Source: Craspedostauros australis
Lineage: Eukaryota > Bacillariophyta > Bacillariophyceae > Mastogloiales > Achnanthaceae
Direction: 5' to 3'
Length of the DNA: 64,000 nucleotides
NCBI GenBank assembly: GCA_026770025.1
Contig: JAMXDE010000004.1
Coordinates: 620,001 to 684,000, forward strand
The translations under genes were made by a program, and so were the position numbers. Numbering within the stretch: position 1 is the stretch's first letter; each line of letters opens with the position of its first letter. This document shows, piece by piece, positions 1 to 64,000 of this stretch. Below the pieces are notes generated by a model. The model was not told the origin of the DNA. It saw only the letters and a list, made by a program, of their open reading frames with translations, and did not search any database.

Positions 1-13
1 GCACTCAAACACA

Positions 14-135
14 ATATCCATAATGACGTTTTTCTTGCGTCCGGACGCATTCTCTACGTAGCTTGCGTCCGGACGCAAATTGAACGCTCAGTTTGCGTCC
101 GGACGCAAATTGGGCCAATTTGCGTGGAGACGCAA
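14..135. repeat. Element A left TIR and subterminal repeat array
   Basis: The 13-bp TIR is followed by four spaced 14-16-bp near-palindromes of the type TTGCGTCCGGACGCAA, with CTACGTAG between the first two. Arrays of this kind are usually transposase binding sites (inference). The last copy (120-135) has GGAGAC in its centre, intermediate between the A-type and B-type motifs. Confidence 0.75.
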
Positions 136-2730
136 ATGCAAGCTCGCCGAAAATACCACTTGTACTACTTAAGTCCCATGTTCCTCCACGATGTCCCGTG
201 TTGCAGAAAAAAAAAAACGATTTCGGTCCGAAACCCGAAAGTGGGTTGTTTTTTTTTCTGACTCCTTCGAGTAACACATTTATTTGGCGATTTTAAAAAA
301 AAAACACGATACAGCACGGCGTCATTGGTCATGTCTCAGGGGTTCCTTTCCGTGCGCCTGTCTTGCTTTCTCGACGTCATGGGATCTGGGGTAATCATAT
401 TCTACCTTGCTATTTCGATGTCTGGTACCTGCGTCCACCAACATGCTTGTCGTGCTTCTCATCATGCATCAGTTTTTCGGCACTGTCTCCTTCACAATCC
501 CGGCACCGGATTCTGGTGCTTTTGGTGCAGCTTTTCACAAATACTTGGCGACAACAGTGCATCCTCTCTCCTCCTCCTCATGGCACATGAGTTCCTTGCA
601 AATCTAATCTTATGACAGTTCCATTATTCCTGGATCCTTACATCAAGTTATCATTTCTTGATCGCATTCGTTTCCTCGTACGCTGCCTGGCTGCCGCGAG
701 TTCCCTCTTCATTGTGTGTGATAGTCTGTTCGGACTTCCATCTCTTGCATTGGCACCTCTGCTTGGCTTTGGTGTCGAATTCTTGGCAGCAACATGGACG
801 GAGGCAGAGGCTTCTCTTCTCGTATCCACCAAAATCACATCTTCGTCACATGGTCCATACTCGGTTCGTCTTCCTCCCGAAGTTCCTTTCGATGTGGCAG
901 GATGGTTGTTGCCATTTCCAAAGTCACCATCGGTGCCAACAGACAATGTCGAAGAAGAGGCATCGCACGTCGTCTGACCCAAAGTTGCTGGGACACCCCT
1001 TCTTTCTCCTCTTCGTCTCTTCCGAAGTCTTGAACCAGATCGTTGCACCACAGTTGCTCCAACATGTACATCTCTGGCTGCTGAATTGGTCGATACTGAC
1101 TGGCAATCGAAGTCTCCTTCCAGTGTATTCCATTTGTTTCCATCTCTGACCGACGCGTGTCGAAGCGATGTGTCTACCATTGATGGTGGCACATTGTTTG
1201 TTTGCTGTGCCATGGTTGTTTCGCTTCTGCGGAGGTCAGTGCCCAGTTCTTCCACAGCGTCCGCAGTGGCCACAAAGGGGCCCTCTCTCCTTGACCCTGC
1301 CTCGTAGACGTCCTGATCTCTCCTCCCCATGATCTGCATGGTTGCATCTGGCGCCATGACACCACTGCTTTCATCTGGTCCATCGGTAGAATCTGAGATG
1401 TTTGCACCAGTATTGTTCAGTCCATGGGCAGGAACAGCAGAGGCCTGGGCAAGCAATGCATCTTCGGCATCAGCTTCTGCAGTTGCAGCAATTGCCGTGG
1501 CAAGCCTTGCTCTTTCTTGGGCGATCCTTGCGGTAGCACGCTTTGCCCGGGCATCTGCCTTCTTCTGTTGGACCTCCTCATTTGTGCTGCGCTTGGTGTA
1601 GTCCAGGTTGGTTTCAGCACACCATAATGTTGGGTTGCGGTGGAGAAGATGATGGCATGTGTTCTCGACCACCGCTGCCACATTCTTCACAGGGAAATTG
1701 CACAGTGCCAGGGTAGGTGGTATCCCTTGTGTCTCCATCCACGCCCTCTTTTCCTCATTTGACTGTGCACACACAAACATATGGCATCCCGCACACACCC
1801 AGGGAGTCACGATGTTGCAAACGACGCAGGTTCCTCGTTTGGCGACGCACTTCCTTGGGATGTGCTCTCTCTTCTTCATGTTGGCACGTATTCTGCCTTG
1901 TCTTGGGGTATCTGGAGTGGCCTTCAGGCGAAGGATGCCTTGTAGTTCCGCTGGTTGTACCGAACTCGAATTTGTTGGAGGATTACCTTCGAAGAGCCTT
2001 GGTATACCGTGTGGGATCCTTTTGCAATGGACCGATATAGTGCCAGAATGGTTGCCATCAGCCTCAGCCTTTTGGACCTCGTCGTCATCGCATAGGCGCT
2101 GCAACATGTGCCGGAAGCACGTGTTGATTTCCACCATGGTCTGCTGGAAACTGCGACACTGATTCACCCTGTTCCTGTAGTGGCCGAGCGTGTCACTTTC
2201 GATAACGTCAGTGTTGTCTGCTGGCCGATTCGGATCCACATGCTGGCTGACCTTGTGAATGGCCATGAACATGACTTGCAGCTGTCGTGAGACGGCAGTG
2301 CAGCCCATGGTTGGGATGGGCAGGTCCGGAGAATGTGATTCCATCATCCTCGTCATTATGTCTGAGCCTCCCTTCAACGAATTCCATACGGAGTAGATCT
2401 TGGGCAGGAAGGTTTTCACCTTGGGTACTGGAAACTTCAGGTGCTTGTGACAGGCTTGCCATTTCCGTACCTCCTGCATGAGGTCGTCCTCTGTGAGCGA
2501 TGCGAGGACCTCGTTACACCCTCGAAATGGTGCTTGCGTCGACATGAAAGCAAGAAATCTTGTCAACAATGCATAGGATGGTGATGCCGTCGCCCCCATT
2601 ACAGGAGTTTCCGAGTATGCGAATTCCAGAACCATTTTGTGGAGGTCCTTCAGCACCCTGCTGTAGGCTGCAAGAAGTGATGGTCTGAAGCTGGTTGCAA
2701 TGGTGCGAATTGGTTTTGCTGCCGTGTTGC

Positions 2731-2873
2731 CTGTGATGTGGTGACACAGTTCGTCCCGTTGCAATCCAATGTTGTGAGGTGATTTTCATGACAAGTGAAG
2801 ATAGAGGATGGAGGTTAGTGATGTGGATTGTCATGCAAGGACGGGAAATGATGATATCACTTCAGATACGTAC
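2731..2873 (-). other. Intron of element A transposase (143 nt)
   Basis: On the minus strand the preceding exon ends ATT G before GTACGT, and the next exon starts GC AAC after ATCACAG, restoring a Gly codon. The frames on both sides are open and join without loss. The frame between them closes at a stop inside the intron. Confidence 0.7.
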
Positions 2874-4918
2874 CAATGCAAAGGAGGGCGTTCGGAACAC
2901 CAAAGACAAATGAATGATGCAACAACTGTATCATTTCCTCTGGTCTTGAAAAAGCCGCTCTGAACTCATCATCCTGCAGTGGGAAGAACGCATTGTTGTT
3001 GATTGGGTGACCAGGTCGTTGTTTTGCCTTTGAATGCCACTCCTTTTCGTCCAGTTCTGTCTTTGGTGATGCTCGAGTTTTCATTTCGACCACGAACACC
3101 TTTTCTTGTAGTTCACTGGCAGATTCTCCCACAACTGCAAGAAAGTCCACTGATGCTCGAGCATAAGGCTGGTCAGGATGCCTCACCAGCCCAGCACTGA
3201 ATGCAGCTTTCAGTCGAGTGTTGGGCCCACAAATGTTGGCATGTGTCATCACCTCTTCCATCAAAGGGTCTTCGTTGTCTAACCCGAGCTGGATTGGTTC
3301 TCCCTCTTCACCCTTGCGGGGCTTCATATACCAGGAGAACAGCACCTGTTGCATGAGGCGCATCTGCAGCTCCTGCAGGTATTTGTTGGTACCTGCATCC
3401 TCCGACTCCGTCCTGTTGTTGCATGGCTGAGAAGTGTTCGCAGGTGCGGACGGCTGTGCTTGGTCTTGTTTGACCAGCATTCTCCGGAGGTCTGCAGCAG
3501 CGATCTTGTCCCTCCTGGATGCTGGATATCTTTTGGTGTGGATTGATTTCAGCATTGTTGTAGTCATGAGGCAGTATCGTCGATGAAACTTGCACTTCGT
3601 TTGTAGGATCTTCTTCAGTTTTGATAGCAACGTGCCCAGTCCACGAGAGTTGTTGTCACCATAGAAGAGCCCGACCAATGCTCGGATTTCTTCCTCAGCT
3701 GCTGCTTGAGACAACACACTGTGGTCACAGAGTAATGCATGTAGCAGTATCTGCTCATCCGACAGTGTGTTGCCTGGAGCTGAATCATCCTCATGAGAGG
3801 CACTGGTGGCACTGTCCGAGTCAGGAACCGATTCTGCACGTTTGCTCAACGCGTCGAGCATCTTCTCTTCCAAAGCAGCCAAGTCGATGCTGTTCTCTGT
3901 CAGCGCCTTGTACACCGAATGGGCCCTGTCGTTGATCTTCCGCATTTTCTTAGTTCGATCAAGGTCTCCCAATTTTGCGCCATGGTCGATCCCAAGATAC
4001 TCTGCAACTGTCTTCCATGCTGCAATATCGAAGGTGCTCATGTTGGCTCTGTCAACCCACTCCTCTGATTGAAGAATAGTCGAAATGAGCTTGTATGTTG
4101 ATGAGCTTGTGAGTGCGAACTTCCGTAGCATGAACCAGAGTGGGTCACGTTGGGCACATGTCAGTCCCTCAACCTGAAGGTCGTGGATGTGTGACGACCA
4201 TCTTGCCTTGGCCGCTTCCCGTCGGCGCCTGAATTCCTCTGTGGCAACGTGGACCTGGGTCATGGCATCTCGTCTTTCGTCTCCACCTTCAGCTGCAAGG
4301 AAGAGATGATCAGCATGCGCCAAATTCCTCTCTCCTTCTTGCACTGCATGGGATGTACCATAGTTGTAGGCAAATGGCACGAAGTATTGGGGAAAGGAAG
4401 ACGTCCTCAGGTCTGCATCAGGAGGAGCGTCGACAAGGTTGTTGTACAGCTTCTCGTCCGCAAAGTTCACAAGAGTCAGGTCCCACTCAAAGCCACCCCT
4501 CTTGGTCTCAACCCCAACCACCATCTTTCCGTTGTCCTTCATGGCATGGCATGTCAATACCTTGTTTGGTATCTTGTCAGTGGAAGCAATCCAAACGTAC
4601 GGTATCCCTTTCATCCGAAGATCCATTTGACCTTTCGGTCTCCGTTCACGTTGGCCAAAATCAAATGGGAGGTATCCGTCACGCTTGTGGGTGCTGAGGA
4701 TATCAGCTCCAACTTCGATGAGGTTCTTGACTATCTCTTCGCAGCTGTAGCCTCGATCGAATAAGACGGTGACATCCTCCAGCCACATCATTCCCTTCCC
4801 AAGCTGCTGCTTGATGGCATCCAGTGTCAACTTCGTGTCTCCACCTTGAGATTTCCTGAGCCAGAACAGACCACATGGCATACCCGAACAGGTGAATGCC
4901 ATTGTGTTGGCAACAAGG

Positions 4919-5053
4919 CTGAGAAAGAATAGAAGGAGAGTGGAATGCAAGAAAAGAAAATAGGTTGAGAGTATGGATACAACTGACTGGAACTTCACAG
5001 AGAAACGAAACACACGGCCAACTCAACCATTGTGATGATCATCGCACACGTAC
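4919..5053 (-). other. Intron of element A transposase (135 nt)
   Basis: The donor is GTACGT after TTT GG; the acceptor is CTTTCTCAG before C CTT GTT. The split Gly codon is restored, and the join links the first DDE aspartate region to the DRGY region. Confidence 0.75.
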
Positions 5054-6054
5054 CCAAACCGATTTTTTTGGATGTGTCGTACTCTGCGAAGGTTGCTCTT
5101 GCTGCCACGACTTCCGCATTGGACTTTGTCATCGTCAAGGGTGATGTACCTCTTGGATGTCATGTTTCGTAGCACCATGTGATCGAGGACTTCATTGCAG
5201 CACTTCTCCAGAGTGAACCATAGGTAAGTTGGTCGGTCACTTTCTGGTACTTCACCATCATCTGAAATGAGGTCCCATCCTGCATGTACTCCTCCCTGGT
5301 TGGAAATCCACTGCCAGTTTGCAGAATTTTGGTGGAGTACATCTCCTTCACCGACAGATTGAAGCATGCCTGAGTTGTGAAGCCAACCATGAACTGCACA
5401 AAGTTCTTGAACCCCATGCCCAACCCTGCTGGACCAAAGGCTGAAGAGAAGATGATGGAGTGGCCTCCAAAGACAAACTTTGTGAAGTCATCTGTGGTTG
5501 GGCTGTGTTTCTTGGTGTTGAGTACTGCACGAGCACGAATCTGAAGAACCTCAGCCACCATGAGCTTGTGGCAAAGCCGCTGTGCAGCGCTGACAGAGAC
5601 AGAGAATTTGGCTGTACGCCAAGGCAGAAGGTCCCACTTCATCGGCATAGTTTTGATTCCAGAGGCGTTGTTGTCATGGAGAGTCTGCGAAGGCAAAGTG
5701 ACAAGGTAGCCATCATTGCCATTTTCATCTCCATTACCGTTGTCATCTCCATTGCTTATGCTGTCAATATTGAAGCCAACATTGCCATTGTCATCATTGT
5801 TGGAGTTGGTGTTGGCATTGTTGTGGTCAACATTGTTGTTGCTGGTGTTGTCGTCGCCACTGTTGAGGCATACACCGAGGCCAGTGGCAACACCAATCAA
5901 GGATTGGTTTGGCGCAACTGAAATATGTCGAGGTGGACTCGGGGACACTTGATGGATGTCACCATTGGCAGGTGCTGTGGCTGGCTGTGGATTTGGGTCT
6001 TGTGTTGCATTATGCATGCTGAATGCGCCAGTGCTGACACCCTGCCCGTAGGTG

Positions 6055-6925
6055 CTCGCATTGATGATGCTGTCTGTCACCGGAGTGGAAGTTGATTGAG
6101 CACGGTGCCGTTGGTTTGGTGAGTTGTTCGCATTGATGATGCTGTCCGTCGCTGGGGTGGAAGTTGATCGAGCACGGTGCTGCTGCTGTTGGTTTGGTGA
6201 GTTGTTCGCATTGATGATGCTGTCCATCACTGGGATGGAAGTTGATCGAGCACGGTGCCGTTGGTTTGGTGAGTTGTTCGCATTGATGATGCTGTCTGTC
6301 ACTGGAGTGGAAGTTGATCAAGCATGATGCCGTTGGTTTGGTGAGTTGCGCGCATTGATGATGCTGTCCGTTGCTGGGGTGGAAGTTGATCGAGCACGGT
6401 GCCGTTGGTTTGGTGAGTTGTTTGCATTGATGATGCTGTCTGTCACCAGAGTGGAATTTGATCGAGCATGCTGCCGTTGGTTTGGTGAGTTGTTTGCATT
6501 GATGATGCTGTCTGTCACTGAAGTGGAAGTTGATCGAGCACGGTGCTGTTGGTTTGGTGAGTTGTTCGCATTGATGATGCTGTCCGTTGCTGGGGTGGAA
6601 GTTGATTGAGCACAGTGCCGTGAGTTTGGTGACTTGTTTGCATTGATGATGCTGTCCATCACTGGGGTGGAAGTTGATCGAGCACGGTGCTGTTGGTTTG
6701 GTGACTTGTTAGCATTGATGATGCTGTCCGTTGCTGGGGTGGAAGTTGATCGAGCACGGTGCCGTTGGTTTGGTGACTTGTTTGTATTGATGATGCTGTC
6801 CGTCGCTGGAGTGGAAGTTGATCGAGCATGGTGCTGCTGCTGTTGGTTTGGTGAGTTGTTCGCATTGATGATGCTGTCCGTCGCTGGGGTGGAAGTTGCT
6901 CGAGTGTGCTGCTGCTGTTTTTTGT
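6055..6925 (-). repeat. 72-75-bp tandem repeat coding for a 24-residue unit
   Basis: About a dozen direct copies of a 72-bp unit (a few are 75-81 bp through extra CAG/CTG-type codons) encode units such as RSTSTPATDSIINANNSPNQ in the transposase frame. The frame stays open to 6965 except for one TGA at 6318-6320, where neighbouring copies have CGA. No ATG begins the upstream part, so either an unseen 5' exon exists or translation starts at an ATG inside the repeats (for example about 6227). Confidence 0.8.
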
Positions 6926-7495
6926 GAGAACTGGAAAGAAGGCATGCTTCAATTGTGTTTTGCAACAGCAGAAGAAGCCAGTGTCATTGCAATGTTGGCA
7001 TGTCGAAGTGTGGGATGGGCAGATTGCAAGTGCATGTTGAACATGTGTTGATGTGGAGGAAGATGGGGAAGTGATGTGTGTGATGGGAAGATCAGTGGAG
7101 TGGCGATGGAGAAACGACGAGGTTGTGGATTTCGTTGGCGAGTATCCACGAGCAACAGTGAAAGCAACGGAATTGGCGGAACAGGTGTGCGTGAGTGCAT
7201 GCAAAACATCAACCCACGATGACAGCAAATGCAAAATCACAGCAACGGTGCGACACGACAAGGAGGGTGACGCACAACGCATGATCATTGTTTGTTCAAT
7301 TACCACAACTGCAGCGATTATTATAGAACTAAGACATGAGTCATGTCGTGAGTCGAGATGGCCAGCGAAAAAGGGTTTGAAAAAAAAAACGGCTTCTCAT
7401 AAAGCGTATTTGGGCGAGTCCGTTGAGTCGCCGCTTGCGTCCGGACGCAAGCTACGTAGGCCAGTACCAGGCCAAAATCATTATGGATATAGACC

Positions 7496-8251
7496 ATATC
7501 CATAATGAGGGTTTTCATGTCTGTGGAGACAAACTCTACGTAGCTTGTCTCCACAGGCAAATTGAAGTCTCAATTTGCCTCCACAGACAAATTGACCCCC
7601 ATTTGCCTGTGGAGACAAACGGAAGGTCGCCGAAAATGTCAATGTACTACTTAAGTCCCATATTCCTTCACGATGTCCCGTGTTGCAGAAAAAAAAAACC
7701 CGATTTCGGTCCGAAACCCGAAAGTGGGTTGTTTTTTTTTCTGACTCCTTCGAGTAACTCATTTATTTGGCGATTTCAAAAAAAAAAACGTCGCGATGCA
7801 GCACGGCGTCATTGGTCATGTCTCAGGGGTTCCTTTCCGTGCGCCTGTCTTGCTTTTCTGACGTCATGGGATCTAAGGTAATGAGCTTTTACTTTTTGAT
7901 TTTGATGTCATCCACCACGCTCCTGACAACAACACAAAATTCACAGCAACGGTGCGACACGACAAGGAGGGTGACGCACGACGCATGATCATTTTTTGTT
8001 CAATTCCCACAACTGCAACGATTATTATAAATTTAAGACATGAGGCATGTCGTGAGTCGACCTGGCCAGCGAAAAAGGGTTTGAAAAAAAAACGGCTTCT
8101 CGTAAAGCGTATTTGGGCTAGTCCGTTGAGTCGCAGTTTGTCTGTGGAGACAAATGGACCCCAATTTGCCTGTGGAGACAAATTGCACCTCCAATTTGCC
8201 TGGGGAGACAAGCCACGTAGGCCAGTACCAGGCCGAAATCATTATGGATAT
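7496..8251. mobile_element. Non-autonomous derivative, element B (756 bp, MITE-like)
   Basis: It has the same 13-bp TIRs as element A (7496-7508 and 8239-8251) and closely similar arms: the left arm to about 7880 matches A 14-390, and the right arm from about 7925 matches A about 7190-7490. The coding interior is missing. Its subterminal repeats are of a different type, such as TTGTCTCCACAGGCAAA and TTTGTCTGTGGAGACAAA, instead of the GCGTCCGGACGC motif. It contains no convincing coding sequence and would need a transposase in trans. Confidence 0.8.
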
Positions 8252-8912
8252 GGTTGTGACAAACTCGACGAGGGGATTCTGAAATGATATATATTGTGAA
8301 GATTGAGCCAAAGACTTCTAAGTCCGGAGACATCAAAGATGGAGAGTCGAATTTCTCGAAAAAGAGGCAAGATCCTACTGAACTCCTGTAGAATCCTACG
8401 TGTGGCCAAACATATCCAAACAAAACCCAGAGGGGGTCAACAAACACATCAAGATCGATGAGATAGTGGTAACAACAAGGTAATGTTATTACTTGCCTGG
8501 ATAGCCCTGACTCTTAAGTTTACATTGATGTAAAGAGATGTTGGATTGAGTGTCTACAAAATCAAGTCTGAGGTTGGGATGATCAGGTCCAATATCTGTA
8601 GCCAACTGTAGCCAAACACCGCTAAAAATTGCCAATTGTTGGGGTATGTTTGTTTGAGGCGCTAGAACCATGAATAAGTACTTAGTTTTGAAATCCCAGG
8701 AAAAAGGTTAGACTGTACATTTCAAAGTGCAGGTCGACTCGCTCGATCTTTCACAAAACAAGGTCACACAGCCGGATCCAAACTGGAACGCACAACCAGA
8801 ATACTCGCACACCATCGACAAACATTGGATTGCATTATTTGGTGACGTCCCATCTCTCTATCATTCGCATGTTACATCTGTGTTCCGCCTCCATCTTCCC
8901 TGCGTTGCATCT
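8252..8912. other. Intergenic, nothing recognised
   Basis: There is no open frame with recognisable protein features and no RNA gene seen. It separates the right end of element B from the 3' end of the PUB-domain gene. Confidence 0.6.
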
Positions 8913-8915
8913 GCT

Positions 8916-9494
8916 CTATTCACCATACTTGTCGCGGAATGTGGAGATACTGCTTCCGGATTTGCCAGCCGCAGCCGAGACGCCCGACGTCCAATTCTCA
9001 TCATTCTCGCGGACGAACTTGTCCCTCTTGAGGAGCTCGACGTTGCGTTTGCGCTGCAGCTTGGCCTGCTCACGTTCCTGCTCCTTCTTTTGTTCCAGCA
9101 GCCGTCGCGCCTTCTGCTTTTCGGACAGTTTTTCATCCGGCGCTGGCTTTTTGGCAGTAGCATGGGTCGTGGTGGTTGCCGCAGTGGCTGCTGTCATGGT
9201 CGCGAGAGCATCCGTAACGTGCTGCAGCGATGTTTGCACCTGGGTTGTGACGATGGAGGTTGGTTCCGCAATGACGAGAATGGCCTCTGGCTGTGCTGTC
9301 TCCTGGTTGGGCTGCTGCGACTCGACGAACCCCACACTCTTGAGGATTTCCATGGCCGGCGGATGGACGGCCAATCGGCTTTTGATCTTTTCATTCTCCA
9401 GTCTCAGCTGACGGTACTTGATGTCCTGCGCCTTGGCTGGATCTGCCAGGTTCTTCAGCACCACTTTGAGCAATTTGAGCTGCGCATTGATCAT
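8916..9494 (-). CDS. PUB-domain protein (p97 cofactor type)
   Basis: The 192-residue protein starts at the ATG at 9494. Residues about 5-60 fit a PUB/PUG domain: a helical 'LKLLKVVLKNLADP' followed by 'KYRQLRLENEKIKSRL' and 'AMEILKSVGF', the pattern seen in peptide N-glycanase, UBXD1 and RNF31. PUB domains bind the C-terminal tail of the AAA ATPase p97/Cdc48 (known for the family). The middle is Ala/Thr-rich, and the C-terminal part (about 115-170) is a charged Lys/Glu/Arg/Gln helix, probably coiled coil. There is no UBX or transglutaminase domain, so the exact cofactor class is open. The gene is divergent from methionine aminopeptidase 2 across about 1.2 kb. Confidence 0.75.
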   Translation of the reverse strand: MINAQLKLLKVVLKNLADPAKAQDIKYRQLRLENEKIKSRLAVHPPAMEILKSVGFVESQQPNQETAQPEAILVIAEPTSIVTTQVQTSLQHVTDALATMTAATAATTTTHATAKKPAPDEKLSEKQKARRLLEQKKEQEREQAKLQRKRNVELLKRDKFVRENDENWTSGVSAAAGKSGSSISTFRDKYGE

Positions 9495-12162
<2,668 letters not shown>

Positions 12163-12678
12163 GATGGAGCAGGTGGTGCGGGCTGTGTGACAGGCATGCA
12201 TAGTTACAAGCGTATAGTACACGCGGTGGATAGCTTGCTACTCGCAGAGTAAATTGGTTGCTCTGCACGTACGTATTCCATTCTACTCTCCAAACTGCTC
12301 ACTCGCCATGCACATACTCTCTAGCTTTGTCTGTGTTAGCTTGATTTCGGAAAGAACGAGGATTCGTATCCTCTCGCCAACCAAGATCGCAAGCGAAGGC
12401 CCTTTGTGCTCCTCTGTTCCATCTTCGCCCATGATCATCACTGACAGAGTGCGTGGAATGGGTCGTGTGCGGCTATTCGCATAGTCTGCACAAGGGAGAT
12501 GCGTGGGATGGGTATTGTGCACATCAACACATATCAACACACATCAACACAACAGACCACTTGTCCATCGGTTCACAATCACAATCATATCATTATACTT
12601 GTGGAATCACACACCCACACACTCCATCCCAGCACATCCAATTGCATTGCATTACCACACAACACTTGACATAACACG
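12163..12678. promoter_or_regulatory. Intergenic, MetAP2 3' end to MINDY promoter
   Basis: 516 bp between two plus-strand genes. Short direct repeats of ACATCAACAC occur at about 12525-12555, and C/A-rich leader-like sequence precedes the next ATG. No RNA gene was seen. Confidence 0.4.
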
Positions 12679-15429
12679 ATGAGAAATAGCGACGACGAAG
12701 ACGCGCAGCTGCAGGCGGCGTTGGCCATGTCGTTGAAGGCGCAGGCGCCTCAGCCCGCTCCAGCGAGCAACGTCGATCTGGACATGCAGCTGGCGCTGAC
12801 CATGTCCCTGCAGGCCGGCGGTGCCAGCGGTGCGGACACTGCCATGGATATCGTGGATGATGATGATGAGGATCTCCGGGCCGCCTTGTCGCTGTCGATG
12901 CAGAGCGATGGTGCTGCTGCGAGTGCGGCTGTGGCGGTCAACGATGGCGACGGAAACGACACCATCAACTCGATGGACGTCAGTCCAGCCAAAGCGGCGG
13001 CAGCGGCAGCAGCCAATGGAGGAGATACAAGTACACTCGAAGCATCGCCACCAGGAGTACAACCAGGCACAATAACGCCCGAACCCGGACCAACAACAAC
13101 AGCAACAGCAGCAACAACAACAGCTGTAGATGTGGTGGATGAAGAAGATGACAGGAAACCAGCCGCAAAGCCAAGTCCTGTCGCACCTCTGGTTGCCACC
13201 ACATCCTACGACTGGCTGCCCGCCGGACCGCTGTCTGCAGATGTGCAAGCATGGTACGCCACCGCGCAGCCCTGCGATATGCACGACTTTCACAACATCA
13301 TGTGGGATCCCGTCATCAGCACGCAGAACGACCGCAAGCGATGGGTCTCGCAGGGCATCAATTTCCGCGATCACGATCCGCAGCAGGCGCAGCTCGATCA
13401 CGTCGCAGCGATGGACTCCATGCTGGCCGCCCTCATCACGAATCACGGTCCTTGGGGATTGACGCAGGCCCATGGCGGTCCGTGCGGCGTGTTGGCGGCC
13501 GTGCAGGCCGAGTTCTTGCGATTGCTCCTTTTCGGCACGACGTCCAATCCATCGGATGACGGTCCCCAATTCCCGGATCGATTGAGCAACAAGCGCGTGT
13601 TGGCCAAGCCCGATCTGTCCGAACCCACCGTCCTGCGCAGCATGGCCATGGCGATCGCCGTCATCTTGGCAAGGGCGGCCTTGGCGCCGGCGGCATCCGA
13701 AGCAACGAATGATCGTCCCCAGCAGGTTCGCCTCGTGCTGCCCAAGTCGCAAACGACGTCGACGGCATCCGAATCGCTGGGTATGGATGCTTTTGCGCCG
13801 TGGGGAACCAATGCGAGTGGCAGCAATCTATCCGCGACCTTGATGGTGTACACTGTGGATCTCGACACGATGGAAGACACGCAGAACAACTCACCATCAT
13901 CAGCTGTTGCTGGTACTGTTGTTGCCGATGCTGCGAACCCGCAGAGTGCTGCTGTATCCAGCGCGGCGCCATCTCCTATTGCGTCGTCTCCGTTGCTGTC
14001 GCAGTTGGACAATCAGATATTCGCATTGGCCCGTGCTGTCACCAAATTCCTGTTGCAACGGCCGCTTGTTGGAAGACCACCGCTGGATTGCTTTCGACAA
14101 CCGGGAGGCGTCGTGCTCCTCGTCATGTCCCTGGCGACATCGCGCGGCGCGCAGCTCGTCCAGCAGGATATGGACGACACCACGGCCAGACTCACGGGAC
14201 GGTTCGGACATTGCAACCAGGAACTCATCAACCTCCTGCTCACAGGCCAGTCCGTCTCCAACGTCTTTGACAACACCCTCTCGCCGTCCGAAGGCATCAC
14301 GTGCCGCGGCGTCCAAATGCGCCCGGCCATCGGATATCTCACGCAGCTCGAAGCCATGCGCTACGTCGAGGTCGGTGGGTTTTACAAATCGCCGCGCTTC
14401 CCCATCTGGGTCGTCGGTTCCACGAGCCACTTCACCGTCATGTTCGGCGACGCCATAGCCCTCAAGGAGAGCAAGTCCGACGCCCTCCTCGAAAAGTGCC
14501 GCCGCGCCTTCAAATCCATCGAAGGCGGCGAGGAGAATGGTTTCATCGCGGCCACGTCGTTGCGCCAGTTCTTTAATTCGGTCGATTACGGCGGCATTAC
14601 GGATTCCGAGATCGCCACGTTGTCGGCCACGTTGGAGGTGCCGGGGGCAGGCATCATCCTGTGGGACGATCTGTGGAAGCACACGAGCCGGTTGCTCATG
14701 GGCGCGTCGTTGAGAGTGGTGTTGCAAATGACGGATACGTCGGGGAAGGCTCCGCAAGCGCAGATGAAACCGGCTGTGAATCCGGCGTCGCAAGCACCAG
14801 CCGTGAAGCCAGCACCAGTCGCCGCCAAACCGCCTGCGAAGACGGATGCTGCGGAAACCGATGAGGAGATGGCGCGACGTCTCGCTGCCGAATTGAACGG
14901 CCCTCAGTTCGTGCCCGCCAAAGTGGTCGCGACGATTCCCGAGGCGGCGTCTGCTCCCAAAAAAGATGAGGGTCCTCTCAGTGACGAAGACTTCGCTCGA
15001 CAGCTGCAACAACAATGGGATCAGACCGCCGCCGCAACCGGCATGGCCTCCTCCTCGACAGCCGCCGCGACGATGAGCAAAGCCGAAGCAGACGATGCCA
15101 CCATCGCCACGACCACGTCGCAACAGCAAGCACCGTTGCTGCTCACCAACGCGCCGCACGACGACGACAAGAGCAAGAAACCGCTGATCCAGGACTACGA
15201 ACGCAGCGACCGCACCATCCAGCTGTATCACTACAACGGCCTGCGCGGCGGCACGTTGCATGCCTTTCGCGTGACACGATTGAGCGCGGAAGAAGCCGTG
15301 GGGGCTAGCATCGCTCTGGGACGCGGCAACAGCGTCGCGGGGGAGACGGATCTTGGTGACGTCGTGCGCACGCGGTGGCCGTCGTCCGTCATCAATTGGT
15401 TGGGTGGGTCGCCGCCGTCGATCAATTGA
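12679..15429 (+). CDS. MINDY-3-type deubiquitinase with UIM motifs
   Basis: 916 residues. Three ubiquitin-interacting-like motifs lie at the N-terminus ('DEDAQLQAALAMSLKAQ', 'DLDMQLALTMSLQAG', 'DEDLRAALSLSMQSDG', residues about 4-80), then a low-complexity linker. The DUF4205/MINDY catalytic domain follows from about residue 175, with the nucleophile Cys269 in 'AHGGPCGVLAAVQAE' and the catalytic His584 in 'GSTSHFTVMFGD'. An EF-hand-like stretch follows ('EGGEENGFIAATSLRQFF'), as in human MINDY-3/CARP. The end 'VVRTRWPSSVINWLGGSPPSIN' fits the family's C-terminus. Two more UIM-like helices ('DEEMARRLAAEL', 'DEDFARQLQQQW') sit in an extra C-terminal insert. Family members cleave Lys48-linked ubiquitin chains. 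The multiple UIMs suggest long-chain preference (inference). No intron. Confidence 0.88.
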   Translation: MRNSDDEDAQLQAALAMSLKAQAPQPAPASNVDLDMQLALTMSLQAGGASGADTAMDIVDDDDEDLRAALSLSMQSDGAAASAAVAVNDGDGNDTINSMDVSPAKAAAAAAANGGDTSTLEASPPGVQPGTITPEPGPTTTATAATTTAVDVVDEEDDRKPAAKPSPVAPLVATTSYDWLPAGPLSADVQAWYATAQPCDMHDFHNIMWDPVISTQNDRKRWVSQGINFRDHDPQQAQLDHVAAMDSMLAALITNHGPWGLTQAHGGPCGVLAAVQAEFLRLLLFGTTSNPSDDGPQFPDRLSNKRVLAKPDLSEPTVLRSMAMAIAVILARAALAPAASEATNDRPQQVRLVLPKSQTTSTASESLGMDAFAPWGTNASGSNLSATLMVYTVDLDTMEDTQNNSPSSAVAGTVVADAANPQSAAVSSAAPSPIASSPLLSQLDNQIFALARAVTKFLLQRPLVGRPPLDCFRQPGGVVLLVMSLATSRGAQLVQQDMDDTTARLTGRFGHCNQELINLLLTGQSVSNVFDNTLSPSEGITCRGVQMRPAIGYLTQLEAMRYVEVGGFYKSPRFPIWVVGSTSHFTVMFGDAIALKESKSDALLEKCRRAFKSIEGGEENGFIAATSLRQFFNSVDYGGITDSEIATLSATLEVPGAGIILWDDLWKHTSRLLMGASLRVVLQMTDTSGKAPQAQMKPAVNPASQAPAVKPAPVAAKPPAKTDAAETDEEMARRLAAELNGPQFVPAKVVATIPEAASAPKKDEGPLSDEDFARQLQQQWDQTAAATGMASSSTAAATMSKAEADDATIATTTSQQQAPLLLTNAPHDDDKSKKPLIQDYERSDRTIQLYHYNGLRGGTLHAFRVTRLSAEEAVGASIALGRGNSVAGETDLGDVVRTRWPSSVINWLGGSPPSIN

Positions 15430-15708
15430 ACGTCATTAATGTACAGGGTCGTCTCATATTAATACAAGCACAAGAGTAGAAAAGTACTGTTGTGGGTACT
15501 CGTGCGAGTGTGCATCTGTATGTTCCTTGAATAGTTGCAGAGTGGAGCAATCTAATGTGGAGTAGTGTTTATCCTTTGTGCTGTCAGTGCTCTATGAGGT
15601 GGCCTACTCCATTCGTGCTGTATGGTACTTCTGTCAGCCATATCATACTGCCATACTGCCATACTGCCATCCCACGTACTATATGATGTGATACGTGGTT
15701 GTAGCATC

Positions 15709-16716
15709 CTACTTGCTGGTATCCGCCGTGACGTCCATGGTGAAGTCGTAGTTGATGGTCGGTATCATGGAGCTGACGAACTTGAGGAAGATGAAGAGGT
15801 ACATCTCCACCGTCGGCAGCTTCTCCTCTTCGCCTTCCCCTTGAATGGTGTCCTTGCTGACGAGATTGCGCACGATCGCCTTCATAACCGCGCCGTGCTT
15901 GCAAGGATGTATGCTGGCATGCGGTCCCGAGACGTGTGGATGGTTCTCAATCGTGACGGTGCGGTTGGCGTAGTCGGAGATGACGTCCTCCATCATCTGC
16001 TGTCCCGTGAGGGGCTGTCCTTGCGTCGATTTGCCGACCATCCAGACGCGCGGCGTGTTGTAGTACTTGTCGTAGGTGATGGATAGATCGTACGTTCGGA
16101 CTTTGACGAGAAGCTGGTTGGTGTCGTCTTGTGGTGAGCTGCTGGCCGCCGCGTCGTCTTGGATCAAGGTGTCATCCTGGAAATAGTCCTCCATGTCGGC
16201 GAATTCGTCGTCGTCGTCGTCGTCTTTGGCGTCGCCTGCGGTGGCGGCAGCTGATGTGGGAGTCGTCGCAGCCGGTTTCTCCATGATCTCACCATCCGCA
16301 TCCACGAGATCAAAGTCGTCCTCTATGGAATCGTGGTCGTTGCCATCGTCGTTGCTGCTGGTGTTCTTGGCATCGGCCGCCGCATCGTTGCGAATGACGT
16401 TGGAGATGAGCCAATCGCCCACGTCCGCATCATCATCGCCGGTGCTGAGCATCTCCATGCCGGTCTCCATGGACGCCACGCGCTGCTGACACGGGACGCT
16501 GCGCGTGATGAGGTACTGCTTGTTGGGCGGCAGATGCGGCTTGAGCTTGGCGGGATCCCCGCTCTCCCAGCTCCACGTGGGACATCGAAAGACCAGCTCG
16601 TCCCCCGCCTGAACGAACTCCTCCGGCGTCAGCTGTCCCTTGTTGAGGAAGGCGGAGTTCTTGAGGGTGGGAGATGCCCACTCGCGCAGGTCGCGGAGGT
16701 ATCCGATCGTCGACAT
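15709..16716 (-). CDS. ATG3: Autophagy E2-like enzyme ATG3
   Basis: 335 residues, starting at the ATG at 16716. ATG3 transfers ATG8 from ATG7 to phosphatidylethanolamine during autophagosome formation. The N-terminus 'LKNSAFLNKGQLTPEEFVQAGDELVFRCPTWSW' is split here only by description; it matches the ATG3 N-terminal fold ('LTPEEFVQAGD', 'CPTWSWESG'). An acidic flexible loop occupies residues about 95-190, as in other ATG3 proteins. The catalytic Cys272 lies in the 'IHPCKHG' motif. The end '...FLKFVSSMIPTINYDFTMD' is characteristic. No intron. It is convergent with the MINDY gene (279 bp between stops), so the two 3' ends are close. Confidence 0.96.
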   Translation of the reverse strand: MSTIGYLRDLREWASPTLKNSAFLNKGQLTPEEFVQAGDELVFRCPTWSWESGDPAKLKPHLPPNKQYLITRSVPCQQRVASMETGMEMLSTGDDDADVGDWLISNVIRNDAAADAKNTSSNDDGNDHDSIEDDFDLVDADGEIMEKPAATTPTSAAATAGDAKDDDDDDEFADMEDYFQDDTLIQDDAAASSSPQDDTNQLLVKVRTYDLSITYDKYYNTPRVWMVGKSTQGQPLTGQQMMEDVISDYANRTVTIENHPHVSGPHASIHPCKHGAVMKAIVRNLVSKDTIQGEGEEEKLPTVEMYLFIFLKFVSSMIPTINYDFTMDVTADTSK

Positions 16717-18027
16717 GTTGTGCGGGAAAGAAGTTGTTGGCGTCTATGGTTCTCTGTCAGAGGATGGATGGATGGAGTGTTGGAGTCGATTATATTTATG
16801 TTGTATTCTATAATATGAATCAAGATTCACAAGGCTCGAATGAATGCAGTTGTGGATGCTTCAGCCTGCGATCACCCCCTCTCTCTTTCTCTGTCGTTGT
16901 TCTCTTGCAATCCGGATGTGTTTGAGATGTGGAAGATGCCACGATGCGAGCCTTCGTTTGGGTGTATCCAAAGGCTTCTCTTCGCTCTTCTGTTGTGTTC
17001 GTTTCCAGATTCTTGATGTGTCGAGTCCTGCCACGTTTGGACTCAACCGAACCTCTTTGTATTCTCGTCTAATCACAATTTTGTGTCTGACCCATGTCGC
17101 AGTCTTCCACGATTAGGGATAAATTGCGTGACATGTGCGCCATGAATTTGGCGGGGCGAGGTTGATCACAAGACGACTGTCATGATGTTGGTTGCGAGGT
17201 GGCGGCAAGAGTGGTGGCAAGATGGAGAGAACGTGAAGGCAGGAATGTCTGTCACGACCAACCTCCATCCGAACCGAACGAGAGGAAGTCCAAAAGAGAG
17301 AGCAAGAGAGAGCAAGAGGGAGGGAGGAGGGTGGGTCGCACCCGATGTGTCAGTGACCATTTCGGACCATCACACACAAGAGAGGTGCGACAAAGAGGGA
17401 CGAGGGAGAACACGAAGAGGGTTGGTGGAAAGAGTCCGCAGACGGGAAAGGCGCAGCACCAACAAAGGCACAGCGTTGGTTCCACCCTCCCTGGAATCAC
17501 CGAATTGGTCAATCAAAGAGAACGAGAGTGCGGAGACACCGATCAATTAGTCCAACTGACAATTTGGCCGCTCCTGTCTTGCTCCTTCACGAACACGCTC
17601 CTTGCGCGGTTGGGAGGATTCAAAAGAGAGTTGGCGGTGTCCTTGGGACGGTCCGTGTCTCGGCCTTTCTCGTTGCTGGCTGTGTTGGCAGGCTCATACT
17701 CATCGGTCATACTCATACTCACACACGCTCTTGCAATTGCGCATCAAACAAGAAGGCAGTTACGAGTGCGCGTACTCACACGAGCGACCTCCAAAAGATC
17801 ACTTGACAGGCATCAGCAGGCATCGACAGAGGCAATACAGCAGCCTTTCATGCCATTGTTGCGCTGATTCCATTCTCGCTTTCAGAGCGTCGACCAGCAT
17901 CAAGTCCAACTGTGTCCAATTGCGTTAAATTGAGTTGGGAAGAGCGCATTTGAAAGCCAGTGGCAACAGCTCATGCAACCAAACAGCACAAGCAACCAAC
18001 TAATCAACCAACCAACCAATCAAGGGA
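16717..18027. promoter_or_regulatory. Divergent intergenic region, ATG3 / Ser-Lys-rich gene
   Basis: 1.3 kb between divergent genes. It contains a purine-rich AGAGAGAGCAAGAG-type stretch at about 17295-17330 and AACCAACCAACCAA-type repeats just before the 18028 start. Open frames here (for example 17199-17867) have no protein-like features. No RNA gene was recognised. Confidence 0.4.
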
Positions 18028-20778
18028 ATGATGATGTTTGCCAAGTCCAAGGCAGCGCAGCGCGGCAGCTCCGTCGATGACAGCACGGCTGACACCAAAA
18101 CAGACACAACCGCGGACATCACCAGCAGCAGCGACGACAACACGGACGACGATGACGATGCAGACATGGACATGTCCAACTTCCGCTTCGGCTCCACGGC
18201 CGGCAACCCCAACCAGGACGACGACGACGACCAAGACGAGAACCTCCCATCCATGACCATCGATCAGCTCATCGCTCTGGGCTACTCCCTCACCGAGATC
18301 GTCCCGCAATGCCAGCTCAATCGCCGTCACGTCGCTCTCAAGGACTACGCTCGTCGCGGCACCAGTTTGGAGCGCATGATGGAACGCGATGGTGGCAAGC
18401 GCAGCAGCACGGGACATGGCTACGACAGCGACGACAACGACGCCAAGAGCCGCAGCAGCGCACCGCCCGACATCAAGACCTTGCGCAAGGGAAAGAGGAC
18501 CGACAGATCACCGTCGCCGCCACCCAAACCGCGGTCCAAGCATGCCCTAGACTCGCCCACCCGAATCAAGCTCAAGGACGCCCTCAAGGATAAGTCCGAC
18601 AACAAAATACACGTCAACAAGCAAACGAGGAAGCGTCTCAAGCAGATCATGATCGGCGGCACCAGTTCCAGCAAGCTCAACGTCGATGAGGCCGAAGCGT
18701 CGTCGTCATCGTCGTCATCTGAATTGGAATCGAACGCAAATGCGGTGGGCATTGACATTGGCTCGCCGGCACGGTACCATCTCAAGAAGTTCTTCTGGGG
18801 CAATCTGTCGGACTTTGGCGACACGCCTCTCGCATCAGCGAAGAAGACGACGCGCGGTCGCAGCACGGTGCCGCGCAAATCCATGAGCAAGTCGTTATCG
18901 CAGAAGCTGTCATCCGTCCGCAAATCGCGATCGCCCGCCATCAAAGAAAAACCGAGAGGTTCCCCAGGCGACAACTCGGAAGCCTCGGGATCGCAAGTCA
19001 ACTGCCGTCCTTCCCTGACGCGCATGACGGCGAGCCCGGGTTGGACGGAGGGCGTCTACCAGCGCAACTCATCCGAGGAGCTCATGAAGCAATCGGAATT
19101 CTTGCAATCGTCCGTGCATGATATCCGCACGAAGCAGAAGCTGAAGCCGAGCCGTCTCAAGGCGGTGCCCAAGAACGTCAAATCGCCGGACCGCGAGACG
19201 GATGCCGACGATTACTACAACACGGATCCCATCCCGGAGCAGACCAAGATCATTCTGCCGGAATTGAAGATTCGGGAACGCGGGCATGAGCAGATCTCGG
19301 GCGAGTCGTCGAAGGAGGAGTCGCGGTCCGATAGCGATCTGTTGCAGCGCGAGCGGCGGAAGAAGGATCGCAAGAAGAGCCGGGGGCGCAGCAGCGACAA
19401 GAAATCGTCGTCGTCATCGCGCAGCAAGAGTTCGGATGCGAGCAAGGTGGAGACAAAGACGTCGTCATCCAAGAAGAGTTCGAGCAGCCGCGACAAGACG
19501 AGCAGCAAGTCGAAGAGCAGCAAAAGCAAGAGCAAGGACAAATCGAGCACCAGCGACGGCAAGAGCAAATCGAAAAGTAGAAAGAGCCTTCTGGATGTGG
19601 ATGGCGCTGCATCATCGTCAACTTCCAAGATTGGTGAAGCGTCGGCGAAAATGGACGATGCCAAGACTGCCAAAGAAGTAGACGACAAAGAAGAAAAGCG
19701 TCCCAAGAGCACCGGAGATCTCGAAGCATTGCGCAAGGCACGCAAGAAATCGTCGTCGTCATCTTCCAAAAAGTCATCATCATCGTCGTCCTCCAAAAAG
19801 CCATCATCGACCTCCAAGATCGGACCGCTCGGCAAGAAGAAAAAGAAAAAGAAGAGCAAGAAGAAGCACAAGATCCGTCCGATGGTCAAGATGGAAACGA
19901 TCGAGGAGGTGTCCGAGCGCACCGCCAGCAGTATCGGGAGGTCCATGCAGTCCCTCATCTCGCAACCCACCAGCATTGGAGATATCTCCATGATCTCGAT
20001 GATCTCCATGGAAGAGCCTGGCACAGCATCTCAGACGCCGCAAAGTACTGCACCTCCGGTAACGACAGTGACGGCATCTGCCAAGACAGATGACGACGAA
20101 GCTGCACCGGCCAAACCTCGCAGCAGCAAGAGACGATCCGACTCATCATCGTCACGCAAGCCATCGTCCAGCAGAAAGCAGGAAGACAAGCCCAAATCAT
20201 CCAAGAAGCCCAAGAGTTCGCGCAAGAAGTCATCGTCCGTCAGCAAGGTGGACATGGATGCCGCCAACACGAGCTCCAAATCGTTGGCATCCGGAACGAC
20301 CAAGAAGAAGAAGAAGTCGAGCAAGAAGAGCAGCAAGTCGACCAGATCGATCACCGAATCGTCATCGAGCAAGCCGTCGTCATCCCGTAAGACCAAAGAG
20401 AAGAGCAGCAAGGAAGACGGCTTGCGTGTCAAATCTCGATCATCACGCGCCGTGTTGGAAACGTCTATACCATCGTCATCGTTATCATCATCATCGTCGT
20501 CCAAACCCAGATCCGGCCGCAAGCAGAAGACATCGAGCAGCACCGACGACGACAAGAAGACGAAGAAACGCAGCCATTCCTTGGACACGGAGAAGCGACG
20601 CAGCGAACGACGGCGCAGCGATGCACCTGGCAAATCCGCGACATCCGGACGATCCTCGTCGGTCGATCGAAAGTCGTCGCGCTCCAAGAAAAGCGATAGC
20701 AAGTCCACCAGCGAACGGCGCAGCGGTCTCATGTCCAAGGTCAAGGGACTGTTTGGTTCGTCGTCCAAGAAGTCATGA
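18028..20778 (+). CDS. Large Ser/Lys-rich disordered protein
   Basis: 916 residues, uninterrupted, from an ATG-ATG-ATG start. Residues about 70-130 are the only globular-looking part ('IDQLIALGYSLTEIV', 'ARRGTSLERMM'). The rest is low complexity: long runs of Ser alternating with Lys/Arg ('KKSSSSSSKKSSSS', 'KKKKKKSKKKHKIRP'), many SR/KS dipeptides and poly-Asp near the N-terminus. No signal peptide, membrane segment or recognised domain. The basic/serine composition would suit a heavily phosphorylated nuclear or scaffold protein (inference). Composition superficially recalls silaffins, but those are secreted and this protein lacks a leader. Function unknown; the open frame of this length and the codon bias make the gene itself credible. 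Confidence 0.75.
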   Translation: MMMFAKSKAAQRGSSVDDSTADTKTDTTADITSSSDDNTDDDDDADMDMSNFRFGSTAGNPNQDDDDDQDENLPSMTIDQLIALGYSLTEIVPQCQLNRRHVALKDYARRGTSLERMMERDGGKRSSTGHGYDSDDNDAKSRSSAPPDIKTLRKGKRTDRSPSPPPKPRSKHALDSPTRIKLKDALKDKSDNKIHVNKQTRKRLKQIMIGGTSSSKLNVDEAEASSSSSSSELESNANAVGIDIGSPARYHLKKFFWGNLSDFGDTPLASAKKTTRGRSTVPRKSMSKSLSQKLSSVRKSRSPAIKEKPRGSPGDNSEASGSQVNCRPSLTRMTASPGWTEGVYQRNSSEELMKQSEFLQSSVHDIRTKQKLKPSRLKAVPKNVKSPDRETDADDYYNTDPIPEQTKIILPELKIRERGHEQISGESSKEESRSDSDLLQRERRKKDRKKSRGRSSDKKSSSSSRSKSSDASKVETKTSSSKKSSSSRDKTSSKSKSSKSKSKDKSSTSDGKSKSKSRKSLLDVDGAASSSTSKIGEASAKMDDAKTAKEVDDKEEKRPKSTGDLEALRKARKKSSSSSSKKSSSSSSSKKPSSTSKIGPLGKKKKKKKSKKKHKIRPMVKMETIEEVSERTASSIGRSMQSLISQPTSIGDISMISMISMEEPGTASQTPQSTAPPVTTVTASAKTDDDEAAPAKPRSSKRRSDSSSSRKPSSSRKQEDKPKSSKKPKSSRKKSSSVSKVDMDAANTSSKSLASGTTKKKKKSSKKSSKSTRSITESSSSKPSSSRKTKEKSSKEDGLRVKSRSSRAVLETSIPSSSLSSSSSSKPRSGRKQKTSSSTDDDKKTKKRSHSLDTEKRRSERRRSDAPGKSATSGRSSSVDRKSSRSKKSDSKSTSERRSGLMSKVKGLFGSSSKKS

Positions 20779-21212
20779 CGAGTACAACACGGCAGCATAC
20801 ATACACCTCATAACATATCAACAATTAGCTACACAACACAATACAATGCAGTAGAGCAGATTAGAGTACTCTAGAGGGGGAATCCACTTTGCACAGCGTA
20901 ACATATCAGGAGATTCTAGTGTGCGTCAGAACAAATACTGCGTGGTGCACAATGCGCGATGCGTATTGCACGTCAGTTGCATCATGTAGACTCTCTCTCT
21001 CTTCTGGGCGTCCTCCTTCTGTCTTGGTCGTCGTGTACTAATGGTGTTGTTGCATTCAGTCACCGCACCGATCGCACATTCCACAGACCGCTTGCAATGA
21101 AACGATACGAGTGGTCCGACAATAGAGCTATACTCTCCAGCCAATGGAACAATAGTCTCTACGGAGTATTTCAATAGACTAGGATACAATTTGAATGCTA
21201 TTGTATAATAGT
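20779..21212. other. Convergent intergenic region
   Basis: 434 bp between the 3' end of the Ser/Lys-rich gene (plus) and the 3' end of eIF1A (minus). Only 3' untranslated and polyadenylation sequence is expected. Nothing else was seen. Confidence 0.4.
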
Positions 21213-21876
21213 CTAGATATCGTCGAACGCAATACCAATGTCATCATCGTCATCATCTCCCGCCATGGCCATATCGACGGCCGTCTCATTGATCCTCGCA
21301 TTCTCCGGCAGCTCGCCGTACTGCTTGAGGTTACGCGCCTCGTCGGCGGTGTACTTGTGCACGATGTCGACCTTCTCGTCCTGGAAGTCACGCTTGCCCA
21401 CCAGGACGATGTCACCGGCCGTGATCCACACCTTCTTCCGCATCTTGCCGCGGATGTGTCCCAGCCGCGTCACACCATCGAAGCAGAAGCATTCGCAGCG
21501 GCCGTTGCCCAGCATCTTCACGACCTGCGCGTATTCCTGTCCATCCTCCTTGAATTCCAATTCGCGTTTGCTTTCCTCTCCGTCGCCCTTTCCTCTTCTT
21601 CTGTTCTTGCCACCCTTTCCTGTTTATCGAGAACCAGTCATCATGTTGTGAGTATGATTGTCATTATCATTTGGTTTGAAGATGGGCGAGGTGAGCGATG
21701 ATCCTATGCAGATCCCATGCAATGATTTCAGCACGCGAAATGAAACGATTTGTCGCATGACATGTTTCCGCCGTCGTTCCTGGTGTCGCCATGGTCATCA
21801 CCACAGACCGCAACCATGCCCATTGCAACATCCAGTCCTTCTTCAACTCTCATCACTCACCTTTTGGCTTTGGCAT
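21213..21876 (-). CDS. EIF1A: Translation initiation factor eIF1A (2 exons)
   Basis: 140 residues from exons 21861-21876 and 21213-21619. The first exon is only 16 nt, coding MPKPK plus one base; the donor is GTGAGT, the acceptor is AAACAG, and the intron is 241 nt. eIF1A binds the 40S A site and promotes scanning and start-codon selection. The N-terminal tail is Gly/Lys/Arg-rich ('[12 protein letters not shown]'), then the OB fold begins at '[14 protein letters not shown]' and includes 'GKMRKKVWI' and 'GDIVLVG'. The acidic tail ends '[14 protein letters not shown]', matching the family. The ATG is divergent from eS8. Confidence 0.93.
21620..21860 (-). other. Intron of eIF1A (241 nt)
   Basis: The donor GTGAGTGATG follows the 16-nt first exon. 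The acceptor ...GATAAACAG precedes GAAAGGGTGG. The Gly codon is split 1/2 and the frame is preserved. Confidence 0.85.
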
Positions 21877-22415
21877 CTTGAATCTCCTGTTCTTTCTTTG
21901 GTGCTGATTGCTTGTTCCTGTTTATATGAGAGGACTCCTTCGTCTCTAGTCCACCTTGGACGCTCGGTTGTTGCTTCCGATCTCGTCTCTTGTCGACTTG
22001 TTGTCTCGGATGGTCATGCACAACTTCGCCAATAAACAAGATGAGGATGGTGGTGAGGACGGCTGGGATGAGATTGGTGTTGTTGCAGTCGTGCTGCCTC
22101 CTCTTTTGCTCGGCACCAAACCACCAACATCACAAAACCCCTTTTTTCACACCGCACCAACCAAAAACGAAACAAATCGAAGCTCAATTACGCCGACGCA
22201 CGAATGGCAGACAAAAATGAAAACCAATCGAGTGAATCGTAGATGTACCAGTTTTACCACTTACTTGTGCATACGGTGGACAGACAGACGCCGATCTCGT
22301 GACAACGCTGTGTTGTGGTTGAGTTGCGGCGCGCCTTTTGTGGCCAACGCCAATCAGGCAACCCATCTTCATCAGCCCGTTCTCAACAACCCGAACAAAA
22401 CGCAGAGAGGCAAGA
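21877..22415. promoter_or_regulatory. Bidirectional promoter region, eIF1A / eS8
   Basis: About 540 bp separate the start codons of two divergent translation-machinery genes. No classical TATA box was identified. Shared or co-ordinated regulation is plausible from the arrangement (inference). Confidence 0.5.
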
Positions 22416-23708
22416 TGGTGGGTCAACGATGACGGCTTGCAACGCGGAGGAAGACGACCATGGCGGCGATAATGCGACGAGATGTTGACATGGATAGAAG
22501 CGGCTGTTGTTGGGAATGTGGTGGGGGACGGCAGTGGTTTGAGATAGCGGAGCGGCGCGACGCAGTGGGAAAGGGCCAATCAGTTGGACGCTTCGTTGCC
22601 TTGCTGAAGAGTCAACCAACTCTTCTGCAACATGAAGAACGGCATCCACAACACCTCTGGCAATCGCAGAGCAAGTAGATGATCCCTCAGCAGAAGCTGC
22701 GGATGCGAAAGCAAAGGATTGCGGCATCAGAAGCATCCCGATATCGACTAGCGCACCACCACTTGATTGTCTGTGAGGCGTTGCGTCGAGCTCAGGCAAG
22801 CGCCGACATTGGCACCGCAGCGCGGACGCCCCACAACAAAGCAGCCACCACATACCATCCCACCGACACCACTACTCCCACACATCCATCAGCCCATTCC
22901 ACTTCATTCCAGCAGCAAACCTATCCCAATTGCGGGTGCGCACTTGAAAACACGTACGGATATGATTTCTGAACCACGATGATGCTAACATCGTTCATTG
23001 TTTGTCTCTTGTCTTGTGCTGCACAATCACTTCATTCCCAAATGATCCAACTCGAACATCCATGCAATCGTCACCGCCGCTTTGTTTGATAACCAACAGG
23101 GTATCACACGTGAGGGCAAGCACAAGCGTCGCGAGACAGGAGGCCGTCGCTCCAAGTTCCGCAAGAAGCGCAAGTTCGAACTCGGCCGACCAGCCGCCAA
23201 CACCCGAATTGGCGAGCAGCGAATTCACCACGTCCGCGCGCGAGGTGGAAACCGCAAGTTCCGTGCCCTCAAATTGGAGTCCGGCAACTTCTCATGGGGC
23301 ACTGAGGTCTGCACACGCAAGGTCCGCGTCCTCGACGTCACTTACAATGCCTCCAATAACGAGTTGGTCCGTACCAAGACACTGGTGAAGGGTTCCATCA
23401 TCGTCATCGATGCCCACCCATTCAAGGCCTGGTACGAGTCACACTACGGCGTCAAGATCGGAAACAAGAAGAGCGGCGAGTCCAAGCAGGACGTCGCCGA
23501 CATCTCCGACAAGTCCAAGCAGATCCAAGATAAGTTCAAGAAGCGCCAGGCCAACAGAACACTGGAGCCAGCACTTGACCACCAGTTCGCCTCCGGACGT
23601 ATGTACGCCAAGATCACATCGCGACCAGGACAGTCCGGACGCTGCGACGGATACATCCTGGAGGGCAAGGAACTCGTCTTCTACCAGAAAATGATGGCCA
23701 AGAAATAA
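22416..23708 (+). CDS. RPS8: 40S ribosomal protein eS8 (2 exons)
   Basis: The second exon (23100-23708) codes for [15 protein letters not shown] onwards, collinear with eS8 from residue 2: '[14 protein letters not shown]', '[13 protein letters not shown]', '[16 protein letters not shown]' and the C-terminal '[13 protein letters not shown]'. It is preceded by the acceptor AACCAACAG at 23099, so the first exon should end exactly after the ATG. The best candidate is ATG at 22416-22418, followed by GTGGGT and preceded by GGCAAG; this exon is inferred, and another ATG-GT could be the real one. Predicted length is 203 residues, normal for eS8. The protein sits in the small subunit body. Confidence 0.85.
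22419..23099 (+). other. Inferred intron of eS8 (681 nt)
   Basis: The acceptor at 23097-23099 (CAG) is firm because the coding sequence starts at residue 2 right after it. The donor GTGGGT directly after the ATG is the best available but not proven. Open frames inside the intron have no protein-like features. Confidence 0.5.
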
Positions 23709-23949
23709 ACAAATACGCAACTAAAACAAAATTACTTTAAAACTACCAGGACGATCCATCCATGAGTGCTTCGATGGCAGTGCGTCTTTTGTGGAACTCC
23801 GCGTTCATCCTACCCTGATCAACATCCACAGTGCTCTGCCTACTCCCATCATGATTCCGCCTGTCACTTCCCATCACGCTCATGATCTTACTTACTTGTA
23901 CACACAAAATGAACGTTCACAAGTTGGTTAAAATCCATCACCATTTTAT

Positions 23950-26119
23950 TTAGGGCCACTGCATGTCACCAAAGGATACGTCCACCGCATCCTCGTTGCT
24001 GTCCTTCTTGGCAAAGTAGTTCTTGCTGCGTCGCTTCTTTCGCTGCATCGTATCATCATCGTCGTCGTCATCATCGTCTTCCGTGTAATTCCATTCCGGA
24101 AAGACGTCACCCGGATACAGCTCTTGCATTTTGGTGCGCGGCGTCAGATCGGCGCCGTAGTCGTCGTCGGTGGAGTACTCAGAGTCGGTGAACTCCGAAT
24201 CCTCGCTCTCGGAGATCGTCTCCATGACGCGGATGTTGTCCTTCGAGTTGACGCGCTTCAGCACGACCTTCTTCTTCTTCTTCTTGCGCTTGCGACGCTT
24301 CTTCAGCTTTTGGGAGTGCCGACGGGCCATGGGAGGTCGCGGAGGCAATCCATTCGAGTTGGGCGTGATCGAGGAGCCGGCCACCACGGCGGACGTCGGG
24401 GAGATCATCCTGGATGGCACGTCATCGCTGTCGATGCTGTTGGAAGGGTACATGCTAGTGTCGATGGCTCCCAGCGTCCCAATGTACATGGCATTGCGGC
24501 TTGCGGACGATGCACCGTTCACGAATGCACTTCTGGTGTTGTCCTCGCCAGAGCTGGACGAGGAAAGCTCCAAGAGCGCTGGTTCCGCGCCGGTCATCGG
24601 CGTAACTGATCGTTTGTTGGCAACCACGCCACCCTCGATGTCCATCCCCGGTGCCGCTGCAGGGTCATCCTCCAGCGCCACCAGGCTGAGATCGTCCTCG
24701 TTCTCATCCTTCTCGCCTTCCTTGCGGATGCGGAACACCAGGAAGATCGTCGCTGCCAGCACCGAGATGACAGAGACGGACAGCACGGCGCTCAGAAGAG
24801 GCACGCTGGATTCCAACCCACCTCTCGACTTTGTTGTTGGCAGAAGAGGAGGACCCGCATTGTCGGGACCGGTGCTTGGGATCTCAGGGAATGGAGGCGT
24901 ACCCGTTGCTCGATCTCCCACGTACCCCACCCCGTTGATGTGCCCAACGAAGATGGTATCCTGTTTCATCTCGAATTCGGTCGCGGCTTGGAAGAAGGTG
25001 TTCATCTCATCCGTTGAGATACCGAAGTCCGTTCTCATGCCAAGAGACATCAGGCCTTTGATAGCGTAGCATTCATTTACCTGTTCATCCACTTGGATCC
25101 ATTGGCAGGTTTCTATTGGTGCGTGTGAATGTGAATGTGGATATCGATGTGCATGTATGTGTGGATGTGCGAGTGTTGGGGTCAGCGAGAGAGAAAGGGT
25201 CAGATAACAATGATACTGAAGATGGCGGCGTTTCATCACGCGTGCAAGTGACGCGCCACATTTCATCCACGCACACAAGCATTGGAACAAGCACAAACTT
25301 ACCTGTGATGAAGATGCGATCCTTGGGAAAGCTGGAAAGTTCCATGACGGAATTGAGAAAATTCAACCGTCTTCCATTATTCCCCGTGCCGCGATTGACG
25401 CTCGCTACATCACCGTCCGTGAAGGTCATGGAGGGATCGCAACGGTTCAGGTTCATGACGTTAACCAACCGTTCCAACAGGTTCCATTCCAACGCTTGAA
25501 TGTTGTCATCCAACGACGTGCCGCGTTCCATGGATACTTCGTAATCGAACTCCAAGATCAACGATTGGGTTGGGACGTTGTCCTGCAGGGCATGTTGGCA
25601 GGAGTACGAGTCGATGTACTTGCCGTTCACCGTGCGAATGGGACGGTACTTGTTCGGTTCCTCGTTGGACGATTGGGTGTTGGTGTAGAAGACGGTCCGT
25701 CTCTGTGATTGTTGCTCTTCCGCGTCGTCCGACGAATGCTGGTGATGAACGTTGCTCCCGTCCGAACTGGAGTCATCATCCGATGCCGACGAAGACGGTT
25801 GAGATTGATGATGCCGTTGCGGCAGCACCCACTCGCCGGCCTGCTTGTGGTCGGAGTTGAAGTTGGAGTCGCTGGTCTGCTCTTCTTCTCTCGCATGCAT
25901 GAATTCCATTGAAATGTGTGGAGTAGCATCGCTGTGCTCATTTGCGTGTTCTCCATCGATCAACTGCAAGCTGTTCCTGAGGCTTTTGACATCGTTGCCA
26001 AGTTTGTCCTCGTGATACTGCTCATCCCACTGGGGATGGTGCTGGACTTCTTCATCTTCAGGGTCAGCTGCATGTGAAGCAGCAGCAGCTTCTGGTACGG
26101 ATGCCGCCATCGATGCCAT
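23950..26119 (-). CDS. Single-pass membrane protein, unknown function (2 exons)
   Basis: 659 residues from exons 25303-26119 and 23950-25112. The intron is 190 nt (donor GTAAGT, acceptor ACCAATAG), and the split Glu codon joins IFIT to ETCQW. The N-terminal 140 residues are acidic and Ser/His/Gln-rich. A folded part follows (about 165-340) with 'SLILEFDYEVSMERG', 'EWNLLERLVNVMNLNRC' and Cys residues, a style I associate with diatom-specific ectodomains of unknown role. A hydrophobic segment at about 372-397 ('LLSAVLSVSVISVLAATIFLVF') is followed by basic residues, so the long tail should be cytosolic. The tail has poly-Lys/Arg ('[12 protein letters not shown]') and poly-Asp. A stop lies in frame just before the ATG at 26119, and no signal peptide is visible; an unseen 5' exon could supply one. 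Confidence 0.75.
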
Positions 26120-27397
26120 GCTCCTTCACGAGGCGCAAGCAAGTCAGAACAAGCCTGATGATTGGATGACTGTATTAGATAGATGGACCAGTTCAACAAG
26201 GGAGGTGGCTGCGGAAGCTGTTGTCAAAGTGATTCGCAGTATTCGTTGTTCGTTCTGATTGCTTCGGTTCTTGTGATGACTTCCGGTGTGCAAGAATGAA
26301 TGAGGCTTGAGATCGACGACTTGAGTGTGTCACTGCTGGTAGTTGCTGTCGTTGTTGTGGTTTGCTTGCGGATGAGTGTTATGATTGGAGAGGGAGAGGC
26401 ATCGAATCTTTGTGAGGAAGTCGTATGATACAATGCCGAGCTGTGCTGTGATGGGAACCTCCGAAGTCTCCTTTGGTGGCTGCTATTTGTGAGTGCAACC
26501 CGCCGATCGTTGATGATGGGATGATGAATGAGAGATGATTGATGTTCAATGGATGGTGAGGTTATCCAACGGCAACGGACGATGAAGCAACGTTCTGTCA
26601 TTAAACCCAAGCCTCCTGAAGCATTGAGATGTTGTCGATGACAATGGTTGTTGTTGATGTGAGTGCACAGTGATGATGTCAATGAATGCAATCTTCCACG
26701 AGTGCCTCCAAAAATTCATCCTGTTTAGAGGCATCATCGCTTGTTCGCGTCAAGGAGCAAACGCGCATGCACAAGCGAGCATACCACGCAATTGCGCGCA
26801 CAAAATACACTGCTGAAAACAAACGAAAAAACCGTTGTTGGGTGATGATCTTGTGGGGTGGATGTCAGCAGGCTTGGCCTTCTTGCGACACGAACGCTAT
26901 CGCCGTAATCAAGACTTCGGCCGTTGCGAAATAACTGCAGTCGCAAGATTTGAATTTTGTCCTCACTCATTTTTTGAATCGCATGGCGAAGCTTCCCCTC
27001 TTTATAGCGCCAGCGAGCAGTACAGGTCCCACCGATGCCTGCGAGCTGCCAGTGCGCACCATAACTGCGAGTACGAGCTAAATGATATCGTCAATGGCGT
27101 TGCAGTTGACGTTACAAGTATAGCACCTTCGCTTGAGGAAGACAACTGCCAAACTAATCGCAACCAACCAGAGAGTCGCTCCATTCCAGACTTGCTGTTG
27201 CCTCGTAACGGCGTGTACTTATGGTAGATACTGACGTAAGTTTAGTCATCCACAGATATTGGTCCCAAGACGACCATCCCAAACTGCTCTCCGGAGAGGA
27301 TCCGTGCATTCAGAGTGCAGTAGTTTCACCATCTCCTACGTTCTAACTCAATGATTGGCAATGATATTCCACATTGACTATTATAGATTACAGTATT
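26120..27397. other. Intergenic, nothing recognised
   Basis: 1.28 kb between the start of the membrane-protein gene and the 3' end of the ankyrin gene. Short noise frames occur on both strands, but none with conserved features. No RNA gene was recognised. Confidence 0.5.
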
Positions 27398-28379
27398 CTA
27401 ATAGGGCAGCAAAGATTCGAATATATCCACCCATGTGGTGTTTGTTGTTGGCTGCTTCCTCAAGTACTCAATCCGCTCCAAGTACTCCATCAAGGGCGGA
27501 AATGGTCGCCCGCACCAGTCTCGGGCGGCTTGCAACGGCGTGTGGCCTTCGGCATTGATCGCGAAGACATCGGCGCCGCACACCTCGATCAGATATTGCG
27601 CGGCCTCAAGGGAACAGTACTCAACTGCCTCGTGCAGAGGTGTGCGGCCGGTCTCCTTGTCCAGCTTGAGATTGCAAAGACCACGTGCCACGAGGTACTT
27701 GAGGATATGCACATGCGCCGTCCTGCAGGCGAAACCAAACAGATTGGAATCCACCACAGGCGTGTGGTCCATGAGATAGCGCACGATGTGGAGTTCGCCG
27801 ACTTGAATCGCCATGTGCAAGGGCGTCAAGCCATCCGCGCGTGGTGCATCGACAATGCTGTTCGCGAAGAGGTACTTGACCAGATACAGCTTGCCACAGT
27901 AGCAGGCCAGGTGGAAGGGCGTCTCACCGTCCTTGTTGACAGCCCGGACATTAGCGCCGCATGATTCGATGAGATACCGCGCCGTCGCCATGGTCCTGGA
28001 TCGGCTCATCCAGGCTGGCTTCGCGCTGAACTGCCGTTGTGGATATTTGAAATCGGGTGGACACGATTCTATGAGATGAGGGTACATGCCCAGTCCATGC
28101 ACGCAGCTCACGCGATGCAACGGCGTCCATCCTCCGACGTCGGGCTGATTGACATCGACGTGACACGTCTCTACCAGGTACTGGATGGCCTTTAGGTTTT
28201 GGGCCTCGCGGCAAGCGTAGATCAGCAATGTTTCATCATACTCATTGGTTATGTTTGAAATAACACATCGGGGATTCTCCTGCTGCCATGCTCGGATCGT
28301 TTGGATGTTGCCATCCCATGCGGCTCGGAAGAGTTGGTCCTTTGTGAATTTGTGCGCGTGTGATGTTGAGTTGCGACAT
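27398..28379 (-). pseudogene. Ankyrin-repeat protein with a start-proximal frameshift
   Basis: An open frame of about 317 codons (27398-28348) encodes at least six ankyrin repeats with 'GWTPLHRVS', 'GETPFHLACYCGKLYLVKYL', 'GLTPLHMAIQVGELHIVRYL' and 'GRTPLHEAVEYCSLEAAQYL'. It has no in-frame ATG near the start. The ATG at 28379 opens MSQLNITRAQ in a frame one base off; removing one A from the AAA at 28349-28351 would join it to FTKDQLFRAAWDGN, which resembles the N-terminus of the three ankyrin copies further right. So either this is a frameshifted gene, a sequence error, or the start is unusual. The ATG is only 12 nt after the stop of the upstream same-strand gene. Confidence 0.7.
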
Positions 28380-28391
28380 GCAGTCTCTGCT

Positions 28392-30281
28392 CTACTCTTC
28401 TGTGGGTTCGCGTTTCAGCGGCAGTCGCGGTGTTGGCGGTTGAGGATGATTGTGTTGGCATTCTTGTTGCACCAGCGCCACGACTTGTCTTGGCGTTGTG
28501 CGTTGTTTCATCATTTTGGTGATTTTCGTTTTGAGCACCTCCACGACGCCGTTCTTCCATCCGCTCACTCCCACGATGTCCTCCAAGACGAGGATGTTGG
28601 AGTCGTGGTACTTGAGGATGATGATGAGACCCGTGTTCAAGCTGCAGATGATCTGAATCCAGTTGGCCGTGGGTGAGTCGGGATGCACGAATTTGCACAG
28701 CACGTCTTGGCGTAGCAACCCAAGCTCCTGGACACGTTCTTCGTAGGTCGTGATTCGGTTCTGCGCCTCGACGATGAGGTAGCGAACATCAAACAGGGGC
28801 TTGCAAAACGTGGTGGCCGTTGCAACGATGTCGTCCAAGGGCGGCATGGCGAGGGAGAAGTCTGAGCCATCCGGGGTGGCATCGCTCGTCGTGCGTTCAT
28901 CGCGGTAATGGATGACAGGCGACGACGTCCACTTGGCCGACACCAACTTGACGACAGCTTCGGAAGCCTGCTTCGAGTGGATGGGATTGAGGATGACTTC
29001 AATGGTGTGCTCATCGAGCAGGATGAGATGCAGCGCAAGCTGATGATCCGGTGCCTCCGTGACCTTGTCAATCTTGATGCCGCTCAATTCCTCCATGACT
29101 TGCTTCATGCTGTCGTACCAAAGCTGCATCTCCTGTAATTGCTGGATCTTGGCAGGCAGGTCCTGCACGGCGACCGATGCTTGAAGTGCATTCGCATCAT
29201 CTTCCTTCTCATCCATGTTGATGCTATTGTTGTTGTTGTTGTTGTTGCTGTCCGCGGATTCAAGGAGACCCTGCTGCTGCTCTCTGTACACGCCCACCTG
29301 ATGCTGCAACTGAAGCAACTCCTGCCTGTGGTCCGCCGATCGCTGCTCGACCTTGCGCGTTTCTTGGCAGATGCTGTCGAGCTCCTTCTGCAGCTTGCGC
29401 TTCTTCTGCTGCAGCATCTCGAGACGCTGTTGCGTTCGATCGAGATCGTCGTCGTTGTCCTTGTCTTTGCATTCATCGGCGCTTGCGTCTGCTTTTGCTT
29501 CGTTGGGCGCAGACATGGCCATGCGAGACTCGGCACCTTCGTCCATGTCGTCGCTGCTGTCCATCCCGCCATCATTCGCGCCACTGAGGATGCTGTTGAC
29601 GTCAACTCCGATCGTCATCATGGTGACATCCTCATCATCCTCAGTATCGTCATTATCGTCATTATCGTCTTCACCAGCCCCTTTCTTCATCGCCGGCAGA
29701 TAGTTGTGGTTGTCACGATCCTCATCCTGGTTATCGCCGGCATCCTGCTGCACATCCTGAAACATCCACTCCAGCTCGTCGCGCCGACTCGCCACGGCCT
29801 GATACAGATCGTAGAGATCTTCGCACCGCTGCTTCACGTCCGTGGCCTTCTTCATGACCGACGTGATGAGATGCCCGTGGTTCTCCTTGTTGACCGCATC
29901 CATCGTGGGCGGTTGCACGGCGGTGCCGTCGTACGTCGTGACGACCTGCTCCATGAAGAGCTGCTTGCGCCGGCGCTGCAGGTACATCGATCGCGCCTTC
30001 TGGTAGCGTTCCAGCAGCGTGTGCAGCTCGAGCAGACCGCGGCTGTTGCCGGATGTCGTGCGGTTCAGCGCATCGGCGCTCGTGTTGCCGTCGTTCTGCT
30101 GACGCCAGTGGACAGACGACGCGCTGAGGTTGTCCTCCAGGTGCTCCAGCCGCTGCAAGTTGCTGCGGATCTGCTGCAGCAGCTCCGTCTTGGAGATGCG
30201 TTGTTTGTGTTGCTTCGCCGTCTTGTTGTTGCTGCTGTTGCTGTTGCCCAGCACGCGCGGGATCTCTTCCTTGGTTGCCAT
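28392..30281 (-). CDS. Coiled-coil protein, possible KNL1/Spc7-type kinetochore subunit
   Basis: 629 residues, one exon, ATG at 30281. Residues about 25-190 and 275-340 are predicted coiled coil ('LLQQIRSNLQRLEHLEDNL', 'LEMLQQKKRKLQKELDSI'), separated by an acidic Asp-rich region. The C-terminal part (about 390-600) looks globular: 'WYDSMKQVMEELSGIKI' followed by alternating strands ('LALHLILLDEHTIEVILNP', 'LNTGLIIILKYHDSNILVLEDIVG'). The order of coiled coil, then 'M..LSGI.I' and a mixed alpha/beta end, resembles the RWD-type C-terminus of kinetochore proteins such as KNL1/Spc7. This is a fold-level impression and not a sequence match. The gene itself is well supported by length and frame. 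Confidence 0.7.
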   Translation of the reverse strand: MATKEEIPRVLGNSNSSNNKTAKQHKQRISKTELLQQIRSNLQRLEHLEDNLSASSVHWRQQNDGNTSADALNRTTSGNSRGLLELHTLLERYQKARSMYLQRRRKQLFMEQVVTTYDGTAVQPPTMDAVNKENHGHLITSVMKKATDVKQRCEDLYDLYQAVASRRDELEWMFQDVQQDAGDNQDEDRDNHNYLPAMKKGAGEDDNDDNDDTEDDEDVTMMTIGVDVNSILSGANDGGMDSSDDMDEGAESRMAMSAPNEAKADASADECKDKDNDDDLDRTQQRLEMLQQKKRKLQKELDSICQETRKVEQRSADHRQELLQLQHQVGVYREQQQGLLESADSNNNNNNNSINMDEKEDDANALQASVAVQDLPAKIQQLQEMQLWYDSMKQVMEELSGIKIDKVTEAPDHQLALHLILLDEHTIEVILNPIHSKQASEAVVKLVSAKWTSSPVIHYRDERTTSDATPDGSDFSLAMPPLDDIVATATTFCKPLFDVRYLIVEAQNRITTYEERVQELGLLRQDVLCKFVHPDSPTANWIQIICSLNTGLIIILKYHDSNILVLEDIVGVSGWKNGVVEVLKTKITKMMKQRTTPRQVVALVQQECQHNHPQPPTPRLPLKREPTEE

Positions 30282-30631
30282 GTTGCTATCGAGAGCAATC
30301 GCGTTGAGTTATGAGCTGCACTGTCTTCTTGCTCTTGGTCGTCTTTTGGTCAGAGTATGATCAACAGGTATGATCAGTTGGTGTGAGCAAGAAATATGAG
30401 CAAATGCCGTTGTGGTGGTGGCCGTGATGAACATCCAACCAACACGCAAAACAAGACGGTGGGACACGAACCAAGAAAACACCAAGAAACACAAAGCAAA
30501 TGTGCGACACTTGGATGGAGTCAGCTAAGAAATTCAAATCGAATCGGGGACATCAGAAAACAACAACACCCACAGAAACAGACACAGAAGACTCAACGCA
30601 AAGAAAGAGAAACCAAAACACAGAAGACACA
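30282..30631. promoter_or_regulatory. Promoter of coiled-coil gene and severed leader of ankyrin copy 1
   Basis: The right part (about 30550-30649) is nearly identical to 43680-43770, the leader of ankyrin copy 2, including the AGACACAATCCATC segment. It is therefore the original upstream sequence of ankyrin copy 1, now separated from its coding part at 40298 by the LINE insertion. Confidence 0.75.
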
Positions 30632-30649
30632 ATCCATCAAACAACACAA
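30632..30649. repeat. 18-bp target-site duplication, LINE-1el (left)
   Basis: AATCCATCAAACAACACA, identical to 40036-40053. The single uninterrupted copy is present at 43753-43770 in the paralogous leader of ankyrin copy 2. Confidence 0.95.
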
Positions 30650-30817
30650 TAATAACAATAACAATAACTCACAATGACTAAACCCATAGAAGGGAATGCC
30701 CCGAGGGCTTTAGACTCGCCCGCACACGCCACACGGCTCCGGCTAGGTCGAGTATAGTACAGATAATCGCGCCCACCACGCTTCCTTCCAGATCGCCGAA
30801 CCGCTGGCGCTCACCAG

Positions 30818-30895
30818 CCCCATCCGAAGGCTCTCAAGCCCATACACAGGCCGCCAAAGGCGGCCTGTGTATGGGCAGAGAGCCTTCGGATGGGG
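30818..30895. repeat. Hairpin 1 in LINE-1el 3' UTR
   Basis: Arms 30818-30855 and 30859-30895 pair over about 36 bp with a single internal asymmetry; the 3-nt loop is AAA. The core is ACACAGGCCGCC-AAA-GGCGGCCTGTGT. It lies about 40 nt beyond the ORF2 stop in the transcript. Confidence 0.9.
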
Positions 30896-30936
30896 CGTTG
30901 GCTCGCGAAACCGGCCAGCAACGACCGCATTCCTTG

Positions 30937-33900
30937 CTAATCACCTATCGTACCCAGCCGAAGGCGCTCTGCCCTACACAGGCCGCCGCAGGCGGCCTGT
31001 GTTTGGGCTTGGGTGCCTTCGGCTGGGTTACTGGCCACCACCGCAGAACACTGACCCTGTGCACTCGCGTCTGTAGGTGCCGCTCCTTGATTTCCTGTCG
31101 CTGGTACCGGATGGCCGGCAGTCGGACCCAGGTCGTCGATGCCGTCGCCAACCCACGCTTCGGGTCCACCTGTTCGAACCGCTCGTACGAACTGCAGCCA
31201 CGCCGACCTTGTATGTTCGCCGGCCATCGAGACTGCGTCAGACCCCTGCGCTGCCACCGCCCTGTCGAGACGGTTCCAGCCCACGAACCCACGGGAACGC
31301 TCAGCCTCCTCTGTCACCGCGTCCATCGACGCCTGCGCCACAGCAAGAGCCTTGACTGCCGCACTTTTGACCCTGTTACGGCACCTCCACACGCCGTGCA
31401 CGAACCGCCAGCCCGCTAGCACCGCGTCGCGGGCCCAAGACTCAATCGTGTAGAACCGCCGCCCTGTGCCGTACTGCTCAAACCACTCCGCTTGCTGGTC
31501 GCACCACTCCTGCGGAATCCAGCCCAACAGTATGGGCCACCACTGTACGGGCGCCTCCTCGCTGAAACCATCGCGCACCGATCGCCCACAGTATGACCTC
31601 AGGCTCGCAAATATGTAGCTCACCATAGGCCCGCTCGTTCCGATGAGCTCCAACTCCTCCACGTACTGCTGGAAGCAGGCCTCCCACGCCTGTCCTGACT
31701 CCGCACACTGAACCACGTGCACCGCCGTCTCGGATTGCCCACACCATGGACATTGCTCCTCGACCCCGTACTGTTTGAGTTTTGCTCCCACCCCGATGAA
31801 CCCGGTGGCCATCTTGGACACAAAGACGCGTTGTCGCCAAGACGCCTTGCCTTGCGCCTTGCGGCGCCCTAGACAGGCCGTGGACCCGCGGGCTTGCCTG
31901 ACCACTCCTAGCTTCCTGCCCCAATAACCTTCTACCGTAGCACCCACGATGTCGTCATGGATGCCCGACGCTGCCCACGAAGACTTGGTGTCCTGTATCC
32001 TCAGACTCCATTGAAAGGACCCTTCACCACGCCACACAGGCTTCGGCTTGCCCACCGAAGCCTCCCAGTATCTCTTGGCCTCTCCGTCGCAGTAGACGTT
32101 GAGGAGCGCCCACCGGTCCAACCGCCCTGGTCCATCATCTTGGTGCCCCCGGACCCAGCGGAACCTTACCTCCACTGACAACCGCTCACGCATAGCCTTG
32201 ATGTGACCGAGCATGTCATAGGACGGCTGGTTTACCTGCGCCACCCCGTCACGACAGTTCTCCATGGCCTTCATCCCGTCGAGACCAACGACCACCGGGC
32301 CCTGCCCCAGACTCCCGCCCTTCTCTAGTTCCAGCAGTTCTCGTAGTATCCCAGCCACACCGGCCAACTCACTGCGGTATGCCGACTGCACTGCTGACCC
32401 CCCTGGAACCACGTTGCACCCTGTGCTCTGCACGCCGGAGTCCAACACGCTCAGGACGTACGCTGACGTACCAAAGCCCATTTTGAACGACCCATCACTG
32501 ACGGCCAACACATCGCCTCTTCGCACCGCTGCGCGCAATTCCGAGTCCGTTGCGTCGCCTGATATATGGCCACGCTCCCAACACCGCCCTGAATCGAACG
32601 CTACCCTCCTGGGCGTTGAGGGCAACGTTTCACCCACACGTGGCCGCTCCAATGCCTCGAGCCACACCGCACGATGACCCTCGTTCAGTGGAGAGGTGCG
32701 CCGAGCCCTTGCCGGAAGATTCCGTATCGCCGTGGCCGTAGCCTCAAACTCCGATCGTCGCCCCCGCCTGCCCGGGGGACTTCGCCATACTTGGAAACTC
32801 TGACCCACCCGTCGCCATGCCGTGTACTCGTCGTCAGGATCCCGCCACCACACCCAGCCGTGGTCATCGTGGATCCAAGCTTGCATACGCCGCCGGAGCC
32901 TCAGGTGGCGGTCCTCCGTGAAGCCTTCTATCCACTCTTGCCACAATAGCCAGTGTCGCCGCGTTAGCCTCCCTGGCATGCGTGGGTGTCCTGCTGACGC
33001 TGTGACTCCTCCGTTCTTACCCAGGAACGCGATCCTCATGACTCTGGTGCCATCCGCCGTCACCATATCCGAAAGTGTCCTGACTTTTAGTAACAAACGA
33101 CACTCGTTCAGCATCCCTTTTTGCTTGTTGTTGTACCCCTGGCAGCGCCAACTGTCCAAGAGAAATACGTCTCCCACTCGCTGCTTCCGGACAGATGGCC
33201 CCGTCTCTTCAATCGACACGCCAAACTTCTGTGCGTTCGCCCACACTTGCGTCACCCACGACGCTGTGACGTAGTGACCGCAGGCGGCAAAACTTTGCTT
33301 GAACAGAGATCCCCCGCCTGCGGTTTCCATCTTTGCTTGCTCTATCGATAGCTCAATCATTCTTCCCGTTATCGACCTTGTGCTGACCTCATGTGCCATG
33401 GCTTGGATCTGAGTAGCCAGCTGCCACACCATGGGATTTCGCATGCCAATACCCCCATTCGCCCTGGGCCCAAACAGTACCGCACGCGGAAATGTTCGGG
33501 CCACACCACCGCGCGGCAGGGCTTTGGACCATATTGGTGCGTACACGAAGTCCCACTGACGTTGATTGAGCGTCACAGCCTCCATAGGGTATTCCAGTGT
33601 CTTGGTTATCCGCGTGGTGATCGCCATCCATACGAGGTCATGCTGCAGCCCACCCGAGACCACCCTGTCTGCGAATTCCTCGGACTTCCGCCGTAGGTAA
33701 CGGACTTGGGCCTCCGACGTGCCTGTCATGTTCATAAACACTCCCAAGGTTTGTTCAGACTCGCCGGGATCGAGTCGCCTCAGCTCCCTGCTGACACCGT
33801 GTGCGTCGCGTACCTGCACTTGTGCCGGCGCTGCCCTTGCTGTCTTCATCCTCCATTGCCCGGCTACGTAGTCAAATGACAAGCCCCACCAGAAGCTTTT

Positions 33901-36900
33901 GGCCGGAACTAAGGCCCCTCCCGTAGACCGTAGTACCCCTTCCCAATCCTCCAGTGCCTTTTGTGTTCTTTGCGTCACCGTTTCGAAGGACTCACCCGGT
34001 CTTGATACCACCAGGTCTGCGTCGTCAACGAAGCTAAGACCCACCAAGTTCACTTTCTTGTTGCTGAGAACCGAAACGAAGTTCGCCCCATGACGCTGGG
34101 CGCGCATGGCCTCGAACATAGGTGAACTGATGGCGGCCCAAGCCGCTGGCCCACAGCCGTTGCCCTGGGCTAAGCCCTGCATTGGCACCCATCCCGTGTT
34201 TCCGTAGGTCCTGGAGGACACCCCGTATGCTGTGCGTATGTGATGTTCTGCCTGTTGCAGAGTGCCAAACATGGACTTCACTGCCGATCGCCTTCCGCCT
34301 GCATGCACCATGGCCATCGATGCCACACTGTGAACCACCCTGTCATAGCATGACTTTGCGTCGTTGGAGCATATGGCCCCATTCTGCCGCTTTTGCCTCA
34401 TGACGTCGACCACCACTCTCTTACACAGAGCGGCTGTTGACGCCTTGTGGCCTTTACGGCTCCCAAACTGTTCTGTTGCCATTCGGCCGTTGCTTTCAGC
34501 CGTTTGCATCAGATCTCTTCCCAGTTTCTTGTTATTCATGTTGAAGGCGGGGTGGAACAGCTGGATGGTTCGCATCTTTGCGACATCGAACACTCCAGCT
34601 TTCTTGAGGATCTGGAAGTCGGTCATCACTCTCCACGATGTGGGGGAGAACCCTGTCTCATATGGAATCCTTCGCAGTCGACAGTCGATCGCCGCAAGTC
34701 CTTCGTGTTGAGCCGCCGCCTTGAAGTGACCAAAGTGGGGGGCCGACGGTTCGGACGATGTTCGTTCCTTCTGTTTTGCCCATCCATCAACGTGGTCTTG
34801 TACTGTAAACGAGGTATTGGGCGGCGCTGAAGGGGTCGATCCTACTTGCGTCAGCAGCATACGTGGGTACTCGTCCGTCAGTTGTGTGGGCTTCCACTTC
34901 CCTTCACATACTCGGTTGGCGTCTGCGGTGTCCGCGAGGAAACCAAAGCGACGCCGCAGTTCGCCGGTCATGAATGGGGTACACGATGTTTGGAGGAAGC
35001 GTTTCTTGTTCTCCACAATGCACGCCTTTTCGATGGCGTGCTTCGTATCGCACACTGTCAACTCCCCGTCGTCCCCAGTAACTGTGACCTTTGTGGCTAG
35101 CGTTTGCTTGGGCTTGAGGCACGCCTTGAGACGCCGGTTGTCTCGAATCTGGCGTTCCCTCATTCTGCGAATATGGCTCGCCGTGTTCTCCAGTGCCGTA
35201 CCCCACCTTGCTGATTCTTCCACTCCTTTGTGTAGCATGAAATCGTCCCGCATTTGAGATGCGGTTGGTTTTGCGGCTGCATAGGCCTGCCTGGCGGCAT
35301 CCATCTTCTCTCTTACTTGCTCCGGGCATAGCTGGCGTGGCCTGTGGATCCGCAGTCGTTTGGCCAGCCGCTTTATGAGGGACGAGCTGATGTGAATGTT
35401 GTTCTGTTTTTTCCATACCGATGTCCAAAGCCTGACCTCGTCTCTGAGCCGCTTCAGTGTCGGTGACCATTCTAGTGCCCCCATTCTCAGCTTCCTGCAT
35501 TCCGCCTCTGCTTCTACTCGGAGCTGGTCCATCCCCGCATCAATGGCGTTGTACTCCTTGGCCAGCTCTGTGGTGACCCTACCCTGGGTACGGACGGCCT
35601 TCTCGAGCTCCTCAATTCTCCAGTGGTACCCTCTTTGTTGCGCCTTGCACCACAGCGCTTCCTGGTACTTGCCCACCGCCGTTTGGTCCACCATTCGTAG
35701 ACGTCGTGGCTCCACTCCCACCAGCGGGTTCAAGATGCCGATGGTGCTTGCCTCTTTGATGTCGGCCCACAGCATCCTGTGGTCGGAGTCAATAGCTTCT
35801 CCAAAGCCCAAGTAGCCGGCCTCCATAAGTTCGACGTCGCTCGTCACGTAAATGCCGTCGATCGGGACATGGTTCCTGTTGCGGTGCTGGGTTGCTTGTC
35901 TTTGGAGGTTGGGGTGCATATCCGTGATTGCCTCACGCATGCCCAGCTCGCTGAACACTTCGGCGCATCTGCCTTCGTTGACATCTTGGTTTGCGTCTAT
36001 GCCGACTACCACACTATCGCCGTCCTGCTTCCACTCCCGTATACTCTGCGCGAGGTCGAGCAGCATTGCCTCCCTGGGTTCCCTTGTGTCCCCTCGCCCA
36101 AGGAGATAGGTACGCTGCTGGGCCCAAGTGGAAGTTGGTCGGCTTGATGTGCATGCTCGATAGGCTGCCACCACTCGTATGTGCTTGCCCTTGCGCCCTT
36201 CTATCCTCTGCCACACCCATCGTCCCAGGTTGTCCGGGTCCTCCCCTTCGTCGACCACTCGCTTGGCGAGATATTTTGACGTTGCAATTCCTGTGCCTCC
36301 GAACTGCACTTTGTTTGCATGTGGGCTGTTGCGGTTGTAGGCCGCGCTAGCCTTGGTGTGCCCGCCCCATTTCACTGCTCTTCTGGACCATGAATCCCCG
36401 GTCTTCATCGACTTCCAGTTGAGTCCAATTTCCGCCATCATGAGCACGTGAATGTGTCTTCGTTTTACTTCTTCTCCAATTTGGCCGTTCTTGCGTTTCC
36501 ATGGTTCCACTGGTAACCTCCCAATGTTTTGGAACGCGAGCCTGATTGTACCTGCTCGCGGTTGCCTCATTGTGTTGCCAAAAATACCGTCTTCGGGCAT
36601 GGTCTGTGTTGTGTTTGTTGATGTTGGGTCCTTTTCCGTTGGGGCCTGAGTGTTGCTGTCGTCTGTTTCGCGTGTCTCTTGTCTTGTCCCGTTTGTTCGC
36701 CTGTCGTGGCCTTTTTGGGCGGGCTGAAACGTTGTCGCTCTCTTTTTATTTTTTTGGCTGTTAGGTATCTTAACCCTCTGTAACGGTCGTTGGTTCTCAC
36801 GTACGCCGGTCTCCGTTCGTTCCTCGGTGTGCAAGGTCTCCCTACTCGGCTCCGTGCCTTCCCGTTCGTCCTCCCTTGTCTGAATTTCTTGTTGGCCTTC

Positions 36901-37023
36901 TTCCTTTGATTGCTGCCTCCCTTCGCTTAGTGGGGTTTCTACCCCATTCGTCCTCCCTCTAACCAGTTGGGTGGATTCCGGTCTTGGTTCACCACCCTTG
37001 GTTTGTCCTGAGGGTACCCTCAT
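30937..37023 (-). CDS. LINE-1el ORF2: endonuclease, reverse transcriptase, RNase H
   Basis: 2028 residues. A charged N-terminal region (1-150) is followed by an APE-type endonuclease at about 165-422 ('FQNIGR', 'MMAEIGL', 'GIDANQDV', 'SDHRMLW'). The reverse transcriptase spans about 740-1050 and contains 'ICSNDAKSCYDRV', 'QGLAQGNGCGPAAW' and the active-site 'FVDDAD' (998-1003). RNase H is at about 1503-1650 with Asp in 'VSDGSF', Glu in 'YRSELAG', Asp in 'GLDGMKA' and 'RGHQDD'. A CCHC zinc motif follows (Cys1758, Cys1761, His1769, Cys1773). It performs target-primed reverse transcription. The ATG overlaps the ORF1 stop. The combination of endonuclease, RT and RNase H is found in I-like/Ambal-like clades; exact clade not determined. 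Confidence 0.93.
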   Translation of the reverse strand: MRVPSGQTKGGEPRPESTQLVRGRTNGVETPLSEGRQQSKEEGQQEIQTREDEREGTEPSRETLHTEERTETGVRENQRPLQRVKIPNSQKNKKRATTFQPAQKGHDRRTNGTRQETRETDDSNTQAPTEKDPTSTNTTQTMPEDGIFGNTMRQPRAGTIRLAFQNIGRLPVEPWKRKNGQIGEEVKRRHIHVLMMAEIGLNWKSMKTGDSWSRRAVKWGGHTKASAAYNRNSPHANKVQFGGTGIATSKYLAKRVVDEGEDPDNLGRWVWQRIEGRKGKHIRVVAAYRACTSSRPTSTWAQQRTYLLGRGDTREPREAMLLDLAQSIREWKQDGDSVVVGIDANQDVNEGRCAEVFSELGMREAITDMHPNLQRQATQHRNRNHVPIDGIYVTSDVELMEAGYLGFGEAIDSDHRMLWADIKEASTIGILNPLVGVEPRRLRMVDQTAVGKYQEALWCKAQQRGYHWRIEELEKAVRTQGRVTTELAKEYNAIDAGMDQLRVEAEAECRKLRMGALEWSPTLKRLRDEVRLWTSVWKKQNNIHISSSLIKRLAKRLRIHRPRQLCPEQVREKMDAARQAYAAAKPTASQMRDDFMLHKGVEESARWGTALENTASHIRRMRERQIRDNRRLKACLKPKQTLATKVTVTGDDGELTVCDTKHAIEKACIVENKKRFLQTSCTPFMTGELRRRFGFLADTADANRVCEGKWKPTQLTDEYPRMLLTQVGSTPSAPPNTSFTVQDHVDGWAKQKERTSSEPSAPHFGHFKAAAQHEGLAAIDCRLRRIPYETGFSPTSWRVMTDFQILKKAGVFDVAKMRTIQLFHPAFNMNNKKLGRDLMQTAESNGRMATEQFGSRKGHKASTAALCKRVVVDVMRQKRQNGAICSNDAKSCYDRVVHSVASMAMVHAGGRRSAVKSMFGTLQQAEHHIRTAYGVSSRTYGNTGWVPMQGLAQGNGCGPAAWAAISSPMFEAMRAQRHGANFVSVLSNKKVNLVGLSFVDDADLVVSRPGESFETVTQRTQKALEDWEGVLRSTGGALVPAKSFWWGLSFDYVAGQWRMKTARAAPAQVQVRDAHGVSRELRRLDPGESEQTLGVFMNMTGTSEAQVRYLRRKSEEFADRVVSGGLQHDLVWMAITTRITKTLEYPMEAVTLNQRQWDFVYAPIWSKALPRGGVARTFPRAVLFGPRANGGIGMRNPMVWQLATQIQAMAHEVSTRSITGRMIELSIEQAKMETAGGGSLFKQSFAACGHYVTASWVTQVWANAQKFGVSIEETGPSVRKQRVGDVFLLDSWRCQGYNNKQKGMLNECRLLLKVRTLSDMVTADGTRVMRIAFLGKNGGVTASAGHPRMPGRLTRRHWLLWQEWIEGFTEDRHLRLRRRMQAWIHDDHGWVWWRDPDDEYTAWRRVGQSFQVWRSPPGRRGRRSEFEATATAIRNLPARARRTSPLNEGHRAVWLEALERPRVGETLPSTPRRVAFDSGRCWERGHISGDATDSELRAAVRRGDVLAVSDGSFKMGFGTSAYVLSVLDSGVQSTGCNVVPGGSAVQSAYRSELAGVAGILRELLELEKGGSLGQGPVVVGLDGMKAMENCRDGVAQVNQPSYDMLGHIKAMRERLSVEVRFRWVRGHQDDGPGRLDRWALLNVYCDGEAKRYWEASVGKPKPVWRGEGSFQWSLRIQDTKSSWAASGIHDDIVGATVEGYWGRKLGVVRQARGSTACLGRRKAQGKASWRQRVFVSKMATGFIGVGAKLKQYGVEEQCPWCGQSETAVHVVQCAESGQAWEACFQQYVEELELIGTSGPMVSYIFASLRSYCGRSVRDGFSEEAPVQWWPILLGWIPQEWCDQQAEWFEQYGTGRRFYTIESWARDAVLAGWRFVHGVWRCRNRVKSAAVKALAVAQASMDAVTEEAERSRGFVGWNRLDRAVAAQGSDAVSMAGEHTRSAWLQFVRAVRTGGPEAWVGDGIDDLGPTAGHPVPATGNQGAAPTDASAQGQCSAVVASNPAEGTQAQTQAACGGLCRAERLRLGTIGD
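30952..31028. repeat. Hairpin 2 overlapping the ORF2 C-terminal codons
   Basis: Arms 30952-30987 and 30991-31028 pair almost throughout; the loop is GCA. It shares the CAGGCCGCC...GGCGGCCTGTG core with hairpin 1 but has different outer arms. It encodes the last part of ORF2 (about 'AQTQAACGGLCRAERLRLG'). Confidence 0.9.
37020..37023 (-). promoter_or_regulatory. ATGA stop/start overlap, ORF1-ORF2
   Basis: The coding strand reads CAA GAA TGA for the end of ORF1, and ATG AGG GTA for the start of ORF2, overlapping as ATGA. This suggests termination-reinitiation, a mechanism known for the SART1 retrotransposon (UAAUG) and several viruses. Confidence 0.8.
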
Positions 37024-39908
37024 TCTTGGCCTGCGATCTTCGAGTCGCTGGCGGTTGAACCGTTTGTGGGTGCAGATAGTTCTGTCTGCTTTGTTGGCCG
37101 CACGAGTGGCCTGTTGTCGTCTGTTGCTGGGATGTCAGTTTTGGGTCTGGCTTTCTTCATCGGGCTGACCGCGCGCTTCATGGTTGCATCATTATGGTGG
37201 CGCTCCTTTACCTTGGAGATGCACGCTTCCTTCTCTTTCTTTTTGGCTTGCGCTCTGGTCCTCATTTTCCTGGTGGTCAGTCGAGGGAACGGGGCCCCTG
37301 ATTCATCGTCTGATGAAAGGTCGACCAGGTTGACTACTTCGGCGGAGGTGACGTTGTTCTGCACCTGATAGGAAGGGCCTGATCCCATCGACACGTCGGA
37401 CATTGAACCGTCGTCCTCAGTTTCCATAAAGTCCTTGGCTTTGCTCCTGCCTTGCAGTTCCTCAAGCGTCTGGGTGGCCCGGTCGACGTCCTTTCCTTCC
37501 GGGGGGTTATCGGTTCCGTCGCTGTTGGGTTGGGATGCCGCTGTACCTGCCGCGGATTTGGCCGTGCCTGCTGCACCGGGACCAAGAATAGCTTCCATCC
37601 ATTGGGCCCTGGCCTCCGGGTCGATCACTTCTAGCTTTTTCATTGCTTCACTCACCACTCTCATTGTCTCTTTTTTTGCTTCTGGACATTGCGACTTCAT
37701 TGAAGTGATGGCGGACCTCAGGGACGCGTCGTCGCAGTTGTGCCACCTTCGCATCACTCCCACGGATCCGTGGTCCCCGTCCATGGTTTTGGGTATGGTC
37801 CCAAAGTCGATCGCAAAGGTCATCTTGGGCTGTTTGTTTTCAGGTTCCTCTTTGTCCTCTTCCGGGCGTTGCAGTCCCATGCTGGCGTACCATTCGTTGT
37901 CCACTTGCTTCTTGAGAATGTCCCGCTCCCAATCCGCTTTGATTACCTCGCCGTGCATATTCATCTCGTAGCTTGTGTTGGCATCCCAGATGTAATCTGT
38001 GAACCAGGTGGCTGCTTTGCCGCCACAGTACTTGTACACCACCGTGGGCAGCAGTGGGATTATCATGCTGGCTTCCTCAGCAACGTCCTGGCTGTACACA
38101 AACACTGTGTCGCCCCAATTCCTGCCGTTCTCAACGGCCAGGAACAGCGCTGACCCGTCCTTGTCTCCTGAGGTCGACATGAGCTTGGAGAGGACGTTGC
38201 GCAGGGATACCTTGTTCTTGGGTTCGACGTAGTCGAGGCCGTGGATAAAGGAAACGATGGTGGTCTTTGTGTTCTCCAGGAATTCTTTCTGTTTCTTTTT
38301 GTACAGCATCGCGTTGCGCCTGTCCTCGTGTGTTGCTGGGCGCTGTTCATCGGTGAGGTCGGATATGAAACGGAGGCGCTTGCCTAGGATCCTGTTCTTG
38401 CCTGCCGCAAACAGTTTCCCCATGAGTTGTTCACACTTGATGGCATCTTCCTTACTTGCAAGGATGTGCGCTGCATAAACCTGGTCCTCTTTCTTCACCT
38501 TTTCGTACTTGTCCAGTTTGATTGACTGCATACGTATACCCACCTTGACTTTTGCCTTCACCATATCCTCCAGGTTGTTGATGGCCTCGGTTAAGTCATT
38601 GCAGTTGGTCGATCTGTGGCTGGCGCAGAACCATCCTACTGGCACTTCTTCTCTTGCTTGTACTGTGCACTTGGAAAGTATGATGTCGTTGTCCTGGAGG
38701 CGTCCGTCGTCCTGCAGTTCTGCCCACTCCTTGTTGTGTGAGAAGTAGAACCGGCACCATGTCTGCTTGCCCGCCTTTGTGTACATCTTGTTCACGTAGT
38801 TCCTGATTTTGGAAACCGAGGTCACTTTGTCGCTGTCGGCTGTCAATCCTTGGCCTTGTCCGTCCCATCGGTGTATGATCAGGTCTGGGTCTTGCGTGAA
38901 TAGGTGCGCCATTAGGGTGGCCATTGCCTCGGTCACTTCTTTCTCCACGGATTTGTCTTTCCCTTTCAATGTGGGGCTACGGAAGGTGCAGTAGGTGCTG
39001 AACTTCCGTCCCAACGCCTCGTTGACGTTGCGCTTGTGGTCTTTTTTCACCATTGGCTTGCTGAGGAAGAACTGGCTGGCTGGGAGGAGCGTTGGCCCAT
39101 CTTTGCCTGCCGTAATCGGGGTTGATTTCAGGGCTTCCGCGAACGATGGAGAGTTTTTCTTGTATGGGTTTGTGGCCGTGCTCTCTTGCTTCTCCTTATC
39201 GGTGGTGTTGACTGGTTGGCGCTGTGTATCCTTGTCAGGCTTGGGCTGTAACTTTTGCTTTTGCTTTGTTTTGCTTGTTTGTTGGGTTCCTGCTTTGGTT
39301 GTCTTCGTCGCGGTCGTTTTCGGCTTGTTGTCTCCGCCGATTCTGCGTCGCTTCTCCGGTGATTCGGTCGATGTGGCTTTGTGGACTACTCGGGCGGCTA
39401 TCCAAGGGTTGGTCATGATGCTACCCATGATGTTCCCTTCTTCCCAGAATACTGGTGGGAACATATCGGCTTTCGTGGCCAGGAGTCGAGCCTCCATCTG
39501 TTGCACCTTCTGGTTCGTGGCTGCGTCCCAATGGCAGGCTTTCCCTTTCTTGAATACCTCGGTCCATTCCTCCATTGTCTCTAGATCTCCTCTTTCGCAT
39601 TCGAGGTAGTTGCGGACCACCTTCCATGCTGTGTTGATAGAGTCTCCTGCTCCCACGCACTCCGGGTACGGCTTGGCGTTGCTCATCTCCATCTTCCTCT
39701 TGACTTCCTTCTCTTCCGCTTCCGTCCACGTTGCCTGCTTTTTGGCGATACCGTCGTTGGGTGTGCCCGAGATTTCAACTCCTCCGAAATTCACTTGTTT
39801 CTTCCGCTGTTTGTTGCGGGAGGGGTCACCATCGTCGTTCTTTGTCACTGGCGTCATGCTGGTCTTGTAAACGCTCTGCTTCTTTTTAAATTTTATGTGT
39901 TTTGTCAT
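37020..39908 (-). CDS. LINE-1el ORF1 (putative RNA-binding/structural)
   Basis: 962 residues, ATG at 39908, very Lys-rich at the N-terminus ('IKFKKKQSVYK'). No zinc knuckle or RRM was recognised. It is homologous to the ORF1 of LINE-2el: both share a stretch around 'ATKADMFPPVFWEEGNI' and a 'GWFCASHRSTNCNDLTEAI' pattern (G-W-x3-SH-x2-TN-x2-DL-x-E-x-I). ORF1 proteins of non-LTR elements usually package the RNA; here this is inference by position. The C-terminal region (about 790-900) is acidic and basic low complexity. The stop codon TGA shares two bases with the ORF2 start. Confidence 0.85.
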   Translation of the reverse strand: MTKHIKFKKKQSVYKTSMTPVTKNDDGDPSRNKQRKKQVNFGGVEISGTPNDGIAKKQATWTEAEEKEVKRKMEMSNAKPYPECVGAGDSINTAWKVVRNYLECERGDLETMEEWTEVFKKGKACHWDAATNQKVQQMEARLLATKADMFPPVFWEEGNIMGSIMTNPWIAARVVHKATSTESPEKRRRIGGDNKPKTTATKTTKAGTQQTSKTKQKQKLQPKPDKDTQRQPVNTTDKEKQESTATNPYKKNSPSFAEALKSTPITAGKDGPTLLPASQFFLSKPMVKKDHKRNVNEALGRKFSTYCTFRSPTLKGKDKSVEKEVTEAMATLMAHLFTQDPDLIIHRWDGQGQGLTADSDKVTSVSKIRNYVNKMYTKAGKQTWCRFYFSHNKEWAELQDDGRLQDNDIILSKCTVQAREEVPVGWFCASHRSTNCNDLTEAINNLEDMVKAKVKVGIRMQSIKLDKYEKVKKEDQVYAAHILASKEDAIKCEQLMGKLFAAGKNRILGKRLRFISDLTDEQRPATHEDRRNAMLYKKKQKEFLENTKTTIVSFIHGLDYVEPKNKVSLRNVLSKLMSTSGDKDGSALFLAVENGRNWGDTVFVYSQDVAEEASMIIPLLPTVVYKYCGGKAATWFTDYIWDANTSYEMNMHGEVIKADWERDILKKQVDNEWYASMGLQRPEEDKEEPENKQPKMTFAIDFGTIPKTMDGDHGSVGVMRRWHNCDDASLRSAITSMKSQCPEAKKETMRVVSEAMKKLEVIDPEARAQWMEAILGPGAAGTAKSAAGTAASQPNSDGTDNPPEGKDVDRATQTLEELQGRSKAKDFMETEDDGSMSDVSMGSGPSYQVQNNVTSAEVVNLVDLSSDDESGAPFPRLTTRKMRTRAQAKKKEKEACISKVKERHHNDATMKRAVSPMKKARPKTDIPATDDNRPLVRPTKQTELSAPTNGSTASDSKIAGQE

Positions 39909-40035
39909 TGTTGCAACGTACGTTCACGAGTTCCGAAACCGTTGGCGATAACCGTAGTTTCAGTACTGACTCTTACGTGAATTCAAACCTACTGGGTCTA
40001 CGTACGCCTTTTTAATTCAGCGATTCCAGAAGAGT

Positions 40036-40053
40036 AATCCATCAAACAACACA
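40036..40053. repeat. 18-bp target-site duplication, LINE-1el (right)
   Basis: AATCCATCAAACAACACA, identical to 30632-30649. It is followed by TTGGATACGAAC, as in the unoccupied site at 43771. Confidence 0.95.
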
Positions 40054-40297
40054 TTGGATACGAACATATACCCAACTACCGCCACCGTTTCAATACAGAC
40101 ATCGAATTCCCACTCGCATTCATCACACAGTGCATGGTACTCATATTAAACCAATACAAGCCATTGAAGACACCACGATCGAGATCTCCGCCAAAGGTGT
40201 AATTGCTCAGACAACACACTTCCTCAACAGCCAATCCAATGCCAATCGTTCAACGTCCAACGTCCAACGTCCACCAACCATCGACCATCCTCCCAAA

Positions 40298-41077
40298 ATG
40301 CCGAATGTTACGAACCAACAACTCATTATTGCTGCCGGGGCAGGTGACTTGTCGGTGTTGAAGGAATGGAAGAAGCAGAACAAGACGCAGAATGAAGGAG
40401 TTGATGTCAACGAGGTTACAGACTGGGTCGGTTCCACTCCCCTTCATTACGCATGCTACGAAGGCCGCCTGGAGTGTGTGAAGTACCTCATCGACTCATG
40501 TGGGGCGAACATCAACTGCAAAGACAACGATGGTGACACTCCCCTTCATTACACATGCGAAAAAGGCCAGCTGGAGTGTGTGAAGTACCTCATCGACTCA
40601 TGTGGGGCGAACATCAACTGCAAAGACAACGATGGTGACACTCCCCTTCATTACGCATGCCACAACGGCCACCTGGAGTGTGTGAAGTACCTCATCGAAT
40701 CATGTGAGGCGAACATCAACTGCAAAGAAGACGGTGGTTGGACTCCCCTTCATTGCGCATGCGTTTACGGCCACCTGGAGTGTGTGGAGTACCTCATTGA
40801 ATCATGTGAGGCGAACATCAACTGCAAAGACAACAATGGTTGGACTCCCCTTCATAAGGCATGCGCCAACGGCCACTTGGAGTGTATGGAGTCCCTCATC
40901 AGAGGACTTTCGCCTTCAGCTCACCCACAACTGCAACAATTGCAGCAACACTTACAACAAAACGAACAAGCAAATGAACAACCACAAGAACAGTTGAGAC
41001 AGCAGTTGAAGCGGAAGAAGGAAGAGAATGAACACAAACACAGCAGCCACAAGAGGACCAACATCAGCATTGAATAA
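40298..41077 (+). CDS. Ankyrin-repeat protein, copy 1
   Basis: 259 residues from ATG 40298 (MPNVTNQQL), the position that is conserved in the other two copies; the open frame upstream has no in-frame ATG. After an N-terminal helix pair ('LSVLKEWKKQNKTQ') come five to six 34-residue ankyrin units of the type 'DTPLHYACHNGHLECVKYLIESC', nearly identical at DNA level (102-bp units). The C-terminus is Gln-rich coiled coil ('QLQQLQQHLQQNEQ') followed by a basic His/Lys tail ('KRKKEENEHKHSSHKR') that could act as a nuclear signal (inference). A LINE insertion separates it from its own leader. Binding partner unknown. Confidence 0.85.
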   Translation: MPNVTNQQLIIAAGAGDLSVLKEWKKQNKTQNEGVDVNEVTDWVGSTPLHYACYEGRLECVKYLIDSCGANINCKDNDGDTPLHYTCEKGQLECVKYLIDSCGANINCKDNDGDTPLHYACHNGHLECVKYLIESCEANINCKEDGGWTPLHCACVYGHLECVEYLIESCEANINCKDNNGWTPLHKACANGHLECMESLIRGLSPSAHPQLQQLQQHLQQNEQANEQPQEQLRQQLKRKKEENEHKHSSHKRTNISIE

Positions 41078-42236
41078 GACTAGCTCAGATTCTTCCAAAC
41101 GGAGAACAGGACAGACACCATCTTCTTGTGTGGACAGGGTGACCAAAAACAACCAATCAAGACAAATGCTGAAGTCCTCATGATCACACTCCCATCCATT
41201 CAGACACTGATCGACAAAGCAATCCGACATCACCACGCAAATGATGGCGCTGAAGACGGCACGGCCCCCCATGCAAGTAACTGTCCCTCTTCCCAACCTT
41301 CAACCAAAACACATCCGATACATCCTCCAATGCATCTACACAGGCAAGATATCCTTCAACAACAACACTCATGACGACACCGATGTTGATGACGCAAACC
41401 AGCATCTCTTCATGCAACGCAACTCTGTTCGATGATGATGATGGCGATGGCAATGGTGACCACTCCAACGGCGCCGCATCCCTTCACATTGATACCATCC
41501 ACACAAACACCAACACAAACAATCAGACAAGATGATGAGGCATCAACATCCAAGAGGAACTGTGGGAAGGCTCGCCAGTTTCTCCGCACCTTCACCCACC
41601 CGTTGTGCGACTATGAGAATGGAACCTACCATGAGTATGATCTACTCTGGGAGTTGCCACAGCCAAACGGGCAGCCTGATACTCTGTCCGAACCTTTGTG
41701 CGGGCACGAGGTCATGACGATCGAAGTTGCTGGAAGAGGACGATGTCAGACCACCAGGTCTGTGTGCTGCCGTGGAAAGCACGCCTGCACACATCTGCAC
41801 CCATGTACACACATCGTCAGCATCCCATACTCGTAAAACTGGCAGAACACAACAGTCTCAAACTCGATATCGTGCAGTGGAGCGACAGACATTGAGGATC
41901 GCAACATCCTGTGTGTGTGAGCATCAAGGTTGCGAAGTTGCTGAAACAAGTTCTGCCAATGACGTACAACACCGCATTTCGCAGCATCTATTGCATCGAC
42001 CAACCGCAACAACAGGTCCGGCGCGAATGAAGCTGGCTCCACTAAATCCCTTCATGCATCAACACCCAACTGCCACAGACGAAGCTGATGCCAGCACCTA
42101 TGACAGGGTGGGAATCCAGTGGTTGAATGAAGAAGAACCCGATGTAGTAAGTGGGCCAAAGGTGTCTCGAGGTATATATAATAGTAGTGTACGACCACGT
42201 ATACAAGTACGAGTGCTCTCCAGAGAGCAGAATCTA
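41078..42236. other. Ankyrin copy 1 downstream region with BTB-like remnant
   Basis: It is about 95% alike with 53614-54708 behind copy 3. At about 41240-41440 a short frame reads 'VTVPLPNLQPKHIRYILQCIYTGKISF', like the second half of a BTB/POZ domain, but it lacks a complete domain or a proper start. Another open stretch at 41432-41836 is Thr/Pro-rich then Cys/His-containing, without recognised family. The unit seems to be a decayed gene carried along in the duplication. Confidence 0.55.
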
Positions 42237-43385
42237 TCATAGTATCCTGCACTGCGAATGAATCGATGAATCACCCCCAATTTGAAAGATCCAGGTCTTG
42301 ACGGCGCCCGCAGTCTCCATTGCATTCGATACCTCCTGTGCCTTGTCTGCGGAACACCAAGCAACGCCACATCCACCACCACCGGAACCCACGATCTTGA
42401 AACCCCACGCTCCCGTATGCAGGGCTGCGGTGTGCATATCCTCAATGCGAGGCGTCGACAACTGCAATCCATCCCGCAACGCACAATGATGCACGTCCAT
42501 CAGCTTGGCGAGTTGCCGACCGCTGCCGGTTGCGTTGGACATCCACAGTTTCGCGGCTTCCGCTTCCACATCACGATTCGTGCGCGTCACCTGCAACAAC
42601 GTGCGTTCGGTATCGTCCAGATCCGCATCCTGCGTATCCCAATCACCATTCAGCTTGGTCGCGTACAGTTCCAACCGATCGTACTTGCAGCGTTTGAGAT
42701 GCCGCATCGTGTCCTTGGGCTGGCCCGAGTCCGCCAGCACCCACACGCCATCGACGGGCGGCAACTTCACGACGGCGTCCGGAGCAATACGCAGACACGT
42801 GCCGCGACTGCAGCAGATCGACACATGATCCATCGTGCCGCCCGGTGCGCCGAAGTGCGTGACTTCCGCGCGATGCGCAAGCCGGGCCAAATCATCGTCG
42901 TTGTGGCGGGGTTGTGACGCCAATCGCGACAGCACCAGGATCCATGCCGCGACGAAGGCCGTCGAGCTGCTGCAACCCGATTGCAACGGGATGTCGGTTG
43001 TGGAAACGCATCTGGCACCGCCGTTGCGGAACTCCCATCCGTCCTGGAAGGCCTCCTGCAATGCGGATAACGCAAAATCCATGGCCTCGCCGTCATCATC
43101 ATCATCACCGTCGTTGCTTTCACCGTCGTTGCTTTCACCGTCTTTGCCATTGTTCCTGCATGGTGACACCTGTGATGAGATCGCGTGCAGATCGTAAGTG
43201 AAGTGCTGATCCAGCTGCGGCACGGTCAGCTCGATGCATGCAGAATCTGGGGTGGGCGTCACCTCGATCCGGCATGTCAGCGGAATGGCGCAGGCGATGA
43301 CCGGCAGATCGAGGTAGTCCTGATGCTCGCCAAACAAGCACACCCTGCCAGGTGCGACGGCAGTGAACGGCGTGTTCAAAGTCAT
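42237..43385 (-). CDS. GHMP-family sugar kinase, galactokinase-like
   Basis: 382 residues from ATG 43385. All three GHMP motifs are present: 'PGRVCLFGEHQDY' (12-24, the galactokinase-style signature), 'PLQSGCSSSTA' (133-143, the phosphate-binding loop) and 'GSGGGGCGVAW' (about 333-343). Family members phosphorylate galactose, related sugars or mevalonate with ATP. The GEHQDY signature favours a sugar-1-kinase, but substrate cannot be fixed from this. An acidic low-complexity insert (about 80-100) lies between motifs 1 and 2. Single exon. It stands between ankyrin copies 1 and 2, transcribed in the opposite direction. Confidence 0.85.
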   Translation of the reverse strand: MTLNTPFTAVAPGRVCLFGEHQDYLDLPVIACAIPLTCRIEVTPTPDSACIELTVPQLDQHFTYDLHAISSQVSPCRNNGKDGESNDGESNDGDDDDDGEAMDFALSALQEAFQDGWEFRNGGARCVSTTDIPLQSGCSSSTAFVAAWILVLSRLASQPRHNDDDLARLAHRAEVTHFGAPGGTMDHVSICCSRGTCLRIAPDAVVKLPPVDGVWVLADSGQPKDTMRHLKRCKYDRLELYATKLNGDWDTQDADLDDTERTLLQVTRTNRDVEAEAAKLWMSNATGSGRQLAKLMDVHHCALRDGLQLSTPRIEDMHTAALHTGAWGFKIVGSGGGGCGVAWCSADKAQEVSNAMETAGAVKTWIFQIGGDSSIHSQCRIL

Positions 43386-44021
43386 TGCTGCGGAGCGATG
43401 GGATGCGGCAGAAGGTGCTCGGTGGCTTCAGCTCATACCACACGAGTGCCTATCGCTTCTGTCATCGTCATTGCCCTCCGCCCTCCTTGGGATAGTCCCA
43501 TTGTCGGTTGTATTCTGACGAGCTGTATTGTGTTGTGTTGTGCATCATGAGTGTGTGCACAAGATTTTGTCGTGTTTCGATCCATTTTCGTCACTTTCGA
43601 CCGTTTCACTCCAAATTGTTGTTGCTTTGTATTGGAGCGAAACCAGTCACGAGGACTCGAATGAGTCACGATCAGCAGACAACAACAACACCCACAGAAA
43701 CAGACACAGAAGACTCAACGCAAAGAAAGAGAAACCAAAACACAGAAGACACAATCCATCAAACAACACATTGGATACGAACTCATACCCAACTACCGCC
43801 ACCGTTTCAATACAGACATCGAATTGCCACTCGTATTCATCACACAGTGCATGGTACTCATATAATACCAATACAAGCCATTGAAGACACCATCATCGAT
43901 ATCTCTGCCAGAGGTATAATAGCTCAGACCACACACTTCCTCAACAGCCAATCCAACGCCAATCGTCCAACGTCAATTGTTCAACGTCGATCATCCAGCA
44001 ACCATCAACCATCCTCTCAAA
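43386..44021. promoter_or_regulatory. Divergent region, GHMP kinase / ankyrin copy 2, with empty LINE site
   Basis: It contains the promoters of both genes. From about 43680 it matches the leader pieces at 30550-30649 and 40036-40297. The unbroken AATCCATCAAACAACACA at 43753-43770 is the pre-insertion form of the LINE-1el target. Confidence 0.7.
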
Positions 44022-45011
44022 ATGGAGAATGTTACGGACGACCAACTCCTTGATGCTGCCCGTGCAGGTGACTTGTCGGTGTTGAAGGAATGGAAGAAGC
44101 AGAACGATACTCAGAACAAAGGAGTTGATGTCAACAAGGGTAAAGACTGGCTTGGTCAGATTCCCCTTCATTTGGCATGCCGCAAAGGCCACCTGGAGTG
44201 TGTGAAGTACCTCATCGAATCATGTGGGGCAAACATCAACTGCAAAGCCAAGCATGGTTGGACTCTGCTTCATCAGGCATGCATGCGTGGCCAGCTGGAG
44301 TGTGCGGAGTACCTCATCGAATCATGTGGGGCAAACATCAACTGCAAAGACAACAATGGTTCCACTCCCCTTCATGTGGCATGCATGCGTGGCCAGCTGG
44401 AGTGTATCGGGTACCTCATCAAATCATGTGGGGCAAACATCAACTGCAAAAACAACCATGGTTTCACTCCCCTTCATGTGGCATGCATCAACGGCCACCT
44501 GGAGTGTGTGAAGTACCTCATCGAATCATGTGGGGCCAATGCCAACTGCAAAATCAGCGCTGGTTACACTCCCCTTCATGGGGCATGCTACTTTGACAAG
44601 CTGGAGTGTGTGAAGTACCTCATCGAATCATGTGAGGCGAACATCAACTGCAAAACCAGCGCTGGTTACACTCCCCTCCATAAGGCATGCATGCGTGGCC
44701 AGCTGAAGTGTGCGGAGTACCTCATCGAATCATGTGGGGCGAACATCAACTGCCAAAACAACCATGGTTACACTCCCCTTCATGTGGCATGCCACAACAA
44801 CCAGCTGGACTGTATCGAGTCCCTCATTAGAGGACTTTCACCTTCAGCTCACCCACAACTGCAACAACTGCAGCAACACTTACAACAAAATGAACAAGCA
44901 AATGAACAACCACAAGAACAGTTGAGACAGCAGTTGAAGCGGAAGAAGGAAGAGAATGAACACAAACACAGCAGCCACAAGAGGACCAACATCAGCATTG
45001 GAGAAGACTAG
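44022..45011 (+). CDS. Ankyrin-repeat protein, copy 2
   Basis: 329 residues from ATG 44022 (MENVTDDQL). It has the same plan as copy 1 with about eight 34-residue repeats such as 'STPLHVACMRGQLECIGYLIKSC', followed by the same Gln-rich and basic tail. The repeat units are nearly identical at DNA level, so repeat number changes by unequal exchange or gene conversion (inference). This is the longest and apparently intact member. Confidence 0.87.
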   Translation: MENVTDDQLLDAARAGDLSVLKEWKKQNDTQNKGVDVNKGKDWLGQIPLHLACRKGHLECVKYLIESCGANINCKAKHGWTLLHQACMRGQLECAEYLIESCGANINCKDNNGSTPLHVACMRGQLECIGYLIKSCGANINCKNNHGFTPLHVACINGHLECVKYLIESCGANANCKISAGYTPLHGACYFDKLECVKYLIESCEANINCKTSAGYTPLHKACMRGQLKCAEYLIESCGANINCQNNHGYTPLHVACHNNQLDCIESLIRGLSPSAHPQLQQLQQHLQQNEQANEQPQEQLRQQLKRKKEENEHKHSSHKRTNISIGED

Positions 45012-45179
45012 CTCAAATCCTTCCAAACGGAGAACAGGACAGACACCATCTTCTTGTGTGGACAGGGCAACTAACAGCAACCAATCAAGGCAAATGCCAA
45101 AGTCCTGATGATCACCGTCCCATCCATTCAGACACTGATGGACAAAGGAATCCTGTGAATAAGATGAGTAGTGTGTAAA

Positions 45180-45692
45180 TCAATGTTGTTCGCTAATATT
45201 ATGAGCTATTGCATTGATGAGCTGAGGAGTTGCGGTCTTAGCTCCTGCTAGTGTCTTGCTCTGCTCTAGGAGGAAAGTGGGCACAAGGTGTGCACTTTGC
45301 CTACGTAGGTCAGTTGGGTCATGTGCAGGACTGGAATCAATATGGAGATTTCTGGTTGTCCAACACATTTTGCATCCACAGCTTACATGGTAGTATCGTA
45401 CGTAGTCATAGTTATCTCGCTCCTCCCTCAGGGGGATCGTCTCAAGCATGTCCAGCGATGATTGATTGAACGAATACTCACCATTGCAGGCTAATTCATC
45501 CATGTTGGCAGCATTGTTGCAGTGAGCTATTGTAGTTGTAAACAATGGTGTGCACCGTTTGGAGCTGCTCGAGGGTGACTTCATGACTCCCATGAGGATA
45601 GTGAAGACGGAGTTGACCAAGGAAGAGAGGGGGGTGCCTCCGGAGGCTGTGGTGCCATCGGGACCGACGAAGGTGATCATTCCGTGAAGCAC
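45180..45692 (-). CDS. Hypothetical protein fragment
   Basis: An open frame of about 170 codons; the first in-frame ATG is at about 45680, giving MITFVGPDGTTASGG. It has a hydrophobic patch 'SLVNSVFTILMGVM' and several Cys. I recognise no family; a loose resemblance to capsid-like proteins of mobile elements ('NSVF...', 'YSF..SSLD') is too weak to use. It may be a real small gene, an exon, or a remnant. Confidence 0.3.
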   Translation of the reverse strand: MLHGMITFVGPDGTTASGGTPLSSLVNSVFTILMGVMKSPSSSSKRCTPLFTTTIAHCNNAANMDELACNGEYSFNQSSLDMLETIPLREERDNYDYVRYYHVSCGCKMCWTTRNLHIDSSPAHDPTDLRRQSAHLVPTFLLEQSKTLAGAKTATPQLINAIAHNISEQH

Positions 45693-46243
45693 CAGAGTCC
45701 ACCAAGCTGACGCTTGTTGCTCTCTTGCATCGTTCTTGGCTGATCATGCTGCTGCTGTTGGTGTTGCTCTTGTTTGTGATGTGGGTGCTGTGCATGATAT
45801 TCATTGATTTGCTGAGTTGCTTGCATCTGAGTTGTTGGTGATGCTGATGCAGATGCTGATTTGTGAGATGAGGACTGGTGGGAACGAAGAGACTTGAGGA
45901 TCTCACATGATATGGATGCCACAAGATGGATGGGATTCATCGCCAATGCTGAGAGTAGCATCCATATACACATGAACACCCTGGCACGATCGTTTGGATG
46001 TTGTGCAGGCGTTCGCCACGAGAAATCAATCTTGTTCGGCATCTTCAGGAACGTCGCAGGTTCTCAACTACAAAAGCACCTCCTGTTGTGGAGGGGCCAT
46101 TTTGTGTTGTTGTTGGAAGTATCCGTGGATGTTGGTGGTCTCGTCTATCGATGGCTCATGGGACAACCACCATGGCAATATGAGTGATGGAATGCTGGAG
46201 TATCAGCATATGGAAATGGGGATCATCCTATCCCTCCATCATC

Positions 46244-46248
46244 AGGAG
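46244..46248. repeat. 5-bp target-site duplication, Copia (left)
   Basis: AGGAG directly before the 5' LTR, matching AGGAG at 52158-52162. Confidence 0.85.
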
Positions 46249-46418
46249 TGACAATTCTCACAGAATTCCTTACTTCTTACTTCTTTACTAATCGTACTAG
46301 TCAAATACTGGTCGGGGGCTGTCTTCGGACAGCACTCACAAATAAACAACCAGAGCTCCGACCAGGGCACGAAACAACGGGCCAATACGTCTTCTGTAGT
46401 TACTTGCACTGTTTGACA
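46249..46418 (+). repeat. Copia 5' LTR (170 bp)
   Basis: TG...CA ends. It differs from the 3' LTR by about five substitutions and lacks a 14-bp duplication of TACTTCT. It includes a GGGGGCTGTCTTCGGACAGC small hairpin. The sequence right after it (GATTAAGAGTCGTGCTT) does not start with the usual TGG primer site. Confidence 0.9.
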
Positions 46419-46494
46419 GATTAAGAGTCGTGCTTACCAACACTGAGCAACACCCAACACCACACCACCTTTTACCATCTTACGAGTTACCATC

Positions 46495-47892
46495 ATGGAC
46501 CGACCAACCAACATCAACACCTTCAACAAGATCATCCAAGAGCTGGTTCAGCTCGATGACGAAGAGATGGCGTTCATCGGCAAGAAACTCGGGAGAATCG
46601 ATCGTGTCATCCGCAATTCGGACACCACCATCGTGGCGGCTTTGGTGCTCTTGCCAATGCTGTCATCAATCAACATCACCAACATCCTGCGCATCTTCGC
46701 ATACGCGAGATCCAATACCATCACCGCGCGAACCGATTGGGCAGCAATCAACTTGTTCAACAAAGTGAACAGCTACGTGCCACCAGAAGTCAGCACGCCA
46801 GTCGCGAACGCAGCTGCTCAAGTACGGTCGGAGATGGCGATCAGAGAGGAAGCCGCAGCAGCGGATGCCACTGACACAACGGGTCGCGAGATCACAATCA
46901 GCTCACCGAGCCGCGTGACACGCACCGCCTGATCACCACGAACTCCAAGGACTCCATCAGGATGGAAGTTCAACAAGATCAGCATGCCAGAAGCACCCGA
47001 ATTCACCGGCATGAACTGCGACTGGTATGACTGGAAGATCACGTTCAAGCGCCAGCTGGTCACATCCAGGTATGCCGCGTACCTCGATGTCGACAAGCCA
47101 TCGCACTTCAGTGTGGAGATCGACGCGCAGCTATACACTGTCCTGCACACCAAGACAGAGAAGGGATGCGCAGCATTCATAGTGGAAGCATATGAACCCA
47201 ACGGCCATGATGCATACCAGGCACTCATACGCATGTATGAATCCGTCGACAACAAAGCTGAGGCCATCGTCGAGGAAGAACAGAAGATTGCCGAGCTCCG
47301 TTACGACGGATCCGAGCCATTCCCAGTATTCGTCATTGCTTTCTCCAAATGCATCCGCGTCATGGAGCAAAACGGGAAGCAGATGACCGACCAGCAGAAG
47401 ATCGCGAAGTTCTTTTGCAGTATCACAGACGATCGCTTCACAAGCGAGGTGTCCAGGTTCCGTAACACGGAACACTCCTTCAGCGCAATCCGTGAGGCGT
47501 TCATGCAACATGACGCGCTCCTCACGAAGTCGGAAGGACACTACTCTCCCAAGCGCAACCGTCGCTACCAGCAGAAGGACACCAAGAACGACCGCAAGAG
47601 GCCACGCGAATCCTCCAAGTGGGATCGCAAGGGCACCGCATCGTTTCGGTTGCCGGACTCCGTCTTCCGCCGCATGCCGGTGAGCACTCAAGTGCTCCTT
47701 GTCAAAACGTCTTGCCACTTCCGCACTACCGGGAAACCAATCGATGAGGAAACCCTCAAGCGCAACAAACCGACAGAGTACGCGCGCAACCTCGAGTTGC
47801 CAATGACCCAGCACGGGCCCAAGCGGCCCCGCACGGGCGAACACAAGACTGGACAACCCGGCACCCAAGGACCATGGAACGCCGGTTCTTGA
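46495..47892 (+). pseudogene. Copia gag
   Basis: One frame of about 465 codons from ATG 46495, with one internal TGA at 46930-46932; the second half has its own ATG at 46984. The N-terminal 145 residues are helical ('NKIIQELVQLDDEEMAF'). The second part matches Copia gag: 'PEFTGMNCDWYDWKITFKRQL', about 100-residue helical capsid region, then a basic Arg/Lys-rich segment in place of a clear CCHC zinc knuckle. The TGA is followed by sequence that stays open in frame, so it is most likely a mutated Arg codon. Confidence 0.8.
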
Positions 47893-50800
47893 CAATCAAA
47901 GACGGGCACAACTCGCCGTCAGTCGGAGATTGTCATCCACCTCAAACCCCGCGACTGTAGGGGGGCGAGCGTGACGACCGCAGCGGGAATGCCCGGACGT
48001 GCACGTCCGGAGGCGCCACAAGAGTCCCGTCCGTGCACAACCCACCCAACAGTGGAGCATTGCATCTGAAGGGCGAGAGTAACGAATAGCCAAGGCTTTA
48101 TCATCCTAGACTCAGGGGCGGACGGAGACATCGTTCATGCGTCGGGCTGGGAGGTGACCCACACACACCAACAAGAGTTTCGTGCCTGAGGGGCGACGAT
48201 GGACTCACCAATCGAGACATTCCAGATGGTCGACGCGGTGGCAGCATACGAGCCCCCATCAGGCGGCGTGATCCTCATACAAGCGAACTACGTGGCTCTC
48301 GACAAGCATCCACAGCAGACGGAATCACTGTTTAACACACATCATATGCACGCGTCCGGACTGAACGTCTACGATCGCCTACTTGAACATCAGGGACAGC
48401 AGCGGGTCTCATCGGGTGATATCAGCTTACCACTGGACAACCATGACGGCAACACGCTCCGAATTCCCATCAGAAAGCCAACAGCCCACGAGATGGCGAC
48501 GGCACAGCATATCATCATATGCGACAGACACCAGCGTCTACGACGCAATGCGGGTCGGATCGATTTCACGCGAATCTTCCGACACCTTCCACCACACGTG
48601 GTGGAGAAAACCATGGCGGCATCCACTCAGCTGGCGGATACTCCGATCGAGGCAGAGTCAAGGCTTATCCCGCAGCAGTATCGAGCGCAGCGAGCAGGAG
48701 TGCTGCAACCCAACAGAATCGACGGCAGAGTTGACACGGACACGTTCTTCTCCACCGTCCAGTCCATCCGGCACTACAAGTGTTTCCAGCTCTTCTCGCA
48801 CAACCAATCGAAATTCATCTGGGCGAAGCCACTGAGCCGCGAGGCCATGGCGCCAGGGGCGCTCACGGACTTCATCGTCCGCGTCGGCGCTCCGGATCTA
48901 CTCGTGTCAGATAATTCGCAGGTGCAGTCAGGAAAGGCATGGAAAGCGGTGACGGCGAGATATCTCATCAAGCATCAATTCACCGTGCCAATGAAACAGA
49001 ACCAGAACCACGCAGAACGGGCAATCGGCGATGTCAAGCGGCATGCATACCAGCTACTGTGGGCGGCCTTGGCGCCACTCTCATTCTGGTGCTATGCTGT
49101 GCAACACGCCATCGACACATGGAACTACACGGCGAAGGCGAGCCTCCAATGGCGTACACCAATCGAGATTCTTCGCGGCCATACTCCCGACATCTCGATG
49201 TTTCGCTTCACGTTCTTCCAACCCGTATGGTTCTTCGAACCCATGACCAAATTTCCCAACCATCCATTCAAGCCAGGGTACTTCCTTGGCATCGCATGGA
49301 ATCACGGCGATCCATTCACCTACCACATCTGGTCGCCACGAGGCGACGACGTCACGAAGGGCACCGCGCTTGTGCGAAACATCGTCAAGCCGCATGTCGT
49401 CGAAGACGCCGTTCCTCCACGCATCACCGACGCGGAGGTCGACCGCATCGCTCGACTCGATATCATCCACACCACTACGCGCGGCGAGTCCGGCGAACGC
49501 GCCCAAACCAAGACATTGCCGGCGGAACTCGCTCGACAGGTCCGCGAGGCCATCGACGCGATTGCTGTGCAATCAGGGGCGGCAGCGGGTCCACCGGAGC
49601 CGGAGACGCAGGAGGTCAGGGGCGTATCCGAGACTAATACGCCAGCAGGCACGGCTGACCGATGGTTCGGTCAACCCAACATAATTCCCAACGACGGCGA
49701 CAGGCCAGAACAGAATGCACACGGCGTCATCTCAGATGACAACGGCGACGCATCCACGGGTAACATCTCTGAGGAGACCGATGACTCCGAAGTCACGGCA
49801 ATGCCAGATCCTCCGGAGCACCGCTCTCAGGGGCGTGAGTCCTCTCTCATCGAGAGAGAGAGCATGACGAGCTGTTCCGAAATCAGGTCGAAAACGAGAA
49901 ATCTGACGACTTGGCAGTCCAATCCATCCTCAGCCACGCATTCAGAGACGGACATCTACACTTCAATGTGCAAGGGTCCAACACTGAAACGCAATGGTTC
50001 CGCTACGACGTGATCCGAGCTGACCATCCCGAAATGGTAGCACGATACATCATCGACAACGAACCACGACGCAACGATCGACACAATCGACAATCGCAAG
50101 TCCTACTCAAGTGGGCAAAACATGCACTGCGAGTCATCAGGCCAGAATCCGACGAATCGAGCAGACTCAAGCCTTCGCAATGGATGAGAATGACAACATC
50201 ATCATCGTCAGACGAATCCGTCCAGGCAAGAAGAAGCCGAAACGAGACTACTTCGCCACTGTATATCAATACGGTGTCGAGGTCCCACGCAACATGAAAC
50301 ATGCATTGCAACTGGATGAAGCCAATGGGGATCACCAATGGAGAGATGCAGCGAAGAAAGAGATCGACGCATTGATCAAACTCGACTGCTTCACGTTCCA
50401 CCCATCAACGTACCAACCACCACCAGACTACCAGAGCACGAAACTCCGACTCATATTCGCGGTCAAGCAAGATCTGCGACGTAAGGGGCGCTTGGTAGCA
50501 GGCGGGCATCTCATCGAGCTGGCGGACAACATCCGAGTCTACTCATCAACCGTCAAGTCGACAAGCGTCCGCATCCTCGATGCAATCGCAGATGCAAACA
50601 ACCTGCAACAGCTATGTGGCGACGTCGGCAACGCATTCGTCAATGCGTACACCAATGAGAAGATCTACGCGACAGCAGGAAAGGCATTCGACGACAAAGA
50701 AGGACAAGTCATTGTGCTCAAGAAAGCACTGTACGGTCTTTGGTCGAGCGCACAATGATTCCATGCACACTTCGCTAACACTCTCTCATCAATGGGATTC

Positions 50801-51976
50801 ACGCCATCTCGGCATGATCAAGATGTATGGATCCAGCGCAGAGATGACTCTGGCTACAACTACATCTGCACCCATGTGGACGACTTCAAGATAGTCGCCA
50901 AAGACCCAGATCAGTACATGAAAGCGATCCAACAAGTCTACACAGTCAAAGACATTGGACCACCAAAGTACTATTTCGGCAACGATTATTCCAGGAACGC
51001 AAAAGGAAAATGGAGCGTCGGATGCGACAAATACATTTCCAATGCTCTGGACAAGATCGAACGGCTCCATGGGGAACTGCATGATCAACATGTACCCATG
51101 AAGAGCAAGGATCACCCGGAAACGGATGATACACCACTACTAACACCTGACAAGCAACAACAGTTCCAGCAGCTCATTGGCATGCTGAACTGGGTTGTAC
51201 AGCTTGGACGTTTCGACGTCGCATTTGCAACCTCTTCTCTCTCGCGTTTCACGTCGACACCACGAAAAGGGCATCTCACACAAGCACTTAAGATATGGGG
51301 ATACCTCAAGAACAAATCAATGCTGAGAACCATGATTGACTCAAAGCCCATCGCATTCGAGAACTTCAATCCAGAATCGCCCAACCCGGAGATGGTTGCA
51401 CAGATGAAGGAAGAGTACCCCGAAGCGGCCGAGGACATTGACGATCAGGCACCGGCAGCGATATATCCTGAGATCCAGATGTGCGCATTCGTCGATGCGG
51501 ACCACGCACATGATCTGGTCACGCGGAGATCGAACACCGGCATCATCATATTCCTGGGGCGCACCCCAGTGCACTTCTCCAGCAAACGCCAGACATCAGT
51601 CGCAACATCAACGTACGGAGCAGAATTCAATGCAATGCGCTCGGCTACCGAGGAAATCATTGCGCTCCGATACGCACTCCGATACGCACTCCGATTGCTG
51701 GGAGTCACAGTCAAAGCGCCAACGATCACGTTTGGCGACAATGCTGCAGTGATATCAAACACGACCATTGCAGACAGCTTGCTACAAAAGAAGCATGTGG
51801 CAATATCATTCCACAGAGTCCGCGAAGCGGTGGGAGCTGGAATCCTTGTTCCAGTATATGTCCCATCGAAGCAGAACTTTGCGGATATGCTCACAAAGGC
51901 ACTGGCAAAGCCAGAACTCACATCATTTGTCACAACTCTGTTCTATGCAGGTCTACCTCGAGATCAGGGGGTGTGA
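47893..51976 (+). pseudogene. Copia pol: protease, integrase, RT, RNase H
   Basis: It continues the gag frame. Protease 'FIILDSGADGDIV' is at about 48095-48135. Integrase has 'VDTDTFFSTV', 'LLVSDNSQVQSGKAWK' and 'NHAERAIGDVKR' (D, D, E) at about 48730-49035. RT has 'DVGNAFVNAYTNEKI' and 'HVDDFKI' at about 50620-50890; RNase H has 'CAFVDADHAHD' and 'STYGAEFNA' at about 51480-51640. In-frame TGA stops occur at 47890, about 48067, 48187 and 50756. The frame slips near 49853-49861 (a GAGAGAGAGA tract) and near 50140. The motif 'YGVEVPRNMKHAL' before RT is the diatom Copia style. Confidence 0.85.
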
Positions 51977-52157
51977 CAATTCTCACAGAATTCCTTACTT
52001 CTTACTTCTTACTTCTTACTTCTTTACTGATCGTACTAGTCAAATACTGGTTGGGGGCTGTCTTCAGACAGCACTCACAAATAAACAACAAGAGCTCCGA
52101 CCAGGGCACGCAACAACGGGCCAATACGTCTTCTGTAGTTACTTGCACTGTTTGACA
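51974..52157 (+). repeat. Copia 3' LTR (184 bp)
   Basis: Same ends as the 5' LTR, with the additional TACTTCT repeats near its start. Two of the differences from the 5' LTR are CG versus TG or CA. Confidence 0.9.
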
Positions 52158-52162
52158 AGGAG
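52158..52162. repeat. 5-bp target-site duplication, Copia (right)
   Basis: AGGAG directly after the 3' LTR. Confidence 0.85.
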
Positions 52163-52935
52163 CGCCGATGACTTGCTGGTCAAACTTGTTGGGAACATGA
52201 TCGTTCAATCCACCGCCTTCATGCATACTCGTAGTAGTACAACACATCGTGCATTTCCCATGTGCGGTTCTCAGGCAACCATGTTGCCGATTGGACTCCT
52301 TGGGGGATACGCGTACATCGTGACGTGCGATGGTTGCAATTGAGATTGTGATCATCTTGGTGTTCTCCCCATCGCATCATCGCTGTTGGCGTCATCATCA
52401 CTTTCGTGGTTGTTTCGAGTTGACGATCAGAGATCTCATTTGAACGCCTTTCTGACGTGTCCTTCTCATGAAAGAAGCTAATAAAGTACTTCATTGACAC
52501 ACAGAATTCGTGGAATTGGGAACATCTCTGCACGCGCAAAAGTGGTGAAGCGAGAATGGACGATTCCCATTTGTGGTGTTCTCGTGTTCGCAACAGCGAT
52601 GTTGTGGGGTGTGGGGTGTTCTGTTCCTTCTTCTCGTTGTTGTGTGCGCCAGTTCGTAGTCAGCAAAAGGAAGGATCCGCACTCTCCGGACAGCGGTGGT
52701 GCCCTCTCCCAAACCAGGGTGGGATCAAGAAGTACACAAACAGAGAAACGAGGAGAGGAACGGGAGAACATTGAAACGAGGCAACCGCACACACCGCTCA
52801 ACCCCACACTCCAACACATCAACAACAGACATGTCATGGGTAGCTCGAACAGCACACTTCCTCGACAGTCAATCCAACGCCAATCGTTCAACGTCCAACG
52901 TCAATCGTCCAGCAACCATCGACCATCCTCTCAAA
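52163..52935. other. Region between Copia element and ankyrin copy 3
   Basis: Up to about 52480 it continues the locus interrupted by the Copia element: minus-strand frames join those at 46042-46248 in principle. From about 52845 it matches the leader of the other ankyrin copies. No complete gene was recognised. Confidence 0.4.
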
Positions 52936-53613
52936 ATGGAGAATGTTATGAACCAACAACTCAGGATTGCTGCCACGAACGGTGATTTGTCGGTGTTGAA
53001 GGAATGGAAGAAGCAGAACAAGACGCAGAAGGAAGGAGTTGATGTCAACAAGGTTACAGGCGAGGGACGTATCACTCCCCTTCATTGTGCATGCATCAAC
53101 GGCCACCTGGAGTGTGTGAAGTACCTCATCGAATCATGTGGGGCGAACATCAACTGCAAAACCAACTATGGTTACACTCCCCTTCATTGGGCATGCGACA
53201 ACGGCCACCTGGAGTGTGTGAAGTACCTCATCGAATCATGTGAGGCGAACATCAACTGCAAAACCAGTGCTGATTACACTCCCCTTCATTTCGCATGCAT
53301 GCGTGGCCAGCTGAAGTGTGCGGAGTACCTCATCGAATCATGTGGGGCGAACATCAACTGCCAAAACAACCGAGGTGAAACTCCCCTTCATCAGGCATGC
53401 GCCAACGGCCACTTGGAGTGTATGGAGTCCCTCATCAGAGGACTTTCACCTTCAGCTCACCCACAACTGCAACAACTGCAGCAACACTTACAACAAAACG
53501 AACAAGCAAATGAACAACCACAAGAACAGTTGAGACAGCAGTTGAAGCGGAAGAAGAAAGAGAATGAACACAAACACGGTAGCCACAAGAGGACCAACAT
53601 CAGCATTGGATAA
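52936..53613 (+). CDS. Ankyrin-repeat protein, copy 3
   Basis: 225 residues from ATG 52936 (MENVMNQQL); an alternative in-frame ATG at 52831 would add 35 residues. About five 34-residue repeats ('ITPLHCACINGHLECVKYLIESC') precede the same Gln-rich coiled coil and basic tail as in copies 1 and 2. It is the shortest copy, consistent with repeat loss. Downstream sequence matches copy 1 for over 1 kb. Confidence 0.84.
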   Translation: MENVMNQQLRIAATNGDLSVLKEWKKQNKTQKEGVDVNKVTGEGRITPLHCACINGHLECVKYLIESCGANINCKTNYGYTPLHWACDNGHLECVKYLIESCEANINCKTSADYTPLHFACMRGQLKCAEYLIESCGANINCQNNRGETPLHQACANGHLECMESLIRGLSPSAHPQLQQLQQHLQQNEQANEQPQEQLRQQLKRKKKENEHKHGSHKRTNISIG

Positions 53614-54708
53614 GACCAACTCAAATCCTTCTAAACCAAGAACAGGACAGACACCATCTTCTTGTGTGGACAGGGCAACTAACAGCAACCAATCAAGACA
53701 AACGCCGAAGTCCTCATGATCACCGTCCCATCCATTCAGACACTGATCGACAAAGCAATCCGACATCACCACGCAAATGATGGCGCTGAAGACGGCACGG
53801 CCCCCCATGCAAGTAACTGTCCCTCTTCTCAACCTTCAACCAAAACACGTCCGATACATCCTCCAATGCATCTACACAGGCAAGATATCCTTCAACAACA
53901 ACACTCATGACGACACCGATGATGATGACGCAAACCAGCATCTCTTCATACGACACAACTCTGTTCGATGATGGTGATGGCGATGGCAATGGTGACCATT
54001 CCAACAGCACCACATCCCTTCACATTGATACCATCAACGCAAACACCAACGCAAACACCAACGCAAACACCAACACCAACAATCAGACAAGATGATGAGG
54101 CATCAACATCCAAGAGGAACTGTGGGAAGGCTCGCCAGTTTCTCCGCACCTTCACCCACCTGCCGTACGACTATGAGTATGGAAGCTTCCATGAGTATGA
54201 TCTACTCTGGGAGTTGCCACAGCAAAGCGGGCAGCCTGATACTCTGTCCGAACTTTTGTGCGGGCACGAGGTCATGACGATCGAAGTTGCTGGAAGAGGA
54301 CGATGTCAGACCACCGGGTCCGTGTGCTGCCGTGGGAAGGCATGCCTGCACACACCTGCACCCATGTACACACATTGTCAGCATCCCATACTCGGAACAC
54401 CGGCAGAACACAACAGTCTCAAACTCGACATCGCGCAGTGGAGCGACAGACATTGAGGATCGCAACATCCTGTGTGTGAGCATCAAGGTTGCGAAGTTGC
54501 TGAAACAAGTTCTGCCAATGACGTACGACGCCGCATTTCGCAGCATCTATTGCATCGACCAACCGCAACAACAGGTCCGGCGCGAATGAAGCTGGCGCCA
54601 CTAAATCCCTTCTTGCATCAACACCCAACTGCCACAGACGAAGCTGATGCCAGCACCTATGACAGGGTGGGAATCCAGTGGTTGAATGAAGAAGAACCCG
54701 ATGTAGTA
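53614..54708. other. Ankyrin copy 3 downstream region with BTB-like remnant
   Basis: Parallel to 41078-42149. The BTB-like frame is at about 53777-53971 ('LQPKHVRYILQCIYTGKISF'). A GCAAACACCAAC-type minisatellite at about 54040-54080 has extra copies relative to copy 1. The match to copy 1 stops at GATGTAGTA (54708), where LINE-2el begins. Confidence 0.6.
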
Positions 54709-54814
54709 ATAATAATAACTCAATGATTACATTAGGAATGTGCCCTGTAAGCTTTACCCTCGCCTCCGCCGGCCCCGTAGGACCGGGTTTCGAGCGAGCC
54801 GTCGAACACCTGAA

Positions 54815-57118
54815 TCATGCTAGGTCCAGCCAGCGACTCATCAGCCGCCGCTCATTCTGCATGGTGCGCGCCCGTCGCCGGGCGGCCACCCTGGAATGCA
54901 CCTCCCGCATGTCATGTATCCACTGCCGCATCTGCGACTCCGTTCCGTATTCCATCTGATAGCCCTCCCGCAGAAGGACCATCTCTGACTCGTTCATGTC
55001 CTGGCTGGCGCTTGCCGCGATCCGCCGCACTTGCTTCCGCAGCTCCGCCAATGACGGGTGCTGCTCGCCGTCGTGCACCTTCTCGTTGCGCGCCACCCAA
55101 ACGCCCCAGGGAACTTTCCAAACCCACCGGACCACTTCCTTCGTCCATGCTGCCGCGTCCGGGAAGACGCACTCATGATGCTCCATCCACTGAGACTGCT
55201 GTTTCCGCCAATCCTTGTGTAGGAACCCCAGCAACAAGGGATACCACCCAATGTCGCCCTGGGTGCTCTGCGGCTTCTGGCGCCGCCGCCAGCGGGCCAT
55301 TCCCACCCTCATTCCTGACACCAGCCTTGGGGCTGACCCAATAGTCACCATGCGATCGATAAGTTCCTCGGTCGCAAGGTTCCACGCTGTCTCGTGCTCC
55401 TTACAGCGCAGGACGTGGTGTGTCGTCTCCTTGGCGCCACAGAACTGGCAGGTGGAGGACTCTTGCTGGCCCATCTGCTGCATCTTCCGCCCGACGCCCA
55501 CAAAGCCAGAGGACCACTTGGTAACGAATTTCGACACGGCCTGGTTCTTCCTTGCTGCCCTAGCGCCTTGGTATACTTCCCAATCGACTTGTTTGGTTGC
55601 ACCCTTCGTCCATTCGAACTTCTTCGTCCAGTATCGAAGAGAGTCAGACGCCTGCAGCGTCTTGTAAAGCTCACTTTGACCCACGTGGGAGTAGTGTTGA
55701 TCGCTGACCGTTAGGGTCCATCGACTTGTTGTTGACGACCACTGCCGGGCTCGTCGTCGAGAGACTGTCGCTCCCCAAAACGCCTTGGCGCGTTTGTCGC
55801 ATTCCACATTGAGCTTCTCCAACGTTGTAAGGTCTTTACCCGTGTCGTCTTGGTGTCCGCGGACCCACACCCATTTGAGGGTTGCCCGTATGCGTTGCCT
55901 CAACCGGCGTATTTCGACGAGGATGTCCCAGTCGCGTTGGCCTGGACTGATGGAGTCGGATTGGGCTTGACGGAGGGCCTGAAGACCGTCGAGTGCCAGC
56001 GTCACTGTGCACACTTCGTTCAGCTCCGGAATCATAGCAAGCATTTCCAATGAGGCCCAGATCCCGGCGAGTTCGCTGCGGTAAGAGCTGTGGACCGACG
56101 CTGGGCCTGGCACAAAGGTATTACACGCCACGTGTTGTTGGGAACGAAGGTCGAACATTATGGAGCAAGAGGTGCCCCTTGCATCCTTGAACGACCCGTC
56201 ACTCACCACCACCAGCTTGTGGTCCCTCGCCGCCGCCAGCATCTGGCCAAAATCGGCATCCCCTCCGAGATCTTCCACCGGATCGTAGCTCGATGGCTGT
56301 GCATCCGGCTCACGATGCAGACCAATCCTGCGGTCCCAAGTGATCCCTCGTTCGGTGACGACGACTGACACCCGGTGAACTAGCTCCGGGATGCCCTGGA
56401 CGGATCCTTGTAGCCGGTACATGGCCTGCCTTGTCCGGCGTCTGGTCACCGGCACGAACACCCGTACAGGGTCCGAGTAGGAGTCGTAGATCTCTTCAGT
56501 CAAGGCCGCCTTCCACCACTGCCACGATCCATCGTCCCCGTACCACTTTCCAAGAGGGCTCTGGAGCATGCGTCCTCGATAGCACAAAGACTTGCACCAC
56601 CTCCGCCACTCCTTCCACCATCCACTGGGCAGCCGATCCGGCCGCCGCGCCCACAGCTGTCCTCGGACTGGAACGTCTTGACCTTCCATGGCCCCGACCA
56701 CCAGCGCAGATCCTGCAGCAGTAACGATGTCGGACATTCGTGCAATCCCGAGCTGTCGTCGGCACATGTTCAGGTGATAAAGCTTGGCGCCTTTCAGGCC
56801 CATACGCAACCACACTTGGACGAGGAACTCGTCCCCATCACGCTGTAAAGCTATCGATTCCGTGGTCTCAATGACTCCAATCCCTGTGTCCTGGAGTTGT
56901 TGCCACAGACCTTTAACCCAGCAGGGCGTCACGCACTGGTGCAGCTGGTCGAACGGTTGTGAGAACAGAGACCCTCCGATACCCAGCTCTGCCTTGATCG
57001 CCTGTATTGAGCACACGAGCATGCACCCTGTAGACGTGTCGCCATGCACCTCGTCAAAAAGCAATTGCAGTTGCTTGATCACTTGCCGATGGACAGGATT
57101 TGGAACTCCCAATCCCCC
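54815..57118 (-). pseudogene. LINE-2el ORF2, 3' part: RT end, RNase H, zinc motif
   Basis: About 767 codons, open from the solo LTR to the stop at 54815. The frame enters with 'LGGLGVPNPVHRQVIKQL', collinear with LINE-1el 'NGGIGMRNPMVWQLATQI'. RNase H shows 'VVSDGSFKDARG', 'YRSELAG', 'ALDGLQA' and 'VRGHQDD'. A CCHC motif follows ('CQFCGAKETTHHVLRC'). It is cut off from the 5' part by the LTR insertion; excision of the LTR plus one target copy would leave the frame intact. Confidence 0.88.
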
Positions 57119-57124
57119 GAGGGA
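57119..57124. repeat. 6-bp target-site duplication, solo LTR (left)
   Basis: GAGGGA, repeated at 57921-57926. The uninterrupted ORF2 would have one copy here. Confidence 0.8.
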
Positions 57125-57920
57125 TGTCGAGATGTACATGTGAGTATATGTCAAGATGTACGTGTATATGTGCATCGTTCACCCGCTATTCTCTCATACG
57201 CACTTGGACGGTATAACTACACTCGTGTCAATAGTATGCTGTGATTCGTCAGAATTACAGGGGAAATGGAACACACGAAAAGGGGCAAGATTTCTGGAGG
57301 AAATTTGCAAATTACAATTTCTGAGAGAATTGGAAGATCGTCCGTCCATCCACCAATGGTACCAAGAGAATCTCGAGGTACTTCCCAACTAACCCTCAGA
57401 TGACGATATCATCTGACAGACTGCTGCATCACCAATGGAACGTGACATCTGGAGAGCAGAAGAACGCCTACTGACGTCGACAGGATGTCAACATGTCACC
57501 ACGTCGACATCTGTCTCCAAGTCAGAGCAGGAGGCGAAGATCAGATGACCCATGAAGATCATGGATACTGAAGGTGAACTTCAAATGGTAAGTACTCATG
57601 GAGTAGGAACCAGTACTGAACAAACGGAGTGTCGAATGCAGAGTACGCATCGAACACGGAGTATCGTGTAGCATGAGCACACGATGTTGAGAGAGAAAGA
57701 GAGAGAGAGAATACAGAGAGGAGCGAGAGAGGATCTCGCGTACCGACTCATAGTCGGAGACTGAATCTACAAAACAGATTGAAGCGCCGAGAGCATCGGG
57801 CAAGAGAACGGCGTACACCAAGAGGATTGGAGTAGCCAAGTAATGAAATAGCAAACAGACGACTATCAACCAACACCATCTTCCACGATCGTAGGCTTCC
57901 GTGAGCGGAACTTTCCAACA
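57125..57920. mobile_element. Solo LTR (796 bp) inside LINE-2el ORF2
   Basis: It begins TGTCGAGATG and ends CTTTCCAACA (TG...CA ends, TGT/ACA inverted), with GAGGGA on both sides. It contains a GAGAGAAAGAGAGAGAGAG purine tract at about 57688-57735 and no coding sequence. It is a different family from the 170-bp Copia LTR. Solo LTRs arise by recombination between the two LTRs of a full element. Orientation cannot be decided from the ends. Confidence 0.82.
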
Positions 57921-60900
57921 GAGGGAGACTGGAGCGTACACCAGATCCCGTGGGAACGTTCTTGCGCATCCCATCTTTGGGAGGGCCGCCAAGAGTGCTG
58001 GGGCCATGATGCGCCGCCACTGATGGCGCGTGAGTTGAGAAACCCCCATCACGTACTCAATGGACTTGATGAAGCGCAACGTAAGGGCCGACTTGGCGTC
58101 TTCCGGAGACAGCTGAGCGTGACGCATCCGTCCCGCGAAGTCCTCCGACTTCTTCCGCAGCACCTGGACCTGTTGGTCATCGACGCTGTCAAATGTCAGG
58201 AACACGCCGAGGGTGAACAAGGGTTCAGCAATTGTCTTGCGAGGGATCGCGCTGTTGGCGCCGTCACCGTCGACAATGACAATTTCCTCTTGCTCATCCC
58301 CGTCGCCCCATGTCCACCGTCCTTCCTCGAACCGTGGCCGCATGGACCACCACGCCGACTTCGAGGGGACAATAGCACCGCCAGTAACCCGCAATAGGCC
58401 GCTCCAGTCTTGCACCATCCGGGCGAAGCTCGCGGGGGTAGTGCTTTCCCGAATGCCTAGGGTCACAAGGTCGGTGTCGTCCACAAAGGCCGATCCCAGC
58501 AAGTCAAAAGCACCAACCCCTTCAGGGTATTCGATGGTCTGCTTGTGCCCCCGAAGCTCCATGGCTTTGAACATGACCGAGCTGATCACCGCCCATATGG
58601 CGGGTCCCGCCCCGTTGCCTTGTCCTATGCCATGCATACTGCAGTCCGGTCCACTTTGGTAGGACCTACTGGATACTCCAAAGGCCGTACTGATGCGGTG
58701 ACTTGTGTCTCGTAGCGTTTGGAACATGCACCTCGTCGCCGCTGGATTGGCACCTGCCGCCATCATCGCGGTGGCCGCGAAGTTGGGCACTATACGGTCG
58801 TAGCATGACTTGGCGTCGTTCGAGCAGAACCATATGGGCACTTTCTTTTGCTTGCCGATGTCGATCGTCAGTCGCTTGTTCAAGGCTGCGCTTATGGCCG
58901 ATCGTCGCTTGCGGCTCCCGAATTGGAAGTCCGAGAGCCACCCTTGTGCTTCCGCTGTGGCCATCATTTGCTTCCCCAGACGCTTATTATTCAAGTTGAA
59001 CTGCAAGTCCATCAACTGTATGGTCCTCATTTTTTCAATGTTGAAAACTTGAGCCTTCTTCAGGATCTCCACATCTGTGATGCGCTGCCACTCTGTTGGG
59101 GAGTAGCCCGTCTGATATGGTATTTCCTGCATGGCCATGTCCACTTCAGAGAGGGTGGTGTCGTATGATGCCGCCTTGTAGTGACCGAAATGGGGTCCGC
59201 TTGGCTTGGAGTTAGTTAGTTCCGTCTGCTTGCGCCACGCCTTGACATGCTCTTTCACCGTCAGCTCGTCCGTTTGGTACGGCACTGACTCCAAGGCCTG
59301 CATGAGACAGTTCCAGAGCGGGTGGTCAAATTGCGAACGGGCATCCCCTCGCAGAAGCTCCGGGGCCGTCGCCGGGTTCCAGATCTTGTCCATCAATTGC
59401 CGGCCTCGTCCTGTCATACACGGGGTGTCCTTGGCTTGCGAGAACCTCCGCTTGTTCTCAATGACGCACGCCTCCACAATTTCGTCTTGCTCTGTGCACT
59501 CGTGTATCGCTCCGTCTACGTCTGTAAATAGAACTTTCGTAGTCATCGACTTGCCTCCACCGAATACGGTTCGGAGACGTCCGGCCTGTTCTCGTTGGCG
59601 CTCCCGGTTCATGGGAGTGTTGATGGCTGTCTCATACTCCTGTTCGCGGCTGTCGTGCCGTTGTCGGGCGAGGTCAACCAGGTGGTTTTGTTGGGCCTGC
59701 TTGTGCTCCTTCTTCATTCGGTAATAGGCTTTGTACGCCTCCACTTGGGCTTGTAAGGCCGCTTCCAGGGACTCAGCCCCCTCGCTACCGGCCTGTAGCC
59801 GAAGTCGAGCTCTGAGAGACAAGCTTGTCTTCACTCCTCGCCAGTGTTTCACCTCAATGGACCAGTGCCGCACTTGGTGTCGAGCGGCCTGCATCTCGGG
59901 TGACCAGGCAACTTCTCCCATGGTCAACTTCCGACTCCGCTTTTCAGCATAGCGTCTGATTTGGAAGATCTGGGTCATTAGTCCATCGAAGGCCCGTTGT
60001 TGGGAGGGGCTTAGTTGCCACCCTTGTGCCTTGGCTTTGGTGAACAGATGCATAGCCCGCTGGTGCACGTTGTGTTTCCCGTATTCTTGAAGAACCATCT
60101 CGTTGTACTTGCGTACCACGTTAGGGTTGCTGAGCACCAACCGTCTTGGCGAAGGAGACTTCACTCGTTGGACCCCTATCCCCAGTAACTGGGAAAAGCT
60201 GAGGTCCACCCAAATCGCCCTGTGGTCTGAGGGAATGGCCTTGCCAAACCCTGAATAACCTGCGCGTACGATCTCGACACCTTCCGACACGTAAATCGCG
60301 TCGATGGGCGTATTGGTTTGGTTCCGCTGTTGCGTGGCTCTTCTGGCGCCGTCACCGATGCGTTCTAAGACTGCGTTCTTCAATCCAACGGCCATAAGGG
60401 CCTGAGCTGTGCCCCCTTCATCCGTGTCTTCATTTAGATCGACTCCGAGAACTATCGAGTCACCTGCCACCGTCCATGCTCTCACTTGATGTTGGAGGTC
60501 CTTGATCCACGCTTCATGTGGGTCCTTGGTTCTGCCTTGAGCTTGTAGTGCGCGTGCTTGTTGGTTCCACACTGTGGTGTCCCCTGAGGTGGACTTGCAG
60601 GGCCTGTAGGCCGCAATTATTCTCACCGTCTTGCTCCGCTTGCCTTCCACTCTGGACCATGACCATCTCCCCAGCCCCGTAGTGTCCACACCGTAGTTGA
60701 ATGTTCTTGCGGCCAGTTGTTCGGTCAGAACAATGCCCGTGCCTCCGTAGAGACATGGTTCTCGGCCTGGCTCATGTAGGTTATACGAGAACACGTGTTT
60801 GGATCGCTTGACCTTCCCACGTACCCTTTCTTCCCATTGGTCGGCGGGCTGAACGTGGTTCCATCGCAGGTTGGTCTCCGCCATTGTCAGCACGTCCAAT

Positions 60901-61091
60901 TGGGACCGCCGTATGAATTCGATGATCTCCTCGTTCTTTTGCTGGTACGTGTGTTGAGGGATTTGAGACGCATTCTGGAAGACCACTCTGATTTCGTTGT
61001 CTGTCTTCGTGTTCATCACATCTCCGCAAGCATCGTTTAGCTTACTTGCTGCCTCCTCTCTTGCCGTTTGGCCGGCCGCCGTCGCACTCAT
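57921..61091 (-). pseudogene. LINE-2el ORF2, 5' part: endonuclease and reverse transcriptase
   Basis: About 1057 codons from ATG 61091 to the solo LTR. The APE-type endonuclease shows 'VVFQNASQIPQ', 'LTMAETNLRW', 'GVDLNEDTDEGG' and 'SDHRAIWVDL'. RT shows 'CSNDAKSCYDRI', 'GIGQGNGAGPAIW' and 'AFVDDTDLV'. The last own residues are 'FPRDLVYAPVSL'. Upstream of the ATG the same frame is open as Thr/Asn/Ser-rich low complexity to a TAA at about 61388, without another ATG. Confidence 0.9.
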
Positions 61092-61720
61092 GCTGGTTGT
61101 GTCGTCGTCGTTGACGTTGACGTTGTCGCTGTTGTAGTCGTTGTCGTTGTGACTGTGAACGCCGCTGCCGGTGTCGTCGCAGTAGCTGTTGCTTTTGCTA
61201 TTGCTGCTGTTATCGCTGTTGCTGTTGCTGTTGCCGTTGCGGCTGGTAGCTGTTGTTGTTGTTGTTGTTGTTGTTGATATTGACGTTGATGATGTTGTTG
61301 TTGCTGTTGCGGTTGGTGGTGTTATCGTCGTTGATGGCGTTGTTGCGGTTATTGTTGTTGTGTCGCAACACTTTTGCTGTCGCCGTTATCGTCGTCGTCG
61401 CTGTCGTCTTTGCCGTTGTCGACTTTCCCTTCCTTCCCTTTTTTTAAGCTTTTTGTCGTCACCTGGCCCGTCTGTGCTTGACTCTGTGATCGTTGTTGTG
61501 TTGTCGCTGTCGCGCGCTTGCCTTGTATCTTCAATGCTGTGATCTTTGATGTGGCGGTTGCGGCGGTCTCTGACTTGTTGGACTTTGTTGTGTTGGTACC
61601 TTTGGTTGCTATAGTCTTTCGTTACTGACCTCGTCGGGCCTCTCGCCTTTGTTGCTGGCGACTCGTTTGCGGTCGCTCCTTACTCTTGCGGGTATGGTGC
61701 GCCCTCCGTTCCTTCGCCGA
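61092..61720. repeat. Trinucleotide-rich spacer between LINE-2el ORF1 and ORF2
   Basis: 629 bp dominated by GTTGTTGTT and GTTGCTGTT-type repeats (about 61090-61400), reading as Asn/Ser/Thr-rich peptide in the ORF2 frame. LINE-1el has no spacer at all at this place. It probably expanded by slippage. Confidence 0.75.
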
Positions 61721-64000
61721 CTATGCTTGGATTGTGGCCTCGCCACCGCTATCAGATTTGTCGGAACTTGTGTCCATGTTATCGCTGCTTTTCCCGACCG
61801 CGTCGTCGTTTGATTGGGAGTCGTCAGCGCTTGGCTGTTCATCGCCTTCCTCCTCTTCCACAATTGGTTGGGGGTGGTCCACGTCAAAGTCGGTCTTGGC
61901 CGTGGGGTCTGACACGAATGCGTCTGGGTTGTCGTTCTTGTTCGTAGCTGCCTTCGATATGGCTTGAGCCACATGACTCGCCTGTTGAGCTGGGGAGGCT
62001 GTGGCGAACGTGCCCACAGTGTAATTGTCCCCGTTCTGTGTTCTTGGGTTTGTTGTGAGCTCCACTTCGAAATGAAGAAGCGGGACGGGCTTCATCTTGC
62101 CTGCCTTGTCCACGTATCCTTCCCATCCCATCTCAGCTGGAGTCATGCCTGCGGCCTCTTCAGCATCCAGGTCCAAGAATCTGGGACCGGCTTGAACCAT
62201 TTGTCCCATTTCTTGTTCTTCCTTACTGAGAACGAGCCCTGTCTCCCAGTCCACGTCATAGTGCTCGTTCTGAGCCCACGCATGGGGGGTGAACCATCCT
62301 TGGCAGCGGTAGTCCAGTTTCTTGTAACAGAAGAACGGCAGCTTCGAGATCAGCTCCTGTGCTTCGACTCTCCGTTTCGGGTGAAAGACGAAGAAAGTTT
62401 GAGACCAATCGCTTCTATCCGTATCGACAGACACGAACAGGGAGTAGTCCGGGTCGTCGAACGACCTGAGATTCATGATCACTTTGCGGAGAGTCAATCT
62501 CCAGATGGGGATCTCCACATCCAACTGCATGATGGAGTGTACTCCTTGGACCTTCATCTCTTTCTCGAACTCTCGTTGGTGTGCCGCCATCTTGCTCAGG
62601 CTGGCCAATTCGGATGGGGGGTGCTCGAACCTGGCATCCATCGCGTCCGGCATGAATCGCATCTGTTTGCCCAACAGTCGCACGGTCTCCGACCGGTTAT
62701 TGAAGAGCTCCTTCATTGCGACTCGGCACATTTGTGTCTTCGTGGACCCGCTCATCACATGGGGGGCGCGGGGTCGACTGCAATAGTCACTTGTGTCTTT
62801 TGGACGGTTCCTTTTGCTGACCAGTTGTATCTCCTTCATTCGCAGCTGAACCTTGAAGTTCCCCTTCACCAGATTGCTCGTATTAATGACCTCTGCCAGA
62901 TCGTCGTTGTTGGTAGTACTGTGACTCCCGAACAACCACCCTGCCGTCACAATGTTGTGCTCTTGGATGACTGACTTGGAGAACGTGATAGCTGCCATCT
63001 GTAGAGTGCCGTCGTCGTCGAATACTTCCACGTCAGCCTTGTGGGCCACCCAGATCCTTGTGTACGTGCTGAACCCGGTGCGTGCGTACAAGCTCTCCGT
63101 GAACTGTTTGACCGTCTCTCGGGCGGTCCATGGGACGTCCTTGGACGTCCATGGTCGCATCTCTTTGATCTTTCTCCAGGCAACTATCTGTGCTTTGGGA
63201 TCAGCCCGGAAGATGAAGGCCCTTACTTTGTTGAGTCCTTCAATGACTTGGTTGATTAGAGGGTCGTTGGATTCCCTCGCCATTGGCAGGCGGATGTCGA
63301 AAAAGGTCTTGTGGAATTTGCTTAGGACGTCATTCACACTGAGGAGCTGTGCTGGCTTAGGCGCTTTCCTTGGAAATGCCACGACCTTGCGTCTTGATTT
63401 GCGTTGCTTCTTCTTTTTCTTTGGGTTAGGGGATGTTGTCGTCTCTTCCTCTCCGTCGAACTCGATGCCCTTGGAACGCATGAACACAATCCGAGCCGCC
63501 ACCCATGCTGCCGTCTCGTGCGTAGACTTGATGCTACCGGCTTCCCACAGTCTGGGGAAGATGTTGGGGGTTGCCACCAGTCGCACCATGAGTTCCACGA
63601 TGTTGATGTTGTTATCTGGGTGAAGCTTATTGTCGTAAGCGTCTTGGAATGCGTCGATCCACTCTTCGAGGGTCACGCCTCGGTTGATGTCTTGTGCTCC
63701 TTCCTTGAGGTGGGCAATGGTTTCATCGAGTGCCCCGTCCTCGCCGGTGGCCGCAGTGAAGGGTTCGGCGTCGCGCGTCAAAAGATTTCTTTCAAGGAGA
63801 ATGTCTCCCCACGATTTCTCATGGTCATGGCTCCAAATCCAACGGATGTCACCCGACCTCGTGTTGTTTTTTGCTCCCTTTTTTTTGCTCACTTCTCTGG
63901 CCTGTTTCCGGCCTCCTCCTCCATGCCCCGCTGCGGCCTTGGTACCATTGTGACGGCCTCCTCGTCCTGATCGTCCCTGTGCCCTCTGCTGACCTCGGGG
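61721..64000 (-). CDS. LINE-2el ORF1 (5' end outside window)
   Basis: Open without a stop from the window edge to 61721, at least 759 codons. The part nearest the edge is Arg/Gly-rich ('GRSGRGGRHNG'), an RGG-type RNA-binding style, and no ATG occurs before the homologous region; the true start is beyond 64000. It is homologous to LINE-1el ORF1 through 'GWLFGSHSTTNNDDLAEVI' and a tract around 'ATPNIFPRLWEAGSI'. The C-terminal 60 residues are acidic and Ser-rich. Role presumably RNA packaging (inference). Confidence 0.8.
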   Translation of the reverse strand, partial: PRGQQRAQGRSGRGGRHNGTKAAAGHGGGGRKQAREVSKKKGAKNNTRSGDIRWIWSHDHEKSWGDILLERNLLTRDAEPFTAATGEDGALDETIAHLKEGAQDINRGVTLEEWIDAFQDAYDNKLHPDNNINIVELMVRLVATPNIFPRLWEAGSIKSTHETAAWVAARIVFMRSKGIEFDGEEETTTSPNPKKKKKQRKSRRKVVAFPRKAPKPAQLLSVNDVLSKFHKTFFDIRLPMARESNDPLINQVIEGLNKVRAFIFRADPKAQIVAWRKIKEMRPWTSKDVPWTARETVKQFTESLYARTGFSTYTRIWVAHKADVEVFDDDGTLQMAAITFSKSVIQEHNIVTAGWLFGSHSTTNNDDLAEVINTSNLVKGNFKVQLRMKEIQLVSKRNRPKDTSDYCSRPRAPHVMSGSTKTQMCRVAMKELFNNRSETVRLLGKQMRFMPDAMDARFEHPPSELASLSKMAAHQREFEKEMKVQGVHSIMQLDVEIPIWRLTLRKVIMNLRSFDDPDYSLFVSVDTDRSDWSQTFFVFHPKRRVEAQELISKLPFFCYKKLDYRCQGWFTPHAWAQNEHYDVDWETGLVLSKEEQEMGQMVQAGPRFLDLDAEEAAGMTPAEMGWEGYVDKAGKMKPVPLLHFEVELTTNPRTQNGDNYTVGTFATASPAQQASHVAQAISKAATNKNDNPDAFVSDPTAKTDFDVDHPQPIVEEEEGDEQPSADDSQSNDDAVGKSSDNMDTSSDKSDSGGEATIQA

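Follow-up and report, generated by a model that had tools for sequence, protein, structure and literature searches.

The window analysed here, a 64,000-nucleotide stretch of the genome of the diatom Craspedostauros australis, carries a transposon copy that spans positions 14–7490 with the ATAT at each end included; homology with other copies starts at 13/14, and the flanks differ. Measured against these homology limits, the extent of 638–6302 proposed in the first-pass annotation was too small. The right end of the element was recognised in two copies, that of the window and L044. The target-site duplication is ATAT (14–17 on the left and 7487–7490 on the right), as indicated by small relatives, 19 of 20 of which show ATAT/ATAT and one of 20 an ATAG/ATAG direct repeat, and by empty sites, which carry a single ATAT and thus point to a 4-bp duplication. 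A TTAA duplication, the piggyBac trait, was found neither in these 20 relatives nor at the empty sites. The terminal inverted repeats are CCATAATGA on the left (18–26) and TCATTATGG on the right (7478–7486). The palindrome TGCGTCCGGACGCA occurs three times within 36–107 (starts at 36, 64, and 94), with a fourth copy starting at 7436, close to the opposite end of the element; by analogy with piggyBac, these palindromes are possible candidate binding sites of the zinc domain described below. A MITE-like non-autonomous relative of 756 bp (7496–8251), which shares the ends and ATAT sites of the main element, lies 5 bp from it. The identification of 14–7490 as a cut-and-paste DNA transposon with a single transposase is strongly supported.

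The transposase gene occupies the minus strand, on which all coding features given below also lie. Exon 1 (5054–6983, the latter coordinate being a provisional 5′ limit) comprises 72-bp tandem repeats (6056–6904), the N-terminal region, and the first aspartate of the DDE triad (D1, in TLDDDKV, 5122–5142). It is followed by intron 1 (4919–5053; 135 bp, phase 2, GT-AG) and by exon 2 (2874–4918), in which one 721-aa frame contains both the second aspartate (D2) and the nuclease motifs. Intron 2 (2731–2873; 143 bp, phase 1, GT-AG) leads to exon 3 (638–2730), which holds the proposed third aspartate (D3), a zinc cluster, and then a less conserved tail. Splice-site patterns were sought in 28 of the 30 loci L009–L038, L021 and L037, both pieces of a single locus, being excluded. 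Intron 1 was located with both its ends in 25 of the 28 loci (length 94–179 bp), and intron 2 likewise in 20 (126–153 bp), always in the same codon and with GT-AG borders; the loci in which ends were missed include one truncated copy (L018), four that stop before exon 3 (L019, L020, L022, and L023), and the masked L032. The position, phase, and GT-AG borders of both introns are kept in copies with only about a third of their protein residues in common. Because the splice sites are conserved in such diverged copies, the reading of the three exons as one protein is supported, and the initial proposal that two phase-matched introns join the DDE-like, nuclease-like, and Cys regions is borne out.

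Nine near-identical copies (the window copy included) and many diverged ones have long frames covering both halves of exon 2, and relatives of exon 3 are found downstream of exon 2 copies. The dN/dS ratio is 0.15 for the DDE part of exon 2, 0.27–0.32 for the nuclease, and 0.26 for exon 3, the last from the seven of nine copies usable there and from non-independent pairs. The parts so tested are under purifying selection. The window copy itself is broken, with a one-base frameshift near 5278 relative to L010 and an in-frame stop at 6318–6320, where L010 is open. Eleven matches whose C-terminal part ends at query residue 620 at first seemed to oppose conservation; the two inspected, L116 and L117, look like deletion derivatives, since they are 88–92% identical to the C32 subfamily but lack exon 3 and, of the nuclease, the D and E-x-K.

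Transposase core and zinc cluster

Downstream of D1, the core continues in exon 2 with D2 in DRGY (4747–4758), THKR (4681–4692), and the strand KDNGK (4525–4539), and in exon 3 with the proposed D3 in WNSLKGGSD (2360–2386). D1, D2, D3, and three zinc Cys fall in exact register with one piggyBac template and D1–D3 with a second; the same D1/D2/D3 register arose by chance in 1, 2, and 2 of 150 shuffled segments. KGGSD is invariant in all 10 aligned sequences. The piggyBac D3 residues given in the portion of PMC7351741 used here are N440, G444, G445, and D447, together with Y439; the pattern WNxxKGGSD fits the first four, and W replaces Y439.

The overall likeness is weak. The DDE part scores 24.2 against the piggyBac profile, with 2 of 200 shuffles as high; the D1 segment alone lies within the shuffle range (41/60 as high), and the N-terminal segment is misplaced on piggyBac in the profile alignment. 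Joining the DDE part to exon 3, whose C-terminal tails were retained in this comparison, raised the score on template pb (23.6 against 17.0–18.9) and lowered it on pb2b (20.9 against 24.2) and pb2 (19.4 against 21.0). PF13843 (DDE_Tnp_1_7) gave no match in the window exons or the 13 exon-2 members at E<=1, nor in five joined DDE regions at E<=5, and the window is absent among the PF13843 matches listed for the genome. The best Pfam match of DDE kind is a weak one, DDE_Tnp_1 (0.054), in one of 13 members. A divergent piggyBac-like DDD enzyme, not piggyBac by Pfam or by target site, is the identification supported by these comparisons. The likeness to PiggyBac DDE, which the first-pass annotation proposed to check, stands in the order and register of D1, D2, and D3, but not in the scores, the Pfam matches, or the target, which is ATAT.

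The zinc cluster, C-x2-C-x7-C-x2-C-x4-C...C-x3-H (1640–1828), is encoded by exon 3 and its Cys pattern is present in 10 of 10 aligned sequences, in agreement with the earlier placement of the cluster in the same protein. On one template, three Cys of this segment lie in piggyBac register, with an equal score in 2 of 60 shuffles; a second piggyBac template, a fragment with an earlier end, gave no match to the segment. The cluster looks like the C-terminal cysteine-rich domain of piggyBac.

Nuclease domain

The remaining motifs of exon 2 are motif I LWFMLRKFALTSSS (4099–4140), the E in NEDPLM (3259–3276), the D in SVDFL (3139–3153), the E-x-K in VEMKT (3076–3090), and the Q in QLLHHS (2911–2928). 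Sixteen loci were entered into the nuclease alignment, and 14 yielded a usable frame; R, E, D, E-x-K, and Q are invariant in 14/14 of these copies, which represent several subfamilies and include some near-duplicates. Against the YqaJ profile the nuclease scored 37.4 (E 2e-4; reversed profile 19.1), a value reached by none of 300 column shuffles of the nuclease profile (mean 14.2, maximum 25.3), and in the profile alignment R, E, D, E, K, and Q each fall on their YqaJ counterpart. The motif order given in the first-pass annotation (W-x3-R, T-S, E, D, E-x-K) holds, with Q following, and the resemblance exceeds chance. The comparison of the nuclease core with YqaJ by hhalign itself gave an E of 5e-4 with low probabilities (31–47%); when a eukaryotic YqaJ was the template head, the probability was about 15% and hhalign returned no global match.

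Among other models, the phrog_434 HMM (RecE-like exonuclease) matched 6 of the 13 members, at best with 6.8e-5, and 3 of the 8 core segments, at best with 0.002. The TIGR03033 HMM likewise picked up 6 of the 13, the lowest E being 2.8e-4; at 15.1 bits, the window member is below the curated cut-off of 68.05. The YqaJ reference set recognises lambda exonuclease (1avq) at 2e-39; YqaJ relatives occur in 82 phage records, and 10 of the 15 records listed were used. PF09588 had no match at E<=1 in the 13 exon-2 members or the other pieces scanned, and the nuclease family is absent from the matches listed in a PF09588 search of the genome; the best Pfam match of the region is weak (Viral_alk_exo, 0.094, in 3/13 members). 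Profile searches of the PDB that started from alignments of exon 2, the DDE part, and the nuclease found no relative, nor did searches of viral and prokaryote genome contigs and phages, which may omit records close to the source genome. An AlphaFold single-sequence model of the nuclease half had a pLDDT of 37 and was discarded.

Because the profile matches keep the active-site register, the identity of this region as a divergent YqaJ/lambda-exonuclease-type PD-(D/E)XK domain is supported at the sequence level. In the profile check of the YqaJ assignment, an above-chance score in active-site register stands against a silent Pfam and low hhalign probabilities. We infer the catalytic activity of the domain, as well as its role.

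Probable nested arrangement and proposed mechanism

The proposed D3 lies in exon 3, past the nuclease, where the earlier reading had not noted it. Given this order, the nuclease is probably nested in the RNase-H-like core and not set beside it, the D2–D3 gap being the insertion-domain slot of DDE/D transposases. Such insertion domains are placed after the fifth strand, according to the part of PMC7351741 consulted. That a complete lambda-exonuclease-type nuclease sits between the second and third catalytic aspartates, in place of the insertion domain or as an extension of it, with two nested active sites in one polypeptide that would serve opposite strands of one DNA end, has about an even chance of being correct.

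The strongest competing reading, still unlikely, is that exons 1 and 2 hold the whole DDE core, with D1, D2, and the Asp of a WDL motif as its triad, and that the nuclease and zinc region were appended C-terminally. The WDL Asp, 92 residues past D2 in exon 2, is invariant in the alignments and offers an alternative third acid, and the D3 segment alone does no better than shuffles (12/60 as high). Against this stand the invariance of KGGSD, its exact placement on the piggyBac D3 in two templates, and the agreement of N-x2-KGG-x-D with the piggyBac residues in the consulted part of PMC7351741.

The best explanation overall, held with somewhat better than even confidence, is a piggyBac-like DDD transposase with a nested YqaJ-type nuclease that acts on donor ends. 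The DDD site would nick the transposon ends and insert them into ATAT, giving the 4-bp duplication, while the nuclease, positioned by the same DNA end, would work on the 5′-ended strand of the excision break, most likely trimming the donor's ATAT 5′ overhangs. A donor gap trimmed in this manner would not be rejoined seamlessly, and a homologous copy would serve as repair template, restoring the element and raising its copy number.

Alternatively, although rather improbably, the nuclease may be a second-strand cutter, in the part that TnsA plays beside TnsB in Tn7: it would cleave the non-transferred strand at the ends of the transposon, making the DDD hairpin dispensable. Enzymes of the YqaJ, lambda, and RecE type act mainly as 5′–3′ exonucleases, which argues against such a cutter, and the palindromic 4-bp duplication suits a piggyBac-like hairpin route needing no second cutter. 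In its favour, the proposed slot is that of the insertion domain, which in piggyBac adjoins hairpin and target DNA (PMC7351741, in part), and natural TnsAB fusions function as one polypeptide, loss of TnsA activity giving cointegrates (PMC8188705, in part).

If the nested architecture is accepted, a rough division among roles leaves donor-end trimming just short of an even chance, makes TnsA-like cutting of the non-transferred strand doubtful, and treats hairpin or target processing and a non-catalytic role as equally and still less probable. Some domains of the PD-(D/E)XK fold are inactive, but the reading of the nuclease as a dead structural or DNA-binding module is improbable in view of purifying selection and of active-site residues (E, D, E-x-K, and Q) that stay unchanged in all 14 copies, near-duplicates among them.

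Comparison with known systems

The element resembles piggyBac (PF13843) in the order D1, D2, strand, and D3 in KGGxD, in its C-terminal zinc domain, in a 4-bp palindromic AT-only target, in palindromes close to the ends, and in an end beginning with CC, as the piggyBac end does. It differs in using ATAT instead of TTAA, in lying below Pfam detection, and in about 600 additional residues with the nuclease between D2 and D3. With YqaJ, lambda exonuclease, and RecE-like enzymes, the nuclease shares W-x3-R, T-S, G-x3-E, D, E-x-K, and Q in the same order. Unlike YqaJ, however, it has about 250 residues, partly of low complexity, between motif I and E, an F instead of G after the catalytic D, and the invariant motif I S shifted by one place; the YqaJ-set invariant columns G62 and F197 (in A4) are without an assigned counterpart, and the domain is fused inside a transposase.

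Accessory nucleases in eukaryotic transposons are already known from ISL2EU, KolobokP, and KolobokD. ISL2EU, a eukaryotic DDE transposon carrying a YqaJ protein next to its transposase, has extra ORFs whose role is left open in the available part of its description (PMC4482050). This likeness and the weak overall piggyBac scores would suit a transposase of another superfamily, such as an ISL2EU/PHIS relative with two fused ORFs, that resembles piggyBac only superficially. Such an origin has little probability: both the zinc cluster and the D3 motif are piggyBac-like, and ISL2EU, compared by that partial description, has its YqaJ in an ORF apart, a THAP domain, and an A|AT|T target, in contrast to one protein and a 4-bp ATAT duplication here. 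No Pfam match to a THAP domain was obtained in the window exons or the 13 exon-2 members. KolobokP and KolobokD are likewise eukaryotic DDD/E transposons with acquired nucleases, but of other folds (His-Me finger and DEDDh), the KolobokP nuclease being a separate protein on the opposite strand in the portion of PMC9587614 used.

In the diatom element, the nuclease is inseparable from the transposase and under purifying selection, and its place relative to the catalytic triad predicts where it acts. The fused nuclease suggests an unstudied way of DNA movement, and the element would make it possible to test, with a single protein, how a transposon can control the fate of its donor site. It would also be a eukaryotic counterpart of the Tn7-like TnsAB fusions, in which a DDE transposase and an endonuclease domain likewise form one polypeptide; those described in the consulted part of PMC8188705 are bacterial and arose from adjacent genes, whereas the diatom nuclease would be nested within the transposase itself.

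The three-exon gene and the mobility of its element

The transposon copy holding the transposase gene occupies window positions 14-7490, with the gene on the minus strand, and is delimited by the inverted ends CCATAATGA and TCATTATGG, with ATAT outside each. In the genome sequence searched (74.8 Mb in 90 contigs), eight more near-identical copies were found, with 94-99% protein identity across exon 2. Within exon 2 alone (2874-4918), the second catalytic Asp (D2) and the nuclease share one 721-aa frame, while the junctions of exon 2 with exon 1 and exon 3 are phase-2 and phase-1 introns, respectively, both GT-AG. Across 28 loci, including subfamilies with an exon 2 only 30-35% identical to that of the window, intron 1 always interrupts the same codon with GT-AG borders where both ends were found (25 loci), as does intron 2 (20 loci). 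Comparative splicing thus shows a single gene, predicted to encode one protein across three exons, consistent with the first-pass annotation, in which two introns joined the DDE region, nuclease, and Cys cluster. A one-base frameshift near 5278, relative to the locus L010, and a stop at 6318-6320 interrupt the frame in the window copy; the matching stretch of exon 1 is open in L010, L011, and L012. In nine near-identical copies, dN/dS, computed for parts of exon 2 and for exon 3, was 0.15 in the DDE part of exon 2; the nuclease gave 0.32 (0.27 in its core), and exon 3, with seven of the nine copies, 0.26. These values suggest that the encoded parts concerned stayed functional until recent transposition. 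A 72-bp minisatellite (24-aa repeat) lies in the N-terminal part of the gene (6056-6904), and related repeats of different lengths occur in other copies. Two C32-subfamily derivatives, L116 and L117, end ahead of the nuclease D and E-x-K and are without exon 3.

Similar ends characterize the C32 and C67 copies of a second subfamily, in which ATAT precedes CCATAAAGA and follows TCTTTATGG. A 756-bp MITE-like element with ends as in the main element lies at 7496-8251, 5 bp from the larger copy, and 41 of its 96 genome matches (including the window's own) span >640 query bases, with one group 93-97% identical. Given the shared ends, the proximity, the many matches, and this group, the main-element transposase family probably mobilised it. 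Among 20 copies of the 756-bp element with both ends read, 19 have ATAT on each side and one has an ATAG direct repeat. When joined flanks from 10 of these 20 copies were used as queries for empty sites, one pair returned, among the matches listed, eight exact 144-base sites with a single ATAT followed by near-exact ones, and a second returned five sites at 96%; for the other eight pairs, none appeared among the 40 matches listed. The flanks and empty sites establish that the target-site duplication is 4 bp and show mobility with this duplication.

Elsewhere in the window, minus-strand open frames with domain matches to reverse transcriptase (30937-37134) and to reverse transcriptase plus Exo_endo_phos (57522-61385) are likely retroelements. 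Host-like genes encode an M24 peptidase (10660-12162), a MINDY-type deubiquitinase with UIM (12670-15429), a galactokinase-like GHMP kinase (42237-43427), and an ankyrin-repeat protein (43923-45011). With 61 matches to light-harvesting proteins and 88 to silicon transporters (PF03842), the genome is that of a diatom. More than 20 of the transporter matches are near full length and free of stops, and to our knowledge the family is unusually large.

Comparison with piggyBac

The DDE core noted in the first-pass annotation resembles piggyBac: its proposed triad Asp residues fall in register, though the entire region scores only weakly (24.2, E 0.07, reached by 2 of 200 shuffles) against a profile built from classical piggyBac copies in the same genome. 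Unrelated pairings, as controls, gave 11.4 (DDE region with YqaJ) and 16.2 (nuclease with piggyBac). On the first template, every segment containing D1, D2, the KDNGK/RDNGK strand, D3, or the zinc cluster aligned best at the homologous piggyBac place, in order; the best alignment of the N-terminal segment lay elsewhere. Only D2 (score reached by 0/60 shuffles), the strand (2/60), and the zinc cluster (2/60) beat most shuffles. D1, D2, and D3 fell exactly on the piggyBac catalytic Asp residues in two templates, a position that shuffled segments hit in 1/150, 2/150, and 2/150 cases, and three zinc Cys fell on piggyBac zinc Cys in one template. The piggyBac structure paper names N440, G444, G445, and D447 (PMC7351741), and this N, GG, and D are also present in the proposed diatom D3 motif, WNxxKGGSD.

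The nuclease domain and its possible role

The YqaJ-like motif order noted from the sequence held up: all 14 aligned sequences, which span several subfamilies and include some near-duplicate rows, keep W-x3-R, T-S, G-x3-E, D, E-x-K, and Q unchanged, which shows conservation of the predicted active-site residues. The reference set of 11 YqaJ proteins (10 phage, one from the same diatom genome) matched lambda exonuclease structures (1avq at 2e-39) and has 11 invariant columns, among them W, R, S, G, E, D, E, K, and Q. Profile comparison with hhalign gave a score of 37.4 (E 2e-4), reached by 0/300 column shuffles, with 19.1 for the reversed profile; a comparison of the core alone gave E 5e-4. The hhalign probability was modest (31-47%, and about 15% with the eukaryotic YqaJ as template head). 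The nuclease R, E, D, E, K, and Q aligned with their YqaJ counterparts, and the motif I S was shifted one place. Sequence HMMs agree weakly with a YqaJ/RecE-like assignment: phrog_434 (RecE-like exonuclease) and TIGR03033 each matched 6 of 13 members (best 6.8e-5, next family 0.012; and best 2.8e-4, respectively), and Pfam YqaJ matched none of the 13 exon-2 members at E<=1. Motif I and the E lie about 250 residues apart; in L019, L020, L022, and L023 the intervening stretch is extended by mostly low-complexity sequence. A separate YqaJ-domain protein of the same genome (L062, C25:34761-35165) exceeds the Pfam cut-off.

YqaJ-type enzymes are mainly 5'-3' exonucleases, and the 5' overhangs left after piggyBac excision are complementary. 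The piggyBac excision site is described as repaired without a footprint (PMC7351741). In the diatom element, DDD chemistry would proceed as in piggyBac, and the nuclease may act at the break on the 5'-ended strand; trimming of the ATAT overhangs would prevent footprint-free repair and favour a homologous copy as repair template, leaving one more copy of the element. The main rival to such end trimming is that the nuclease acts as a TnsA-like cutter of the second strand.

Proposed position of the nuclease and known systems

With the D3 motif encoded by exon 3, the nuclease would lie between D2 and D3. Alternatively, the third acid would be an exon 2 residue, the invariant Asp of WDL, instead of the one in exon 3. 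Taking the exon 3 residue as D3, and since the piggyBac insertion domain follows the fifth strand, a slot common to DDE/D transposases with such domains (PMC7351741), we propose that the nuclease takes the place of, or extends, this insertion domain.

Among the matches listed in open-licence PubMed Central, as far as their available text extends, no description of this transposase-nuclease architecture was found. The YqaJ of ISL2EU sits in a separate ORF (PMC4482050), whereas in the diatom element the nuclease and D2 share one exon 2 frame; the nucleases of KolobokP and KolobokD are of other kinds (PMC9587614); and Tn7-like TnsAB fusions join an endonuclease to a DDE enzyme, in bacteria (PMC8188705).
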